The position numbers were made by a program, and so were the translations under genes. 64,000 bases of DNA from Sulfuricaulis limicola (GTDB lineage Bacteria; Pseudomonadota; Gammaproteobacteria; Acidiferrobacterales; Sulfurifustaceae), in NCBI RefSeq assembly GCF_002355735.1, contig NZ_AP014879.1:744001-808000 (forward strand). Reading direction: 5' to 3'. The first letter of the stretch is position 1, and each line of letters begins with the position of its first letter. Shown here piece after piece: positions 1-64,000 of this stretch. The notes under the pieces were generated by a model. It was not told the DNA's origin, did no database searches, and saw only the letters and a list, made by a program, of their open reading frames with translations.

Positions 1-84
1 AGAGTTTAGAGTTTAGAGTTCAAAGCAAGCACGGTCCGCATTTAACCTTGTACTCTGTACTTTGTAACTTTGTACTGGTAGTAC
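1..84. repeat. short tandem repeats at window edge
   Basis: The first 84 bases hold GAGTTTA-type heptamer repeats (about 3-20) followed by degenerate TTTGTACT/TCTGTACT units (about 47-80). No ORF is visible. It lies downstream of the minus-strand archease gene, so it is a 3' intergenic repeat cut by the window edge. Confidence 0.5.
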
Positions 85-507
85 TTACACATCCACCACA
101 CATTGAGCAATCCATTCGCCGTTGCTCTCTTGCGCAACACGCAATGCAGTATAAGTCGCCCCCTTGACCTCGACCGCCATGTGGTGTTTCGCCGGGTTCA
201 TCGGTTCGCCGAAGGCGTGGGCGTTGAGCACATGGTCCTTCACATGGACCTCGAAGCGGCTGAAAAGCAGCTTGCGCGTCGCCATCTCGTAAACCAGGGC
301 ATTGAGCCAGTCCACCAGCAGCAATTCGTCGTCCGGCGCCGCACGCGTGATTTCCACCATTTCCGCCGCGGCCACCTGTACCGGGTCGGTGATGACCGCG
401 GTCATGGCCAGCGCCGCCTGCTCGAAGGCCTGGTCCCGGGTGTTGCCGATGCCGCGTATGCCCATGTCGGCTTCGTGCGGAAAATGCTCCCAGCGTTGAT
501 GGTTCAT
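85..507 (-). CDS. archease family protein
   Basis: A 140-residue protein matching the archease family in length and layout. It opens with a HEADMGIRG segment (the family's HxADxxI signature). The stretch EQAALAMTAVITDP follows, then an acidic DDELLLVDWLNALVYE helix, and it ends with the typical short beta strand. Archeases accelerate RtcB-type RNA ligases by promoting guanylylation and metal loading. No rtcB is seen here, but the next gene in this direction would lie beyond the left edge. It sits 44 bp downstream of the AmmeMemoRadiSam radical SAM gene on the same strand and is probably co-transcribed with it. The family call is from recognised motifs. A partner other than RtcB is possible. 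Confidence 0.85.
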   Translation of the reverse strand: MNHQRWEHFPHEADMGIRGIGNTRDQAFEQAALAMTAVITDPVQVAAAEMVEITRAAPDDELLLVDWLNALVYEMATRKLLFSRFEVHVKDHVLNAHAFGEPMNPAKHHMAVEVKGATYTALRVAQESNGEWIAQCVVDV

Positions 508-551
508 TGTATGGGAATTCCGCGTGAATCTGAGAATGAAACTATCGAATT

Positions 552-1655
552 CTAGGCGGCGAAGTTGGCCAGCCGCACCGGCAGCCGGCGCGCGCCCCAG
601 TCACCGGGTCTGTCCTCAAACACGCCGGCACAGGCAGTACCGCAGGCCTTGCACTTGCCCTCGGCATCGAGATTCCACGCGGTCATGTTGTACCAGTCGC
701 GTCCGATCAACTTTGCTCCGCAATGATGGCAATATGTCGAATCGCCTTCTTCATTGTGTACGTTGCCGGTGTAGGCGTAGCGCACGCCGTTTTTCATGGC
801 AATCTTGCGCGACCGTATGAGCGTGGCCACGGGTGTGGCCGGGATATCGCGCATTTTCCAGTCCGGATGAAACGCGGTGAAATGCATGGGCACGTCGGGC
901 CCGAGATTCTCCACGACCCACTGGGTCATTTCCTCGATCTCCTTTTCCGAGTCGTTGAGGCCGGGAATGAGCAGGGTGGTGAGCTCGAGCCACACTTTGG
1001 TTTCGTGCTTGAGATATTTGAGGGTGTCGAGCACGGGTTGCAGGTGCGCGCCCGTCACCTTCCAGTAGAATTCCTCGGTGAAGGCTTTGAGGTCGACGTT
1101 GGCCGCGTCCATGTACTGGTAGAACTCGCGCCGCGGCTCTTCGCACATGTAACCCGCCGTGACCGCGACGGATTTGATGCCAAGCTTGCGGCAGGCCCTG
1201 GCGACGTCGATGGCGTATTCCAGAAAAATCACCGGATCGTTGTAGGTGTAGGCCACGCTGCGACAGTCGAGATCCCTGGCTGCCCTGGCGATGGTTTCAG
1301 GCGAGGCCTGGTCCATCAGCGTGTCGAGCTCACGCGATTTGCTGATGTCCCAGTTCTGGCAGAACTTGCAGGCGAGATTACAGCCGGCGGTGCCGAAGGA
1401 CAGGATCGGCGTGCCGGGGAGGAAATGATTCAGCGGTTTTTTCTCGATAGGATCGACGCAATAACCGCTAGACCGGCCATAAGTGGTCAGCACGATCTGT
1501 CCCTTATGGTTGCCGCGCACGAAACACAGGCCGCGCTGGCCTTCGTGCAGCTTGCAGTAGCGCGGGCAGACGTCGCATTGCACCCGCCCGTCGTCGAGCT
1601 TGTGCCAGTAGCGGGTCGCAACCACCGACGCCGAATCGAGAATTTCCGTTTCCAT
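552..1655 (-). CDS. amrS: AmmeMemoRadiSam system radical SAM enzyme AmrS
   Basis: A 367-residue radical SAM protein. The SAM-cluster cysteines are C92, C96 and C99 in GCNLACKFCQNWDIS. An N-terminal group of cysteines (about C27, C30, C34, C44) and two C-terminal CxxC pairs (CHHCG, CKACG) look like extra metal sites. These features and the HFLPGTPILSFGTAGCNL context are typical of the AmrS component, which always occurs with a MEMO1-like and an AMMECR1-like protein. Both follow immediately on the opposite strand (1777-3124). The substrate of the system is not established. The roughly 120-bp gap to amrB probably holds a divergent promoter pair. Confidence 0.93.
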   Translation of the reverse strand: METEILDSASVVATRYWHKLDDGRVQCDVCPRYCKLHEGQRGLCFVRGNHKGQIVLTTYGRSSGYCVDPIEKKPLNHFLPGTPILSFGTAGCNLACKFCQNWDISKSRELDTLMDQASPETIARAARDLDCRSVAYTYNDPVIFLEYAIDVARACRKLGIKSVAVTAGYMCEEPRREFYQYMDAANVDLKAFTEEFYWKVTGAHLQPVLDTLKYLKHETKVWLELTTLLIPGLNDSEKEIEEMTQWVVENLGPDVPMHFTAFHPDWKMRDIPATPVATLIRSRKIAMKNGVRYAYTGNVHNEEGDSTYCHHCGAKLIGRDWYNMTAWNLDAEGKCKACGTACAGVFEDRPGDWGARRLPVRLANFAA

Positions 1656-1776
1656 GAGTGATTAATGCGGTTTGGGGAGCGCTGAATCAATATATTCATA
1701 CTACGCCTGCGCGGTTTTACTTGAAAATGGTGTCCGGCGGGCACATTGTAGTAGACAGCTTTCAGCAGGAATCGTC

Positions 1777-2562
1777 ATGACGAGCGTCCGAAATCCAGCC
1801 GTGGCCGGCCTGTTTTACCCCGACGACCCGCGTGAATTGCATGCGATGGTCGCGGAGTATCTCGGCGCGGTACACGCGACCGGCGCCGTACCCAAGGCCA
1901 TTATCGCGCCCCATGCGGGCTATATTTACTCCGGCCCGATCGCGGCCTCGGTCTATGCGCGTATCCAGCCGGCGCGCGGGTGCATCACGCGCGTGGTGTT
2001 ACTCGGACCGGCGCACCGGGTTGGTTTCCATGGGCTGGCGCTGTCGAGCGCGGATTGCTTCCAAACCCCGCTGGGACGCGTCATGGTGGATCAGGAGGCG
2101 GTCAAAAAAATATCCGGTCTCCCACAGGTGCATGTGATGGACGCCGCCCACATGCAGGAACACAGCCTTGAGGTGCATCTGCCATTTCTCCAGGAAACGC
2201 TGGGGGAGTTCAGCCTGGTGCCGTTGGTTGTTGGTGACGCCGGGCCCAATGAAGTGGCCGAGGTGCTTGAGGCGCTCTGGGGCGGGCCGGAAACACTGAT
2301 CGTCATCAGTTCGGACCTGAGCCACTACCACGACTATAAAACCGCGCAGAAGCTGGATCGCGCGACCTCGCAGGCCATCGAGCAGCTGCGGCTGGAGGAC
2401 ATCCAGTACGATCACGCCTGCGGGCGCAACCCGGTAAGTGGCCTGCTGCAGGTGGCGCGGAGCCGCGGCCTCAAGGCCAAAACTGTTGATCTGCGCAATT
2501 CCGGCGATACCGCTGGTTCTCACGACCGGGTTGTAGGATATGGCGCTTACGTCTTTGAATAA
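1777..2562 (+). CDS. amrB: AmmeMemoRadiSam system protein B (MEMO1 family)
   Basis: A 261-residue MEMO1-like protein related to extradiol dioxygenase folds. Recognisable blocks are VRNPAVAGLFYP at the N terminus, APHAGYIYSGP, GPAHRVGFHG, EHSLEVHLPFLQ and VISSDLSHYHDY, with the His/Asp/Glu residues thought to bind metal in this family. The ATG at 1777 is preferred over the upstream in-frame start at 1672 because AGCAGGA lies just before it and homologs begin at MxxVRxPAVAG. Its last 23 bases overlap the start of amrA in another frame, implying translational coupling. Confidence 0.92.
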   Translation: MTSVRNPAVAGLFYPDDPRELHAMVAEYLGAVHATGAVPKAIIAPHAGYIYSGPIAASVYARIQPARGCITRVVLLGPAHRVGFHGLALSSADCFQTPLGRVMVDQEAVKKISGLPQVHVMDAAHMQEHSLEVHLPFLQETLGEFSLVPLVVGDAGPNEVAEVLEALWGGPETLIVISSDLSHYHDYKTAQKLDRATSQAIEQLRLEDIQYDHACGRNPVSGLLQVARSRGLKAKTVDLRNSGDTAGSHDRVVGYGAYVFE

Positions 2563-3124
2563 TATTTCCTCCGCGCTCGCGCCGCCACACAAGCAGCAGT
2601 TGTTGCAGCTGGCCGGCGAGTCCATCAAGAAAGGCCTGCGCGGCGAGACCCTCAGCGTGCGGGCGACTGATTATCCGCAACCGCTGCGTGTTTTGCGCGC
2701 CACCTTCGTCACCCTGCATGTCGACGCCAGCCTGCGCGGCTGCATCGGCACGCTCGAAGCGCACCAGACGCTGGTGCAGGATGTGGCCAGCAATGCTTTC
2801 AGCGCGGCGTTTCGGGACCCGCGCTTTTCTGCGCTCACTTGGACGGAGTATGAACGCCTCGACATACATATTTCGGTGCTGAGCCCGCCCGAGCCGTTAC
2901 AGTTTTCCTCGGAAGACGAACTGCTGGCGCAGTTGCACCCGCGGGTGGACGGCCTGATCATCGAAGAAGGTTACAACCGCGGCACGTTTCTGCCCTCGGT
3001 GTGGGAACAGCTTCCCGATCCGCGCGAATTCCTGCGCCAGCTCAAGCGCAAGGCCGGCCTGTCTCCCGACTATTGGTCGAGCCGCATCCGCGTACAGCGA
3101 TACACCACCGAATCCATCCCCTGA
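2540..3124 (+). CDS. amrA: AmmeMemoRadiSam system protein A (AMMECR1 family)
   Basis: A 194-residue AMMECR1-domain protein. The hallmark LRGCIGTLEA is present, followed by DVASNAFSAAFRDPRF and the ISVLSPPEPL and GLIIEEGYNRGTFLPSVWEQ blocks. It is the third member of the AmmeMemoRadiSam trio and overlaps amrB by 23 bp. Biochemical function is unknown. The constant association with AmrS and AmrB suggests one modification pathway. Confidence 0.93.
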   Translation: MALTSLNNISSALAPPHKQQLLQLAGESIKKGLRGETLSVRATDYPQPLRVLRATFVTLHVDASLRGCIGTLEAHQTLVQDVASNAFSAAFRDPRFSALTWTEYERLDIHISVLSPPEPLQFSSEDELLAQLHPRVDGLIIEEGYNRGTFLPSVWEQLPDPREFLRQLKRKAGLSPDYWSSRIRVQRYTTESIP

Positions 3125-3202
3125 TATTGATCCCCGTCAAGGACGAATCGCCGCAAAGGAATAATCTGTTTTTCCATTAACGGCAGAGCGGGGAGCTTTG
3201 CC

Positions 3203-3865
3203 ATGCACTTCCGGGACCGCGTCGACGCGGGCAAGCAACTCGCGCAGGCGCTGAAAAAATTCCAGAAACATGACGGCGTGGTGTATGCCCTGCCACGTGG
3301 CGGCGTGGTACTGGGCGTGGAAGTGGCGCGCGCATTAGGCATGCCGCTCGATCTCCTCATCCCCCGGAAAATCGGTCATCCCCGGCAACCCGAGTACGCC
3401 ATCGGCGCCGTCGTGGAAAACGGCGAGATGGTATGCAACCGGGAGGAAGTCGCGCGCGTGGATCCGCAGTGGTTCCGGCAGGAGGTCGAGACCGAACGCC
3501 AGGAGGCGCGCCGCCGTCGTGAACTTTACCTCGGTGGTCGCGAGCCGGCGCCGGTGGAAGGCAGGACGGCGATCATCGTGGACGACGGCATTGCCACGGG
3601 TCTGACCATGGAGGTGGCCATTCGCGACGCGCGGCGGCGCCAGCCGGCGCATCTGGTGGTCGCGGTGCCGGTCGCGCCGCCCGAAACCGTGGAACGCTTG
3701 GCACGCGAAGTGGACGAGTTCGTGGTGCTGGACCCTTCACCTTATTTTCTTGGCGCGGTCGGCGCCTATTACGACCATTTCCTCCAGGTGACCGACGAAG
3801 AAGTGATCGCCCTGCTGCGATCGGTGAGCTCCAGGGAAACAGCGAAACAACATGGATTTCCGTAA
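3203..3865 (+). CDS. phosphoribosyltransferase domain protein (COG1926 type)
   Basis: A 220-residue type I phosphoribosyltransferase-fold protein. The PRPP-binding motif is AIIVDDGIATGLT, preceded by YALPRGGVVLGVEVARALGMPLDLLIPRKIGHP, the usual start of this COG1926 group. A GGGGAG Shine-Dalgarno sequence precedes the ATG. It overlaps the hydrolase gene by 14 bp. In many proteobacteria this domain is next to, or fused with, exactly such a dienelactone-hydrolase-like domain. The acceptor base or molecule is unknown. Confidence 0.88.
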   Translation: MHFRDRVDAGKQLAQALKKFQKHDGVVYALPRGGVVLGVEVARALGMPLDLLIPRKIGHPRQPEYAIGAVVENGEMVCNREEVARVDPQWFRQEVETERQEARRRRELYLGGREPAPVEGRTAIIVDDGIATGLTMEVAIRDARRRQPAHLVVAVPVAPPETVERLAREVDEFVVLDPSPYFLGAVGAYYDHFLQVTDEEVIALLRSVSSRETAKQHGFP

Positions 3866-4520
3866 TCACGAACGGGCCGTCACGATTCCGATGGACGCCG
3901 CCGTCCATCAGGGCACGCTCGCCGTACCAGCCGCCGCCACGGGCCTTGTGTTGTTCGCACATGGCAGCGGCAGCGGGCGGCTGAGCCCGCGCAATAACTA
4001 TGTCGCCAGGATACTGCGCGAGAACGGCGTGGCTACGCTGTTGTTCGACCTGCTGACCGAAGCGGAAGACCGGATTTATGAGAATCGCTTCGACATCGAC
4101 CTGCTCACGCATCGCCTGCTGCTGGCGACCCAATGGGCCGGTCAACAGCCGGCCACGCGCGCTCTGGCGCTCGGCTATTTCGGCGCCAGTACCGGCGCGG
4201 CGGCGGCGCTGCGGGCGGCCGCCGCCTTGGGGCCGGGAATCGGCGCCGTGGTTTCGCGCGGCGGTCGCCCCGATCTGGCGCTCGACGACCTCCCGCGCGT
4301 GCAGGCGCCGACACTGCTGATCGTCGGCGGGAACGACGCGGCCGTGATCGAGCTCAATCGCGCGGCTTACCGCGAGCTGTGTGGCGAGAAGGAATTGAAA
4401 ATCATCCCCGGCGCCACGCATTTGTTCGAGGAACCCGGAACGCTCGAACAGGTCGCCGCAGCGGCGGCTGACTGGTTCAGGCGCCACCTGAACGGGAAGG
4501 GCGCGGCATCATGGAACTGA
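3852..4520 (+). CDS. dienelactone hydrolase-like alpha/beta hydrolase
   Basis: A 222-residue alpha/beta hydrolase. The early FAHGSGSGRLSPRNNYVARIL block carries the oxyanion-region HGSGS. LALGYFGASTGAAAALRAAA holds the nucleophile position, which here reads F-G-A-S-T-G. LIVGGNDAAV and the terminal GATHLFEEPG supply the acidic residue and the histidine. This is the usual partner of the COG1926 phosphoribosyltransferase and overlaps it. It also overlaps the following kinase-like gene by 10 bp, so the three genes form one translationally coupled operon. The substrate is unknown. Confidence 0.85.
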   Translation: MDFRNHERAVTIPMDAAVHQGTLAVPAAATGLVLFAHGSGSGRLSPRNNYVARILRENGVATLLFDLLTEAEDRIYENRFDIDLLTHRLLLATQWAGQQPATRALALGYFGASTGAAAALRAAAALGPGIGAVVSRGGRPDLALDDLPRVQAPTLLIVGGNDAAVIELNRAAYRELCGEKELKIIPGATHLFEEPGTLEQVAAAAADWFRRHLNGKGAASWN

Positions 4521-5539
4521 TGTCGAGGGCGGAGACGGTTCCGGATCAGGAAGCCAGGATCGCGTTTCTGCGGCAGCCGCAGGTCTATCCCGAAAAACCG
4601 GCACACATCGAAACCATCGAAACCCACATGTCGTGGGTTTTCCTGACGCCGCAGCATGCCTTCAAGCTCAAGAAACCGGTGCGCTACGACTATCTGGATT
4701 TCAGCACCGTGGCGGCGCGCCAAATGAACTGTGCAGAAGAGCTGCGGTTGAACCAGCGCCTCGCGCCCGGCGTCTATCTCGATATCTTGCCGCTGGCGCT
4801 GGACAGCGATGGCGGCATGCGCCTCGGCGGGCAGGGCGAGATCATCGACTGGCTGGTGATGATGCGCCGCCTGCCGGCGGAACGGATGCTGGATGACCTC
4901 ATCCGGAAGCGGATGCTCGAGCCCATGGACATGCACGCGGTGGCGGAAATGCTGGCGCGTTTTTATCGCGAAAGCATTCCAATCGGGATCGGCGGCGAGG
5001 AATATCGCCGGCAGTATGAGTACAAGGTCCGGATTAATCAGGACACGCTGGCCGACCCGGCGTACGGCCTGCCCGCGGAACTGGTCGGGGCGGTGCATCA
5101 GGCGCAGAGACAATTTCTGATGCACGCACCGGAACTTCTCGAGCATCGCGCCATGGATGGCAGGATTATCGAAGGGCATGGCGATTTGCGCCCGGAGCAT
5201 ATCTGCGTGGAATCGCTGCCGGTGATTTTCGACCGCCTGGAATTCAACCGTTCCTTCCGAATCATCGATCCTGCGGATGAGCTGGCGTTTCTCGCCATGG
5301 AATGCGAGCGCCTGGGTGCACCGCAGGTGGAGCCGGAATTATTCGGGGCTTACCGGCGTTTCACCGGCGATTATCCGGCACCACGGCTTGTCAGTTTTTA
5401 CAAGGCACAGCGGGCCTGCCTGCGTGCGCGGCTTGCCATCTGGCATCTGCGTGATCTGGAGCGAAGCAGCTGGCCCCGCTGGCGCGCTGTCGCCGGTGAA
5501 TATCTGCGTCTTGCGGAAAGTTACCAGGAAAAGTTCTGA
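4511..5539 (+). CDS. aminoglycoside-phosphotransferase-like protein (COG2187 N-terminal type)
   Basis: A 342-residue protein with the COG2187 kinase-like fold. THMSWVFLTPQHAFKLKKPVR carries the ATP-site lysine region, and HGDLRPEHICVE is the catalytic Brenner-type loop. DRLEFNRSFRIIDPADELAFLAMECE is the family's C-terminal helix. Many homologs are about 500 residues with an additional C-terminal P-loop kinase domain. That second domain is absent here and the gene ends cleanly, so this is the short form. It is the last gene of the phosphoribosyltransferase-hydrolase operon. Substrate unknown; the name does not imply antibiotic resistance. Confidence 0.8.
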   Translation: MELMSRAETVPDQEARIAFLRQPQVYPEKPAHIETIETHMSWVFLTPQHAFKLKKPVRYDYLDFSTVAARQMNCAEELRLNQRLAPGVYLDILPLALDSDGGMRLGGQGEIIDWLVMMRRLPAERMLDDLIRKRMLEPMDMHAVAEMLARFYRESIPIGIGGEEYRRQYEYKVRINQDTLADPAYGLPAELVGAVHQAQRQFLMHAPELLEHRAMDGRIIEGHGDLRPEHICVESLPVIFDRLEFNRSFRIIDPADELAFLAMECERLGAPQVEPELFGAYRRFTGDYPAPRLVSFYKAQRACLRARLAIWHLRDLERSSWPRWRAVAGEYLRLAESYQEKF

Positions 5540-5582
5540 ATATTCCGGGTCGGGCCAACCATGGCGAAGCCCGGCAAAAGAA

Positions 5583-5616
5583 GAGAGGGGCGCGCCGGAA
5601 CCGGCGCGCCCCTCTC
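5583..5616 (-). terminator. strong terminator hairpin
   Basis: A perfect 16-bp inverted repeat (5583-5598 and 5601-5616, loop AA) with stem GAGAGGGGCGCGCCGG. Read on the minus strand it is followed by TTCTTTTG, fitting a rho-independent terminator for the lipoprotein gene at 5630. It may also stop plus-strand transcription from the operon ending at 5539. Confidence 0.8.
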
Positions 5617-5629
5617 AGCGTGAGCCGGT

Positions 5630-6076
5630 CTACTTCTGTGCCTGTGCGCCGATATAGTGCAGGCCCGCGATTTCGGATTTTGCCTCAGTGGCATTTACCA
5701 GTTTCGCATTGATGCGGCCGACGAGAACACCCATGGAGACGCTGGTATGAACGTATCTTGTTTCATTCGCCGCCAGCGTAAACGTCAGCTGCTTCTCCAC
5801 CTCGGTCGAGGTAGACACCACGCAATTACCCGGAGCCTGGTCCACATAAAAGACGCTGGCGCGTTCGGATTTACCGACCACTTTGCCGTTGAGGCTGATA
5901 TCAGACGTGATAGCTGCGCCAAACATGGTATCGCTGCGGTAGAAGTAAATTCTGCCCTTGTTGGCCGATACCGGCGGGATCGAGGCCGATATGTCGGAGT
6001 AAAGCGGCCCGGTGGCGGCACATCCAGTCAGAAGGATAAAGACAATTGCTGCAATCGTGATATTAACAGCGCGCAT
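5630..6076 (-). CDS. DUF2846-like lipoprotein
   Basis: A 148-residue secreted protein. The N-terminal hydrophobic segment ends in the lipobox LTGC (C about residue 19), so it is probably a lipoprotein. The body, with GRIYFYRSDTMFGAAITSDISLNGKVVGKS and a later CVVSTSTE, resembles the DUF2846 family. Function is unknown. It is 9 bp downstream of another lipoprotein gene on the same strand and probably shares its transcript, which ends at the hairpin at 5583-5616. Confidence 0.75.
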   Translation of the reverse strand: MRAVNITIAAIVFILLTGCAATGPLYSDISASIPPVSANKGRIYFYRSDTMFGAAITSDISLNGKVVGKSERASVFYVDQAPGNCVVSTSTEVEKQLTFTLAANETRYVHTSVSMGVLVGRINAKLVNATEAKSEIAGLHYIGAQAQK

Positions 6077-6085
6077 CGTGACTCC

Positions 6086-6487
6086 TTATTTTTGATTGAG
6101 AGAGAGGGGGACACGTGAAGATAACGGTGAAAAAGCATTTTCGACCGCCAGGTAGAAACCCACCAGTTCGTTGTTGGCAATTACGCAATAAGCTTCATGC
6201 ATGTGCTTGCCTTCAAGCATGAAAACATCATCCTGTACCTTGTAGACGGCGCCTTCGGGGATTCGCCCAACGTATTTCCACGTTGACCCGGCCTTCAGCG
6301 TGCGTGAGTAACCGGCAGATGGAGTCACGGTGACCTCCCTGGTTACCACGATATATTTGTTGTCAGCACCCGCGTCAGGACTGAACTGGGTGGCGGTGCG
6401 GGATACTTCTGTGGCGCAGCCGGCTGATATCATGCAGATGATGGCGATTGGTGCGGCAACAATTACCGACGTATATTTCGATTTCAT
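6086..6487 (-). CDS. small lipoprotein of unknown function
   Basis: A 133-residue protein starting at the ATG at 6487 (an upstream in-frame ATG at 6523 precedes the signal sequence and is less likely). The leader MKSKYTSVIVAAPIAIICMISAGC is a lipoprotein signal with lipobox SAGC. The mature part has no domain I recognise. The phrase SRTLKAGSTWKYVGRIPEGAVYKV recalls small beta-strand-rich surface proteins. It is the upstream member of a two-gene lipoprotein operon. Confidence 0.65.
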   Translation of the reverse strand: MKSKYTSVIVAAPIAIICMISAGCATEVSRTATQFSPDAGADNKYIVVTREVTVTPSAGYSRTLKAGSTWKYVGRIPEGAVYKVQDDVFMLEGKHMHEAYCVIANNELVGFYLAVENAFSPLSSRVPLSLNQK

Positions 6488-6615
6488 GTTTTCCCTGTCA
6501 GATCGATTAAAACCGGTACGCATGCATCCTGCCTGGGACCGGCAGGTGAAATACGTTCACGCTGCCGGTCTTCAATGCCGCGAATAACTGTATTCTAGCC
6601 CACAAGAACGGAAAG

Positions 6616-7602
6616 TCAGGTCCCCAGCAATTCGACCAGCGAATCTCCACTGTGGATGCGCCGGATCGCCTCGGCGAACAGGGGCGCGGCGGAGACGATG
6701 GCGAGTTTTTTGGCGATCAGCTGGCGGCTCAGGCGGAACGGGGGGACGCTGTCGGTGACGATGATCCTATCGAGTTCGGCCCCGGACAAAAGCTGGCCCG
6801 AGTCCCCGATGAAAAGCCCGTGGGTGGCGGCGGCATAGACTCTGACCGCGCCACGTTCGCGACAGGCGATCGCCGCCTGCAACAGCGTGCCGCCGGTGCT
6901 GATCAGGTCGTCGACGATAATCACGGTGTCCGCCACCTCGCCCGCCAGCCGGCCGGCGCGCATCATGCCTTTGGCCCGCGCCTTTTCCATGAAGGCCAGG
7001 CTCGATTCCCGTCCCGTGCTCCGGCACAGCGCCTGACGAAACCGCTCGGCCCGTTTTATGCCGCCGATGTCCGGCGATACCACGGTAATGGCGGGCGCGT
7101 CACGCAACAGGGGCGCCAGGTGCGCCACGAACAGTTTCGTGGCCTCCAGGTGATCGGTGCGGCAACGGAAGGCGTTCTGAAAGGCCGCGAGATTGTGCAC
7201 GTCCATCGTGACCACGCGATCGGCGCCCGCGGCCTCGAACAGCCGGGCCATGTAGCGTGTCGTGACCGGGTCGCGTGCCTGGGTTTTGGCGTCCTTGCGC
7301 GCGTAGGCCAGGTAGGGGACCACGGCGGTAACGGATTTCGCGGAGGCGTCCTTGAGCGCGCCGATGAAAAACAGCAAGCGCAGCAGCTTGTCGTTTACGC
7401 TTTCCCTGGCATCCGCATACAGCGACTGTATGGCGAAAACATCTCTATTGCGGACGTTGACCAGTGAGCGGGATTTGTGTTCACCATCCTCGAATTCCCT
7501 TTCCTCGTGCGCGCTCAAAGCGATGCCGAGATGCCGCGCCACGTCTTCACCGAATGGACGGCTGGCTTGCAGGGCAAAAAGGACTGGCGCATCGTGATCC
7601 AT
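6616..7602 (-). CDS. ribose-phosphate pyrophosphokinase paralog
   Basis: A 328-residue PRPP-synthetase-family protein. It has [34 protein letters not shown] (the ATP and catalytic region), [26 protein letters not shown] and the ribose-5-phosphate loop [12 protein letters not shown]. The catalytic flexible loop, DKRRPK-like in housekeeping Prs, is changed to MEKARAKG. Overall the sequence is divergent, as in the second PRPP-synthetase type often found beside nucleoside-phosphorylase or stress clusters. The housekeeping prs is probably elsewhere. It lies close to the phosphoribosyltransferase operon, suggesting a shared PRPP theme. Confidence 0.85.
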
Positions 7603-7749
7603 CGCTCGCGCCCTCGTTCGAATCCCGTGTTGGAATCACTCTACATCGGGTTTTTTGTCCTTATCTTTGACAGGGGTCAATGTCGCCAATGCCCGAATGT
7701 AACTAAATCGTGTTATTCAGGAGGCCAGCGGCAAAGCGGGAGGTGTTTC

Positions 7750-8091
7750 GTGACTACCATGCTCAAACCCCGGATATCGCAATGGTACCGGCATCTGGAC
7801 AAGGGCCAGCAGTTCTATGTGACCGCCATCGACGACGAGGATGGCACGGTTGATATCCAGCATTTCGATGGCGACGTGGAGGAAATGGATTTTGATGACT
7901 GGAATGAGATGGATCTCGAAACCATCGCGCCGCCCGAGGACTGGACCGGACCCGTGGATGACGTCGAGCGTGATGATCTCGGCTATACCGAAACCGGCAT
8001 GGAGCCAGAAGACTGGTCTGAGGCCCTGGAAGAGAAAGTGCAGAGAGCGGAAGGAACCGGGGAAGAGGAAGACGAGCGCAGGGAGGACTGA
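7750..8091 (+). CDS. small acidic protein, DUF6763-like
   Basis: About 113 residues from the GTG at 7750 (GGGAGGTG just upstream); an ATG at 7759 is the alternative. It begins with KPRISQWYRHLDKGQQFYVTAIDDEDGTVDIQHFDGDVEEMD and continues as a run of Asp/Glu ending EEEDERRED, so it is extremely acidic. The N terminus looks like a small beta-barrel domain. I associate the pattern with DUF6763 family proteins of gammaproteobacteria, from memory. Function unknown. It is divergent from the PRPP-synthetase paralog, with about 150 bp between. Confidence 0.7.
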   Translation: MTTMLKPRISQWYRHLDKGQQFYVTAIDDEDGTVDIQHFDGDVEEMDFDDWNEMDLETIAPPEDWTGPVDDVERDDLGYTETGMEPEDWSEALEEKVQRAEGTGEEEDERRED

Positions 8092-8158
8092 CGCAACGTC
8101 TGGTCGCGGAGAATTGATTTCGAAGGGAAGGCGACCGCGCCCGCCGGTGCGCGCCGCG

Positions 8159-8665
8159 TCAGCGCTTCCACGCCACGCGCAGGATGTCGGCCTCGTCCGT
8201 GTACTGGTAGCAGAGTTCGCCCTTGTAGGCATGATGCACGGCATCGCCGATGGCGCGCGCCATGCCCATCGTGGTCGTGGTAATCAGGACATCGCCATCC
8301 TGCTCCTCCAGCGACAGGATGCGCCGCAGGGGATGGTTCTTTTTCTCGCGTCGCTCGACGTTGCGGGCGAGGCGCAGGATCTCGTCACCATGCTGTTTCT
8401 GGAACGGCCCGCTCAGCGTCAGATAGCCCCCGGGATATTTGTCCTGCAGGCGATGGCAGGCGGGGCAGAGGGTTTCGCGCGCGCCGCGCGGCCGCGCCAG
8501 CCACTGCCAGCGCCCCTTGTGAAACACGGCGTTGCACGCCGGGCAGACCGCGGGCTCGCGCAGCTTGCCCCGGGTCTTGTAGGTATCGTGTTCATATTCC
8601 TTGATGTACCGGTCGCGGCGTATCGGGCGGGAGGTTCTGCTGGTTTTCCGGGCGGCGGTTCCCAT
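8159..8665 (-). CDS. zinc-ribbon BCAM0308-family protein
   Basis: A 168-residue basic protein starting at the ATG at 8665, with GAGGGGATG upstream as ribosome-binding site. CPACNAVFHKGRW and CPACHRLQDKYPGG form a CxxC/CxxC zinc-ribbon pair. The second half (GDEILRLARNVERREKKNHPLRRILSLEE, then ITTTTMGMARAIGDAVHHAYKGEL) matches the small proteobacterial BCAM0308 family, whose members look like nucleic-acid-binding or ribosome-associated factors. The role is not established. It is convergent with the acidic protein gene. Confidence 0.75.
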   Translation of the reverse strand: MGTAARKTSRTSRPIRRDRYIKEYEHDTYKTRGKLREPAVCPACNAVFHKGRWQWLARPRGARETLCPACHRLQDKYPGGYLTLSGPFQKQHGDEILRLARNVERREKKNHPLRRILSLEEQDGDVLITTTTMGMARAIGDAVHHAYKGELCYQYTDEADILRVAWKR

Positions 8666-8788
8666 GGCGGCATCCCCTCTGTTGTCGTTGCTATGATACC
8701 GTAACCATGCTCCGGGGCATGGGTGCCTGCTTTGATGCAGGTCAAAGCCATCGCCACCCGCGATAAAAGAGTGCAGGAGATAACCGGC

Positions 8789-9001
8789 ATGAACCAACGG
8801 GAATCACAGCGACGCCTGGCCGAGGCCGTGCGTGACGCCTGCGGCAAAGCGGCGCAGGAAGCTTATGAAAACGCCGGCATCAGCGGCCTGTGCGAGGAAG
8901 GGCGATGGGAATGCGCGATTTCAGCCATCCGCGCGCTCGATCTGGAGGCCGTGATAAACGCGATGCCAGATGATTCACAGGAAAACAAAGACGCAAAATA
9001 A
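8789..9001 (+). CDS. small conserved hypothetical protein
   Basis: A 70-residue protein from the ATG at 8789, with GCAGGAGA 9 bp upstream; the longer ORF from 8723 lacks a ribosome site. The sequence RRLAEAVRDACGKAAQEAYENAGISGLCEEGRWECAISAIRALDLE is a compact all-helical domain seen in other proteobacteria, without known function. Its Lys-rich end (QENKDAK) runs up to the ACAGGATT repeat that begins three bases after the stop. Confidence 0.6.
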   Translation: MNQRESQRRLAEAVRDACGKAAQEAYENAGISGLCEEGRWECAISAIRALDLEAVINAMPDDSQENKDAK

Positions 9002-9003
9002 TG

Positions 9004-9286
9004 AGATAGACAGGATTAACAGGGCGAGCCGGAAACAGACGAAGACACTTAACGTGTCTTCGTCCCGGCGAGCGCCCCGCCACGGATGGCGGGGCCGAGT
9101 ATGTCGAAAACTCCGTTGCCTCGCCAGGGACGGCTGACATGCCGTCCCTGGCGTCGCGACTAGGGCTTCGATAGGCCCGGCCCGCACATCCCTGTGCGGG
9201 CGCTCAGCGGCGCCGATGCCCGTTAAGGGCATCGGCGACTACCTCGCTTCGCCCTGTAAATCCTGTGAAATTTTTGGTTAATCCAA
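9004..9286. repeat. ACAGGATT inverted repeat, interrupted copy
   Basis: The left arm GATAGACAGGATTAACAGG (about 9004-9022) and the right arm CTGTAAATCCTGTGAAATTT with GGTTAATCC (about 9253-9285) match the two arms of the intact inverted repeats at 20981-21055 and 44622-44712. Here about 230 bp of hairpin-rich sequence separates the arms, as if another element had entered the loop. The right arm overlaps the end of the galT-like gene. Confidence 0.65.
9041..9236. other. array of five perfect stem-loops
   Basis: Five consecutive perfect hairpins lie at 9041-9061 (8 bp), 9074-9095 (9 bp, loop CGGA), 9123-9152 (12 bp), 9181-9200 (8 bp) and 9212-9236 (10 bp). Their stems are unrelated in sequence. 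No plausible protein is encoded. This could be a structured RNA, a composite of REP-like units, or a transcription barrier between the convergent genes at 9001 and 9278. Confidence 0.6.
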
Positions 9287-10363
9287 TACTACCGTCCGCA
9301 GTTTTTCCGCCGCCGTTTCCGGTGCCACCGTGTTCACGAACAGTCCCGAGCCCAGTTCGAAACCCGTGGGGATACTGGTGCGCGGCGTGATTTCGAGATG
9401 CCAGTGGTAGCTCGCTTCGCAGTCCTCGCATTGAATGTCGTGCGGCAGCGAATGCAGGAAGTAGTTGTACTGCGCGCCGCCGAGCACGGCGTCGAGCCGC
9501 GCCATGGTGCGGCGCATGACGCGCGCCAGATCGTCGAGATCGTCCTTCGATACCCGCAGAAAATCGCTCTGGTGCTGGAGCGGCAGGATGTGAACCTCCC
9601 ACTCGTAGCGGCTGGCGAAAGGCTTGATGGCGATGAACTTCGCGCCGCGCTCGACGACGTACTGGCCGACATTGATCTTGCGCCGGATATCGCCGGATTC
9701 GCGGTCGTAGATGGTGGCCTCGAAGGTGAGCGCCTCGTCGATCAGGGAGCAGAAAATACAGTGATGATTCTTGTGCCAGAACGCGCGGCTGTTGGTAACC
9801 TCGGCCTGCACGTTGTCCGGGATGACCGGCGTGGCGATCACCTGGCTGTGGGTATGCGCGATCGAGGCGCCGGCCGCGGGACCGAAATTCTTGAACACCA
9901 GCACATAGCGCAGGCGTGAATTGGAGCGGTAAAGCTGTTGCATGCGGTCGCGGTAAGCGCCGAACAGCAGCGCCAGGTGCGGCTCGCTCATCTCGTGTAT
10001 GGCGATGCCGTGCCGGTTGTGGTCGATCATGACCTCGTGCCGGCCGTAGCCGTCGATGGTCTGTTGCAGCCCGAACGTGAGATTGGGATTGCGGATGTCG
10101 TCGCCCAGCACCGGATACAGGTTCTCGACGATGCGGATTTCCCAGTTATTTTCGGCCGGATAGGAAGCAATGACGGGCGGCGTCATGTGCTCGTTGCCGG
10201 TGCAGAACGGGCAGGTCTCGACGTGGGCGCGGGTGTCACGCGGCGCGGGTGCCTCGGCCTTTTTCGGGCGCAGGCCGCGCGCGGTCGCCACCAGCACCGA
10301 CTCGCTCGGCACGATCGGGTTGATGCGGATTTCGCGGACGGGTTTCGGGGCGGACTCTGTCAT
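9278..10363 (-). CDS. galT: galactose-1-phosphate uridylyltransferase-like protein
   Basis: A 361-residue GalT-family nucleotidylyltransferase (HIT superfamily), starting at the ATG at 10363. An N-terminal CPFCTGNE and an internal CIFCSLIDEA supply structural metal-type cysteines. GAYRDRMQQL precedes the active site AHTHSQVIATPVIP, whose HxHxQ holds the nucleophilic histidine. The C terminus has CEDCEASYHWHLEITPR. Classical GalT reads HPH at the active site; here it is HTH. The enzyme may therefore act on another sugar phosphate. No other galactose gene is nearby. Confidence 0.8.
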   Translation of the reverse strand: MTESAPKPVREIRINPIVPSESVLVATARGLRPKKAEAPAPRDTRAHVETCPFCTGNEHMTPPVIASYPAENNWEIRIVENLYPVLGDDIRNPNLTFGLQQTIDGYGRHEVMIDHNRHGIAIHEMSEPHLALLFGAYRDRMQQLYRSNSRLRYVLVFKNFGPAAGASIAHTHSQVIATPVIPDNVQAEVTNSRAFWHKNHHCIFCSLIDEALTFEATIYDRESGDIRRKINVGQYVVERGAKFIAIKPFASRYEWEVHILPLQHQSDFLRVSKDDLDDLARVMRRTMARLDAVLGGAQYNYFLHSLPHDIQCEDCEASYHWHLEITPRTSIPTGFELGSGLFVNTVAPETAAEKLRTVVLD

Positions 10364-10520
10364 GGACCGGCAGCTTAAAACAGGCGTGCGCGCGGCGCCA
10401 CGCCAATGCGCTGATCGGGCCATAAAACAGCACGTTTGATGCGCAGGCCGCGGCTTGTCATCGGCGGAAGGCGCAAGTACCATGCGCCTTCCCCGATCCA
10501 TTTTTTCAGGTTTGCGCCTT

Positions 10521-11399
10521 ATGTTTCACGGCAGTATGGTGGCCCTGGTCACGCCCATGCACGAAGACGGGTCGCTGGACCTGCCCGCGCTGCGCCGCCT
10601 GGTCGATTTCCACGTCGAGAACGGCACCGACGCCATCGTCGCGGTCGGCACCACCGGCGAGTCGCCGACGCTCGACATGGACGAACACTGCGAGGTGATC
10701 CGCGTGACGGTGGAGCAGGCCCGCGGCCGGGTGCCGGTGATCGCCGGGACCGGCGCCAATTCGACCACCGAGGCCATCGAACTCACCCGCTGCGCCGAGA
10801 AGGCCCGCGCCGATGCCTGCCTGCTGGTGACGCCTTACTACAACAAGCCGACCCAGGAAGGCCTGTACCTGCATCACAAGGCCATCGCCGAGGCCGTGCC
10901 GATTCCGCAGATACTTTATAATGTGCCCGGACGCACCGCCTGTGACATGCTGCCGGAAACCGTCGAGCGTCTCGCCGACATTCCTAATATAGTGGGCATC
11001 AAGGAAGCCACGGGGAATCTCGACCGCGCGCGCGACATCCTGCGCCGCTGCGGCGACAAAATCGATCTTTATTCGGGTGACGACGCCACCGCGCTCGATT
11101 GCATCCTGCTCGGGGCCAAGGGCGATATTTCGGTCACGGCCAACGTCGCGCCGAAGCTGATGCACGAGATGTGCCAGCTCGGGCAGGAACGCCGGGAAAA
11201 GGAAGCGCGCGCCATCAACGACCGCCTCATGGGTCTGCACAAGAACCTTTTCATCGAGGCCAATCCAATCCCGGTGAAGTGGGCACTAAATGAGATGGGC
11301 CTGATCAAAGGGGGCATCCGCCTGCCGCTGACGCCGTTGTCGGGCAAGCATCACGAAACCGTGCGCCAGGCCATGCGCGCCGCGGGTATTACATTCTGA
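10521..11399 (+). CDS. dapA: 4-hydroxy-tetrahydrodipicolinate synthase
   Basis: A 292-residue aldolase-class enzyme that condenses pyruvate with aspartate semialdehyde in lysine and diaminopimelate synthesis. Motifs include [45 protein letters not shown] (catalytic tyrosine) and the Schiff-base lysine in [10 protein letters not shown]. The ATG at 10521 gives the usual [13 protein letters not shown] start. It is followed after 30 bp by bamC, the classical dapA-bamC arrangement. Confidence 0.97.
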
Positions 11400-11429
11400 C
11401 CGATGATTTTATTCACTAGCCGAGGATCC

Positions 11430-12551
11430 ATGACGATACGCTTCGCCAGACTCCTGCTTTGCTTGCTGGCGGCCGTGTCCGTCGGCGCCTGCCAGACCAT
11501 CGCCGAGAAACGCAAGATCGACTACAAGGCCACGCGCACCCTGCCGCCGCTCGATATCCCGCCGGAACTGGCCGCGCCCGAGGGCGCCGGGGATGCGAAG
11601 GAAGGGGCGCCGGTGCCCGGCGCCGCGACCTATTCGGGATTCGTCAGCGGGGAGGGGAAGAAGCAGACAGCGGCCGGCAGTGACGTGCTCCCGGCCTACG
11701 ACGGTATCAGGCTCGAACGCGCCGGCCAGATTCGCTGGCTGGTGGTCAAGTTGCCGGCGGAGCAACTGTGGCCGCGGGTGCGTGAATTCGTCCTCGATCG
11801 CGGCCTCATCATCGACCAGGAAAATCCGCAAACCGGCGTGCTCGAAACCGACTGGGCCGAGAACCGCGCGAAAGTCGGCACCGGCATGCAGAAAATACTC
11901 GCGAAATCGCTCGGCACGCTGTACTCCACCGGCCTGCGCGACAAATACCGCATCCGCCTCGAACGCGGCAAGGAACCCGGCACCACGGAAATCTACCTGA
12001 GCCATCGCGGCATGGTCGAGACCCTCGTCGGCAACGATCCCTCCGGCATCGGCGAGACACGCTGGCAGCCGCGTCCCTCGGACCCGGACCTGGAAGCGGA
12101 AATGCTGCGCCTGCTGATGGCGAGCCTGGGCGTGAAAGAGGAAAAGGCGGCAAGCATGATCGCCTCCAGCGCGGGAACCACCGCCCCCGAGCGCGCCAAA
12201 CTCAATCGCGAGAAAGACAGCATCTCCCTCAGCCTGTCGGAGGATTTCGAGCGCGCCTGGCGGCGCGTGGGGCTGGTGCTGGACCGGACCAGTTTCACTG
12301 TCGATGATCGCGACCGTTCGAAGGGCGTCTATTACGTGCGCTACATCGACCCGGACGTGGCGCAGAAGAAGAAGGGCTGGTTCCGGCGCCTGTTCAGCAA
12401 GAAGGAAGCCGAGCCGACCAATGAATACCAGATCGTCCTGAAGGGGAATGAGACCGCAACCCGGGTGGACGTGCTGACCAGGGAGGGTGCGCCGGAGCAG
12501 TCCGGGACCAGCGAGCGCATCCTGACGCTGCTTTACGATCAACTGAAATAG
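11430..12551 (+). CDS. bamC: outer membrane protein assembly factor BamC
   Basis: A 373-residue lipoprotein of the BAM complex. The start at 11430 gives a signal peptide ending in VGACQT, with the lipobox cysteine about residue 20. An unstructured YKATRTLPPLDIPPELAAP segment follows, the conserved BamD-binding region. Two helix-grip domains come next, including WLVVKLPAEQLWPRVREF and FERAWRRVGLVLDRTSFTVDDRDRSKGVYYVRY. Its position right after dapA supports the call. Confidence 0.95.
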   Translation: MTIRFARLLLCLLAAVSVGACQTIAEKRKIDYKATRTLPPLDIPPELAAPEGAGDAKEGAPVPGAATYSGFVSGEGKKQTAAGSDVLPAYDGIRLERAGQIRWLVVKLPAEQLWPRVREFVLDRGLIIDQENPQTGVLETDWAENRAKVGTGMQKILAKSLGTLYSTGLRDKYRIRLERGKEPGTTEIYLSHRGMVETLVGNDPSGIGETRWQPRPSDPDLEAEMLRLLMASLGVKEEKAASMIASSAGTTAPERAKLNREKDSISLSLSEDFERAWRRVGLVLDRTSFTVDDRDRSKGVYYVRYIDPDVAQKKKGWFRRLFSKKEAEPTNEYQIVLKGNETATRVDVLTREGAPEQSGTSERILTLLYDQLK

Positions 12552-12556
12552 GCGGG

Positions 12557-13384
12557 TTGCGACTGCAGAACACGGGAAAAAGGGCACGGGCTGACGGGGC
12601 CGGATTGCGCTTTGCGATCCTCGGCAGCGGCAGCCGCGGCAATGCCGCGCTGATCGAGTGCGGCCGCACCGCGCTCCTGCTCGACTGCGGATTTTCCGCG
12701 CGCGAAACCGCCGCGCGCCTGGCGCGGCACGACCGCCATCACGGCAAGCTTTCCGCGATCCTGATTACCCATGAACACAGCGATCATTGCCGCGGCGCGG
12801 CCAGCTGCGCGCGCCGGTTCGGCGTGCCGGTGTGGATGACGGCCGGGACCTGGTCCGCGCTCAAGGGTCAGTTCGACGAGGGTACCGACATCCGCCTGAT
12901 CAACCCGCACGAGGCCTTCGCCATCGACGACATCGAGGTGCAGCCGTTCCCGGTGCCGCATGACGCGCGTGAACCCTGCCAGTTCAGCTTTTCCAACGGC
13001 GACACGCGCTTCGGTTTTCTCACCGATATCGGTTCGATTACTGCACATGTGATTGAGATGCTGAGCGGCTGCGACGCGCTGGTGCTGGAATGCAATCACG
13101 ACGCGCGCATGCTGCGTGACGGGCCCTATCCGCCCTCGCTCAAGGCGCGCATCGAAGGCCCGCACGGCCACCTGGAGAACAAGGTGGCGGCGGAACTGCT
13201 GTCGCAGATCATGTCGCCGCGCCTGCGCTACGTGGCGGCGGCGCATCTGTCCGAGACCAACAACACCCCGGCACTGGCGCAAGCGGCGCTGGCGCGCGCG
13301 CTGGATTGCGAACCGGAGTGGATCGACGTCGCCGAACAGGAAGAAGGGCTGGCGTTTCACCATGTGGCCGAGGCTTGGGCATAA
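12557..13384 (+). CDS. MBL-fold metallo-hydrolase (YycJ/WalJ-like)
   Basis: Up to 275 residues of a metallo-beta-lactamase-fold hydrolase. Motifs are LGSGSRGNAALIE, the zinc-binding ITHEHSDHCRG (HxHxDH), FPVPHDAREPC, LVLECNHD and YVAAAHLSETNN. The frame can start at a TTG at 12557 or a TTG at 12605; the second gives LRFAILGSGSRGN, the usual family N terminus. Related proteins are suspected nucleases or exonucleases of the YycJ group. It is 5 bp downstream of bamC and probably in the dapA-bamC operon. Confidence 0.85.
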   Translation: MRLQNTGKRARADGAGLRFAILGSGSRGNAALIECGRTALLLDCGFSARETAARLARHDRHHGKLSAILITHEHSDHCRGAASCARRFGVPVWMTAGTWSALKGQFDEGTDIRLINPHEAFAIDDIEVQPFPVPHDAREPCQFSFSNGDTRFGFLTDIGSITAHVIEMLSGCDALVLECNHDARMLRDGPYPPSLKARIEGPHGHLENKVAAELLSQIMSPRLRYVAAAHLSETNNTPALAQAALARALDCEPEWIDVAEQEEGLAFHHVAEAWA

Positions 13385-13420
13385 CGGAATGTCAGGCACC
13401 TCTGAATCAATTTATTTCTC

Positions 13421-13506
13421 CGTCATGCCGGCGGAAGCCGGCATCCAGTATCATATGACTTTACGAACTCTAATAATCTGGACTCCGGCTTTCGCCGGAG
13501 TGACGG
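13421..13506. repeat. CGTCAT-type intergenic mirror repeat
   Basis: CGTCATGCCGGCGGAAGCCG at 13421 and its inverted counterpart CTGGACTCCGGCTTTCGCCG (about 13479) flank an AT-rich loop. Each arm also forms its own small hairpin. Related copies occur at 17632, 24931, 49561 and 50177. This is a widely distributed proteobacterial intergenic repeat type; here it fills the gap before purL. Confidence 0.8.
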
Positions 13507-13543
13507 CACTTTTGATGGTGTTTCATCAGCAGACACTCACAGC

Positions 13544-16500
13544 ATGACTGGCAGCAAACCCGAATCCTCCCCGGCACCGAAAGCCGCCGCCGTGCTGTCC
13601 CTGCCCGGCGCCCCGGCCCTGTCGCCTTTCCGGCGCGACCGGCTGCTGAAGGAAATGCAGGGCCGCGTGCCGGGGTTGACCGGCGTGACCGCGCTTTACT
13701 GGCATTTCGCCGCGCTCGATGGCGAGCTCGACGCGCGCGGGCGCGCGCTGCTGGAGCGCCTGCTGACCTACGGCCCCGCCGCCGACACCGTCCACGCGAA
13801 TCCTTCCACGGCGCCGCTGCTGGTGGTCCCGCGTCTCGGCACGATTTCGCCCTGGTCCACCAAGGCCACCGACATCGCGCATTGCTGTGGGCTGAAAAAG
13901 ATTCGACGTATTGAACGCGGCGTGGCCTGGCATTTCACCATGAGCGACGGCGTTGCATTGGGCGCGGCCGAGCGCGAAGCGCTCATGCCGCTGATCCACG
14001 ATCGCATGGTGGAAAACGTCTTGCCGGGGCTTGCGCAGGCCGCCGAGCTGTTCCGCGAAGATGCTCCCGCGCCGCTGCGCGTGGTGGATCTCGTCACGGG
14101 CGGGCGCGCAGCACTCGTCGCGGCGAATCGCGAATGGGGTCTGGCACTGTCGGAGGACGAGATCGATTATCTGGTCGAGAATTTCAGGCGCATCCAGCGC
14201 AACCCCACCGATGTCGAGCTCATGATGTTCGCACAGGCCAATTCCGAGCACTGCCGCCACAAGATTTTCAACGCCGACTGGATCATCGACGGCAAAAAGC
14301 AGACCGATTCGCTGTTCGGCATGATCCGCAAGACCCACGCCGCCAATCCCAAGGGCACGCTCAGCGCCTACGAGGACAACGCCGCGGTCATCGAGGGCGG
14401 GCGCATCGGGCGTTTCTTCCCCGAGCCGGGCACGGGCGTTTACGCCTGGCACGAGGACGACACCCACATCCTCATGAAGGTCGAGACCCACAATCACCCG
14501 ACCGCGATCGCGCCATTCCCGGGCGCGGCCACCGGTTCCGGCGGCGAAATCCGCGACGAGGGCGCGACCGGCAGCGGCGCCAAGCCCAAGGCCGGGATCA
14601 CCGGATTCTCCGTGTCGAATCTGCGCATCCCCGGCGCGGAACAGCCGTGGGAGCAGGATTACGGCAAGCCCGACCGCATCGTAAGCGCGCTTTCGATCAT
14701 GCTCGAAGGGCCGATCGGTGGCGCTTCCTTCAATAACGAATTCGGCCGCCCTAACATCGGCGGCTATTTCCGCAGCTTCGAGCTGGAAGTGGACGGTGAG
14801 ATGCGCGGTTACCATAAGCCGATCATGCTGGCCGGCGGCCTCGGCAACATCCGCGCGCAGCATGTGCACAAGCGCGAGATTCCGGCGGGATCGAAAATCA
14901 TCGTCATCGGCGGCCCGGCCATGCTCATCGGCCTCGGCGGCGGCGCCGCTTCGAGCATGGCCACCGGCACCAGCCACGAAGAACTCGATTTTGCCTCGGT
15001 GCAGCGCTCCAATGCCGAGATGCAACGGCGCTGCCAGGAGGTCATCGACCAGTGCTGGGCGCTGGGCGAGGACAATCCCATTCTTTCGGTCCACGACGTC
15101 GGCGCCGGCGGCCTGTCGAACGCGCTGCCGGAACTGGTGAACGGCGCCGGCCGCGGCGGAAAATTCAACCTGCGCGCGGTGCCGAACGACCAGCCCGGCA
15201 TGTCGCCCATGGAAATCTGGTGCAACGAGGCGCAGGAGCGCTACGTGCTGGCGGTGGAAGAAAAGGAATTCGAAACCTTCCGCGCGCTGTGCGAGCGCGA
15301 GCGCTGCCCTTATGCCGTGGTCGGCGAAGCGACCGAAGCACGGCATCTGGCGCTGGAAGACGGCTACTTCAGATCGAACCGGAACCTGACGGCGGATGCC
15401 GCGCTCGCCGAACGCATGGCGACACCCATCGACATGGACCTCGCGGTGCTGCTCGGCAAGCCACCGAAGATGCAGCGCGATGTGAAGCACGCGAAGCGCA
15501 AACTTGAGCGCTTCAAGACCAAGGGGCTCGATCTCAAGGATGCGGTGTACCGCGTGCTGCGGCTGCCGACAGTAGCCAACAAGACCTTTCTCATCAGCAT
15601 CGGCGACCGCACCGTGTCGGGCCTGGTGTGCCGCGACCAGATGGTGGGGCCGTGGCAGGTGCCGGTGGCGGACGTCGCCGTCACCGCCAGCGGTTACGAC
15701 GGCTACCCCGGCGAGGCCATGGCCATGGGCGAGCGCACGCCGCTGGCGCTGATCAATGCCGCCGCCAGCGGGCGCATGGCCATCGGCGAGGCGCTCACCA
15801 ACCTGGCCGCCGCGCGCATCCAGAAACTCCCGGACGTGAAACTCTCCGCCAACTGGATGGCCGCCGCCGGCCATCCGGGCGAGGACGCGGCGCTGTACGA
15901 CACCGTGCGCGCGGTGGCGTTGGAACTATGTCCGGCGCTCGGGATTTCCATTCCGGTCGGCAAGGATTCGATGTCGATGAAAACCGTGTGGCAGGACGCC
16001 GAAGGCAAACAGCGCGCGGTGACCGCGCCGCTGTCGCTGATCGTGTCCGCGTTTTCGCCGGTCATGGACGTGCGCAAGACGCTGACACCGCAATTGCGCA
16101 CCGACAAGGGCGAGACCGATCTTATATTGGTGGACCTCGCCAAGGGCGCCAACCGCCTCGGTGGCTCGGCGCTGGCGCAGGTGTATGGCCAGCTCGGCGA
16201 TGAGGCCCCGGACGTGGACGATCCGCGCGTGCTGCGCCTGTTCTTCCACGTCATCCAGGCCCTGAACGAACTCGGCTTTGCCTACGCCTATCACGACCGT
16301 TCCGACGGCGGCCTGCTTGCGACCGTCTGCGAGATGGCCTTCGCCGGGCGCACCGGCGTGCGCATCGATCTCTCCGACCTCGGCAGCGACCCGATCGCGG
16401 CGCTGTTCAACGAGGAGCTGGGCGCGGTGCTGCAAGTGCCTCGTTCCCGCCGCGAAGGCATCATCGGCGCGCTCAAGCAGGCCGGCCTCGCGCGCCACAC

Positions 16501-17533
16501 CCATATCATCGGCAGCCTGACCGATGACGACATCATCAGTTTCAACCACGACAACAAGGAAATCTTTTATGACTCGCGCGTGAACCTGCAACGCGCCTGG
16601 TCCGAGACCACGTACCGGATGCAGGCCCTGCGCGACAACCCGCGGTGCGCGCAGGAGGAATATGACCGCATTCTCGACACCCAGGACCCGGGCCTGAGCG
16701 CCAATCTTACTTTCGATCCCGAGGAGAAAATCGCCGCGCCCTACATCGGCCGCGGCGCGCGCCCGCGCATCGCCATCCTGCGCGAGCAGGGCGTCAATGG
16801 CCAGGTGGAAATGGCGGCGGCCTTCGATCGCGCCGGTTTCACCGCCGTGGACGTGACCATGAGCGACATCATCGAAGGCCACCGCTCGCTCAAGGACTTC
16901 AAGGGCTTCGCCGCCTGTGGCGGGTTTTCCTTCGGCGACGTACTCGGCGCGGGCGAGGGCTGGGCAAAATCCATTCTCTTCAACTCGCGCGCGCGCGACG
17001 AGTTCGCGGCTTTTTTCACGCGCGCTGACAGCTTCGCGCTCGGCATCTGCAACGGCTGCCAGATGATGTCGAACCTGCACGAGATCATCCCCGGCGCCGA
17101 GCGCTGGCCGCATTTCGTGCGCAACGCCTCGGAGCAGTTCGAGGCGCGCGTGGCCATGGTGCAGATCCCGCAGAATCCCTCGATCCTGCTCGCCGGCATG
17201 CAGGGCTCGATGATGCCCATTGCTGTCGCGCACGGCGAAGGCCGCGCCGAGTTCCGCGACGAGGCGCATGTCGAGCAGATCATTCTCGACAAGCAGGTGG
17301 CGCTGACTTTCGTGGACAACCGCGGCGCTCTCACCCAGACCTATCCGTACAACCCGAACGGATCGCCGCACGGCATCTGTGGCCTCACCACGCCGGACGG
17401 GCGCTTCACCATCCTGATGCCGCACCCCGAGCGTGTGTTCCGCGCCGTCGCCAATTCCTGGCATCCGGACGAATGGGGCGAGGACGGGGCGTGGATGAGG
17501 ATGTTCCGAAATGCGAGAGTTTGGGTTGGGTGA
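13544..17533 (+). CDS. purL: phosphoribosylformylglycinamidine synthase, large single-chain type
   Basis: A 1329-residue enzyme of purine synthesis that converts FGAR, glutamine and ATP to FGAM. The order is an N-terminal PurS-like region, a linker, two AIRS-like ATP domains ([35 protein letters not shown]-like [20 protein letters not shown]) and a C-terminal class I glutamine amidotransferase ([19 protein letters not shown], nucleophile in [10 protein letters not shown], and PHPERVFR). Length is normal for the gammaproteobacterial single-chain form. No clear Shine-Dalgarno sequence precedes the ATG at 13544; a repeat ends 37 bp upstream. Confidence 0.98.
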
Positions 17534-17631
17534 CTTCGTCACCTCACATTAGTTCATGTAGGGCGGGTTAGGCGATTTTTGCCGTAACCCGCCGGACAAT
17601 ACCGTCGTCGTCCCCGCGAACTTATCTTGGT

Positions 17632-17660
17632 CGTCATTCCCGCGAAAGCGGGAATCTAGG
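17632..17660. repeat. CGTCATTCC repeat, single arm
   Basis: CGTCATTCCCGCGAAAGCGG followed by GAATCTAGG, one arm of the mirror repeat found complete at 13421-13506 and 24931-25012. Confidence 0.8.
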
Positions 17661-17673
17661 TTTTGAATAAACA

Positions 17674-17695
17674 AAAGCCGCCGCAAGGCGGCTTT
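17674..17695. terminator. bidirectional terminator
   Basis: AAAGCCGCC (17674-17682), loop GCAA, GGCGGCTTT (17687-17695), followed by TTC on the plus strand and preceded by ACA on the left. A compact GC stem with flanking A and T runs on both strands, 140 bp after purL. It is the likely end of the dapA-to-purL transcript. Confidence 0.85.
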
Positions 17696-17797
17696 TTCAT
17701 TATGTCCCCTCTCCCCATGCGGGAGAGGGCTAGGGAGAGGGGTAATTGTCGAGCGGGCTCCGCCCGCGTATTACTTGTGGGTGGCAGACCCACGGCT

Positions 17798-18003
17798 GGT
17801 TACTTTCTTTGCTCGTGCAAAGAAAGTAACCAAAGAAAGCACGCCCGCCTAATGGCGCGACATCTCCCTGCGCTTCGCGCCTCGGGCACGGCAGTCGTCC
17901 GACGGCACGTCCCTGTGCCGTCGGACGACGCGCGGCATCCCTGCCGCGCCCCTTCGGGTGCTCGACCCGAGGCTTGCGATGCTCGGGCGCGCCATATGGG
18001 GCC
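17798..18003. repeat. CTTTCTTTGC-hairpin element, copy 1
   Basis: It begins with a perfect 15-bp stem (17798-17812 with 17817-17831, loop TCGT), runs through CAAAGAAAGCACGCCCG and a strong GTCCGACGGCACG hairpin (about 17898-17930). It ends with GATGCTCGGGCGCGCCATA. A second copy at about 49658-49855 has the same beginning and end, and a third, inverted, lies at about 49900-50111. Confidence 0.75.
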
Positions 18004-18153
18004 TTAAAACGAAACCTTTTCCGAGCTTTGCTTGACTCAAGGGGTGGGAAGATTCAATTATGTGCATTATTTTCAGTTGCAGAGTTAGATGAAATAAGAA
18101 ATACAAGCACCAGCTCTTCTGAATAAACAAACAGTTCCGGAGGGGAGGCATAT

Positions 18154-18267
18154 ATGGAATTGGAAACAGTTCACCGCGTCTACTATTCAAATAGGCAACG
18201 CATCCCACTCTCAGAAGTCGCAGAATCTCTCATTGCCCTAATTAAAGGGGCCAGGCTCAATTCATAA
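18154..18267 (+). CDS. possible 37-residue protein or gene remnant
   Basis: The ATG at 18154 follows a strong GGAGGGGAGG site at 18139-18148 and opens a 37-codon frame, beginning MELETVHRVYYSNRQRIPL and ending in GARLNS, with stop at 18265-18267. The IPLSEVAESLIALI piece looks like the N terminus of a longer regulatory-type protein, so it may be a truncated remnant. The surrounding sequence is AT-rich relative to the chromosome. I recognise no family with confidence. Confidence 0.4.
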   Translation: MELETVHRVYYSNRQRIPLSEVAESLIALIKGARLNS

Positions 18268-18285
18268 CGACACGGAGGTGAAATC

Positions 18286-18537
18286 ATGGATATAACAGGA
18301 TTGTTAATATTTCTGGCAATTGGCGCCGTAGCCGGCTGGTTGGCGGGAACATTCATGAAAGGCCGAGGTTTTGGCCTGCTCGGTAATATCGTTGTTGGCA
18401 TCATCGGCGCCGTACTGGGTGGTTTTGTATTTGGTTTGCTGGGTATCTCGGCGGGTGGATTGATTGGTTCAATCGTGATGGCAACCGTTGGGGCGGCATT
18501 GCTGCTGTTCATTATTGGCATCCTCAAGAAGGCATAA
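18286..18537 (+). CDS. GlsB/YeaQ/YmgE family stress-response membrane protein
   Basis: An 83-residue membrane protein with three hydrophobic segments: DITGLLIFLAIGAVAGWLAG, GLLGNIVVGIIGAVLGGFVF and GLIGSIVMATVGAALLLFIIGI. The pattern GxxxGxLAGxxMKGRGFG(L/V)xGNIVVGIIGAxxGG is the transglycosylase-associated (GlsB/YeaQ) signature. ACGGAGGTG lies just before the ATG. Members are induced by stress; a precise function is not known. Confidence 0.92.
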   Translation: MDITGLLIFLAIGAVAGWLAGTFMKGRGFGLLGNIVVGIIGAVLGGFVFGLLGISAGGLIGSIVMATVGAALLLFIIGILKKA

Positions 18538-18583
18538 CGACCTGACAACATGGAACCCCGCCGTTAGATTTCGAGGAGAAAAA

Positions 18584-18991
18584 ATGAAAAACAGCATGGC
18601 TTATCTGACGCTGTCGATTCTAATCCTCAGCGTTTCAATCGCAGGTTGTTACGGGACTAACAAGTTGCATGAGGGGGCAGAACTTTCTAAAGAAAAAGTA
18701 GCAATTATCAAAAATATTCCCAGGATGCCAAACCGTACTAATAAAGAAGTAATTATTCAAAGCGTGGATGGCCGTAAATCGGGTGTATATGATGCCGCAG
18801 TAGAGGTTCTTCCTGGTAAGCACGAACTAGAAATATATTGCATGTTGAGGAAAGAAACGTTTTTTAAAACGAGCGTTTACCAAAATGTAGCAACAATACA
18901 AATCATTGTTGAAGCTGGTAAGGAATATAACCTTGATGCGCAGATAGATAACCAAAGTTGTCTGCCTGAAATGAAAGAAGCCAAGAAATAA
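18584..18991 (+). CDS. small lipoprotein of unknown function
   Basis: A 135-residue protein from the ATG at 18584, preceded by CGAGGAG. The leader ends in SIAGC (lipobox, C about 22). The mature part contains VYDAAVEVLPGKHELEIYC and ATIQIIVEAGKEYNLDAQI. This alternation is typical of small proteins with a PEGA- or DUF2846-like beta fold carrying the pattern 'pG.h.l.v.y', then 'a.Gk.Y.l.a'. Base composition is AT-richer than in neighbouring genes, suggesting transfer or relaxed constraint. Confidence 0.65.
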   Translation: MKNSMAYLTLSILILSVSIAGCYGTNKLHEGAELSKEKVAIIKNIPRMPNRTNKEVIIQSVDGRKSGVYDAAVEVLPGKHELEIYCMLRKETFFKTSVYQNVATIQIIVEAGKEYNLDAQIDNQSCLPEMKEAKK

Positions 18992-19001
18992 ACAGGTTCA
19001 G

Positions 19002-19400
19002 ATGGAACCCCGTCTCAGTTTCGTAACCCTCGGAGTCTCCGACCTCCAGCGCGCGACGCGGTTTTATGAGGAAGTGTTGGGCCTGCCGCGAATACCGACA
19101 CCGCCCGAGGTTACCTTCTTCGAGCTGGGCAAAACCTGGCTGGCGCTGTATCCGCGCGAGCTGCTGGCGGCGGATGCGGGGGTGCCGGCGGCGGGATCGG
19201 GGTTTCCCGGTTTCACGCTGGCGCACAACGTGCGCTCGGCGGCGGAGGTGGATGCGCTGCTGAAGGAAGTCGCGTCCAAGGGCGGGCGCATCGCGAAGCC
19301 GGGCACGCGCGCGGACTGGGGCGGGTACACGGGTTATTTCGCCGATCCCGACGGGTTTCTCTGGGAAGTCGCCTGGAATCCGCAGTTCCCGCATACATAA
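19002..19400 (+). CDS. VOC family (glyoxalase-like) protein
   Basis: A 132-residue vicinal-oxygen-chelate protein made of two beta-alpha-beta-beta-beta modules: LSFVTLGVSDLQRATRFYEEVLGLP and the C-terminal GYTGYFADPDGFLWEVAWNP. The metal-site glutamate is in LWEVAWN. Such single-domain VOC proteins act as dioxygenases, lyases or binding proteins, and the substrate cannot be told from sequence. It starts 10 bp after the lipoprotein gene and 10 bp before the TMEM175-like gene. Confidence 0.85.
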   Translation: MEPRLSFVTLGVSDLQRATRFYEEVLGLPRIPTPPEVTFFELGKTWLALYPRELLAADAGVPAAGSGFPGFTLAHNVRSAAEVDALLKEVASKGGRIAKPGTRADWGGYTGYFADPDGFLWEVAWNPQFPHT

Positions 19401-19410
19401 AAGGCAGATA

Positions 19411-20004
19411 ATGAATAAAAACCGCATGGAGGCGTTCAGCGACGGCGTGCTCGCTATCATCATCACCATCATGGTTCTGGAAATGAAAGTGCCGCATGGC
19501 ACGGATTTCGCCGCCCTGCGTCCGTTGCTGCCGGTGTTCCTCACTTACGTCTTGAGCTTCATCTATCTCGGCATTTACTGGAACAACCATCATCACATGC
19601 TGCATGCCACGCAGCATGTGAACGGCGCGATCCTGTGGGCCAACCTGCATCTGCTGTTCTGGCTGTCGCTGTTCCCGTTCGTGACCGGATGGATGGGCGA
19701 GAATCACTTTGCGGCCATGCCGACGGCCCTGTACGGCGTGGTATTGCTGATGGCGGCCGTGGCATACTGGATTTTGCAGCAGGCCATCATCGCCCGGCAT
19801 GGCCGGGAATCCGTGCTCGCCAAGGCCGTGGGCAGCGACTTCAAGGGGAAGATATCCCCCGTGCTTTATGTCATCGCGATATTTGCCGCTTTCATTGCTC
19901 CATGGGTCGCCGGAGCGATATATATTCTGGTGGCGGCAATGTGGCTGGTGCCCGACCGGCGCATTGAACGCACATTGGCTGCGCGGAAAGGACCCGTTTC
20001 TTAG
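19411..20004 (+). CDS. TMEM175 family (DUF1211) potassium-channel-like protein
   Basis: A 197-residue membrane protein. Helix 1 carries the signature RMEAFSDGVLAIIITIMVLEMKVP, the FSDG filter-region motif of bacterial TMEM175. Further hydrophobic helices follow at about 35-57, 72-94, 105-125 and 145-178. The family forms potassium-permeable channels. It lies in a short co-directional run with the VOC gene. Confidence 0.88.
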   Translation: MNKNRMEAFSDGVLAIIITIMVLEMKVPHGTDFAALRPLLPVFLTYVLSFIYLGIYWNNHHHMLHATQHVNGAILWANLHLLFWLSLFPFVTGWMGENHFAAMPTALYGVVLLMAAVAYWILQQAIIARHGRESVLAKAVGSDFKGKISPVLYVIAIFAAFIAPWVAGAIYILVAAMWLVPDRRIERTLAARKGPVS

Positions 20005-20068
20005 CAGCCGTTCCCGGTTTCATGTTAAGGTCAACATTCCTGCAAGGATAATTCCGGAGACATTGACC

Positions 20069-20983
20069 GTGGAACTGGGACTGATCGGTCTGGGGCGCAT
20101 GGGGGCCAACATGGCCCGGCGGTTAAGGAAGGGCGGCATCGGGGTCGTCGCGTGGAATCGCAACGCTGATGTCACGAAGGATTTGGCCAATGAAACCGGC
20201 CTCAAGGCCGCGAACAGTCTCGAAGACCTGGTCTCCCGTCTCAAAACCCCCCGCATTGTCTGGCTGATGCTCCCCGCCGGAGACGTGACGCAACAACATC
20301 TCGACCAACTCGCCCCCCGGCTGGCGCCGGGCGATATCGTCGTGGACGGGGCCAATTCCTACTATAAGGATTCGATGCGCCGCGGGCAGGCGCTGGCGGC
20401 AAAAAAGCTGCATTACATCGATGCCGGCGTGTCGGGCGGTGTGTGGGGCCTGGAGAACGGTTATGCGCTGATGCTGGGCGGCGAGAAGGCCGCCATGGAG
20501 CACCTGACGCCAATCATTAAAGTGCTCGCGCCCGCGCCGGACAAGGGCTGGCTGCACTGCGGGCCGGTCGGATCAGGGCATTTCGTGAAAATGGTCCACA
20601 ACGGCATCGAGTACGGCATGATGCAGGCCTATGCCGAGGGTTTTGCGCTCATGAAGGCGCGTGAGGATTTCAAGCTCGATCTCGGTGCGGTCGCCGAGAT
20701 GTGGCGCCACGGCAGCGTGGTGCGCAGCTGGCTGCTCGATCTCACTGCCGAATTCCTGGCGCTTGATCAGGAATTGCAGGGCATCGCGCCCTATGTGGCC
20801 GACTCGGGCGAGGGCCGCTGGACCGCGCTCGAGGGCATCGAGCAGGGTGTGCCGACGCCGGTCATGAGTCTCGCGCTGATGATGCGTTTCGCGAGCCAGG
20901 GCAAGGACGAATACGCCGACAGGCTGCTAGCGATGATGCGCCGGGGTTTCGGCGGGCATGCGACAAAAGAAAAAACAAAATAG
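20069..20983 (+). CDS. gnd: 6-phosphogluconate dehydrogenase, short (YqeC/GndA-type) form
   Basis: A 304-residue enzyme that oxidatively decarboxylates 6-phosphogluconate to ribulose 5-phosphate. Motifs are ELGLIGLGRMGANMARRL (Rossmann), DGANSYYKDSMRRG, VSGGVWGLENGYALMLGG and GHFVKMVHNGIEYGMMQAYAEGF (catalytic Lys and His). At about 300 residues it belongs to the short class rather than the 470-residue E. coli type. GTG at 20069 is chosen because GGAGA ends 8 bp before it; the TTG at 20063 is too close to that site. The C-terminal KEKTK tail and TAG stop abut and overlap an intergenic repeat. Confidence 0.9.
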   Translation: MELGLIGLGRMGANMARRLRKGGIGVVAWNRNADVTKDLANETGLKAANSLEDLVSRLKTPRIVWLMLPAGDVTQQHLDQLAPRLAPGDIVVDGANSYYKDSMRRGQALAAKKLHYIDAGVSGGVWGLENGYALMLGGEKAAMEHLTPIIKVLAPAPDKGWLHCGPVGSGHFVKMVHNGIEYGMMQAYAEGFALMKAREDFKLDLGAVAEMWRHGSVVRSWLLDLTAEFLALDQELQGIAPYVADSGEGRWTALEGIEQGVPTPVMSLALMMRFASQGKDEYADRLLAMMRRGFGGHATKEKTK

Positions 20984-21055
20984 ACAGGATTAACAGGATT
21001 TACAGGATTAAAAAATCTTGTGAACAAAATCTTGTTAATCCTGTGAATCCTGTCC
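20981..21055. repeat. ACAGGATT inverted repeat, intact copy
   Basis: The left arm TAGACAGGATTAACAGGATT with TACAGGATTA (20981-21010) is mirrored by the right arm TTGTTAATCCTGTGAATCCT with GTC (about 21033-21055). The whole can fold into a long imperfect hairpin. Its first three bases are the TAG stop codon of gnd. Copies: 44622-44712 (intact) and 9004-9286 (interrupted). Confidence 0.85.
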
Positions 21056-21103
21056 ATTCATTTTTTTAAAGATATTAGGGAAGAAAAATACTGAAAGGAC
21101 AAC

Positions 21104-22579
21104 ATGGCTGACCTCGGACCCTGTTATTTCGTCATCTTCGGCGCCACCGGCAACCTCGCCGCGCGCAAGCTGCTGCCGGCGCTCTATCAATTGGAGGCCG
21201 CGGACCGGCTTAACACCGACCTGCGCTTCCTCGCTTTTGCCCGGCGCGACTGGACCCTGAGCGAATGGCTCGGCTTCCTCAAGCAGAGCATCCAGGAACA
21301 TCTCGGCGACAGCTTCGATGCCGCGGTGTTCCAGCGTTTCGAGGCGCGCTTCGATTACGTCATGGGCGATCTCAACGATCCGCAGGCCTACAAGCGCATG
21401 ATGGACGAGCTCAGCAAGCCGCGCATGGGCGTGTGCGAGAACATGGTGTTCTACCTCGCCATCAAGCCGTCGGATTTTCTCGTGGTGATCGAGCAACTGA
21501 GCAAGATCGGCATCAGCCGCACCCACGGCCGGCACCGCATCGTGGTGGAGAAGCCCTTCGGCGAGGACATCGCCAGCGCGCAGGAGCTGAATACCAAGTT
21601 GCACCGCTATTTCGACGAAGACCAGATTTACCGCATCGATCACTACCTCGGCAAGGAAACGGTGCAGAACCTGCTGGTGTTCCGCTTCGCCAACACCCTG
21701 ATCGAGCCGATCTGGAACCGCAACTACATAGACCACGTGCAGATCACCGTGGCCGAGTCGGAAGGCGTGGGCCGGCGCGCCGGCTATTACGACACCGCCG
21801 GCGCCATGCGCGACATGCTGCAGAATCACCTGATGCAGCTGCTGACGCTGGTGGCGATGGAACCGCCGGCGATACTCGAAGCCGATGCCCTGGCCGACGA
21901 GAAGGTGAAGGTGCTGCGCTCGATCCGCCCGATTCCGCCGCAGGGCGTGGGCGAGCACGCCTACCGCGCCCAGTACGCCGCCGGGCGCGTGAATGGCAAG
22001 GACGCGCCGGGCTATCTCGAGGAGCCGGGCGTGGCCAAGGGCTCGGCGACCGAGACCTTCGTGGCGGCCAAGTTCTATATCGACAACTGGCGCTGGCGCA
22101 ACGTGCCGTTTTACGTGCGCACCGGCAAGCGCCTGGCGGAGAATTCCTCGCTCATCGCCATCCGTTTCCGCCATCCGCCGCAACTGCTGTTCCACGACGC
22201 CGGCGCGGCGCACATCGACCCCAACTGGATCCTGCTGTCGATGCAGCCGACCGAGTGCATGCACATCGAGCTGCACGCCAAGGAACCCGGTCTCGGCATG
22301 AACACGCGCATCGTGCGCCTCAACGCCTCGTACCGCCCGACCCAGGCGACCACGATGGAAGCGTACAAGACGCTGCTGCTGGACGTCGTCGAAGGCGACC
22401 GCAGCCTGTTCCTGCGTTTCGACGAGGTCGAATGGGCGTGGCGCGTGGTCGACCCGATCCTGCGCGACTGGTCGCGCCGCCGCGACTACATCGCTACCTA
22501 CCCGGCCGGGAGTTGGGGGCCGCGCGAGGCCGGGCGCCTGTTCGAGCGCGAAGACCAGGTCTGGCGCAACGAGATCTGA
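21104..22579 (+). CDS. zwf: glucose-6-phosphate 1-dehydrogenase
   Basis: A 491-residue enzyme forming 6-phosphoglucono-lactone and NAD(P)H. Motifs are [21 protein letters not shown] (coenzyme), the substrate site [21 protein letters not shown] with the RIDHYLGK signature, and [16 protein letters not shown]. Length is normal. It lies between gnd and pgl, so the whole oxidative pentose-phosphate branch is encoded together. A GAAAGGA ribosome site precedes the ATG. Confidence 0.97.
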
Positions 22580-22583
22580 CGGC

Positions 22584-23288
22584 GTGAGCGCTCCGGCACC
22601 GACGACGCGCTGGCAGGTGTTTCCGGACGCCGCGGCGCTCGCGGGCCAGGCAGAGGCGCTTATCCTCGATGCCGCGCGCCAGTCGATTGCGGCGCGCGGC
22701 GTGTTTCATCTGGTGCTGGCCGGCGGTAACACGCCCAAGAATGCCTACGAGCGCCTGCGCGAATGCGGGGCGAATTGGGTCAAGTGGCAGATTTATTTTG
22801 GCGACGAGCGTTGCCTGCCGCGCGGCGATCCCGGGCGCAACGACACCATGGCACGCCGCGCCTGGCTCGACCACATCCGGATTCCCCCGGTTAACGTGCA
22901 TCCCATCCCGGCCGAGCATGGCGCGGAAAAGGGCGCGCAGCGCTATGCCGAGATTATGCGCCGCGTGCCGGAGTTCGATCTGGTGTTGCTCGGTCTGGGT
23001 GAGGACGGCCATATCGCCAGCCTGTTCCCCGGCCAGTCCCTGGGTTCGGAGGAGGGCGCGGCGGACGTATTGGCGGTGCGCGCCGCGCCGAAACCGCCGC
23101 CGGAGCGCGTGAGCCTGAGCGCCGCGCGCCTGAGCCGCGCACAACGGGCACTGTTTATGGTCGGGGGCGAAGCCAAGCGCGACGCGGTGCGGGCCTGGCG
23201 CGCGGGAGCGGATATCCCGGCGCGGCATATCGTGCCGGTTCTGGGCGTGGACGTGTATGTCGACCGGGCGGCGTGGCCGGAGGCATAA
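22584..23288 (+). CDS. pgl: 6-phosphogluconolactonase
   Basis: A 234-residue lactonase hydrolysing 6-phosphoglucono-lactone. Motifs are FHLVLAGGNTPKNAYERL, IYFGDERCLPRGDPGRNDTMARRAWLD, FDLVLLGLGEDGHIASLFPG and VSLSAARLSRAQRALFMVGGEAK. GTG start at 22584, four bases after the zwf stop, so it is translationally coupled with zwf. Confidence 0.95.
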   Translation: MSAPAPTTRWQVFPDAAALAGQAEALILDAARQSIAARGVFHLVLAGGNTPKNAYERLRECGANWVKWQIYFGDERCLPRGDPGRNDTMARRAWLDHIRIPPVNVHPIPAEHGAEKGAQRYAEIMRRVPEFDLVLLGLGEDGHIASLFPGQSLGSEEGAADVLAVRAAPKPPPERVSLSAARLSRAQRALFMVGGEAKRDAVRAWRAGADIPARHIVPVLGVDVYVDRAAWPEA

Positions 23289-23305
23289 TACGATTATGGT
23301 GAACC

Positions 23306-23668
23306 ATGCATAAAAGCCGATACGTCAGCGTCGAATCTTTTGTCACCAGGGACGGCTCCATCATTCGCGAGCTGATGCATCCGAATGTGCATGGCAACGC
23401 CAACCAGAGTCTGGCGGAGGCCATCGTGCCGGTGGGGCAGGGCACGCAGTTGCACCGGCATGGTCTTAGCGAGGAGATTTACCATGTCACCGCCGGCGAA
23501 GGGCGCATGGTGCGCGGCGATGAAATTTTCGCCATCCACGTCGGCGACACCATCTGCATCCCGCCCGGGACGCCGCACCGGGTGGACAACACCGGCCCGA
23601 CGGAATTGAAAATCCTGTGCAGCTGCTCGCCGCCGTATTCTCACGGCGATACCGAGGTTATCAAGTAG
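23306..23668 (+). CDS. cupin-domain protein
   Basis: A 120-residue single-cupin protein. The metal-site motif reads GTQLHRHGLSEEIYHVTAGEGRM (HxHx4E type) and the second motif GDTICIPPGTPHRVDNTGPTELKIL supplies the further histidine. Many such proteins are mannose-6-phosphate isomerase-like or dioxygenase-like; the substrate is unknown. It follows pgl by 17 bp and may belong to the same transcript, which would fit a sugar-phosphate role. Confidence 0.85.
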   Translation: MHKSRYVSVESFVTRDGSIIRELMHPNVHGNANQSLAEAIVPVGQGTQLHRHGLSEEIYHVTAGEGRMVRGDEIFAIHVGDTICIPPGTPHRVDNTGPTELKILCSCSPPYSHGDTEVIK

Positions 23669-23848
23669 ACCACTGTGCGGCCGCGCTGCGGCCATTTCCT
23701 GACGTTTTCCGCTTACCGGCTGTGAAGCCTGCCGCCCCGCGCCCAAAATCTCGTGTCTGGGCAGGAAGTTAGCCGGCCATTCTGCTCCCCACCGTCGGCA
23801 CGGGAGTTGCAAGCTATACCCCTGGATTTAAACGGAAAGTTCTGACGG

Positions 23849-24520
23849 ATGCGGAGTCACAGACTGTCATCGGCGCGACGCAGCGCGGCAGCCCTCGGGC
23901 TGTGCGCGTGGTTTGCCATGAGCGCCACGGCCCTGGCCGAGGTGTACGTGTACGAGATGCCGGACGGCTCGCGCATGATCACCGATCATCCGATCAACGC
24001 CAAACACACGCGCGTCGTGCGCGTGACGCCGGACGTGAAGGGCGCGGGCGAGCTGGCGGCGCGGAAGAACAGTCCGGTGTTTCGCGAATCCTCCTCCACT
24101 TACGACCGTCTGATCCGGCGTTATGCCGATGAAAATGGCGTCGACTTCGCGCTGGTCAAGGCCGTGATGCACGCGGAATCCGCGTTCAACCCTTATGCCG
24201 TATCGAACAAGGGCGCGCGCGGTCTGATGCAGATGATGCCGGAGACCGCGCGCCGTTACGGGGTGCGCGACATCTACAATCCGGTCGAGAATATCCGCGC
24301 CGGCGTGCAGCACCTGAAATTTCTTTCCGACATGTTCAACAACAAGCTCTACCTCGTCATCGCGGCCTACAACGCCGGCGAGAACGCGGTGAAAGAACAT
24401 CAGGGCATCCCACCATACGCGGAAACGCAGATGTACGTCAGGAAAGTCTTGCAGTACCAGCGCCAGTACAGTCCCCGCTACCGCTACACCACACTCGCCG
24501 CCAATCCGCCCGGCGGCTGA
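23849..24520 (+). CDS. lytic transglycosylase (SLT domain)
   Basis: A 223-residue secreted murein lyase. A signal peptide (ALGLCAWFAMSATALA) is followed by a DUF4124-like VYVYEMPDGSRMITDHPI strand pair. The SLT catalytic domain then runs from about residue 85 to 210: DFALVKAVMHAESAFNPYAVSNKGARGLMQMMPETARRYGV, with the catalytic glutamate in HAESAFNP, and YLVIAAYNAGENAV. It cleaves the glycan backbone of peptidoglycan to 1,6-anhydro products. It has its own upstream gap of 180 bp. Confidence 0.92.
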   Translation: MRSHRLSSARRSAAALGLCAWFAMSATALAEVYVYEMPDGSRMITDHPINAKHTRVVRVTPDVKGAGELAARKNSPVFRESSSTYDRLIRRYADENGVDFALVKAVMHAESAFNPYAVSNKGARGLMQMMPETARRYGVRDIYNPVENIRAGVQHLKFLSDMFNNKLYLVIAAYNAGENAVKEHQGIPPYAETQMYVRKVLQYQRQYSPRYRYTTLAANPPGG

Positions 24521-24590
24521 TTGCCAAGCCGCGGCATTCCCTGTAACCTGCGGCCGGTTACGCCCCCCGCCGTATTGGCCGAGACAGGAC

Positions 24591-24899
24591 ATGAGCGACG
24601 ACAAAACCAGCCCGCTGGAAAGCAAGGAACACCAGATTCTGAAGGCCCTGAAACTGGTGCTGACCGATGTCGTGAAGGACACGGCCACGCAACCGGGCCT
24701 GAAGCACCCGCTATCCGACCGCACCATCGAGGGCATCCGCCAGTGCCTCAAGCTGATTTCCGCGCGTGAGCGCGAGCTGATCGAGGATTCCGGCAAGACC
24801 ATGGACATGCGCCCGTACTACACGGACGAGCCGAAGAAGAACGTGGTGGTACCGATCACCCGGATCGGCCGCGGCAAGAAAGACCCCAAAGATAAATAA
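24591..24899 (+). CDS. conserved hypothetical protein
   Basis: A 102-residue soluble, charged, probably all-helical protein: SKEHQILKALKLVLTDVVKDTATQPGLKHPLSDRTIEGIRQCLKLISARERELIED, followed by a basic tail with VPITRIGRGKKD. I have no firm family name; it looks like a conserved small gammaproteobacterial protein. The ATG at 24591 follows ACAGGAC. An overlapping ORF in another frame (24521-24769) is a shadow. Confidence 0.55.
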   Translation: MSDDKTSPLESKEHQILKALKLVLTDVVKDTATQPGLKHPLSDRTIEGIRQCLKLISARERELIEDSGKTMDMRPYYTDEPKKNVVVPITRIGRGKKDPKDK

Positions 24900-24930
24900 T
24901 TGGCAGGAGTTACAGATTAATAGGGCATTT

Positions 24931-25012
24931 CGTCACCCCGGCGAAAGCCGGGGTCCAGGATATTAAAAAAAATCAGTAATAAACTGGATTCCGGCTTGCG
25001 CCGGAATGACGG
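24931..25012. repeat. CGTCAT-type intergenic mirror repeat
   Basis: Arms CGTCACCCCGGCGAAAGCCG (24931) and CTGGATTCCGGCTTGCGCCG (about 24983), with an AT-rich centre. It sits between convergent genes. Confidence 0.8.
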
Positions 25013-25079
25013 GTTTAGATGTTTCCCTGACATGAACGCGAACAGTGCGCAACGCCGCGCTTTTCGTGCCCCACAATAT

Positions 25080-26243
25080 CTATCTTGCAGGAATTCGTCT
25101 TGACGCCCGGCCGCCGCCGGTGGCGTGCGCGGTTTTGCGCAGCACCGCATATTGCTTCAGCAGAGGATCCAGCACCGGTTCGAGCTTGCGGCGCAGCAGG
25201 GTGCCGCTCGCGGTGGACGCGGCGATGATGGGTGTAACCAGCGCCTCGCCGGTGTGCGCCAGCGTGAGCATGGCGGCGATTTCCCCGCGCAATGCCGGCA
25301 CGGCTTCCAGCAGCGCCGCGGACTCGTCACCCGGGGCGGCGATCCGTTTTTCCGCGCCGGCGATGGCCGCGCCGATCTCGCGGGCAGGGGTTTGCCCGCC
25401 GAGCGCCGGCCTGAAATAATTCCCAATGATGTCCATGAGCTTGGCCACGGTATATTTGTCCACCGGGTGCTGCAATGGCGTTTCGGAGACGGCGAGGAAG
25501 GTCTGGCCCGGACTGCCGAGCAGCTTGGCCAGCAACGCCGCCAGTGCGTTGCCTTCCGCCGCCAGCGCCGCCAGCCGGTTGCGATAATCTGCGTGATCCG
25601 CTCGGGCCGGCAGGGGTTCAGGCAGCTCGTCCGGCAGCGCTTCCAGAAATCCGATGTGATAGACGTTGCGGTGCGTGCCGAGCCGGAATATGCGGTCGCG
25701 TGCCTCGGGTTCGATCAGCCCCGGCTGCAGTATCAGCCGGATCGTGGCGATCACCAGCATCGGGTCGGATTCGAACGGCAGATGCTCCGCCAGGTGCTCC
25801 GCGAGTTCCCGGCCCATGGTCCCCTGCACCACGGCCTGCTTGTCGAGCATGCGCCGCGCGATGTCGGAGGTCGGCTGGGCCCACCAGGTGCGCCGCGCCA
25901 GATCGTCGGACAGGCCGGGTGCACCGGCCACGGCAGTGATCGCCTCGGGCTCGCCGAGCAGCAGCAGTTTGTCGAGCTGTGTTTCGCGCGCCTGACCCAT
26001 GCGTGTCCAGCGTTGCAGGAACACCGGATAACCGCCGGGCGAGCCGAGCACGTGGCTCGACAGCATCTCGCGCACCAGACGCAGGTATTTCTCCGGGCGG
26101 CAGTTGGGATTGAGCGGCACGCGCGCCTCGTTGCCGCGCGCCAGCCCGTAGACCGTCATGCTCTGCTCGTCGATGCGGATCGCCTCAATGTCGTTGGCGA
26201 GCAGCACGTTCAGCCGCAGCAGGTCTTCGCTGGAGAGTTCCAT
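25080..26243 (-). CDS. dsrS: DsrS-like sulfur metabolism protein
   Basis: A 387-residue cytoplasmic protein without signal peptide or catalytic motif that I can name. The N-terminal half (MELSSEDLLRLNVLLAN, then HVLGSPGGYPVFLQRWTRMGQ, LLLLGEPEAITAVAGAPGLSDDLARRTWWA and LPFESDPMLVIATIRLILQPGLIEPEARDRIF) closely fits what I remember of DsrS from thiotrophic gammaproteobacteria. DsrS is named for its link to the dsr genes of Allochromatium vinosum and its role is undefined. It ends an operon with a MoxR ATPase and a VWA protein. The assignment is from memory and should be tested by alignment. Confidence 0.65.
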   Translation of the reverse strand: MELSSEDLLRLNVLLANDIEAIRIDEQSMTVYGLARGNEARVPLNPNCRPEKYLRLVREMLSSHVLGSPGGYPVFLQRWTRMGQARETQLDKLLLLGEPEAITAVAGAPGLSDDLARRTWWAQPTSDIARRMLDKQAVVQGTMGRELAEHLAEHLPFESDPMLVIATIRLILQPGLIEPEARDRIFRLGTHRNVYHIGFLEALPDELPEPLPARADHADYRNRLAALAAEGNALAALLAKLLGSPGQTFLAVSETPLQHPVDKYTVAKLMDIIGNYFRPALGGQTPAREIGAAIAGAEKRIAAPGDESAALLEAVPALRGEIAAMLTLAHTGEALVTPIIAASTASGTLLRRKLEPVLDPLLKQYAVLRKTAHATGGGRASRRIPAR

Positions 26244-26281
26244 GAAAATCCGGACGAGAAAACAGAAAAAATGTCAGCGCG

Positions 26282-27520
26282 CTAGTTTAACTGAATCCGC
26301 TGGCCCCAGGGCACTTTCTCCTTGCCCTTGACCAGCCACAGCACCGGATAGGACGGCTCGCGCTTGGGGAATTCGCCCCTGGCGTCGGTGAAGTAGAGCA
26401 ACAACTGGGGCGGCCGTTCCTGGTTCCCGGCCCATTCGAATACGGGGGTGAATCTGGTACCGCCACCGCCGTGCCACTGCTTTGGCAATGCGATTTCCTC
26501 CCACGGCTCGAAGGTCCAGGGACCGTCCTGCGCCAGCTTGTCATCGCAGGCGTGCAGCGTGATGCGTGCGCCGACCTGGCCCTTGATGGCGTTGACTTCG
26601 CTCACGAATTCCCGCATTTCCTCGTCCGAGATGGAACCGCTGGTGTCGAGCACCACGATCAGATCCGTGTGCTGGCTGCGCATGCCGGGCAGGATCGCCG
26701 TGCCCTCGCGCCGCGACGGGTGCACGAAACTGTAATCGTCGCGCGAGGCGCGCGTCATGTAGTGCGCCAGCAGCATGCGCCACGGCAGTTGCGGTTGCAG
26801 CAGGTGATCCACGATGCGCGCCATCGATCCGCCGAGCTTGCCGGCCTGGATCGCCTGTTGCGCGGCCGAGGCCAGGCGCTGCTGCCATTGCTTGTGCAGC
26901 GATTCCCGTTCCGGCGCGGACAACGGCGGTGGTTGCGGCGCACCGTTGGCTTGCGGATCCATTTCGCCCTGGCTGCCGCCGCCGTCATCGTCCTGCGACG
27001 GTCCCTCACCGCCCTGGCCGCCGCCCTGTTCGCCCGGGCCGTGCGGCCGGTCATCCTGGTCGTACAGGTGCTGATCCATCGGTTTTTCGTCGGTGTTTTC
27101 CTGGATGCAGGGATAAATCTCTTCCGCCGTCATGTCCTTGTAGGCGTCCAGCATGAGCGCATCCGGGGCCGGTCTCAGCCCGTCGGCGACGAGCAGGGGG
27201 TTGATGGCGAAATCGCAGGCCAGGTCCCAGCGGCGCTTGTCGCGATGCTCGCGGCGCGCGAAGTGCGACAGCGCGCAGTGCAGCGCCTCGTGCGCGAGGA
27301 TGAATTTGGTCTGCTCGAAAGACAGCGCCTCGATGTAACGGCGGTTGTAATAGAACGAGCGCGCGTCGGTGGCGGTGGTATGGCACCACTTCGGGTCGGC
27401 CTCCACCAGCGGCAGGCGCAGCACTAATGCGCCGAGGAATGGCTTGTCGATGATCAGCCAGGTGCGCGCGGCAACCAGCTTGTCTTCGACGGCGTCGCTT
27501 TTGGGGGCCTGTGAATTCAT
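26282..27520 (-). CDS. VWA-like domain protein with metallopeptidase-like N terminus (COG3864)
   Basis: A 412-residue protein. The N-terminal half has a zinc-peptidase-like HEALHCALSH (HExxH) within a DUF2201-type domain. A Gly/Asp/Gln-rich low-complexity linker (about 165-220) follows, then a C-terminal VWA-like domain with the MIDAS motif VVLDTSGSIS. These proteins pair with MoxR ATPases as metal-insertion or complex-remodelling chaperones, and here the MoxR gene ends 9 bp upstream. The client is unknown; the neighbouring DsrS-like gene hints at a sulfur-metabolism complex (inference). Confidence 0.85.
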   Translation of the reverse strand: MNSQAPKSDAVEDKLVAARTWLIIDKPFLGALVLRLPLVEADPKWCHTTATDARSFYYNRRYIEALSFEQTKFILAHEALHCALSHFARREHRDKRRWDLACDFAINPLLVADGLRPAPDALMLDAYKDMTAEEIYPCIQENTDEKPMDQHLYDQDDRPHGPGEQGGGQGGEGPSQDDDGGGSQGEMDPQANGAPQPPPLSAPERESLHKQWQQRLASAAQQAIQAGKLGGSMARIVDHLLQPQLPWRMLLAHYMTRASRDDYSFVHPSRREGTAILPGMRSQHTDLIVVLDTSGSISDEEMREFVSEVNAIKGQVGARITLHACDDKLAQDGPWTFEPWEEIALPKQWHGGGGTRFTPVFEWAGNQERPPQLLLYFTDARGEFPKREPSYPVLWLVKGKEKVPWGQRIQLN

Positions 27521-27529
27521 TCGCTCCGC

Positions 27530-28603
27530 TTATTTCACCTTGGCGGCGGGCTTCTGCCACATGTCGAAGATCATCACGTTGGCGATCTTTTTGGCCCATT
27601 GCGCGAACTGGGGAAGCTGAAACAGCTTTTCGCCCACGGCGCGCTGCATGTCCGAGACCAGCATGACGCCCATCTCGCGGCTCGGGAAACGCCCGGCGTA
27701 GTCGAGAATATTGCCGTAGACCCTGGCTTCGTCGGCACTGCCCTTGGCGCGGATGGCGCGGCCCACGAGCGCCGCCGCCACGGCGTATTGCAGGTCGGTT
27801 TCCTTTGGCACCGTGGTGGAGGCGCCGTTGATGATGGCGTCGATGTCCGGCAGGTTGTCGAGATTGTCGATAAAGGCCTTGAGTTCCACGCCGGCGGCGG
27901 GTCCTACGCAGGCCTCCAGCGAACCCAGCAGCAGATCCGGCGTTTCGCCGAACTTGGCAAGGGCGCGGTGTGCGAATTCCCACGAGCGCGGGCTGGGGAA
28001 GGCCACCGGGTTGTGCGCCGGATCGAAATCGAACAGCAGCTCGGGACGGAAGCGCAGGAACGCGATGACGCGCTCGTCGATGTTGTTGGCGTAGGCCCAG
28101 GCGACCCAGTCGTCGAGATGGGTCTCGACACCGAAGTGCGAGAAGCGGTTGGCCAGCGGCGCGGGCATGCTGTAGGTGACGCCGCGGTCGCCCTGGCGGT
28201 TGCCGGCGGCGAAGATGGCCCAGCCGGCAGGTACCGTGTAGGCGCCGAGGCGCCGGTCGAGGATCAGCTGATAAGCGGCGGCCGACACCGTCGGCGCTGC
28301 CGAGGTGATTTCGTCGAGAAACAGGATGCCCTCGGCGCCGTGGCGCTGGGCGTCCGGCAGCATCGCCGGAATGGCCCACTCGACGACGTCGCCGACACGA
28401 AACGGAATGCCGCGCAGGTCGGTCGGTTCCATCTGTGACAGGCGGATGTCGATGACCGGCACGCCGTGTTTTTTCGCCACCTGCGCCACCATCTGCGACT
28501 TGCCGACGCCGGGCGGGCCCCACAGCATGACCGGCGTGTGGTGGCCCTCGCGGGTGCTCAGGAATTCACGTTCAAGGACGGCAAGAATGAGCGCTGGGCG
28601 CAT
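27530..28603 (-). CDS. MoxR-family AAA ATPase
   Basis: A 357-residue AAA+ ATPase with Walker A GPPGVGKSQMV, Walker B ILFLDEITSA and sensor regions such as FAAGNRQGDRG. It is the first gene of a three-gene minus-strand operon (MoxR, VWA, DsrS-like). It probably remodels or activates a partner protein together with the VWA adaptor. About 150 bp separate it from the kup stop codon, leaving room for a promoter. Confidence 0.9.
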   Translation of the reverse strand: MRPALILAVLEREFLSTREGHHTPVMLWGPPGVGKSQMVAQVAKKHGVPVIDIRLSQMEPTDLRGIPFRVGDVVEWAIPAMLPDAQRHGAEGILFLDEITSAAPTVSAAAYQLILDRRLGAYTVPAGWAIFAAGNRQGDRGVTYSMPAPLANRFSHFGVETHLDDWVAWAYANNIDERVIAFLRFRPELLFDFDPAHNPVAFPSPRSWEFAHRALAKFGETPDLLLGSLEACVGPAAGVELKAFIDNLDNLPDIDAIINGASTTVPKETDLQYAVAAALVGRAIRAKGSADEARVYGNILDYAGRFPSREMGVMLVSDMQRAVGEKLFQLPQFAQWAKKIANVMIFDMWQKPAAKVK

Positions 28604-28754
28604 GAAAGCTCCGGTAGATGGGCGGATGAATGACGAATTTCACCAAGTATAAATTTGCCGCCGCCAAGCGTCCATGCAAATACGCGCCGTAACGGCAAAT
28701 ACCGGACAGGGTGGGTGGATTTTCCGGTGTCGCTGCTTTTGCCGACGCGCGGCG

Positions 28755-30641
28755 TCAGATCTCGACCTGCGTGCCGACCTCAATCACGCGATTGGCGGGC
28801 AGGTTGAAGTACTCCACGGGGCTGCTGGCGTTGCGTGCCAGGGTGGCGAACATACGCTCACGCCACAGCGCCATGCCCTCGTAGCGGATACTCGGGATCA
28901 CGGTCTCGCGGCTCAGGAAGAACGAGGTCTGGAGCGGCTGGAATTCCAGCTCGTATTCGCGGCACTGGTCGAGCACCTGCATGATGTCGGGGCGATCCTT
29001 GAAGCCGAAGTTAACGGTGAGCTGGAAGCAGTTGTTCCCGAGATCCTCGATAATCACGCGCTCGTCAGGCGGCACCCACGGGACATCCTTGATGATGACG
29101 GTGAGGAAGATCACGCGTTCATGCAGCACCTTGTTGTGCGCCAGGTTGTGCAGCAGCGCGTGTGGCACGCTGCCCGGCGTCGAGGTCATGAATATCGCGG
29201 TGCCGGCGACCCGCACCGGCGGGCTGCGCATCAGCGAATCCAGGAACGCCTCCAGCGGCACCGACGATTGCCGCAGCCGTGCGATCAGGATCTCGCGACC
29301 GCGCCGCCAGGTCACCATGAGCAGGAATATCGCCGTCCCGACAAACACCGGGAACCACCCGCCGTCGAATACCTTCAGCAGGCTGGCGGAGAAGAACGCC
29401 ATGTCCACGAAGATGAAAAAGCCGGTGCTGATGGCCGCCACGATCACGGGAATGCCCCATTTGTAACGGATCACGAAGAAGGTCAGTATGGTGTCGATCA
29501 GCATGGTGCCCGCCACCGCCACGCCATAGGCCGAGGCGAGATTGGATGAGGAGCCGAACCCGATCACGGCGAGGAGCACGGAAATGAGAAGGATCCAGTT
29601 AATGCTCGGAATGTAGATCTGCCCGATCTGTTTTACCGAGGTGTGCTGGATGTTCAGGCGTGGCAGGAAGCCGAGCTGGACCGCCTGCTTGGTGACAGAG
29701 TAGGTACCGGTGATGACCGCTTGCGAGGCGATAACGGTGGCCGCGGTGGCGAGAGCGATCATCGGGTACAGCGCCCAGTCCGGATAGGCGTGGTAGAACG
29801 GGTTGGCGATCGCTCCGGGGTTGATGATCAGCAACGCCCCCTGGCCGAAGTAATTCAGCACCAGCGCCGGCAGCACCAGGCCGAACCAGGCAATGCGGAT
29901 CGCGCGCTTGCCGAAGTGCCCCATGTCGGCGTAGAGCGCCTCCGCGCCGGTGAAGGCCAGCAGCACCGCGCCCAGCACCACGAACGAGGCGAAACTGTGG
30001 CCGGTAACGAAGCCGAAGGCATACACGGGGTTGAGCGCCCACAACACCATCGGGTTCTGGATAATGTTGTGCACGCCAACCGCGCCAAGGGAGAGAAACC
30101 ACAGCGCGCACACCGGCCCGAACAGGGCACCGACCACCGCCGAGCCATGGCGCTGAAACGCGAACAGCGTTACCAGCACGATGACCGCGATCGGGATGAC
30201 ATAAGGCCTGAAGGCCGCGGTGCCGACTTCGAGGCCCTCGACGGCGGACAGCACTGAGATCGCCGGCGTCAGCACGGCATCGCCATAGAACAGCGACGCG
30301 CCGATCACTCCGAGCAGCAGGATAACCGCATGCGAACGCGACGAGTTTTTGACCGCCGAGGAGGCCAGCGCCAGCAGCGCCATGATGCCGCCCTCACCCT
30401 TGTTGTCGGCGCGCATGATGAGCGTCACGTACTTGAACGTGACCACGATCATCAGCGCCCAGAAGATCGTGGACAGTCCGCCGAGAATGTTCTCGGCATT
30501 GAGAGGAATGCCGTGTTCGGCGCTGAAGGTTTCCTTGACGGCGTAGAGCGGGCTGGTGCCGATGTCACCGAAGACGACGCCAAGGGCCAGCAGGGCGAGC
30601 GCGGCGGTCGTGGAATTCCGCGCGGGGGCGTCGTTATTCAA
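28755..30641 (-). CDS. kup: low-affinity potassium transporter Kup
   Basis: About 628 residues, a KUP/HAK-family proton-coupled potassium transporter. The N-terminal LALGVVFGDIGTSPLYAVKETF signature is clear. About twelve membrane helices follow, with GGIMALLALA, GDAVLTPAISVLSAVEGL and ALYADMGHFGKRAIRIAW, then a cytoplasmic C-terminal domain. I place the start at the TTG at 30641 (NNDAPARNSTTAAL), because the longer frame to 30734 adds 31 residues unlike the family and 628 is the normal length. Expression from its own promoter in the 286-bp gap to the DsrC-like gene is likely. Confidence 0.93.
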   Translation of the reverse strand: MNNDAPARNSTTAALALLALGVVFGDIGTSPLYAVKETFSAEHGIPLNAENILGGLSTIFWALMIVVTFKYVTLIMRADNKGEGGIMALLALASSAVKNSSRSHAVILLLGVIGASLFYGDAVLTPAISVLSAVEGLEVGTAAFRPYVIPIAVIVLVTLFAFQRHGSAVVGALFGPVCALWFLSLGAVGVHNIIQNPMVLWALNPVYAFGFVTGHSFASFVVLGAVLLAFTGAEALYADMGHFGKRAIRIAWFGLVLPALVLNYFGQGALLIINPGAIANPFYHAYPDWALYPMIALATAATVIASQAVITGTYSVTKQAVQLGFLPRLNIQHTSVKQIGQIYIPSINWILLISVLLAVIGFGSSSNLASAYGVAVAGTMLIDTILTFFVIRYKWGIPVIVAAISTGFFIFVDMAFFSASLLKVFDGGWFPVFVGTAIFLLMVTWRRGREILIARLRQSSVPLEAFLDSLMRSPPVRVAGTAIFMTSTPGSVPHALLHNLAHNKVLHERVIFLTVIIKDVPWVPPDERVIIEDLGNNCFQLTVNFGFKDRPDIMQVLDQCREYELEFQPLQTSFFLSRETVIPSIRYEGMALWRERMFATLARNASSPVEYFNLPANRVIEVGTQVEI

Positions 30642-30927
30642 TTTTTTTTCCCGGAAAGCACGAATGCGCGCGCATGTTACTCCCGTGTTGCAGGATTGCA
30701 AGCCGATAAGACCATGCTGCGCGCAGGATGGCAATCCCGCGGGTGTTTAGCGGCAAATCAACCAGTTGCATGGCGCGATGCAGCACTCGCCTGGCGGGGT
30801 CGGGCATGCCTGCCGCTGGCGCGGTTCTTGCCGGCGGTCCTGCCAATGCAGGTCGATGCCTGCTGATATAAAATGTGGCATCCCGGCAAGACGATAACCC
30901 GTCGGCCGATCAACACGGAGGTGGCAC

Positions 30928-31293
30928 ATGCCCGACATCATGAAGTTCATCGTCAATGAAGGCGCGCTCGACAAGGACCCGGCGGGAAACCTGATCGCAC
31001 TGAATGACTGGTCGGAGGACATCGCGAGAAAACTGGCCAGGGAGATGAAAATAGAGCTCAAGGCCGACCACTGGGAAGTGATCAATTTCCTGCGCGATCT
31101 CTATCGGCAGCAAGGGCAGCCCGCGCATGCGCGCGACGTGCTACACGCGCTCGAGGAGCGGTTCGAGAAGAAGGGCGGGCGGAAACATCTTTATCTGCTT
31201 TTCCCGGGCGGCGCGGTAACGCAAGGCAGCCGGATCGCGGGTCTGCCCGTGCCCAAGGACAGCACGGACCCGTCCTTCGGCACGGCGATTTAG
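30928..31293 (+). CDS. cysteine-free DsrC/TusE-family protein
   Basis: A 121-residue DsrC-fold protein: LNDWSEDIARKLAREMKIELKADHWEVINFLRDLYRQQG and KHLYLLFPGG are family blocks. Active DsrC ends in a C-x10-C arm. Here the aligned arm reads SRIAGLPVPKDS, with serines at 101 and 112 exactly where both cysteines should be, plus nine extra residues. The protein has no cysteine at all. It cannot carry persulfide or trisulfide like DsrC or TusE and resembles the regulatory cysteine-less (RspA-type) branch. Strong CGGAGGTG site 6 bp before the ATG. Convergent with the ABC exporter, 7 bp away. Confidence 0.88.
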   Translation: MPDIMKFIVNEGALDKDPAGNLIALNDWSEDIARKLAREMKIELKADHWEVINFLRDLYRQQGQPAHARDVLHALEERFEKKGGRKHLYLLFPGGAVTQGSRIAGLPVPKDSTDPSFGTAI

Positions 31294-31300
31294 CGATTTC

Positions 31301-33112
31301 TCAGACGCCGACAGCCTTCAGCTTCTCTTCCTCTTCCTGCTGCTCCTGCTGTTGCAGCGCCCACATGTGGGCGTAGGCGCCGCCCTGCGCCAGCAGTTCG
31401 CCATGGGTGCCGCGTTCCACGATCTGCCCGTGCTCCATCACCAGGATCTGGTCGGCGTCCATGATGGTGGAGAGCCGGTGAGCGATAACCAGCGTGGTGT
31501 GGTTGGTCGCGATCTCCTGCAACTCCGCCTGAATCGCCTTCTCGGTTCGCGAATCGAGCGCCGAGGTGGCCTCGTCGAACACCAGGATCGGCGGGTTTTT
31601 CAGCAGCGTGCGCGCGATGGCGACACGCTGCTTTTCGCCGCCGGAGAGTTTCAGGCCGCGCTCGCCCACGAGGGTGTCGTATTTGTCCGGCAGCGTTTCC
31701 ACGAATTCATGGATGTGCGCCGAGCGCGCCGCCTCGATGATTTCCTCGCGCGTGGCGTCGGGCTGGCCGTAGGCGATGTTGTAATAGATGGTGTCGTTGA
31801 ACAGCACCGTGTCCTGCGGCACGATGCCGATGGCCCGGCGCAGGCTTTTCTGGGTCACGTCGCGGATGTCCTGGCCGTCGATCAGGATGCGACCCGTGGT
31901 GGCGTCGTAGAACCGGAAAATCAGGCGTGAAAGAGTCGATTTGCCCGCGCCGCTCGCGCCCACCACCGCCACCTTGTGTCCGGAAGGAACGTCGAAGCTC
32001 ACGTCCTGCAATACCATGCGCCGGTCGTCGTAGCCGAAGCCGACATGCTCGAAGCGGATTTCACCGCCACGGATATGCAGATCCCGGGCATCCGGACGGT
32101 CGCTGACCTCGGTATTCTGCGCCAGCAGCCCGAACATGCGCTCCATGTCGGCCAGTGAGTGACGGATCTCGCGGTACACGAAACCGAGGAAATGCAGCGG
32201 CATGTACAGCTGGATCAGGAAGGCGTTGACCAGCACCAGGTCGCCGATGGTCATGGTCCCGCGCACCACGCCCTGGCCGGCCATGAGCATGAGGATGGTG
32301 ACGCCCACGGCAATGACCGCGCCCTGGCCGATGTTCAGAAACGACAGCGAGGTCTGGTTGCGGACCGCCGCCTTTTCCCAGGACTGCAAAGTCTCGTCGT
32401 AACGGCGCGCCTCGAAGCCCTCGTTGTTGAAATATTTCACGGTCTCGTAATTGAGCAGGCTGTCGATGGCGCGCGTGTTGGCCTTGGAGTCCATCTCGTT
32501 CATGTTGCGCCGGAAGATCATGCGCCACTCGGTGACCCAGAGCGTGAAAGCGATGTACACCACCAGCGTGACCAGCGTCACGATGCAGAACCACGGGTCG
32601 TACTTGACCAGCAGGATCGCCGCCACGAAACCGATTTCGAGGATGGTGGGCAGGATGTTGAACAGCATGAAGTTGAGCAGGAAGCGGATGCCCGCGGTGC
32701 CGCGCTCGATGTCGCGCGACATGCCGCCGGTCTGGCGCTCGAGATGGAAGCGCAGGGCCAGGTTGTGCAGGTGTTCGAAGACCTTGAGCGCCACGCGCCG
32801 GATCGAGCGTTGCGTGACCTTGGCGAACACGGCGTCGCGCAATTCGCCGAAGGTCGAGTTGGCCAGCCGCAGCGCGCCGTAGGCGACGAGCAGGAAAACC
32901 GGCAGGGCCAGCGGGGCGGTGCCCGGGCTGAGCGCGTCGACGATGTCCTTCAGCACCAGCGGGACGGCGACGGTGGCCACCTTGGCGAGCGCCAGGAAGG
33001 CGAGCGCCAGCACCACCCGGCCGCGGAATTCCCACAAATAGGGCAAGAGCGATTTGATCGCGTTCCAGTCGCTCTGGCGCGCGGGGGGTTTTCCGTAGTG
33101 TCGAGTTCGCAT
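31301..33112 (-). CDS. Atm1/HMT1-type ABC exporter (fused permease-ATPase)
   Basis: About 603 residues. Six transmembrane helices lie in the first 320 residues. The nucleotide-binding domain follows, with Walker A VGASGAGKSTLSRLIFRFYD, the signature LSGGEKQRVAIARTLLKNP and Walker B ILVFDEATSALDSRTE. The N-terminal TMD sequence and IVPQDTVLFNDTIYYNIAYG resemble the Atm1/ABCB7 half-transporters that export glutathione-linked sulfur or metal compounds. A Gln/Glu-rich tail ends the protein. ATG at 33112 is used; a TTG at 33127 is possible. Proximity to DsrC- and thioredoxin-type genes fits thiol chemistry, but this is inference. Confidence 0.88.
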   Translation of the reverse strand: MRTRHYGKPPARQSDWNAIKSLLPYLWEFRGRVVLALAFLALAKVATVAVPLVLKDIVDALSPGTAPLALPVFLLVAYGALRLANSTFGELRDAVFAKVTQRSIRRVALKVFEHLHNLALRFHLERQTGGMSRDIERGTAGIRFLLNFMLFNILPTILEIGFVAAILLVKYDPWFCIVTLVTLVVYIAFTLWVTEWRMIFRRNMNEMDSKANTRAIDSLLNYETVKYFNNEGFEARRYDETLQSWEKAAVRNQTSLSFLNIGQGAVIAVGVTILMLMAGQGVVRGTMTIGDLVLVNAFLIQLYMPLHFLGFVYREIRHSLADMERMFGLLAQNTEVSDRPDARDLHIRGGEIRFEHVGFGYDDRRMVLQDVSFDVPSGHKVAVVGASGAGKSTLSRLIFRFYDATTGRILIDGQDIRDVTQKSLRRAIGIVPQDTVLFNDTIYYNIAYGQPDATREEIIEAARSAHIHEFVETLPDKYDTLVGERGLKLSGGEKQRVAIARTLLKNPPILVFDEATSALDSRTEKAIQAELQEIATNHTTLVIAHRLSTIMDADQILVMEHGQIVERGTHGELLAQGGAYAHMWALQQQEQQEEEEKLKAVGV

Positions 33113-33238
33113 AGGGATGGGGATCAATCAGGAACGAAATGAATTCTACCCGATCTGCGTCATATACTTGTAACGTTTGTCCGACAAACCGCAGCCGATT
33201 CGCGGCCGGCGGCGGTTCCGAACACGGAGGTGATGGTG

Positions 33239-34273
33239 ATGAGTCACGGTTTCAGGTCATTGGCACTGCTGGGCGCAGGGATACTGCTGGGGCTGGTGCC
33301 GGTATTGCTGCCGGCGGCGGAGAAGGCCGAGCTGCGCGGTGTCGGCCAGTTCGAGATCCCCGTCTGGTTCAAGAAATCCTTCCTCGATCTGCCGCACGAT
33401 GTCGCCGAGGCGACGCGAAACGGCAAGCGTCTGATGCTCTATTTTGGGCAGGACGGCTGCCCGTATTGCGCCGAGCTGTTCAACAAGAACTTCAGCCAGG
33501 CGCATATCGTGGAATACACCCGCCGGCATTTCGACGCCATCGATCTGAACCTGTGGGGCGACCGCGCGGTGACCGATTTTTCCGGCAATGTCATGCCGGA
33601 GAAGGAATTCGCCGCGAAACTCAAGGTCTGGTTCACGCCGACGCTGCTGTTCTTCAACGAAAAGGGCGAGCAGGTGCTGCGCATCAACGGTTACTATCCG
33701 CCGCACCAGTTCCTGGCGGCGTTGCGATACGTCGCGGAAAAGCAGGAAGGCCGCCTGAGCTTCCGCGAATATCTGGCGCAACAGGCGCCAGCGCCGGCCA
33801 AAGGCTCGCTGCAGCCGCAGCCGTTTTTCGCCAAACCTCCGCATGATCTGGGCAAGATTCCGGCGGGGAAACCGGTCGCCGTGTTCTTCGAGCAAAAGGA
33901 CTGCGCCGGCTGCGATCGCATGCACGCCGAGATGGCGGGCAATGCCGCCACGCTGGAGCTGCTCAAGCGCTTCCATGTGATTCAACTGGATCGTTGGGGC
34001 ACCACGCCGCTCGTGACTCCCGCCGGCAAAAAAATCAGTGCGCGCCTGTGGGCCGACGAGTTGGGGATCGCCTATGTGCCCACGGCGGTGTTGTACGACG
34101 CCGGCAGGGAAGTGATACGCATCGAGGCCTTCATGAAGGGGTTTCACGTCCAGTCGGTGCTGGATTACGTTGCCTCCGGTGCGTATAAAAAGCAGCCCGA
34201 GTTGCAGCGTTTCATCCGCGAGCGTGCCGATCACCTGCGCGAGCAGGGCGTGGTGGTGGACATCTGGGAATGA
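33239..34273 (+). CDS. periplasmic tandem thioredoxin-like protein (SoxW-like)
   Basis: 344 residues from the ATG at 33239, 8 bp after CGGAGG. A signal peptide (about 1-27) is followed by two thioredoxin folds. Domain 1 has CPYC (C74, C77) and cis-proline FTPTLLFF. Domain 2 has CAGC (C222, C225) and VPTAVLYD. Domain 1 resembles SoxW-type thioredoxins of sulfur oxidisers. Two active CxxC motifs in one exported chain suggest an electron-transfer or thiol-isomerase role. It is convergent with the dsbB-like gene 12 bp away, at the end of the bufferin operon. Confidence 0.85.
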   Translation: MSHGFRSLALLGAGILLGLVPVLLPAAEKAELRGVGQFEIPVWFKKSFLDLPHDVAEATRNGKRLMLYFGQDGCPYCAELFNKNFSQAHIVEYTRRHFDAIDLNLWGDRAVTDFSGNVMPEKEFAAKLKVWFTPTLLFFNEKGEQVLRINGYYPPHQFLAALRYVAEKQEGRLSFREYLAQQAPAPAKGSLQPQPFFAKPPHDLGKIPAGKPVAVFFEQKDCAGCDRMHAEMAGNAATLELLKRFHVIQLDRWGTTPLVTPAGKKISARLWADELGIAYVPTAVLYDAGREVIRIEAFMKGFHVQSVLDYVASGAYKKQPELQRFIRERADHLREQGVVVDIWE

Positions 34274-34285
34274 TTTAAAACGGTT

Positions 34286-34777
34286 TCAGCGCTTGCCGAG
34301 AACGGTAAAGACCAGCATCAGTCCCAGCAGGATAAAACCGATGAAGAAAATCAGCGTCCAGGATGGCATGCTGAGTCCCAGAAAAGACCAGGTAATCTTG
34401 CCGCAACCGCCGCTGCCTTCCAGTACCAGCTTGAGGGTTTTCAGCAGCGGGAAGGTTTCCAGCATGTCGTTGAGGCTGTAGCCGCAGCCGGGTTGCAGAT
34501 CGGGCGGAAGATTTTCGATCCATACATGCCGGCCGGCGAATCCGGCGCCCAGCGCGGCTGCCAGCGCCACGAGCCCGCCATAGATGCGTCGCCCGACCTT
34601 GCCCGGGTTGTGCAAGGCGCCGGCCAGCAGGATCAGGCCGGTGACGATCACGAACACCCGTTGGAAGATGCAGAGCGGGCACGGTTCGAGTTTCATGCCG
34701 TACTGGAAGTACAGCGCCGCGGCCATCAGGCCGGCACAGACCAGGAAACCCCCGAAGAAAATCATCCGCTGTGACAT
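34286..34777 (-). CDS. DsbB-like disulfide bond formation protein
   Basis: A 163-residue four-helix membrane protein from the ATG at 34777. It keeps both DsbB cysteine pairs: C33 and C36 in EPCPLCIFQR, and C98 and C125 in the periplasmic loop (PGCGYSL, GGCGK). DsbB oxidises DsbA-type partners and passes electrons to quinone. It begins 43 bp after the DUF2063 gene on the same strand with no terminator between. It therefore looks like the fourth gene of the bufferin operon, in the place where a DoxX-type protein is often found. Confidence 0.9.
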   Translation of the reverse strand: MSQRMIFFGGFLVCAGLMAAALYFQYGMKLEPCPLCIFQRVFVIVTGLILLAGALHNPGKVGRRIYGGLVALAAALGAGFAGRHVWIENLPPDLQPGCGYSLNDMLETFPLLKTLKLVLEGSGGCGKITWSFLGLSMPSWTLIFFIGFILLGLMLVFTVLGKR

Positions 34778-34820
34778 GTTCTTAATTATTATCGCCGTCT
34801 GTTGTTCAATGGCAGGTATT

Positions 34821-35702
34821 CTATTGTTTCCTGAAATCAATATCACTGACGATGCCGTCGGTGATCCATTGTTTCATCAGCCCGGCGGCGTGCAGCGCCA
34901 CGTTTTGTGCATCGATCCATTCGCACAGGCCTTCGCAGATCGCGGCAAAATTCTCGCCGGTCATCGCGGCATCGAGCGCCCAGGCCTCGTCCACGGACAG
35001 GGAGCGGAACCAGGTTTTCAGGTCCTGGCGCCAGACGAGCCAGGCCTGCGGATGTTCATGTTCCATCAGGGCGGGCACCTCGGCGACCGCGGGTGTGTCC
35101 CCATGCTGTTTCTTTCCCGCTGATGGCGTGGCGCTGGTTTCGCCCCGGCAGGAAGCGGCGGTTTTTCCGGCATCCAGATTCTGGTTGATGGCCTTCCAGA
35201 GAATGGGCACGTTCCAGCGCAGGTCCAGACGCTGCGCGGAAGGATGAAATTGCAGGCGCATGTCCGGCCAGGCCGAAGCCGGAATCGCCGCCATGTCCTC
35301 GATGCCGATGACCGTGCCGTCCTCCGCGTCAAATGCCTCGGACAGCGCCCACTCCAGCGCCGCCATTTCGGCGAGACTGGATTTTTCGCACCAGGGCTGG
35401 GCGGTGGCGAGAAATTCCGGCAGAAGATGCCCGAACCAGCGGATGGAAAAATGCCGCGAGGGATGGGCAGAGACGTAGGCAATCCCGATGTTTTCGAATT
35501 CGTCTTCGCCAAGCCAGGCGCGCAATACGGGATAGTTCGACGCCAGGGCCTCCAGCAGCCGCAGCCGGTAGGCGTCGTAATAAATGGCGAGGCGCTGTTC
35601 GGCGCTGATTTTGGCGGTGCCGGTGACGCGGCCCAGCATGCGCGCATTACCGTCAAGCAGGAAGGTCTGGAAATCGGCTTGCAGGTCGGCCAGCGCGTTC
35701 AT
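34821..35702 (-). CDS. bufC: DUF2063 (HvfC/BufC-type) partner of MNIO maturase
   Basis: A 293-residue soluble protein from the ATG at 35702. The N-terminal domain (LADLQADFQTFLLDG..., RLAIYYDAYRLRLLEALASNYPVLRAWLGEDEF, then YVSAHPSRHFSIRWFGHLLPEFL) is the DUF2063 signature. These proteins bind the precursor leader and present it to the DUF692 enzyme. The start lies 2 bp from the maturase stop, so the two are translationally coupled. A Gly/Lys/His-containing linker at about 190-215 is less conserved. Confidence 0.9.
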   Translation of the reverse strand: MNALADLQADFQTFLLDGNARMLGRVTGTAKISAEQRLAIYYDAYRLRLLEALASNYPVLRAWLGEDEFENIGIAYVSAHPSRHFSIRWFGHLLPEFLATAQPWCEKSSLAEMAALEWALSEAFDAEDGTVIGIEDMAAIPASAWPDMRLQFHPSAQRLDLRWNVPILWKAINQNLDAGKTAASCRGETSATPSAGKKQHGDTPAVAEVPALMEHEHPQAWLVWRQDLKTWFRSLSVDEAWALDAAMTGENFAAICEGLCEWIDAQNVALHAAGLMKQWITDGIVSDIDFRKQ

Positions 35703-35704
35703 GT

Positions 35705-36568
35705 TCAGGCCGCCGTTACCGCCGTCTGGCGCTGCGAAGTGGCGGCGATCCGTCGGGCGCGGTCCAGCTCGGCCAGCAGTTCCGCCAGCGGCGGAATGTT
35801 GTCGTCGCGTTCGATCATGGTCGAGACGCGCCCGAAACGCCGGACGGCGACCTCGTACAATTCCCACACGGGATCGATCACCGGCTCGTCGTGGGTGTCG
35901 ATGATGTAATCACCGTGGTTGCGGTGCCCGGCGAGATGGAACTGCCAGACCCGATCCGGTGGAATGGCGTTGAGATAGGCATGCGGGTTGAATTCATGGT
36001 TGACGCTGCTGACGTAGATGTTGTTGATGTCGAGCAGGATCAGGCAATCAGCACGCGCGGTGATTTCGCGCAGGAATTCCCATTCGCTCATTTCCGATTC
36101 GGGATAGCTGACGTAACTGGAAACGTTCTCCAGCAATATCCGGCGACCGAGAAAATCCTGCACCTCGACGACACGCGCTGCCACGTGTTTCAAGGCTTCC
36201 TCGGTGTAAGGCAGAGGCAGCAGGTCGTGGGCATTCAGGCCGTGCGCGCCGGTCCAGCACAGGTGATCGGAGATCCAGGCTGGTTCGACACGGTCGGCAA
36301 GCGTCCTCAACTGCTTGAGGTATTCGCGGTCCAGCGGGTCCTGCGTCCCGATCGAAAGCGATACCCCATGCATGACCATGGGGTATCGCTCGCGGATGCG
36401 GTCGAGATAATGCAGTGGTCTTCCGCCCGGGATGAGGTAGTTTTCGGAAATGATCTCGAACCAGTCGACTGCCGGCGCTTCGGTCAGGATGGTTTCGTAA
36501 TGCGTCGGGCGCAGGCCCAGTCCAAAGCCGAGATAAGGGCGTTCAGGAAGATGAGGGCTGCTTGTCAT
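35705..36568 (-). CDS. bufB: MNIO-family (DUF692) bufferin maturase
   Basis: A 287-residue TIM-barrel multinuclear iron oxidase. Typical blocks with metal-ligand His/Asp/Glu/Asn residues are GFGLGLRPTHYE, WFEIISENYL, MHGVSLSIG, ISDHLCWTG, LLENVSSYV, LLDINNIYVS, WQFHLAGH and DTHDEPV. Related enzymes (MbnB, HvfB/BufB) convert cysteines of a precursor to oxazolone/thioamide or thiooxazole groups that bind copper. The ATG at 36568 is preferred over a GTG at 36583, because the GTG lies inside a terminator-like stem. The precursor gene lies directly upstream. Confidence 0.93.
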   Translation of the reverse strand: MTSSPHLPERPYLGFGLGLRPTHYETILTEAPAVDWFEIISENYLIPGGRPLHYLDRIRERYPMVMHGVSLSIGTQDPLDREYLKQLRTLADRVEPAWISDHLCWTGAHGLNAHDLLPLPYTEEALKHVAARVVEVQDFLGRRILLENVSSYVSYPESEMSEWEFLREITARADCLILLDINNIYVSSVNHEFNPHAYLNAIPPDRVWQFHLAGHRNHGDYIIDTHDEPVIDPVWELYEVAVRRFGRVSTMIERDDNIPPLAELLAELDRARRIAATSQRQTAVTAA

Positions 36569-36581
36569 CGGCGGAAAAAAC

Positions 36582-36605
36582 ACCGGGCGCCGCGAGGCAC
36601 CCGGT
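36582..36605 (-). terminator. terminator-like hairpin between precursor and maturase
   Basis: ACCGGG (36582-36587) pairs with CCCGGT (36600-36605) and the inner GCC with GGC, with one C-A bulge. On the minus strand the stem is followed by GTTTTTT. It lies 23 bp after the bufA stop and 14 bp before the bufB ATG. It probably terminates a share of transcripts, giving more precursor than maturase mRNA. Confidence 0.7.
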
Positions 36606-36628
36606 TTTATCTGCGTCAGGATTTCGGC

Positions 36629-36910
36629 TTACTTTTTATGCATCTCGCCCTTCATCTTGGCTTGGGCCGCGTCACACTCCGCCTTGCTCATGTACTGCCA
36701 GCCCTTGCCCTTGCAGCTGTTCTGGCCCTTGCAGGCACTGGAAGCAGTCTGGCAGGCTGACGTGCCCTTGCAGGAATTCACGCCGTTGCAGTGGACCTTG
36801 GCTTCGCCTTCATGCTTGGCAGCGTTGGCGGCAGTGATACCGACGGTGGCGAACAGGCCGGCGGCGGCCGTGGCCAGGGCCAGGCCGGTGAGTTTCTTGG
36901 CATTCATCAT
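36629..36910 (-). CDS. bufA: bufferin-type (BufA1/DUF2282-like) six-cysteine precursor peptide
   Basis: 93 residues from the ATG at 36910 (GGAGA 9 bp upstream; a second ATG is adjacent). A Sec signal peptide ends at about ANA30. The mature part carries six cysteines at 41, 47, 53, 60, 66 and 79, within EGEAKVHCNGVNSCKG, SACQTASSACKG and QNSCKGKGWQYMSKAEC; the NSCKG unit occurs twice. This is the pattern of bufferin precursors, exported peptides whose core cysteines are modified by the MNIO enzyme and then bind copper. It is the first gene of a four-gene minus-strand operon. Modification and metal are inferred from the family. Confidence 0.9.
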   Translation of the reverse strand: MMNAKKLTGLALATAAAGLFATVGITAANAAKHEGEAKVHCNGVNSCKGTSACQTASSACKGQNSCKGKGWQYMSKAECDAAQAKMKGEMHKK

Positions 36911-37208
36911 AAATAATCGTCTCCGTTGTTTAGGGTTTGTTGCGTTCAGTTGATCTCGTTGGGAAGAGGCCTCAGTAGGGCAATGCAGATCAGTGCCTCG
37001 ACCGGGAATCAACCGCACGGTTATGACACAGCTTCCCTGTGCAAGTTCCTGATGCCTTCAGGGCGGGAACAATCTAACAGATGCCGGGGGCAGCCGCCCA
37101 GCCGCCCAGCCGCCGGTCCGGCCAATCGGCCCATACGGGCCTTGATCCACTGCCGGAACCGCGGGGAAGTCGCGGAAATCGGCAGCTGCCGGCATCCCCG
37201 GGCGGAGG

Positions 37209-38885
<1,677 letters not shown>

Positions 38886-38993
38886 GGAGCTACCTGATGT
38901 GGGTCAAAGGCTGCTTATTATAGGGGTGGCGCAAAAGGAGGCAACGGTGCGGCGCGCCCGGATACCGGGCGCGCTGATGATAAAACGCGGAAT

Positions 38994-41231
38994 TCAGCGG
39001 CGGGAATTCGCCCAGTTGGGCGTGCCGGTGTCGGAGGCGAGCGTGGCTTCGTCGGCGAAGGTGTAATCGGTGTGGGCGTCCGCCTGCTGGAAGTAGTTGC
39101 CCTGCACGTAATCGAAGCCGAGGTTCCACAACACCCCGAGATCATCGGCTTTCTCGACGAACTTGGCGATGGTCTGCTTGTTCATGGACTTGGCCAGATC
39201 GATGATGGCCTTGAGCGAGGTGCGGGTCAGCACATCGGTCGACAGGTTGCGGATCAGCGACCCCGATATCTTGAGAAAATCCACCGGCATTTCGCGCAGG
39301 CGATTGAGCGTGCTCAGGTTGTTGCCGAAATTGTCGACCGCGAAGCGGCAGCCGATCCGCTTGACGGCCTGCATGAACATGGCCGCGTCCGACGGGTTCT
39401 CCATGACCGCCGATTCGTCGGCCTCGAGCACCAGATATTTCGGTTTGAGGCGCGCGGCGGTGATCTCCTTCTGGAGCATGGTGAGCAATTCGGGATCGCC
39501 CAGTGATACCGGGCTCAGATTCACGAAGAAGCTGGCCTTGCGGCCGTCACGATGCAGCGCGGCGAGCGATTGCACTGACTGGCGGATGACCCAGTGATCG
39601 ATAGTCGTCAGCAATCCCAGTTGTTCCGCGGCGGGCATGAATTCGCCGGCATGGATCAGTTCGCCATTGCGCCCCGCGAGTCGCAACAGCACTTCGAAAT
39701 ACTCCGCCGGGTCGCCGTGGAGATTGACGGTGGGCTGATAGGCGAGCTGGAAGCCGTCTTTCTCCAGCGCGGTTTTGAGTCGTCCCTCCCAGTCCTGTTC
39801 GGCGTTCATGGACACGGACGGCGCCGGCCGGCGAATTTCGGTCAGGGTGGGAATCGGCGCCAGCGCCGGTACCTCCGCCGCGGCGGGCGCCTCGGTCACT
39901 GGCACCGGTCTGGAAGCCGGGGCTGGTATCGGTACCGGCTCCGGGGCAGGCGCGACCACCACAGGCGCCGGTCGGGACGGCCGGCTGCCCTGGCAGGTCT
40001 GATACGCCTTGTTCAGCACCGCCTGCGCGCTTTCACAGTGTTTGTCGATCACCACCACGCCGATGGTGCCGTCGCAGCGGAAGGTTTTGCCACCCTCGCT
40101 GAAGGTGGTGTCCTTGAGCGAGGCGAGCAGCGCGGCCACGGATTCCTTGATCTGGCTCTCGCTCATATCGTGCAGCAGCGCGGTGAACTCGTCGCCGCTG
40201 AAGCGCGCCAGAATCGTCGAATCACCGAGCTTGTCCCGGAACAGGCGCGCGATCTTGAGCAGCAGGCGGTCGCCGGCGGCGTGGCCGAGGCTGTCGTTGA
40301 TTTCCTTGAGCTCGTTGAGATCGAGATAGAGCAGGGCGCTCTGGCTGCCGTCCTGTTTCGCCTTCTCCAGCGTCCGGGTCAGCTCCTGGGTGAAGTGATG
40401 GCGGTTGAAAAGCCCGGTGAGCGGATCATGCTGGTTCAGGTATTGCAGGCGGTTCTCGACGGCCTTGCGCTTGGACACGTCGATGACGACGCACTGTGTG
40501 CAGTTTTCGCCGTTGAGCACGATCGGCGAAATCGCCAGCTCCGCGTGAAAATGCTGCCCATCCTTTTTTGCCGCCAGGAATTCCTGCGGCTCGGGTGGAT
40601 TCGGCGAGTTGATCTTGCGCAGAAAATCCTTGAAACGCACGTGATCGGATTTGGCGACCAGGTTCATCAGGGGGACGCCTTCGAGTTCGGTCAAATCCTC
40701 GTAGCCGAACATATCGAGGTAGGTCTTGTTGGCGTCGATGTGCATGCCATCCTGGCAGTAACAGATGGCCTCGCGCGAGCCTTCGATGATGGCGCGGTTT
40801 TTGTTCTCCACCTCGTTCAGTGTCAGCGACATCTTCTGGTATTTCCGGCGTTCCTCGGCCACGTGCAGCTCGCGCTCGACGGCGGGCGCGAGACGCGCCG
40901 ACTGGCTTTTCAGCACCACGTCGTGCGCGCCGTTGCGCATGATCTTGACCAGGTCCGGATCGCGGATGTTGCGGGTGACCACGAGGAAGGGTATGTCGAG
41001 ATGCGCGCGCTTCACCAGATCAAGCGCCAGTTGCGCGCCGAAATGCGGGAGCGTGTATTCCGACAGCACCACGTCCCAGGTTCCCTTGTCGAGCGCCGTC
41101 TGCATGGAGGCGAGGTCCTGAACGCGCTGATTCTTGAGCATGAAACCGGCCTTGCGCAGCGAGGCTACGGCCAGCTCGGCGTCATCCGGTGAGTCGTCAA
41201 CGATCAGCAGGCGTAATATCTTTTTTTCCAC
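38994..41231 (-). CDS. FimX-like REC-PAS-GGDEF-EAL protein
   Basis: 745 residues. Residues about 5-125 are a receiver domain with the acidic pair D12 D13 but E58 (VVLSEYTLP) in place of the phosphoacceptor Asp. About 140-255 is a PAS domain. About 262-420 is GGDEF with SGDEF at 345-349. A Pro/Ala-rich linker spans 415-470. About 480-720 is an EAL domain with E513-V514-L515 in place of EAL, and DN at 633-634 instead of DD. The EVL motif, domain order and FVEKADDLGVLWNLGFDYVQGNYF match FimX, a c-di-GMP-binding regulator of type IV pili with little or no phosphodiesterase activity. No pilus gene is nearby. Confidence 0.85.
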   Translation of the reverse strand: MEKKILRLLIVDDSPDDAELAVASLRKAGFMLKNQRVQDLASMQTALDKGTWDVVLSEYTLPHFGAQLALDLVKRAHLDIPFLVVTRNIRDPDLVKIMRNGAHDVVLKSQSARLAPAVERELHVAEERRKYQKMSLTLNEVENKNRAIIEGSREAICYCQDGMHIDANKTYLDMFGYEDLTELEGVPLMNLVAKSDHVRFKDFLRKINSPNPPEPQEFLAAKKDGQHFHAELAISPIVLNGENCTQCVVIDVSKRKAVENRLQYLNQHDPLTGLFNRHHFTQELTRTLEKAKQDGSQSALLYLDLNELKEINDSLGHAAGDRLLLKIARLFRDKLGDSTILARFSGDEFTALLHDMSESQIKESVAALLASLKDTTFSEGGKTFRCDGTIGVVVIDKHCESAQAVLNKAYQTCQGSRPSRPAPVVVAPAPEPVPIPAPASRPVPVTEAPAAAEVPALAPIPTLTEIRRPAPSVSMNAEQDWEGRLKTALEKDGFQLAYQPTVNLHGDPAEYFEVLLRLAGRNGELIHAGEFMPAAEQLGLLTTIDHWVIRQSVQSLAALHRDGRKASFFVNLSPVSLGDPELLTMLQKEITAARLKPKYLVLEADESAVMENPSDAAMFMQAVKRIGCRFAVDNFGNNLSTLNRLREMPVDFLKISGSLIRNLSTDVLTRTSLKAIIDLAKSMNKQTIAKFVEKADDLGVLWNLGFDYVQGNYFQQADAHTDYTFADEATLASDTGTPNWANSRR

Positions 41232-41635
41232 AAATCCCTCTATCTCAAGACTATTTTAGCAAAAACGCCCTGTAAACCCGTTTTCAGGCGGTAAACCACG
41301 GGAAGTGCGGACAGACCGGAATTCAAGTATGGCAGCAAAAATCGTTCCAGAGGGCATTTTCTTGCCTTTGGGTCTGGATGTCCCTCGATCCAGCAGAATA
41401 TGCCATTTATCGAACACGTCACGCTGTCGGATTGTGATCCGGCAAACCCTGTATAGGCTTGCCCTGCGGTGGGGTTGCGCAAGCAATCGCCCTGAAACAG
41501 CGGGTTTTGCCCAGGGACGGGTAAACCACCCGGGGAATGCCGCATGAATGCCGCAATCGCCCTGCAATAGGAAGGCGCGCCCGTGTACCGGCACGCCAAT
41601 CACGTGGAAAGGCGGGAAGCGACAAGGGGCATACC
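41232..41635. other. 404-bp divergent regulatory region
   Basis: This lies between the FimX-like gene (minus) and sat-cysC (plus). It has no convincing gene: several short ORFs on both strands overlap but lack ribosome sites or family features. It contains a GAATGCCGCATGAATGCCGC direct repeat (about 41536-41555) close to the sat start. Promoters for both genes must lie here. I see no riboswitch that I can name. Confidence 0.5.
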
Positions 41636-43495
41636 ATGAGCGGCGCACATCGTTTGGGAGCAGCCAGGGAACTGAATCAACCTTACGGCGGGACACTGGT
41701 CAATCTGCTGGTTGATCCTGGCCGTGCCGCCGAGCTCAAGGCGGCTTCGCGCGATCTGGCCTCGCTCGATCTTTCTCCACGGCAACTCGCCGACCTGGAA
41801 ATGCTGGCGACGGGGGTATTATCGCCGCTGACGTCCTTCATGGGCCAAGCCGATTACGAGGCCGTATGCGCGGGTATGCGCCTCGCCGACGGCCGGCTCT
41901 GGCCGGTGCCGGTGACGCTGGACGTGTCGCTGAAATTCGCCGAAAGCATTGCGCCGGGGCGGCCGATCGCCCTGCGCGACGCCGAGGGCACGCTCATGGC
42001 GGTGCTCACGGTGGCGGAAATCTGGCAACCGGACCGGGGCGCGGAAGCGCAGTGTCTCTATGGCACGCGTTCCTTCACGCACGCGGCGGCTAATCAGCTG
42101 CTCAATGCGGGCGGCGAGGCCTGTGTCACCGGCAAGCTCGAGGTCGTGGAACTGCCGCTGCATCATGACTTCGGTCCGCTGCGCCGGACCCCGGCGGAGG
42201 TGCGCGCGCAACTGGCGCGACGCGGCGCCACGCGCGTGGTCGGCTATCACCCGCGTCATCTCATGCATCGTGCGCACGTGGAATTCACCAAGCGCACCGC
42301 CTACCTGCATGACGCCGTGTTGCTGATCCAGGCAGCCATCGGCCGCCGGGGGCTGAACGACGCCGATCATTTCTCGCGCGTGCGCGCCCTGCGCGCGGCG
42401 CTCGATCATTACTCCGCTCAGGTCGCGCAACTGAATCTGCTGGAGCTGTCACCGCGCCATAGCGGCGCGCGCTCCGCCTTGTGGCATGCGATTCTGCACA
42501 AGAATTTCGGCTGCTCGCATTTCATCGTGGAGCACGATTACGACGACCAGGGTGAGGGCGCCACCGGCGATCCGCTGTATGGGCGGTACCACGCTCTGGA
42601 CTCCGTGACCTGGCATGCGCAGGAGATCGGCATCGAGGTGGTGCCGTTCCGCAATCTGGTGCTGGAAGAAGACCAGCCGGAAAAACTGCTGTCACCGCGC
42701 GGCGCGAGCCGGCGCATGAAAGGCCGGATCCGTGAAACGTCGCATGAACAGCATGCCGAGGTCGCGCACTGGTTTTCCTACCCGACGGTGCTGGAGGAAT
42801 GGCGCAAGACGCTGCGCCATGGTTTCACGCTGTTTTTCACCGGCCTGTCGGGCGCGGGCAAATCCACGCTGGCGCAGGTGCTGTATGCGCGGCTCAAGGA
42901 GCAGGAGGCGCGTCCGGTCACGCTGCTCGACGGCGACATTGTGCGCAAGAATATTTCCTCCGAGCTTGGCTTCTCGCGCGAACACCGCGACATGAACGTG
43001 CTGCGCCAGGGCTACATGGCGAGCCTGATCACGCGTCATGGCGGCATCGCCATCTGCGCGCCCATCGCGCCCTATGCCAACACGCGTGCCCAGGTGCGCG
43101 CCATGGTCGAGGAGGACGGTGATTTCATCGAGATTTACGTGGCCACGCCGCTGACCACCTGCGAGACACGCGACCGCAAGGGTCTGTACGCGCGGGCGCG
43201 CGCCGGCCTGATCAAGCAATTCACCGGCGTGTCCGATCCCTACGAGACGCCGGTCAACCCCGAGATCGTGGTGGATACTTCGCTGCAATCGGCCGGCGAA
43301 GCGGCGGACAAGATCCTGGCGTATCTCACGGCGCAGGGGTATCTGGGCCGCGGGAGCACGATGGAGGCGGAGACGCACAAGATCAAACACGAACCGATCA
43401 CGCTCTGGACGTCGGACGCCGGCAGCTTGCCGCAGACTTTGTCCTCCGGCGACGGCGCGTCGTCTCCCGGTGCCGGGAAGCGGCTCTATAAGTAA
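41636..43495 (+). CDS. sat-cysC: bifunctional sulfate adenylyltransferase/adenylylsulfate kinase
   Basis: 619 residues from the ATG at 41636. Residues about 1-390 form ATP sulfurylase (NLLVDPGRAAELKA, TGVLSPLTSFMGQADYEAVC, the nucleotide-site HPRHLMHRAH). Residues about 400-590 form APS kinase (P-loop FTGLSGAGKSTLAQVL, DGDIVRKN, SELGFSREHRDMN, RDRKGLYARARAG). In sulfur oxidisers Sat can run in the direction APS to sulfate plus ATP; the fused kinase domain instead points to PAPS formation for assimilation. The direction cannot be read from sequence. The last 60 residues are a variable tail. Confidence 0.93.
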   Translation: MSGAHRLGAARELNQPYGGTLVNLLVDPGRAAELKAASRDLASLDLSPRQLADLEMLATGVLSPLTSFMGQADYEAVCAGMRLADGRLWPVPVTLDVSLKFAESIAPGRPIALRDAEGTLMAVLTVAEIWQPDRGAEAQCLYGTRSFTHAAANQLLNAGGEACVTGKLEVVELPLHHDFGPLRRTPAEVRAQLARRGATRVVGYHPRHLMHRAHVEFTKRTAYLHDAVLLIQAAIGRRGLNDADHFSRVRALRAALDHYSAQVAQLNLLELSPRHSGARSALWHAILHKNFGCSHFIVEHDYDDQGEGATGDPLYGRYHALDSVTWHAQEIGIEVVPFRNLVLEEDQPEKLLSPRGASRRMKGRIRETSHEQHAEVAHWFSYPTVLEEWRKTLRHGFTLFFTGLSGAGKSTLAQVLYARLKEQEARPVTLLDGDIVRKNISSELGFSREHRDMNVLRQGYMASLITRHGGIAICAPIAPYANTRAQVRAMVEEDGDFIEIYVATPLTTCETRDRKGLYARARAGLIKQFTGVSDPYETPVNPEIVVDTSLQSAGEAADKILAYLTAQGYLGRGSTMEAETHKIKHEPITLWTSDAGSLPQTLSSGDGASSPGAGKRLYK

Positions 43496-43524
43496 TTAAC
43501 GCCCGCCGTGCGGGTTGAGCGCGG

Positions 43525-44607
43525 CTAGTTCGCGACGCGAGCCGCGCCGGCTGAATGGCCCGCGGCGAGCGGGAAGGCCACGAGATGATCGGCCTGCACG
43601 CGGATGCCGACGAGCTCGCCGATCGCGTGATCGGCGTGACTCGGAAACAACGCCAGCAGCCGGCCGCCGCTGGGCAGGCGCAAGGTATAAAGGATCTCCG
43701 CACCGCGAAAGGCCTTCTGCGCCACCTTGGCCCGGAGCGTACTCTCCGGGTCCGGCACGATGTCATCCGGCCGCAACAGCAGCTCGAGCGGCGCTCCCCG
43801 TCCCCAGTCGTAGGCGCGATCGCCCCTGTGCACGCCGATCTCGGTTTCGATCGTCTCGGGCGTGAGCAGGGTACCGCGCAGGAACACGCCCTGCCCGATG
43901 AAATCGGCGACAAAGCGGTCAGCCGGCTCGTGATACAGGTTGTAGGGCGTGTCCCACTGCAACAGCTTGCCCTCGCGCATAACGCCGACGACATCGCCGA
44001 GCGCGAAGGCTTCGTGCTGGTCATGCGTCACCAGCACGCCGGTGGCGCCGCGCTGCCTGAGAATCTCGCGCACCTCGCCCGAAAGGCGTTCGCGCAGCTC
44101 GACGTCGAGGTTGGAAAACGGCTCGTCGAGCAGGATGAGATCGGGCTGCGGCGCCAGCGCCCGCGCCAGCGCCACGCGCTGCTGCTGTCCGCCGGAGAGC
44201 TCGTGCGGGTAGCGCCCGCCCATGCCGCCGAGACCCACGACCTCGAGCATTTCATCGACGAGTTTTTGCCTGCGGGCGCCGGTGATTCCGCGCAGGCCGA
44301 AGCCGACATTGCCGGCGACGTCGAGGTGCGGAAACAGGGCGTGATCCTGGAACACCATGCCGAGGCGGCGTTTCTCCGGCGGCAGGGTGAAGCCCGGTTG
44401 GGACACGGCGCTGCCATTGATCCAGATGTTGCCCGCGCTCAGGGGGTGAAAACCGGCGATGGCGCGCAACACGGTGGTCTTGCCGCAGCCGCTCGGTCCC
44501 AGCAGGCAGGCGATGCTGCCGGCGGTGACATGCAGCGACAGTCCGTCCACCGCGAGACGGCCGTCGTAGCGGCATACGATGTCATTGAGCGCGAGTATTT
44601 CGTTCAC
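43525..44607 (-). CDS. ABC transporter ATP-binding protein, FbpC/PotA-type
   Basis: A 360-residue ATPase. Walker A LGPSGCGKTTVLRAIAGFHP, signature ELSGGQQQRVALARALAP, Walker B LILLDEPFSNLDVELR and switch VTHDQHEAFAL. The C-terminal third (about 240-355) is a TOBE-like regulatory domain. It resembles ATPases of ferric-iron or polyamine importers. No permease or binding-protein gene is adjacent, so it is an orphan subunit here. It is convergent with sat-cysC (29 bp apart). Confidence 0.87.
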   Translation of the reverse strand: MNEILALNDIVCRYDGRLAVDGLSLHVTAGSIACLLGPSGCGKTTVLRAIAGFHPLSAGNIWINGSAVSQPGFTLPPEKRRLGMVFQDHALFPHLDVAGNVGFGLRGITGARRQKLVDEMLEVVGLGGMGGRYPHELSGGQQQRVALARALAPQPDLILLDEPFSNLDVELRERLSGEVREILRQRGATGVLVTHDQHEAFALGDVVGVMREGKLLQWDTPYNLYHEPADRFVADFIGQGVFLRGTLLTPETIETEIGVHRGDRAYDWGRGAPLELLLRPDDIVPDPESTLRAKVAQKAFRGAEILYTLRLPSGGRLLALFPSHADHAIGELVGIRVQADHLVAFPLAAGHSAGAARVAN

Positions 44608-44621
44608 GGAAAGATTTAATG

Positions 44622-44712
44622 GACAGGATTAACAGGATTTACAGGATTAAAAATAAGACAGTTTTTATGTTTTGTATATCAATAATCCTGTTAATCCTGT
44701 GAATCCTGTCTA
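44622..44712. repeat. ACAGGATT inverted repeat, intact copy
   Basis: Left arm GACAGGATTAACAGGATTTA with CAGGATTA (44622-44649), AT-rich loop, right arm TAATCCTGTTAATCCTGTGA with ATCCTGTC and TA (about 44683-44712). Its right edge holds the complement of the argF stop codon (44710-44712), the same arrangement as at the gnd stop. Confidence 0.85.
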
Positions 44713-45627
44713 TTTTCGTTCTTTTCCCGCCAGCAGGAATTCGAGCAGGGCCTTCTGGGCATGCAGGCGGTTTTCGGCCTCGTCCCAGACAACGCTTTGC
44801 GGTCCGTCGATGACCTCGGCCGCCACCTCCATGCCGCGGTAGGCCGGCAGGCAGTGCATGAAGACGGCATCCCGGTTTGCCAGTTTCATGAGCGCGCCGT
44901 CCACCATGAAGCCGGCGAAGGCCTTGATGCGCTCCGCCTTTTCGTGCTCCTGTCCCATGCTGGCCCAGGTGTCGGTGACGACGATGTCCGCGCCGCGCGC
45001 GGCCTGTTTCGGGTCGTGGTGCAACGTGACGCAATCGCCGCTGGCTGCGACGATCTCGGCCTTCGGTTCGTAGCCTTTGGGCGTGGCGATATCGAGCTTG
45101 AACCCCAGCATGCGTGCAGCGCTGATCCAGGAATGACAGACATTGTTGCCGTCGCCGATCCAGGCGACCTTCCTGTCGGCGATGTCGCCGCGCTTTTCAA
45201 TCCAGGTCTGGATATCGGCGAGCAACTGACAAGGGTGATCGAGATCGGTCAATGCATTAATGACGGGCACCTGCGAGTGTGTTGCGAAGCGTTCGACCAT
45301 AGCGTGCGAATTGGCGCGAATCACGATGATGTCCACCATGCGTGACAGCACGCGCGCGGTGTCTTCCGCCGGCTCGCCGCGGTCGAGATGGGTGTCACGT
45401 GGCGAGAGAAACAGGCTCGTGCCGCCCAGTTGCGCCATGCCGACCTGGAACGACACGCGCGTGCGTGTGGAGGATTTCTCGAAGATCATCGCCATGGTCC
45501 TGCCGGTCAGCGGCGTGTGCCGTTCGCCGCGCTTGAGCATGGATTTCATTTCCACGGCGCGCGCCAGCACCCGCTTGAGTTCCGCGGGTGTCAGGTCCGG
45601 CAATGTGAGGAAATGACGCGATTTCAT
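44710..45627 (-). CDS. argF: ornithine carbamoyltransferase
   Basis: A 305-residue enzyme that makes citrulline from ornithine and carbamoyl phosphate. Motifs: the carbamoyl-phosphate site FEKSSTRTRVSF, SLFLSPRDTHLDRGEPAEDTARVLSRM, VINALTDLDHPCQLLADI, the ornithine-site DTWASMGQE and FMHCLPAYRG. Length is normal, apart from a short AGKERK tail abutting the repeat. It overlaps argD by 4 bp at 45624-45627. argG is also in this window, so two steps to argininosuccinate are covered. Confidence 0.96.
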   Translation of the reverse strand: MKSRHFLTLPDLTPAELKRVLARAVEMKSMLKRGERHTPLTGRTMAMIFEKSSTRTRVSFQVGMAQLGGTSLFLSPRDTHLDRGEPAEDTARVLSRMVDIIVIRANSHAMVERFATHSQVPVINALTDLDHPCQLLADIQTWIEKRGDIADRKVAWIGDGNNVCHSWISAARMLGFKLDIATPKGYEPKAEIVAASGDCVTLHHDPKQAARGADIVVTDTWASMGQEHEKAERIKAFAGFMVDGALMKLANRDAVFMHCLPAYRGMEVAAEVIDGPQSVVWDEAENRLHAQKALLEFLLAGKERK

Positions 45628-46802
45628 GTTCCGCTTAAAAAAGCGCGTACTACCTCGTCGAGTTTATCGACCAGCATATCGGCTTCGTTGTCGGTGAAGA
45701 TGAGCGGCGGCAGCAGGCGTATGACGTTTTCCGCCGTAACGTTGATCAGAATCCCGCTTTCCAGCGCGCGTTGCAAGAGTTCCTTGCACGGCCGGTCGAG
45801 TTCGACGGCGAGCATGAGCCCGCGTCCGCGTATTTCCTTGACGCCGGAGACCTTGCCGAGTTTTTCCCTGAGTTTGGCAAGCAGCCGTTCACCAAGTTTG
45901 GCGGAGCGATCGGCGAACTTGCCTTTCTCCAGCTCATCGATGACGGTGAGCGCCACGCGGCAGACCAGCGGGTTGCCGCTGAAGGTCGAACCGTGGCTGC
46001 CAGGCTTGAACACCTGGGCTGCCTTGCCGTGCGCGAGACAGGCGCCGATCGGCACGCCGTTGCCAAGCCCCTTGGCCAGGGTCATGACATCCGGCACCAC
46101 GCCTTCGTGCTGGCAGGCGAACCATTTGCCGGTGCGGCACATGCCGGTCTGGATTTCATCGAGCATCAGCAGCCAGCCGCGCTCGTCGCAGATTTTACGC
46201 AGGCCTTTCAGATAGCCCGCGTCGGGGACGGATATACCGCCTTCGCCAGTGATGGGTTCGACCAGCACCGCGACGATCTCCTTGCTGCGTTCACCGACTT
46301 GTCGGACAGCTTCGAGATCGTTATACGGTACGCGATAGAAGCCCTGTACCAGCGGCTCGAAGCCGGACTGAATTTTGCGATTGCCGGAGGCGGAGAGGGT
46401 GGCGAGCGTGCGGCCGTGAAAACTGCCCTCGGTGACGATGATGCCGGGTGTCAGGATGTCGCGCTGATGGCCGTAAAGCCGCGCCAGCTTGATCGCGGCT
46501 TCGTTGGCTTCCGCACCGGAATTGCAGAAGAAGGCATTGTCCATGCCTGCCAGTTTGCACAGACGCTCGGCCAGTTTTTCCTGCAACGGGATTTGATACC
46601 AGTTCGAGGTGTGCAGCAGCTTGCCTGCCTGGTCGCACAGCGCCGCGGTCACGGCCGGGTGCGCGTGCCCGAGGCCGCACACGGCGATGCCTGCCAGCGC
46701 ATCGAGGTATTTCCTGCCTTGTGTATCCCACAGCCATGCGCCCTCACCATGTGTGAAGGCCACGGGCAGGCTGGCAAAAAGAGGCATCTGGTGCGAAGAC
46801 AT
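45624..46802 (-). CDS. argD: acetylornithine aminotransferase
   Basis: A 392-residue class III aminotransferase (PLP-dependent). Motifs are DALAGIAVCGLGHAHP, FCNSGAEANEAAIKLAR, GSFHGRTLATLSASG, LVEPITGEGGI, LLMLDEIQTGMCRTGKWFA and the PLP lysine in MTLAKGLGNGVPIGA. It is upstream of argF in the same operon, which supports ArgD over other class III activities. The stop codon of argD overlaps the argF start. Confidence 0.94.
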   Translation of the reverse strand: MSSHQMPLFASLPVAFTHGEGAWLWDTQGRKYLDALAGIAVCGLGHAHPAVTAALCDQAGKLLHTSNWYQIPLQEKLAERLCKLAGMDNAFFCNSGAEANEAAIKLARLYGHQRDILTPGIIVTEGSFHGRTLATLSASGNRKIQSGFEPLVQGFYRVPYNDLEAVRQVGERSKEIVAVLVEPITGEGGISVPDAGYLKGLRKICDERGWLLMLDEIQTGMCRTGKWFACQHEGVVPDVMTLAKGLGNGVPIGACLAHGKAAQVFKPGSHGSTFSGNPLVCRVALTVIDELEKGKFADRSAKLGERLLAKLREKLGKVSGVKEIRGRGLMLAVELDRPCKELLQRALESGILINVTAENVIRLLPPLIFTDNEADMLVDKLDEVVRAFLSGT

Positions 46803-46900
46803 GTTTTTTTGGTGCCCTAAAAAGACAAAGGCGCCTTGCGGGCGCCACTTAAAGCAAAAATTCTACCCCCTGCGGGCAAGAACGCAAGGGCCAAAAGCAC

Positions 46901-46924
46901 GAGGCCCGGGCAATGCCGGGCCTC
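46901..46924 (-). terminator. rho-independent terminator
   Basis: GAGGCCCGG (46901-46909) pairs with CCGGGCCTC (46916-46924). On the minus strand the stem is followed by GTGCTTTT. It lies 23 bp after the stop codon of the membrane protein gene at 46948 and upstream of argD, so it separates the two transcripts. Confidence 0.85.
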
Positions 46925-46947
46925 GGTCAGCAATTACGCCTGATTTG

Positions 46948-47442
46948 TTACATATGCGGCAGGCCGTGGCCCACGCTGCCCGCGACCATGAAGAACAGCA
47001 TGGGGAGGGACAGCATGGTGTTGGTGCGCGAGGCCAGGAAGGCGACGCGCGCGGCCTTGGCCTTGGTAGCGTCATCGGCCTGGACCAGGCCCAGCACCTT
47101 TTTCTGATTGGGCCAGATCAGCACCCAGACGTTGAAGAGCATGATGGTGCCGAGCCAGGCGCCGACGCCGATGGAGGCGGCCGCGCCCTTCAGCATGAAG
47201 GCGTTGCCGAGGCCGACGCCGGAGCGTTCGAGGTAATAGGCGCCGAGGAGCCAGGTCGTGAGCGCGGCCCAGCGGAACCACAGCAGCGCCTGCGGGGCGA
47301 CGTGCTTGGTGATGCCGGCGGCGGTGTTATCGGCCTTGGCCTTGGGCAGGGCCACGGCCTGGACGAAATTGAAGTAATAAAGAAGGCCGATCCAGATAAT
47401 GCCGGCGAAGATGTGCAACCAGCGGACGATAGTCAGTTCCAT
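46948..47442 (-). CDS. urate-hydroxylase (PuuD)-type membrane domain protein
   Basis: A 164-residue membrane protein with about four helices. The N terminus ELTIVRWLHIFAGIIWIGLLYYFNFVQ, with a histidine in helix 1, and WFRWAALTTWLLGAYYLE with HGLPHM at the end resemble the membrane domain of PuuD-type proteins. That domain is also found alone in many proteobacteria that lack urate metabolism. The histidines could hold a haem (inference). A small 35-residue membrane protein gene lies just upstream on the same strand. Confidence 0.75.
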   Translation of the reverse strand: MELTIVRWLHIFAGIIWIGLLYYFNFVQAVALPKAKADNTAAGITKHVAPQALLWFRWAALTTWLLGAYYLERSGVGLGNAFMLKGAAASIGVGAWLGTIMLFNVWVLIWPNQKKVLGLVQADDATKAKAARVAFLASRTNTMLSLPMLFFMVAGSVGHGLPHM

Positions 47443-47479
47443 TTTTTTCTCCCGTAAATTGTTGAATGACGATGAATGT

Positions 47480-47587
47480 TCAGACCGCGGTCTTGACCAG
47501 GAAATTGACGACGAAGAAATACAGGATTACGGTCAGGATCAGACCGCTGATGAGCGTGCCGACAATGGAATCCAGCGGAGTTTTCAT
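47480..47587 (-). CDS. small single-helix membrane protein (35 residues)
   Basis: Read on the minus strand, an ATG at 47587 preceded by AGAGAGGAAG opens a 35-codon frame. It begins MKTPLDSIVGTLIS, carries one hydrophobic helix (about residues 8-30) and ends VNFLVKTAV. The gene ends 37 bp before the PuuD-type gene, so both are probably one operon. Small one-helix subunits accompany membrane oxidases; whether this one assists its neighbour is open. It is well below the size usually called. Confidence 0.6.
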   Translation of the reverse strand: MKTPLDSIVGTLISGLILTVILYFFVVNFLVKTAV

Positions 47588-47733
47588 GGGTTCTTCCTCT
47601 CTTTCGGAATGGGCTTGGAATTGTTGACTGCTTTCGTGGGGCGCTAGGGTAAAGCAGCTACCGGACTAATTCAAGCGTCCTGATTTGGCGTGATTCAGTA
47701 TGATAAGGCCGTTCTGACAGGGACGTTTTACGC

Positions 47734-49545
47734 ATGCCAGCCAAAAATCCGCTTCAGCGTATCGCGCGTCTGTTTCTGCGCCCGCTGTCATCGCTTTCGA
47801 TCCACCTCGGCAACCGGTTCTACATCGGCCTCGCGGTCGTGGTCGCGGCCGCGGCCATTTTCGCCATCGCCAGCGGTTCGACGGCCGGGATGAAGAACAA
47901 GGCCTACGACCTGATCATGAAAACGCGCTTCCAGCATCCCGCGGCCGACCCGGATATCGTCATCGTGGACATCGACGAGTCCGCGCTGGCGGCGATGGCG
48001 CCGGAATACGGCCGCTGGCCGTGGCCGCGCAACATCATGGGCGAGCTGGTGGAGGGCATCGCGCCGCAGCAACCGAAAGCGGTCGTGTTCGACATCACCT
48101 TCAGCGACCCGGACGTGTTCAACGTGGCCGGCGACAAATATTTCCGCGACGTGATCGCTGCCACGCCCAACACGTTTTTCCCGATGATCCGCCTGACCGA
48201 GGAAAATGATTCGCGCAGCCAATTGCGCGTCATGCAGTTGCCCGGCGTGTCGAAACTCGATCCGGCAGCATCCGAGACCGCCACCCTTGCGGTGATTCTG
48301 CCGTTCTTCTTCGATGTGCTGACGGATCATCGTCTCGGCACCAACAACATCTACACCGATGAAGACGGCATGGCCCGGACTTATGATGTTTATGCCGACG
48401 AGTACGGCTGGCGCGTCGGCTCGCTGCCGGCCAGCGTGGCGGCGGCCGTGGGCGCGACGCTGCCGGACCAGGACGAGATCCTGCTCAACTGGCGCGGCAA
48501 GCCGCCGTCCTACCGGCGTGTGTCGTTCCACGAGGTTTATCTCGATCTGCAAAAGAGCCAAAAGACCCGCCCGGCGGACGAGTTCGCCGGCAAGATCGTC
48601 ATCATCGGCTCGACCGCGCCGTCGCTGTTCGACCTGAAGACGACGCCGGTGGCCAAGACACACCCGGGCGTGGAAATCCTGGCAACGGCGATCGACAATC
48701 TGAAAAATCGCGACTTCCTCACTGTGTTGCCGACGTGGGTCGATATTCTCGTCACGCTGGCGTCACTCGCGTTGCTAACCCTCGCGTTCGTGTACAACAT
48801 CGACCAGCGCGTGGTGAACCTGGCTTTCACCGTCCTGCAATCCGGTTTTCTCGCGGTGTCGTATCTGACGCTCAATTTTTCCGCTATCTTCATCGACCTT
48901 ACCGCGCCGTTCACATTCAGCCTGGCGTATTTCGCCGTGGCGCGCATCAACAGCATGTTTTCCGGTTTCCGCCGCAGCGGCCAGCCGTTTTTCTCCACGG
49001 CACTCGATGAAGGCAACGCCTGCCGCGTGATCCTGGTGCAGTGCCATATCCATCTCAGGAACCATCGCGCCCCTCTCGCGCTCGGCGCCTCGATCAAGAA
49101 ACAGGTCGGCTTGTCGCGTTACGGCCTCGTCACCTCACCGTTCTTCAAGGATATGCCGCTGTTGCATGCCTTCTTCCGCGACACCGCCGTGTTCTGCTGG
49201 CTGGTACCCGAGGAAAAGTCCCAGGAGGCGCTGCAGGACGTGATCGCCGTGATGGAACGTTCCTTGCCGGCGATCAGAAAATCCGCGCGCCGCGCCTCGA
49301 AGGACGGACCCATCGCGACCTGGCAGGTGCACGGGTTTTCCTTCACCGTGGATGCGGAGGAAACCTGGCGCCTGAAAGGCGAGGAGGGTATGGCGAAATT
49401 GTTCGCGCTGGCGGTAAAAGTGGAGTCTGCCAGGAGCAGCGGTGTTGTCCGCGTCGTCACGACGAAGGAATTTATCGAATCCTGCCGGACAGCGGAGGGT
49501 TTGAAGGTTTCGGAGGAATTGGAGAAGGCGGGGTTGAAGTTTTAG
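47734..49545 (+). CDS. CHASE2-domain membrane protein with uncharacterised C-terminal domain
   Basis: 603 residues. One N-terminal helix (about 25-48) is followed by an extracytoplasmic CHASE2 sensor domain (about 55-325, with IVIVDIDESALAAMAPEYGRWPWPRNIMGELVEGI and FAGKIVIIGSTAPSLFDLKTTP). Three membrane helices follow (about 330-410). CHASE2 is normally joined to adenylate cyclase, kinase or GGDEF domains. Here the roughly 190 C-terminal residues (from about MFSGFRRSGQPFF) show none of their motifs. The ligand is unknown. Confidence 0.85.
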   Translation: MPAKNPLQRIARLFLRPLSSLSIHLGNRFYIGLAVVVAAAAIFAIASGSTAGMKNKAYDLIMKTRFQHPAADPDIVIVDIDESALAAMAPEYGRWPWPRNIMGELVEGIAPQQPKAVVFDITFSDPDVFNVAGDKYFRDVIAATPNTFFPMIRLTEENDSRSQLRVMQLPGVSKLDPAASETATLAVILPFFFDVLTDHRLGTNNIYTDEDGMARTYDVYADEYGWRVGSLPASVAAAVGATLPDQDEILLNWRGKPPSYRRVSFHEVYLDLQKSQKTRPADEFAGKIVIIGSTAPSLFDLKTTPVAKTHPGVEILATAIDNLKNRDFLTVLPTWVDILVTLASLALLTLAFVYNIDQRVVNLAFTVLQSGFLAVSYLTLNFSAIFIDLTAPFTFSLAYFAVARINSMFSGFRRSGQPFFSTALDEGNACRVILVQCHIHLRNHRAPLALGASIKKQVGLSRYGLVTSPFFKDMPLLHAFFRDTAVFCWLVPEEKSQEALQDVIAVMERSLPAIRKSARRASKDGPIATWQVHGFSFTVDAEETWRLKGEEGMAKLFALAVKVESARSSGVVRVVTTKEFIESCRTAEGLKVSEELEKAGLKF

Positions 49546-49560
49546 TTTCTTCTTCGTTTT

Positions 49561-49589
49561 CGTCATTCCCGCGAAAGCGGGAATCCAGG
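49561..49589. repeat. CGTCATTCC repeat, single arm
   Basis: CGTCATTCCCGCGAAAGCGG then GAATCCAGG; nearly identical to the arm at 17632-17660. Confidence 0.8.
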
Positions 49590-49657
49590 CAGTAAATGGT
49601 TCGCGCGCATTGCGCGCGACTCAAAAACAATAATTGCGGTTCTCGCACCGCCGGCGA

Positions 49658-49855
49658 GGTACTTTTCTTTGCTCGCGCAAAGAAAAGTACCCAAAAGAAA
49701 GCGCGCCCGGATGGCGCGACTGCCCCCTGTGCTTCTCGCCCGAATCGGCACGCGCCTCAACTCGCCGGGCGCATACAACGCGCCCCGGGCTCGACCACGA
49801 GGCACGTGACTACCCCGATTCGGGCTGCGATGCTCGGGCGCGCCATACGGGGAGG
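49658..49855. repeat. CTTTCTTTGC-hairpin element, copy 2
   Basis: A perfect 15-bp stem (49658-49672 with 49677-49691, loop TCGC), then AAAGAAAGCGCGCCCG. It ends in GATGCTCGGGCGCGCCATA like copy 1. The stem sequence differs from copy 1 but pairing is preserved. Confidence 0.75.
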
Positions 49856-49899
49856 TGAGCTACCCATCTCACCGGATTCTTGGGAGTTTCTACGAGTAG

Positions 49900-50111
49900 G
49901 TTTTTTAGGCCCCGTAGCGCGCGCCGAGTACCGCAGCCCCACCGGGAGTTTTTAAGCAAGCCCCTGTTTGAGTCGAGCCGCGTTGTTTGCGGCCGACGAG
50001 TTGGCGAGCGCCCGGTGGGGCGAGGAACGGAGGGAACCGGCGCAGCCGGCGTGCGCTCCGGGGCCACGTGTTTCTTTGGTGACTTTCTTTGCACGAGCAA
50101 AGAAAGTCACC
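49900..50111. repeat. CTTTCTTTGC-hairpin element, copy 3 (inverted)
   Basis: The hairpin is at its right end (50078-50111, loop ACGA on the plus strand). Read on the minus strand it starts GGTGACTTTCTTTGCTCGTG like copy 1. The internal part includes a CCCACCGGGAG/CGCCCGGTGGGG inverted pair. Confidence 0.7.
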
Positions 50112-50176
50112 CTGGGTCGGGGGCGGAGCATCCCAGATTCAAATAACGCGGGCGAAGCCCGCTCGAGTTTTACTAT

Positions 50177-50229
50177 CTGGATTCCCGCTTCCGCGGGAAT
50201 GACAACTGAGAGCTTCCGCGGGAATGACG
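50177..50229. repeat. CGTCAT-type repeat arms
   Basis: CTGGATTCCCGCTTCCGCGG with GAATGAC, followed directly by a second half-arm (GCTTCCGCGGGAATGACG). Part of the mirror-repeat family at 13421, 17632, 24931 and 49561. Confidence 0.75.
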
Positions 50230-50236
50230 AAAAAAA

Positions 50237-51724
50237 TTAACTCAGGACCTTCTGATCCATCAATAAATTCAAGGTAAACCTCACCCCAAACCCCGTCGTA
50301 TCTGTTGGGATATGCGCCAACCCGCCCTTGTGATTCCCCGCCGACAAATCCACGTGTACCCAGTCGGGATCATTCACTAAAAACTTTTTCAGGAACGTCG
50401 CGGCGAGGATATGGTCGGCGTCGTTGTCGAGCGTGCACTGCTTGATGTCGGCGATGTCGCTCTTGAGCGCGTCTTCGTAGTCCTTCGGCAGCGGGAACGG
50501 CCAGACGCGTTCGCCGGAGGCGGTGCCGGCTTCAATTAAAACCGGAACCAGTTTTTCGCGGTTGGTGAGCGTGCCGCTCATGCGCGTGCTGAGCGCGCCG
50601 ACGCAGGCGCCGGTGAGCGTGGCGTAATCGACGATCAGTTTCGGTTTCTCGCGCGAGGCGAAATAAAGCGTGTCAGCCAGAACCATGCGGCCTTCGGCGT
50701 CGGTGTGGATAATTTCAATCGTCTTGCCATTGGCGGCCTTCACTACGTCATTCTGCTTGTAGGCCTTCGGCCCGATGTGGTTCTGTGCCAGCGCCAGCCA
50801 GCAGTCTATTGAAAAATCCGCTTTCAATTCGGTGAGCGCCAGCAGCGTGCCGAGCGCCACGGCGCTGCCCTCCATGTCTTCGTGCATGCCGTGCATGTAC
50901 TTGGCCGGTTTCAGGTTGGTGCCGCCGGTGTCGAAGCAGATGCCCTTGCCGACCAGCGCGAGCGTGGCTTTGGATGATGGCTTTTTCGGCGTGTAGCGCA
51001 GATGCAGGATGCCGGCATCCGGTTCCGGGCTGCCCTGGGCCACGGCGAGGAAAGCGCCGGCGCCGCGCGCCTTGAGTTTTTTGATATCGAGAAATTCGGC
51101 TTTCCATCCTTGCTCGCGCGCGAGTTTCTCAATGCGCCGGCGATAATTTCCTGGCGTCAGTTCGTTCGGCGGCAAGGCGGTGAGCCAGCGCGCGAGGTTG
51201 TTGCCTCTGGCTTCCGCGATGGTGCGGGCATAACCGTCGACGGAGGCGTGACCATATATATGTATCTCGCTCAGCCGGGACGGCTTGTCCGGTTTGCTCT
51301 TGTAATCCGGCATCGGGAAATCGGCGGCGAGCAGGGCCGCCAGCACCGCCTCGCAGGCGCGCCCGGCTTCATTCGGCTTGAGCCCGAAGCAGGCGACCGC
51401 GATCTGTTGCGGTTTCTGGCCCTTGTGCGCGGCGACGAGCCGGCGCGCCAGCGTCAGCCGCTCGAAGGCGCTGGATGCCGGATCGATCCCGGCCAGAGCG
51501 ATGCGGGTGGCGTTCGGATTGGGCAGATCGGTGACGAAAGGTTTGTCGCTGTCGAGCTTGTGTCCGGCGCGTTTGAGACGTTTGGCGATTTCCTTGCCGA
51601 ATGGCAGCACGTTCGCATCGAAATCCTGCACCGGTACCAGAAAAATGGCATTTGCGTGGATATCGAGCGCTTTTTCCGTTAAACCACCGGCTTCTTGCTT
51701 GATCTTCGGAATTTCGAACTGCAT
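50237..51724 (-). CDS. M17-family leucyl aminopeptidase
   Basis: A 495-residue cytosolic metallo-aminopeptidase. The C-terminal catalytic domain carries the metal and active-site blocks LVGKGICFDTGGTNLKPAKYMHGMHEDMEGSA and IIHTDAEGRMVLADTLYFA, which is the NTDAEGRL-type motif with H in place of N. LIVDYATLTGACVGAL follows. Some residues differ from PepA, so it belongs to a divergent M17 subgroup. It is monocistronic. Confidence 0.9.
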   Translation of the reverse strand: MQFEIPKIKQEAGGLTEKALDIHANAIFLVPVQDFDANVLPFGKEIAKRLKRAGHKLDSDKPFVTDLPNPNATRIALAGIDPASSAFERLTLARRLVAAHKGQKPQQIAVACFGLKPNEAGRACEAVLAALLAADFPMPDYKSKPDKPSRLSEIHIYGHASVDGYARTIAEARGNNLARWLTALPPNELTPGNYRRRIEKLAREQGWKAEFLDIKKLKARGAGAFLAVAQGSPEPDAGILHLRYTPKKPSSKATLALVGKGICFDTGGTNLKPAKYMHGMHEDMEGSAVALGTLLALTELKADFSIDCWLALAQNHIGPKAYKQNDVVKAANGKTIEIIHTDAEGRMVLADTLYFASREKPKLIVDYATLTGACVGALSTRMSGTLTNREKLVPVLIEAGTASGERVWPFPLPKDYEDALKSDIADIKQCTLDNDADHILAATFLKKFLVNDPDWVHVDLSAGNHKGGLAHIPTDTTGFGVRFTLNLLMDQKVLS

Positions 51725-52020
51725 CGGTGCCTCGCGCGAAAATTTTTGTCAAATCGGAATCGAAACTGGGCCTAAAACGCTGTTTGTCTTGACCTGTTTG
51801 ACTAAAAAAACGATCATACCGCGCGCAAAAAGGAGATGATACGGTTGCGCCGGTGGAATTGGGACCGGCCGAAAACGTATGACGCATGGTAAGAACGGAA
51901 GCCCTGTTTTGCCCGCTGCCGCCACCCGGCCGTAAAACACGACCGGACACAGTCCCCGGCCCGAGTATGCCCGTCCGGATTATCCGCAGAAGGGAGAGTT
52001 AATTTGAGGAGTGCGAGACC

Positions 52021-54699
52021 ATGGCCGCTGTGACCCCGATACCCCCGAAGACCGACGTCGACGCCCAGGAGACCCAGGAATGGCTCGATGCGCTGTCGGC
52101 CATCATCCAGCAGGAAGGCCCGGAGCGCGCGCATTACCTGATCGAGAAGCAGATCGAGCTCGCGCGCGCCGCGGGCATCAACGTGCCGTACGCGGCCAAC
52201 ACCGCCTACATCAACACGATTCCCCCCGACCAGGAAGTCCGTTCGCCCGGCGACCACGCGCTCGAGGACCGCATCCGCTCGTTCGTGCGCTGGAACGCCG
52301 TGGCGATGGTGCTCAAGGCCAACAAGGGCGATTCCAATCTCGGCGGGCATATCGCGAGCTACGCCTCGGCCGCGACGCTTTATGACGTCGGCTTCAATCA
52401 CTTCTGGCGCGCCCCGTCCGAAAAGCACGGCGGCGACCTGATCTACATGCAGGGCCACTCAGCGCCGGGTTTCTACGGGCGTGCCTTCATGCTCGGGCAG
52501 CTGACCGCTGAACAGATGGACCATTTCCGCCGCGAGGTCGACGGCAAGGGCCTGTCCTCTTACCCGCATCCCTGGCTCATGCCCGATTTCTGGCAGTTCC
52601 CGACGGTGTCCATGGGCCTCGGCCCGATCCAGGCGATCTACCAGGCGCGCTTCATGAAATACCTGCACGCGCGCGGCATCGTCAACACCGAAGACCGCAA
52701 GGTCTGGTGCTTCCTCGGCGACGGCGAGATGGACGAACCCGAGTCGCTCGGTGCCATCGGCATGGCTGGGCGCGAGAACCTGGATAATCTTATTTTCGTG
52801 GTGAACTGCAACCTGCAGCGGCTCGACGGTCCGGTGCGGGGCAACAGCAAGATCATCCAGGAACTCGAGGCCGGCTTCCGCGGCCACGGCTGGAACGTGC
52901 TCAAGCTCATCTGGGGCAGCTACTGGGATCCGCTGCTGGCGCGCGACCGCATGGGGCTGCTGCGCAAGCGCATGGAAGAGTGCGTGGACGGCGATTACCA
53001 GACCTTCAAGTCGAAGGACGGCGCGTATGTGCGCGAACACTTCTTCGGCAAGTACCCGGAGCTGAAGGAGCTGGTGGCGAGCTGGTCGGACGACGACATC
53101 TGGCGGCTCAATCGCGGCGGCCATGACCCGCACAAGGTGTACGCGGCCTACCACGCCGCGACCCATCACAAGGGCCAGCCGACGGTGATCCTCGCCAAGA
53201 CCATCAAGGGCTACGGCATGGGTGAGGCCGGCGAGGCGCAGAACATCACGCACCAGCAGAAAAAGATGGGCACGACCTCGCTGCAGGCGTTCCGCGACCG
53301 CTTCAAGCTGCCGCTGACGGACGCGCAGCTCGACAAGCTGGAATACATCAAGCCGGCCAAAGACTCGCCGGAGTACAAATACATGCGCGCCCGCCGCGAC
53401 GCGCTCGGCGGCGACATCCCCACGCGCCGCCGCAAGGCAGCGTCGCTCGAGGTGCCGCCGCTGTCGGCGTTCGAGAGCCTGCTCAAGGCCTCCGGAGAGG
53501 GCCGGGAGTTCTCCACGACCATGGCCTTCGTGCGCCTGCTCGGGGTGTTGCTCAAGGACAAGAACCTCGGCAAGCACATCGTGCCCATCGTCGCTGACGA
53601 GGCGCGCACCTTCGGCATGGAAGGCCTGTTCCGCAGCCTCGGCATCTGGTCGCAGCAGGGCCAGCTGTACACGCCGCAGGACAAGGACCAGCTCATGTTC
53701 TACAAGGAGGACGCGAGCGGCCAGATCCTGCAGGAAGGCATCAACGAGGCCGGCGCCGTGTGCTCGTGGATCGCGGCGGCGACCTCGTATTCGACCCACG
53801 GCGCGCAGATGATCCCGTTTTTCATCTTCTACTCGATGTTCGGCATCCAGCGCACCGGCGATCTGTGGTGGGCCGCCGGCGACTCGCGCTCGCGCGGCTT
53901 CCTGCTCGGCGGCACCTCGGGCCGCACCACCCTGAACGGCGAGGGCCTGCAGCACGAGGACGGGCATTCGCATATTGCGACGGCCCAGATCCCGAACTGC
54001 CTATCCTATGATCCGACGTTCGCTTATGAAGTTGCCGTCATCATGCAGGACGGCCTGCGCCGGATGTACCAGGAGCAGGAGGATATCTATTACTACATCT
54101 CCGTGCTGAACGAGAACTACGAACATCCGGCGATGCCCGAGGGAGCCGAGAAGGGCATACTCAAGGGCATGTACCGCCTGCGCCAGGGTGGCGCCGGGAA
54201 TGGACCGCGCGTGCAGCTGCTGGGGTCGGGGGCGATCCTGCGCGAGGTCATCGCCGCCGCCGACCTGCTCAAGCAGGACTGGGGCGTGGAGGCCGATATC
54301 TGGAGCTGCCCGAGCTTCACCCAGCTCGCGCGCGACGGCAACGAGTGCGCGCGCTGGAACCTGCTGCATCCGGCGAAGCCGCCGCGTACCTGCCATGTGG
54401 GCGAGTGTCTCAAGGACACGAAGGGCCCGGTGATCGCCTCGACCGACTACGTGCGCGCCTTCGCCGAGCAGATCCGGCCGTTCGTGCCGCGTCGTTACAC
54501 GGTGCTCGGCACCGACGGCTTCGGGCGTTCGGATACGCGCGATAAGTTGCGCTATTTCTTCGAAGTCGACCGCCACTGGGTGACGCTCGCCAGCCTCGCC
54601 GCGCTGGCCGAGGACGGCGCGATCGAGCGCCAGAAGGTGGCTGATGCCATCAAGAAGTATGGTATCGATCCCGAGAAACCGAACCCGCTGACGGTGTGA
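52021..54699 (+). CDS. aceE: pyruvate dehydrogenase E1 component, homodimeric type
   Basis: 892 residues, the thiamine-diphosphate E1 that decarboxylates pyruvate. TPP motif GDGEMDEPESLGAIGMAGRENLDNLIFVVNCN; other blocks are NKGDSNLGGHIASYASAATLYDVGFNHFWR, IVPIVADEARTFGMEGLFRSLGIWS and RGFLLGGTSGRTTLNGEGLQHEDGHSH. Length is normal for the gamma/betaproteobacterial single-chain form. GAGGAG precedes the ATG. It heads the aceE-aceF-lpdA operon. A 296-bp gap upstream should hold its promoter; no pdhR is adjacent. Confidence 0.97.
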   Translation: MAAVTPIPPKTDVDAQETQEWLDALSAIIQQEGPERAHYLIEKQIELARAAGINVPYAANTAYINTIPPDQEVRSPGDHALEDRIRSFVRWNAVAMVLKANKGDSNLGGHIASYASAATLYDVGFNHFWRAPSEKHGGDLIYMQGHSAPGFYGRAFMLGQLTAEQMDHFRREVDGKGLSSYPHPWLMPDFWQFPTVSMGLGPIQAIYQARFMKYLHARGIVNTEDRKVWCFLGDGEMDEPESLGAIGMAGRENLDNLIFVVNCNLQRLDGPVRGNSKIIQELEAGFRGHGWNVLKLIWGSYWDPLLARDRMGLLRKRMEECVDGDYQTFKSKDGAYVREHFFGKYPELKELVASWSDDDIWRLNRGGHDPHKVYAAYHAATHHKGQPTVILAKTIKGYGMGEAGEAQNITHQQKKMGTTSLQAFRDRFKLPLTDAQLDKLEYIKPAKDSPEYKYMRARRDALGGDIPTRRRKAASLEVPPLSAFESLLKASGEGREFSTTMAFVRLLGVLLKDKNLGKHIVPIVADEARTFGMEGLFRSLGIWSQQGQLYTPQDKDQLMFYKEDASGQILQEGINEAGAVCSWIAAATSYSTHGAQMIPFFIFYSMFGIQRTGDLWWAAGDSRSRGFLLGGTSGRTTLNGEGLQHEDGHSHIATAQIPNCLSYDPTFAYEVAVIMQDGLRRMYQEQEDIYYYISVLNENYEHPAMPEGAEKGILKGMYRLRQGGAGNGPRVQLLGSGAILREVIAAADLLKQDWGVEADIWSCPSFTQLARDGNECARWNLLHPAKPPRTCHVGECLKDTKGPVIASTDYVRAFAEQIRPFVPRRYTVLGTDGFGRSDTRDKLRYFFEVDRHWVTLASLAALAEDGAIERQKVADAIKKYGIDPEKPNPLTV

Positions 54700-54709
54700 T
54701 AAAACATCT

Positions 54710-54774
54710 ACCGCAAAGGCGCAAAGAGCGCAAAGTTTTTTACGTGAATATGGTTTTCTTTGCGTCTTTGCGGT
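54710..54774. repeat. GCAAAG inverted repeat
   Basis: ACCGCAAAGGCGCAAAGAGC plus GCAAAG (54710-54735) is mirrored by CTTTGCGTCTTTGCGGT (54758-54774), with an AT-rich loop. It fills the aceE-aceF gap and may form an intra-operon hairpin. Confidence 0.75.
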
Positions 54775-54796
54775 GAAGAGATGATACGAAAATAAA

Positions 54797-56275
54797 ATGC
54801 CCAAAACACTGGAAGTCAAAATCCCCGACATCGGCGACTTCACGGAAGTCGCCGTCATCGAGGTCATGGTCAAACCCGGCGATACCCTCAAGCCGGAAGA
54901 CCCGCTCATTACCCTCGAATCCGACAAGGCCACCATGGACGTCCCGTCCCCGGCGGCCGGCAAGGTCAAGGACGTCAAACTCAAAGTCGGCGACAAGGTC
55001 GCGCAGGGAACGCTGATCCTGCTGCTGGAGACGGCAGAAGCCGCCGCGGCGCCCGCGATGGCAGCGAAACCTGCCGCCGCCGCGACTCCGCCGGCCGCCG
55101 CACCGACGGCGCCATCTCGAGCGACGCCCGCGCCGGTGACGACAGCGTCTGCTCCCGAACCGGGGATGCGCGCGGCCGGATTCGGGTTCGCCACCGATTC
55201 GCCGCCGCCGCCCGGTCAGGGTGAGGAAGTAAACGCACCGCCGCCGGTGGTGTTGATGCCCGGGCCGGCGGAGATGGTCGCGGCCGTGATCGGCGGCACG
55301 CGTTCGCACGCGAGTCCGTCGGTGCGTGCGTTCGCGCGTGAGCTGGGCGTCGATGTCGCCAAGGTCCGGGGCACCGGTCCGAAGGGACGCATCACCAAAG
55401 AAGACGTGCAGGGTTTCGTCAAGGCGGTGATGGCCGGCGCGCGGCCGGCCGGCGGCGGACTCGACATCATTCCCTGGCCGAAGACCGATTTCAGCAAGTT
55501 CGGCTCGATCGAGGCCCGGCCGCTGACGCGCATCCGGAAGATCTCGGGCGCGAACCTCGCGCGCAACTGGGTGATGATCCCGCATGTCACGCAGTTCGAC
55601 GAGGCCGACATCACCGGGCTCGAACGTTACCGCGTGACGCTCAACAAGGCGCACGAGAAGGACGGCGTCAAGGTGACCGTGCTCGCCTTCCTCATCAAGG
55701 CCGCGGTGGAGGCGCTCAAGAAATTTCCCGAGTTCAACAGCTCGCTTGACGGCGAGAACCTGATCATCAAGCATTACTATCACATCGGTTTTGCCGCCGA
55801 CACGCCGAACGGCCTGGTGGTGCCGGTGATTCGCAACGCCGACCGGAAATCCGTGCTCGAGCTGGCGCGCGAGGCGGCCGAGCTCGCCGCCAAGGCGCGC
55901 GAAGGCAAGCTCACGCTTCCGGAGATGCAGGGCGGCTGTTTCTCGATCTCGAGCCTCGGCGGCATCGGCGGCACGCTGTTCACGCCGATCATCAACGCGC
56001 CGGAAGTGGCCATTCTCGGCGTCTCGCGCGCCGAGATGAAACAGAAATGGGACGGCAAGCGCTTCGCGCCGCGGCTCATGCTGCCGCTGTCGCTGTCTTA
56101 CGATCACCGCGTGATCGACGGCGCCTCGGGCGCGCGCTTCACCACCTTCTTCACCCAGGCGCTGGCGTCGCTGGCGCAGGCGGCGGAGGCCGGAGCGCCG
56201 AAGCGCGGCGGGAAGACGGCGAAGCCGCGCAAGGCCGCCAAAAAGGCGGCGAAAAAGAAATCGAAGAAACGCTAA
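54797..56275 (+). CDS. aceF: dihydrolipoyllysine acetyltransferase (PDH E2)
   Basis: 492 residues. One N-terminal lipoyl domain (about 1-80) with the lipoylated lysine in LESDKATMDVP. An Ala/Pro-rich linker follows (about 85-140). The E1/E3-binding domain is at about 165-205 (SHASPSVRAFARELGVDVAKVRGTGPKGRITKEDV). The catalytic domain has SYDHRVIDGASGARF (HxxxD site). A basic tail of Lys/Ala repeats ends the protein. It transfers acetyl groups to CoA. The lipoyl-domain DNA is almost identical to that of lpdA. Confidence 0.95.
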   Translation: MPKTLEVKIPDIGDFTEVAVIEVMVKPGDTLKPEDPLITLESDKATMDVPSPAAGKVKDVKLKVGDKVAQGTLILLLETAEAAAAPAMAAKPAAAATPPAAAPTAPSRATPAPVTTASAPEPGMRAAGFGFATDSPPPPGQGEEVNAPPPVVLMPGPAEMVAAVIGGTRSHASPSVRAFARELGVDVAKVRGTGPKGRITKEDVQGFVKAVMAGARPAGGGLDIIPWPKTDFSKFGSIEARPLTRIRKISGANLARNWVMIPHVTQFDEADITGLERYRVTLNKAHEKDGVKVTVLAFLIKAAVEALKKFPEFNSSLDGENLIIKHYYHIGFAADTPNGLVVPVIRNADRKSVLELAREAAELAAKAREGKLTLPEMQGGCFSISSLGGIGGTLFTPIINAPEVAILGVSRAEMKQKWDGKRFAPRLMLPLSLSYDHRVIDGASGARFTTFFTQALASLAQAAEAGAPKRGGKTAKPRKAAKKAAKKKSKKR

Positions 56276-56300
56276 CTGACCCGGCCACCGCGCGGTGGCG

Positions 56301-58157
56301 ATGGATGCCATGCCTAATATGATGGAAGTCAAAATCCCCGACATCGGCGACTTCACGGAAGTCGCCGTCATCGAGGTCATGGTCAAACCCGGCGATACCA
56401 TCAAGCCGGAAGACCCGCTCATTACCCTCGAATCCGACAAGGCCACCATGGACGTCCCGTCCCCGGCCGGAGGCCTGGTCAAGGACGTCAAACTCAAGGT
56501 CGGCGACAAGGTCGCGCAGGGAACACTGATCCTGCTGCTGGAGACGGCGGAAGTTGCCGCCGCGGCACCCGCGCCCGCCCAACCCGCACCCAAGGCCGAG
56601 CCGGCGGCGCCGGCGAAGGCGGCTTCGGCCGCCGCGCCGAAGTTCGAGGTGCACGCGGCGGAACCCGCGCCGGCGCCACGCACCGGGCCGCTGCCGGGCG
56701 CGGCGACGTATACCGGCAAGATCGACGGCGAATGCGAAGTGCTGGTGCTCGGCGCCGGCCCCGGCGGCTACTCGGCGGCGTTTCGCGCCGCCGATCTCGG
56801 CAAGAAGACGGTGCTGGTCGAGCGCTATGCGACCCTCGGCGGGGTGTGCCTCAACGTCGGCTGCATTCCCTCGAAGGCGCTGCTGCATGTCGCGGCCGTG
56901 ACCGAGGAGGCGCAGAAACTCGTAGAGCACGGCGTCAGTTTCGGCGCGCCCAAATTCGATCTCGCCAGGCTGCGCGCGTGGAAGGACAAGGTGGTCGGCA
57001 AGCTGGTCGGCGGCATCGGTATCATGGCCAAGGGCCGCAAGGTCGAGGTGATACGCGGCATCGGACGTTTCATCGATCCGCATCACATGGAGATCGCGCT
57101 GACGGCGGGCGAAGGCAAGGCGCCGACCGGCGAGAAGAAGATCATCCGCTTCGCCCATGCCATCATCGCCGCCGGCTCCCAGTCCGTGAAGCTTCCGTTC
57201 ATTCCCGAGGACCCGCGCATCGTCGATTCCACCGGCGCGATCGAGTTGCGGGCCGTGCCGAAGAGGATGCTGGTCATCGGCGGCGGCATCATCGGGCTCG
57301 AAATGGCGACCGTGTATTCGGCGCTGGGTTGCCGCATCGACGTGGTCGAAATGCTGGACGGGCTCATGCTTGGCGCCGACCGCGATCTGGTGCGCGTGTG
57401 GGACAAGATGAATGCGCATCGCTTCGACCGCATCATGCTGAAGACCAGGACCACAAAGGTCGAGGCAACGAAAAACGTCATCAAGGTCACGTTCGAGGGC
57501 GAGCAGGCGCCCGACAAGCCGCAGGTTTATGACCTCGTCCTGGTCGCGGCCGGCCGTGCGCCGAACGGCAAGAACATCGACGCCGGGAAGGCGGGGATTG
57601 CGGTCACTGATCGCGGCTTCATCGAGGTTGACAAGCAAATGCGCACCAACGTGCCGCACATCTTCGCGATCGGTGACATCGTCGGCCAGCCGATGCTGGC
57701 GCACAAGGCGGTGCACGAGGGCCATGTGGCGGCGGAGGCCGCCGCCGGGCAGAAGTCCTTCTTTGATGCCGCGGTGATCCCGTCGGTCGCCTACACCGAT
57801 CCCGAGATCGCCTGGGTGGGCGTGACCGAAGACGAGGCGAAGAAGCAGGGCCGGGCGGTCGGCAAGGCCAGGTTCCCGTGGGTCGCCTCCGGTCGCGCCA
57901 TCGCCAACGGCCGCGACGAAGGCCTCACCAAGATCATCGTGGATGAAGAAACCCATCGCGTCATCGGCGGCGGCATTGTGGGCACGAACGCCGGCGACCT
58001 GATCAGCGAGCTCGCGCTCGCCATCGAAATGGGTTGCGACCCGGCGGATATCGGCAAGACCATCCACCCGCATCCCACGCTCGGTGAGTCGGTCGGCATG
58101 GTGGCCGAGGTGTACGAAGGGGTCTGTACCGATCTGATGCCGCAGAAGCGGCGCTAG
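56301..58157 (+). CDS. lpdA: dihydrolipoyl dehydrogenase with N-terminal lipoyl domain (PDH E3)
   Basis: About 618 residues. An N-terminal lipoyl domain (about 1-85, LESDKATMDVP) and an Ala/Pro linker precede a complete flavoprotein disulfide reductase. FAD site VLVLGAGPGGYSAAFRAADLG, redox pair GGVCLNVGCIPSKAL, NAD site VIGGGIIGLEMATVYSALG, and the C-terminal HPHPTLGES with the catalytic histidine. E3 with its own lipoyl domain is known from Neisseria and other proteobacteria. Several ATGs occur close together (56301, 56310, 56319, 56322), so the exact start is uncertain. Confidence 0.95.
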   Translation: MDAMPNMMEVKIPDIGDFTEVAVIEVMVKPGDTIKPEDPLITLESDKATMDVPSPAGGLVKDVKLKVGDKVAQGTLILLLETAEVAAAAPAPAQPAPKAEPAAPAKAASAAAPKFEVHAAEPAPAPRTGPLPGAATYTGKIDGECEVLVLGAGPGGYSAAFRAADLGKKTVLVERYATLGGVCLNVGCIPSKALLHVAAVTEEAQKLVEHGVSFGAPKFDLARLRAWKDKVVGKLVGGIGIMAKGRKVEVIRGIGRFIDPHHMEIALTAGEGKAPTGEKKIIRFAHAIIAAGSQSVKLPFIPEDPRIVDSTGAIELRAVPKRMLVIGGGIIGLEMATVYSALGCRIDVVEMLDGLMLGADRDLVRVWDKMNAHRFDRIMLKTRTTKVEATKNVIKVTFEGEQAPDKPQVYDLVLVAAGRAPNGKNIDAGKAGIAVTDRGFIEVDKQMRTNVPHIFAIGDIVGQPMLAHKAVHEGHVAAEAAAGQKSFFDAAVIPSVAYTDPEIAWVGVTEDEAKKQGRAVGKARFPWVASGRAIANGRDEGLTKIIVDEETHRVIGGGIVGTNAGDLISELALAIEMGCDPADIGKTIHPHPTLGESVGMVAEVYEGVCTDLMPQKRR

Positions 58158-58260
58158 CCCGGTTCCCCGGCGGCGTCCCGCGGACTCCGCCGGAACGGTG
58201 GCGCGCCGGAAAATCCGCTACAATGCCGCCTTTCCTGCTGATCATTCCAGTGGTTGAACC

Positions 58261-59477
<1,217 letters not shown>

Positions 59478-59481
<4 letters not shown>

Positions 59482-59786
59482 GTTTCAAGAATGTTGAAGT
59501 CAAAACCAGGGCTAACGTCTACCACGGTGGCAAGGTAACCAGCCGCACCATCATCACGCCCGAAGGCGAGATGAAAACGCTCGGCGTGATGCTGCCCGGC
59601 ACCTACCGTTTCAGCACCCAGGCCCCGGAGGTGATGGAGTTGTCCCAGGGCCACTGCCGCGTGAAGCTGGCCGACCAGCAAAGCTGGAGCGATTACCAGG
59701 CGGGGCAGAGCTTCTCGGTACCCGGGAACTCTCACTTTGAAATCGAAGTTACCGATCTGCTCGATTACATCTGCCATTTCGGCTGA
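59478..59786 (+). CDS. ppnP: pyrimidine/purine nucleoside phosphorylase PpnP
   Basis: A 102-residue small cupin-like protein of the YaiE/PpnP family: [53 protein letters not shown] and [26 protein letters not shown]. PpnP phosphorolyses various nucleosides. Its ATG overlaps the argG stop (4 bp), so it is translationally coupled with argG. Confidence 0.93.
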
Positions 59787-59807
59787 AAAATTCTGCGGAG
59801 GTGTCCC

Positions 59808-60206
59808 ATGCGCGTCCTGCACACTATGCTCCGGGTCGGTGATCTTGACCGCTCGATCAAATTCTATTCCGACGTACTCGGGATGAAGCTGTTGCGCCGC
59901 AAGGATTATCCGGACGGGAAATTCACGCTGGCGTTCGTCGGTTATGGTCCGGAGACCGAGCACGCCGTGGTCGAGCTGACCTACAACTGGGGCACCGACA
60001 AATACGATCTCGGTAATGCCTTCGGCCACATCGCGCTCGAAGTCGATGACGCCTACAAGGCCTGCGACGATATCAAAAAACGCGGCGGCAAGGTGACGCG
60101 CGAGGCCGGGCCGATGAAGCACGGCAGCACCGTGATTGCGTTCGTCGAAGATCCCGACGGTTACAAGATCGAACTCATCCAACGGGGCACGCAGGGCGCG
60201 AAATAA
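59808..60206 (+). CDS. gloA: lactoylglutathione lyase (glyoxalase I)
   Basis: A 132-residue VOC enzyme: [76 protein letters not shown] and [14 protein letters not shown], with the metal ligands H6, E57, H75 and E123 by analogy. It converts the methylglyoxal-glutathione hemithioacetal to lactoylglutathione. A GGAGGTG ribosome site precedes the ATG. Part of the argG-ppnP-gloA run. Confidence 0.95.
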
Positions 60207-60208
60207 CC

Positions 60209-60448
60209 ATGCAATGGATCGACAAGATTCCGCTTACCGCGCTGGTGATCGCGGCGCTGGCTCTGGGTCTGGCGCCGCTGATGCCGGAGCCGCACCTGTG
60301 GCAGAAGCTCAGGATGCTGGCCAACGGCACGCTGTCGCGGCCCATCGATATCTTCGATCTCGTTATGCATGCTTCCGTGCCGCTGTTGCTGGCCGTGAGG
60401 CTCATCCGCATGGCGCGTTCCGGAAACAAGCCTGGCCCTTCCGCCTGA
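60209..60448 (+). CDS. small two-helix membrane protein
   Basis: 79 residues. Helix 1 is PLTALVIAALALGLAPL, helix 2 LVMHASVPLLLAVRLIRM. Between them is a conserved-looking PEPHLWQKLRMLANGTLSRPIDIFDL. I recall similar small proteins in other gammaproteobacteria, sometimes labelled RND transporter without clear reason; the function is unknown. It begins 2 bp after gloA and is probably co-transcribed. Confidence 0.65.
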   Translation: MQWIDKIPLTALVIAALALGLAPLMPEPHLWQKLRMLANGTLSRPIDIFDLVMHASVPLLLAVRLIRMARSGNKPGPSA

Positions 60449-60577
60449 GCGGCGCTGCGGCGCCTTGCGTCGGTTTCTCCTGCTCCCGATACGGCAGCCC
60501 TGCTACGCTGCGCTGCGTTCGTCTTGTCCTGGAATCCGAGCCATGATCCGCTGCGCTTTCGCTCCGTTCGTCCTGTC

Positions 60578-61285
60578 ATGAGAATAGCCGTCATCCTGCC
60601 GGTGCTGAATGAAGCCGCGCATCTGGAGGAGCTCCTGCTGGCGCTGATCGAGGATCAGCATTTCGATGAACTCATCGTGGTGGACGGGGGCAGCACGGAT
60701 GCCAGCGTGGAGACCGTCTGCAAGTTCATGTCGCCCGAGGAGCCGGACACGCAGCCGGTGCCGGTCCTGATCCAGAGCGCGCGCGGGCGGGCGGTGCAGA
60801 TGCACGCGGGCGCGCAGGCGGCGGAGGCGGACGTGCTGTTGTTTCTGCACGCGGATAGCATCCTGCCTCCGGGTGCGGCCGACGACATCCGCGACGCGGT
60901 CGAGGGCGGCCGCCCGTGGGGCCGTTTCGACGTTCGCCTGTCCGGGCGGCATTTCCTGTTTCGCGTCATCGAGCGCCTGATGAACTGGCGCTCGCGCTTC
61001 ACCGGGATCGCCACCGGCGATCAGGCGATTTTCGTGCGGCGCGATGTTTATCAGATGCTGGGTGGTTACGCGTCGTTGCCGCTGATGGAGGACATCGAGT
61101 TTTCCACCCGCCTCAAATGGATCGGCCGGCCGGCATGCCTGCCCGGTCCGGTGCTCGCTTCCTCGCGGCGCTGGGAGAAACACGGAATTATCCGCACGAT
61201 TCTTATGATGTGGACCTTGCGTTTCCTGTACTGGTTGGGTGTTTCACCCGCGCGTCTGGCGCGCTGGTATTATCCGAACTTATGA
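60578..61285 (+). CDS. TIGR04283-type arsenosugar biosynthesis glycosyltransferase
   Basis: A 235-residue family 2 glycosyltransferase from the ATG at 60578. It has VILPVLNEAAHLEELLLAL, LIVVDGGSTDASVE (nucleotide-sugar and metal site), LLFLHADSILPPGA (DxD-like), IATGDQAIFVRRDVYQMLGGYASLPLMEDIEFSTRL and a C-terminal TILMMWTLRFLYWLGVSPARLARWY. It is followed by a TIGR04282-type enzyme and a convergent arsS gene, the set associated with arsenosugar synthesis. The acceptor is inferred, not seen. Confidence 0.88.
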   Translation: MRIAVILPVLNEAAHLEELLLALIEDQHFDELIVVDGGSTDASVETVCKFMSPEEPDTQPVPVLIQSARGRAVQMHAGAQAAEADVLLFLHADSILPPGAADDIRDAVEGGRPWGRFDVRLSGRHFLFRVIERLMNWRSRFTGIATGDQAIFVRRDVYQMLGGYASLPLMEDIEFSTRLKWIGRPACLPGPVLASSRRWEKHGIIRTILMMWTLRFLYWLGVSPARLARWYYPNL

Positions 61286-61352
61286 ATCGCGCCAGCGAAC
61301 CGATTCCCTCTCTCTCCCTTGGGGGAGGGGCGCGTGGGGCCATGAGCTATTC

Positions 61353-61979
61353 ATGAGCCAGCCCGAGCTGATGCTGTTTGCCAGACAGCCGATCGCCGGC
61401 GAGGTCAAAACCCGCCTGCAACCGGAGTACAGCCCGGAAAAAGCGGCTGAGATCGCCGCCTTCATGATCCGCGCCACGGTCGAGCTGGCGGTCTCCGCCT
61501 GGCCGGGCGACGTCATGCTGTATGTCTGGCCCGGGACCGATCACCTGCTGCTTCGCCGGCTCACCAGTGATTTTCACATCCGGCTCGTGCCACAGGCGGA
61601 GGGCGACCTCGGCGCCAAGATGCTGGACGCGCTGCGCGCAGGTATCGCCCGCAAGGGGAGCGCCGCCGTCATGGGTTGCGATGTCCCGCACTGCGGCTGG
61701 GATGTGATCGATCAGGCCAACAGCTGGCTGGCGCGCGGCAAGAATGTTCTCGGGCCCACCGATGACGGCGGTTATTACTTCATCGGCTTGCAGGAGGCGC
61801 GACCCGAGTTGTTTGAGGAAATGCCCTGGGGCAGCGACCGGGTTCTGGAGACGACGCTGGCGCGCGCCGAAAAGCTGGATATGGAGTTTCAGCTGTTGAA
61901 AAAGCTGCGCGACATCGATACGGCGGCCGATCTCTGGCTGGTGGCGCAAAAATACGAGCCGCTGCGGCAATTCTTGTAG
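61353..61979 (+). CDS. TIGR04282-type arsenosugar biosynthesis glycosyltransferase
   Basis: A 208-residue nucleotidyl/glycosyltransferase-like protein from the ATG at 61353: LMLFARQPIAGEVKTRLQPEYSPEKAAEIAAFMI, AVMGCDVPHCGWDVIDQAN and LGPTDDGGYYFIGLQEARPELFEEMPWGSDRVLE are typical of the TIGR04282 (DUF2064) group. It follows the TIGR04283 gene by 68 bp. A CTCTCCCTTGGGGGAGGGG hairpin (about 61311-61332) lies in the gap. Confidence 0.9.
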   Translation: MSQPELMLFARQPIAGEVKTRLQPEYSPEKAAEIAAFMIRATVELAVSAWPGDVMLYVWPGTDHLLLRRLTSDFHIRLVPQAEGDLGAKMLDALRAGIARKGSAAVMGCDVPHCGWDVIDQANSWLARGKNVLGPTDDGGYYFIGLQEARPELFEEMPWGSDRVLETTLARAEKLDMEFQLLKKLRDIDTAADLWLVAQKYEPLRQFL

Positions 61980-62128
61980 GAGCTGCCAAAAACCGTCGCG
62001 AGCGGCCGTCAGTTTCAGCAGGGTGCGCAAAAGCGAAGCGTTGCGCAGCGAACGGCCTGTACGGTGCGCTTCGCTTACTCTCAGCACACCCTGCGAGTCG
62101 GCTGGGAACCGTTACGGCAGTTTTGTAA
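61980..62128. other. convergent gap with inverted segments
   Basis: 149 bp between convergent genes. It contains GCAGGGTGCGCAAAAGCGAA and, inverted further on, GTGCGCTTCGC...AGCACACCCTGC, a REP-like palindrome that could end both transcripts. No gene. Confidence 0.45.
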
Positions 62129-63118
62129 TCAGGCCAGCGCGCCGCCGCAACTGCTCCCGGCACCGGCAGTGCAGCCGAGGCAGTGGGAGTCCACCGCAAT
62201 CACTTCATCGGTCAGGCTCTTCATATCGATATCCCACAGGTGACGATGAGGTTTGTCCCCCAGCGGCAGATCGAGCATCTGGTTGAAATCGCAGTCGTAC
62301 ACCTGGCCGAGCCAGTCAACACTTATTAAGTGCCGGCACATCAGACCCGGAATCGTCGCGGGGTTGAAGTTTTGCTCCAGCAGTAGCAGGTAGCTGTCGA
62401 ACTGGCCGGTGCGCTCGAGGAAATGCGCGAAACGGTTGATCGGCAGGTTGGTGATGGTGATGAGGCGCGAGAAAACGACGCCGAAATCCTCTCGCAGCCG
62501 CTGTTTGTAATCGGCTTCCAGTTTTTCCTGCGCGCCCGGCAGGAACGCGCCGCCGGGGTTGTACACCAGGTCCAGCGCCAGCGTGGCGTCGCGCCCGTAA
62601 CCCGCGGCATTCAGGCGTTGCAGGGCCTCGATGCTCTTTTCGAACACGCCATCGCCGCGCTGGGCGTCCACGTTTTTTTGCGTATAGCAGGGCAGGGAAC
62701 AGACCAGGCGGATTTTGCGCTGCGCGTACCACGCAGCCAAATCCTCCTGGCCGGTTTCGAGCAGGACCGTGAGATTGCAACGCACGGTGACATGAGCGCC
62801 TTGCGCGAGGAAGCCATCGATGAAGCGGCGAAAATCCGGATTGATCTCGGGCGCGCCGCCGGTGATGTCCACCGCCGAAATGCCGGCGGTTTCGGCCCAG
62901 CCGAGGATCTTTTCCATGGTGCCCCAGGCCATGATTTCGGTGCGCTTGGGGCCGGCATCCACATGGCAATGATGGCAGGCCTGGTTGCACAGGCGGCCGA
63001 CGTTGACCTGCAATTCGCGCAGCCGGTCGCGCTTCAGCGGGCCCAGGCCATGCCGGTCGAGACAGCCGTCGAAAGACGGCCCGGATGCGGCTTTTATTTT
63101 TACGGCGGTTTGCGGCAT
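62129..63118 (-). CDS. arsS: arsenosugar biosynthesis radical SAM protein ArsS
   Basis: A 329-residue radical SAM enzyme. The cluster motif is LCNQACHHCHVDAGPKR (CxxxCxxC), preceded by ELQVNVG. ITGGAPEINPDFRRF is the GGxPE-type SAM site. The C-terminal DUF3641-type domain has MCRHLISVDWLGQVYDCDFNQML and ends HCLGCTAGAGSSCGG with four cysteines, typical of ArsS. ArsS is thought to add the 5-deoxyadenosyl group to methylated arsenic. No in-frame TGA is used, so this is the cysteine form rather than the selenoprotein form. No arsM is seen in the window. Confidence 0.93.
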   Translation of the reverse strand: MPQTAVKIKAASGPSFDGCLDRHGLGPLKRDRLRELQVNVGRLCNQACHHCHVDAGPKRTEIMAWGTMEKILGWAETAGISAVDITGGAPEINPDFRRFIDGFLAQGAHVTVRCNLTVLLETGQEDLAAWYAQRKIRLVCSLPCYTQKNVDAQRGDGVFEKSIEALQRLNAAGYGRDATLALDLVYNPGGAFLPGAQEKLEADYKQRLREDFGVVFSRLITITNLPINRFAHFLERTGQFDSYLLLLEQNFNPATIPGLMCRHLISVDWLGQVYDCDFNQMLDLPLGDKPHRHLWDIDMKSLTDEVIAVDSHCLGCTAGAGSSCGGALA

Positions 63119-63137
63119 GGGCGGCGGATTTTCCCGG

Positions 63138-63590
63138 TTACGATTTCATCCATTTCCGGCGGATGAAATGGTCAAGCGAAATCTTGCCCGGTCCGTGCAG
63201 CAAAGTCACCATCAACAGGATTCCCCAGTAGACATGATCCTTGAGCCCGGCCTCGCCGAGGCCGGGATAGGAAATGACCGCGATGATGTTGAAGATGAAC
63301 AGGCTCGCGGCGCTGAAGCGGGTGGCCAGGCCGATGACCAGCAATACCGGAAAGAACAGCTCGACGCCCGTGCCCAGTATTGCTGCGGCTTGCGGCGCCA
63401 GCAGGGGGACCTTGAATTCATAGGTGAAGAGATCCAGCGTGGATTGCCAGTCGTGCAGCGCGGCTATGCCGGACTTCCAGAAGACGTTGGCGACCCAGAA
63501 GCGCACGGTGAAATCGATAAGCGGACTGACGGAATCGAGCCAGCGGATGACGGGCGCTACCAGTCGTGCGGTGCTTTGGGCCAGTGCCAT
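63138..63590 (-). CDS. DoxX-family membrane protein
   Basis: A 150-residue four-helix protein from the ATG at 63590 (AGGAGA just upstream). It has VRFWVANVFWKSGIAALHDW, PQAAAILGTGVELFFPVLLVIGLATRFSAASLFIFNIIAVISYPGL and DHVYWGILLMVTLLHGPGKISLDHFI, a normal DoxX layout. It ends 19 bp before arsS on the same strand and probably shares its transcript. DoxX proteins also occur as the fourth member of bufferin operons, but this one is 27 kb from bufABC. Its function is not certain. Confidence 0.88.
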   Translation of the reverse strand: MALAQSTARLVAPVIRWLDSVSPLIDFTVRFWVANVFWKSGIAALHDWQSTLDLFTYEFKVPLLAPQAAAILGTGVELFFPVLLVIGLATRFSAASLFIFNIIAVISYPGLGEAGLKDHVYWGILLMVTLLHGPGKISLDHFIRRKWMKS

Positions 63591-63710
63591 GGGTTCTCCT
63601 GACGGTTTGTTTTTGCGCCGGTGATTGCCGGTCGGACAAGGATTGGCCAATCAGACCCGGCGGCCCGGTAAAAGTTTCGACCGGTTCGTTCCCCGGAAAG
63701 ACCGCTGGTT

Positions 63711-64000
63711 CTATGTTTCGGAAGTCAAACGACGCAGGCAGTCGAAATACACCGTTTCCTGCGGCGCGGTTTTCTGGCGGTTCGCCTGCCACAGCATCTC
63801 GCCGAGGCATTCCATCATACGGTGCTGGACCGCGTGTTCATCCGGGTGCCGGCTCAGGAGTTTCTGGTAAGCGCCGCGGATCCCCGGCGGCTGGTCGATG
63901 GAGAGTTGTTCCTCGATGGCGATGTGCATGCCCAGGTGCAGGAACGGGTTGGTCTCGCCCGCTTCCGGAAAATAATCGCGCTCACGCGCCGCCTCGGATT
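63711..64000 (-). CDS. DUF1841 family protein, cut by window edge
   Basis: The C-terminal 96 or so residues of a minus-strand gene whose start lies beyond 64000. SEAARERDYFPEAGETNPFLHLGMHIAIEEQLSIDQPPGIRGAYQKLL and HRMMECLGEMLWQ, then YFDCLRRL, match the DUF1841 family (complete proteins are about 140 residues). The function is unknown. A shorter frame starting at 63929 is an internal ATG, not the real start. Confidence 0.85.
   Translation of the reverse strand, partial: SEAARERDYFPEAGETNPFLHLGMHIAIEEQLSIDQPPGIRGAYQKLLSRHPDEHAVQHRMMECLGEMLWQANRQKTAPQETVYFDCLRRLTSET

Follow-up and report, generated by a model that had tools for sequence, protein, structure and literature searches.

In Sulfuricaulis limicola, whose genome is a single contig of 2,864,672 bases, a gene for a disulfide-bond oxidase (dsbB) lies on the same strand behind a bufferin-type operon, bufABC. 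The locus raises the question whether this oxidase is a dedicated fourth component of the bufferin pathway, as the preliminary description had proposed, or a general enzyme that happens to be encoded there. For the analysis, a window of 64,000 nucleotides of the contig (the whole stretch of DNA that was analysed) was compared with related genomes and with more distant loci.

The four genes are located on the minus strand in the order bufA (36629-36910), bufB (35705-36568), bufC (34821-35702) and dsbB (34286-34777), downstream of ettA (37209-38885, minus strand; NCBIfam EttA, 1011 bits), which adjoins bufABC on the upstream side in the genus and family loci read. The spacers measure 298 nt between ettA and bufA, 60 nt between bufA and bufB, 2 nt between bufB and bufC and 43 nt between bufC and dsbB, so that gene order, common strand and the 2-nt gap are as originally described. 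The bufA product, of 93 amino acids with six cysteines, matches the Buf2-type bufferin precursor family NCBIfam Cu_RiPP_BufA2 with 89.9 bits (cut-off 60). The six cysteines are invariant in all eight copies of the genus (genome G008 has no bufA), and by eye the N-terminus resembles a signal peptide, with a positively charged start, a hydrophobic Ala-rich stretch and an Ala-x-Ala motif. BufB, the MNIO (formerly DUF692) bufferin maturase, reached 398.9 bits against NCBIfam MNIO_BufB (cut-off 310) and 391 bits against Pfam MbnB_TglH_ChrH (cut-off 25), and is the one PF05114 match in the genome. Its partner protein BufC was assigned to Pfam DUF2063 with 75.4 bits (cut-off 27.2); its score against NCBIfam HvfC, 33.4 bits, is below the cut-off of 142. 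An Rfam search of window positions 33000-39000 gave no match. The bufferin-type reading of the three genes was thereby borne out, and bufABC is, as predicted from its gene families, an ordinary Buf2-type bufferin operon.

The dsbB product matched Pfam DsbB with 161.7 bits (cut-off 22.1). Despite scores under the cut-offs of the NCBIfam DsbB equivalogs (best 156 vs. 168), the earlier label DsbB-like can be firmed to a predicted DsbB by Pfam. Both cysteine pairs (C33, C36, C98 and C125) and Arg40 are invariant in all 11 aligned DsbBs, which confirms that the pairs are intact. The gene is the sole DsbB-family match in the S. limicola genome, and exactly one match was found in each of nine Sulfuricaulis genomes, bufC-linked or not; neither S. 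limicola nor the eight others showed a second dsbB apart from the general copy. DsbA-family matches in the S. limicola genome amount to four, none of them inside the window.

The nine genomes of the genus (G000-G008), some of them drafts with broken contigs, were used for the comparison of gene order. In four of them (G000, G002, G006 and G007) the order bufABC-dsbB-trx2-ABC is found on one contig, where trx2 is the name coined here for the gene next to dsbB. The locus is divided between two contigs in G001 (one with bufC-dsbB, the other with ettA-bufAB and the first part of bufC) and in G003 (one with ettA-bufAB and the first part of bufC, the other with dsbB-trx2); both are consistent with the bufABC-dsbB order but do not prove it. 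G004 and G005 carry ettA-bufABC-trx2-ABC with no dsbB in between, at a bufC-trx2 distance of 12 and 286 nt, respectively. Their dsbB is located near lptF, lptG and pepA instead (families assigned by Pfam in G005, by position and likeness in G004). In G008, bufA and bufB are lost and bufC is reduced to a remnant of 62 residues, and dsbB is intact; no BufB match was found in this genome, which is 79% complete. S. limicola and G006 possess the site with pepA, lptF, lptG and a trx2 paralogue, there without dsbB. The contig of G007 stops after lptG, and no trx2 match was found at the lptFG site of G008. Within the genus, dsbB thus sits at one of two places, behind bufC or near lptFG. Since the bufABC-dsbB order is found in four species and fits two more, and dsbB is kept in a seventh, the arrangement appears to be older than a passing accident.

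Outside the genus, ettA-bufABC was found in six further genomes of the family (G010, G011, G012, G014, G016 and G017), and a DsbB profile search of these six stretches gave no match. A BufB above the cut-off and no DsbB match in the genome were recorded for G010, G012, G013, G014 and G015, with completeness values of 63 to 95%, at which draft genomes may miss a dsbB. The BufB counted for G015 belongs to a second cluster type and G013 was counted by its BufB match alone, so that the evidence from the family for bufABC without DsbB comes from G010, G012 and G014, where the ettA-linked operon is present. The position of dsbB behind bufC is probably derived, judging from the family loci without dsbB. 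The trees leave the branching at the base of the genus unsettled, and the lptFG site is therefore not claimed as the earlier one in the genus.

The survey was extended to 80 named BufB loci, whose best segments share 63 to 82% identity with the query; 79 of them are from outside the genus and one is that of G005. DsbB was found in the flanks of none of them. The flanks reach past the expected bufC end by at least 600 nt in 72 of the 80 loci and by at least 5 kb in 57; the remaining eight end within 600 nt of it. The sequences that served as controls for the DsbB and DoxX models had also been used to train them, and one further, partial DsbB (locus L045) was found independently. Clustering of the reading frames in the flanks of 79 loci revealed, beyond buf genes and overlapping frames, no group present in more than six loci; this clustering is coarse, since the DoxX model alone matches 10 of the 80 loci.

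Among 281 genomes of the class, 95 have a BufB above the cut-off; a DsbB match was present in 73 of these and missing in 22. DsbB is commoner with BufB (73 of 95 genomes) than overall (176 of 281), in a count that ignores kinship. For 63 of the 73 BufB genomes with a DsbB match, a place of the DsbB was listed, and in two of these 63, S. limicola and G092, bufB and dsbB lie within 10 kb of each other. G092 was rejected as a second case of bufABC-dsbB, with its dsbB on the opposite strand and three frames in between. In the loci read, the linkage is limited to part of one genus. The neighbourhood survey that had been suggested for dsbB at buf loci spoke against a general association; of the expectation of a conserved linkage, the part concerning relatives outside the genus failed, and the order does persist in several Sulfuricaulis species. 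Because close relatives keep bufABC without a dsbB neighbour, the pairing appears to be a matter of local gene order and not a new pathway.

The preliminary description had also placed DsbB in the position that a DoxX-type gene often occupies in such operons. A DoxX model was built from four genes of the family, each DoxX by Pfam. At an E-value of 1e-3, no match was found at the ettA-bufABC loci of the genus and of the six family genomes, nor was one found in window positions 25001-45000. The DoxX genes seen in the family belong to the second MNIO cluster, the precursor of which is DUF2282 where tested (L058), and two of the 10 distant loci matched by the model appear to be other clusters. A replacement of DoxX by DsbB was rejected, as the model gave no DoxX match at the orthologous operons, dsbB is a single general copy and its linkage to bufABC was not found at the loci read outside the genus.

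These findings make it very probable that the locus of S. limicola combines two neighbouring but independent functions, a Buf2 bufferin operon and a general dsbB. For the placement of dsbB, chance or guidance by trx2, with possible read-through from bufC, is most likely. The gene families and their order, the single copy of dsbB, the distribution across relatives and the conservation of hairpins were read from the sequences; from these we infer transcription, the role of copper and the biochemistry. BufB and BufC would oxidize cysteines of the BufA precursor, to thiooxazoles in characterized relatives, and the bufferin would reach the periplasm by its putative signal peptide and bind excess copper there. 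Most transcripts would stop after bufA and a minority would read into bufBC, giving more precursor than enzyme. DsbB would act as the general quinone-linked re-oxidase of DsbA in the cell. In part of the genus Sulfuricaulis its gene would have been placed between bufC and trx2; there, transcripts of bufC may run on into it, and the enzyme may serve bufferin disulfides like any periplasmic oxidase.

The proposed stop after bufA was derived from a hairpin resembling an intrinsic terminator in the bufA-bufB spacer (36582-36605, minus strand), with 10 pairs, eight of them G-C, followed by a T run and with a fold z-score of -2.33. A scan of 3 kb revealed four such sites vs. 3.2 expected; the bufA-bufB site is credible because it is kept at the same place across genus, family and distant operons. 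It was identified in 8 of 8 loci of the genus (0.0 expected), 5 of 6 of the family (0.1 expected) and 20 of 70 distant loci (1.7 expected), the last number including one likely repeat (L097 resembles L072 of G012 and has the same hairpin). The expected numbers were obtained from first-order shuffles, and 84 of 93 loci were judgeable. In total, 33 of the 84 judgeable Buf2-type operons carry the site, among them 13 of 14 within the family. In the genus hairpins the stem core is constant and the loop and flanks are variable. This pattern of conservation is that of a putative leaky terminator, which should favour the precursor over the maturase. Leaky terminators after precursor genes are also found in other peptide operons. 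The site would explain how much precursor and little enzyme are made, and is a more useful lead than dsbB.

Upstream of bufA, an element GGAACTT-N15-GTC (37022-37049, minus strand) was detected as a candidate ECF-sigma promoter, which we take to be sigma-E-like. A looser form of the pattern is found at 7 of 8 loci of the genus (0.25 expected) and a stricter form at 5 of 8, within an aligned block; elsewhere, the looser form was found at one of six family loci and at 3 of 70 distant loci (1.5 expected). The search of the genome yielded three matches, one at bufA and another inside a dnaG-like frame (by eye), vs. eight for the reversed control. An ECF-sigma regulon was not upheld by these numbers, and the element at bufA stays a candidate.

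An alternative to independent functions is a coupling at the level of transcription only, in which read-through from the buf genes would give dsbB a copper-linked expression and the periplasm more oxidizing power, with the bufferin itself untouched. The 43-nt bufC-dsbB spacer of S. limicola (34778-34820, minus strand) contains no terminator-like site on the minus strand, so that read-through into dsbB and co-transcription with bufC are possible, and the gene order is stable in several species. In or directly beside the spacer there are two weak promoter-like matches, vs. 0.8 expected over the whole 3-kb scan. Against the coupling, the spacer varies between 43 and 152 nt where bufC is undeleted (66 nt in G001, 152 in G002, 150 in G006 and 137 in G007; 389 nt in G008 after the deletion). 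Moreover, it contains a hairpin-forming repeat in three relatives, G002, G006 and G007, which was folded in two as a long hairpin (z-scores of -6.95 in G006 and -9.21 in G002). The terminator after bufA would weaken any read-through, and G008 kept its dsbB without the region upstream of bufA. Coupling alone is therefore rather unlikely.

It was also considered that the real partner of dsbB is Trx2, the two forming a joint periplasmic thiol pathway with bufC as a bystander. The gene trx2 (33230-34273, plus strand) is convergent with dsbB at a distance of 12 nt; its product contains two Pfam Thioredoxin_2 stretches (118.8 bits) and matches DsbC (4fyb) among PDB sequences with an E-value of 6.9e-11, a likeness that fits a shared pathway. 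A trx2 homologue is present at the bufC-side locus of all nine genus genomes. At the lptFG site of G005, dsbB is convergent, at 30 nt, with a trx2 paralogue whose product is 36% identical to Trx2. A convergent gene of the trx2 family thus accompanies dsbB at both sites, except in G004, and a convergent thioredoxin-fold gene is a steadier neighbour of dsbB than bufC. However, dsbB of G004 has no adjoining Trx2 match, none was found (E-value 1e-5) around the dsbB genes of seven other members of the family or order, and trx2 remains in place when dsbB is elsewhere. Recombination guided by the two paralogues may be the whole explanation, and a functional partnership is considered doubtful. A further reading starts from such a move of dsbB between the 3' ends of the two thioredoxin paralogues and adds a subsequent capture by the bufferin operon, after which copper stress would raise the copper-binding peptide together with the oxidase responsible for its remaining disulfide; this is quite improbable.

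The claim of a dedicated fourth component, which would oxidize or recycle thiols of the exported bufferin, pass the electrons to quinone and replace DoxX, can draw on the common strand and the 43-nt spacer, on a gene order shared by four species and consistent with another two, on the intact cysteine pairs and on the plausibility of a quinone-linked membrane oxidase as partner (a link to the quinone pool is proposed for GigT in excerpts of PMC10304878), but it is very improbable and not supported, given that dsbB is the only, general DsbB gene of the genome, that linkage was not found at six family and 80 other loci, that BufB is kept without a DsbB match and dsbB without bufAB (G008), and that no DoxX match lies beside the orthologous operon.

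As the locus shows, a neat row of four genes in one genome may owe its order to local chance. The set of nine species offers the operon with and without dsbB, two sites of dsbB and a natural deletion. Among the matches listed in the open-licence literature, none joins MNIO with dsbB, and among those listed in two further searches none contains DUF692 and none MNIO, respectively; the matches listed for bufferin together with dsbB concern other subjects, in which the term can match "buffering". The string "dsb" is absent from the main text of PMC12452194.

According to excerpts of that paper, the core genes of bufferin clusters encode precursor, MNIO, DUF2063 protein and DoxX, and additional conserved genes occur in extremely low proportions (Antoine et al., 2025; PMC12452194). 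In the parts considered of PMC12452194 and PMC13097082, BufB-BufC pairs convert cysteines to thiooxazoles that bind periplasmic copper, and a Buf1 bufferin has one disulfide, between its outer two cysteines. DsbB may thus matter to bufferins generally, and the general DsbA/DsbB pathway would serve a Buf1-type disulfide wherever its genes lie. With the Buf2 operons (BufA2/BUF_6/12Cys) outlined in PMC12452194, the S. limicola locus shares the six-Cys precursor with a signal-like N-terminus, the MNIO maturase and the DUF2063 partner; it differs by the dsbB behind it on the same strand. The Gig system of Cupriavidus metallidurans (gigPABT), as far as covered by excerpts of PMC10304878, comprises a four-Cys peptide with a signal peptide and a DUF2063 protein in a copper-induced operon, the fourth gene of which encodes a membrane protein, as dsbB does. 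In contrast to S. limicola, this fourth gene, gigT, is DoxX-related and an ECF sigma gene, rpoQ, is adjacent; in the same excerpts, the only role given to DsbB is that of a general redox route in the periplasm. With the DsbA/DsbB pathway, the S. limicola enzyme shares both cysteine pairs and the conserved Arg, alongside the DsbA-family matches elsewhere in the genome, and it is distinct only by the position of its gene behind bufC.

An intrinsic terminator-like hairpin was identified between bufA and bufB at positions 36582-36605, which is kept in 8/8 of the genus operons, in 5/6 of the family operons outside the genus and in 20/70 of the distant operons. The hairpin is likely to act as a dosage control, favoring the bufA precursor over the bufB maturase.

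Directly upstream of bufABC lies the translational throttle gene ettA (37209-38885). The same arrangement was found in the family loci read, but among 79 distant loci it occurs just twice, and one of these two probably belongs to the family as well. Near the buf locus, 41537-43495 encodes a single protein with both ATP sulfurylase and APS kinase domains.

Between bufC and dsbB, the genus members G006, G002 and G007 carry a spacer with ACAGGATT/AATCCTGT repeats (L040:8194-8343 and L041:3398-3549 in the stretches read). These look like an inserted repetitive element, and those of G006 and G002 fold into a very stable hairpin. In G008 (L036:5379-6781), bufAB and most of bufC are deleted, and the retained dsbB is flanked on both sides by repeat-rich stretches. 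In the window, the two-domain thioredoxin-like gene trx2 (33230-34273, plus strand) is convergent with dsbB. A paralogue with about 36% identity adjoins lptG (L170:4041-5060), at the site where the dsbB of G005 is kept.

The family also has a second MNIO cluster (L058:5304-8740 and L073:4119-6491) with BufB and BufC homologues and a DoxX gene; in the L058 copy, the precursor is a DUF2282 protein and a radical-SAM/DUF3641 gene is present.

Upstream of bufA, a GGAACTT-N15-GTC block (37022-37049) is conserved within the genus; it resembles an ECF sigma-E-type promoter and is regarded as a candidate only.
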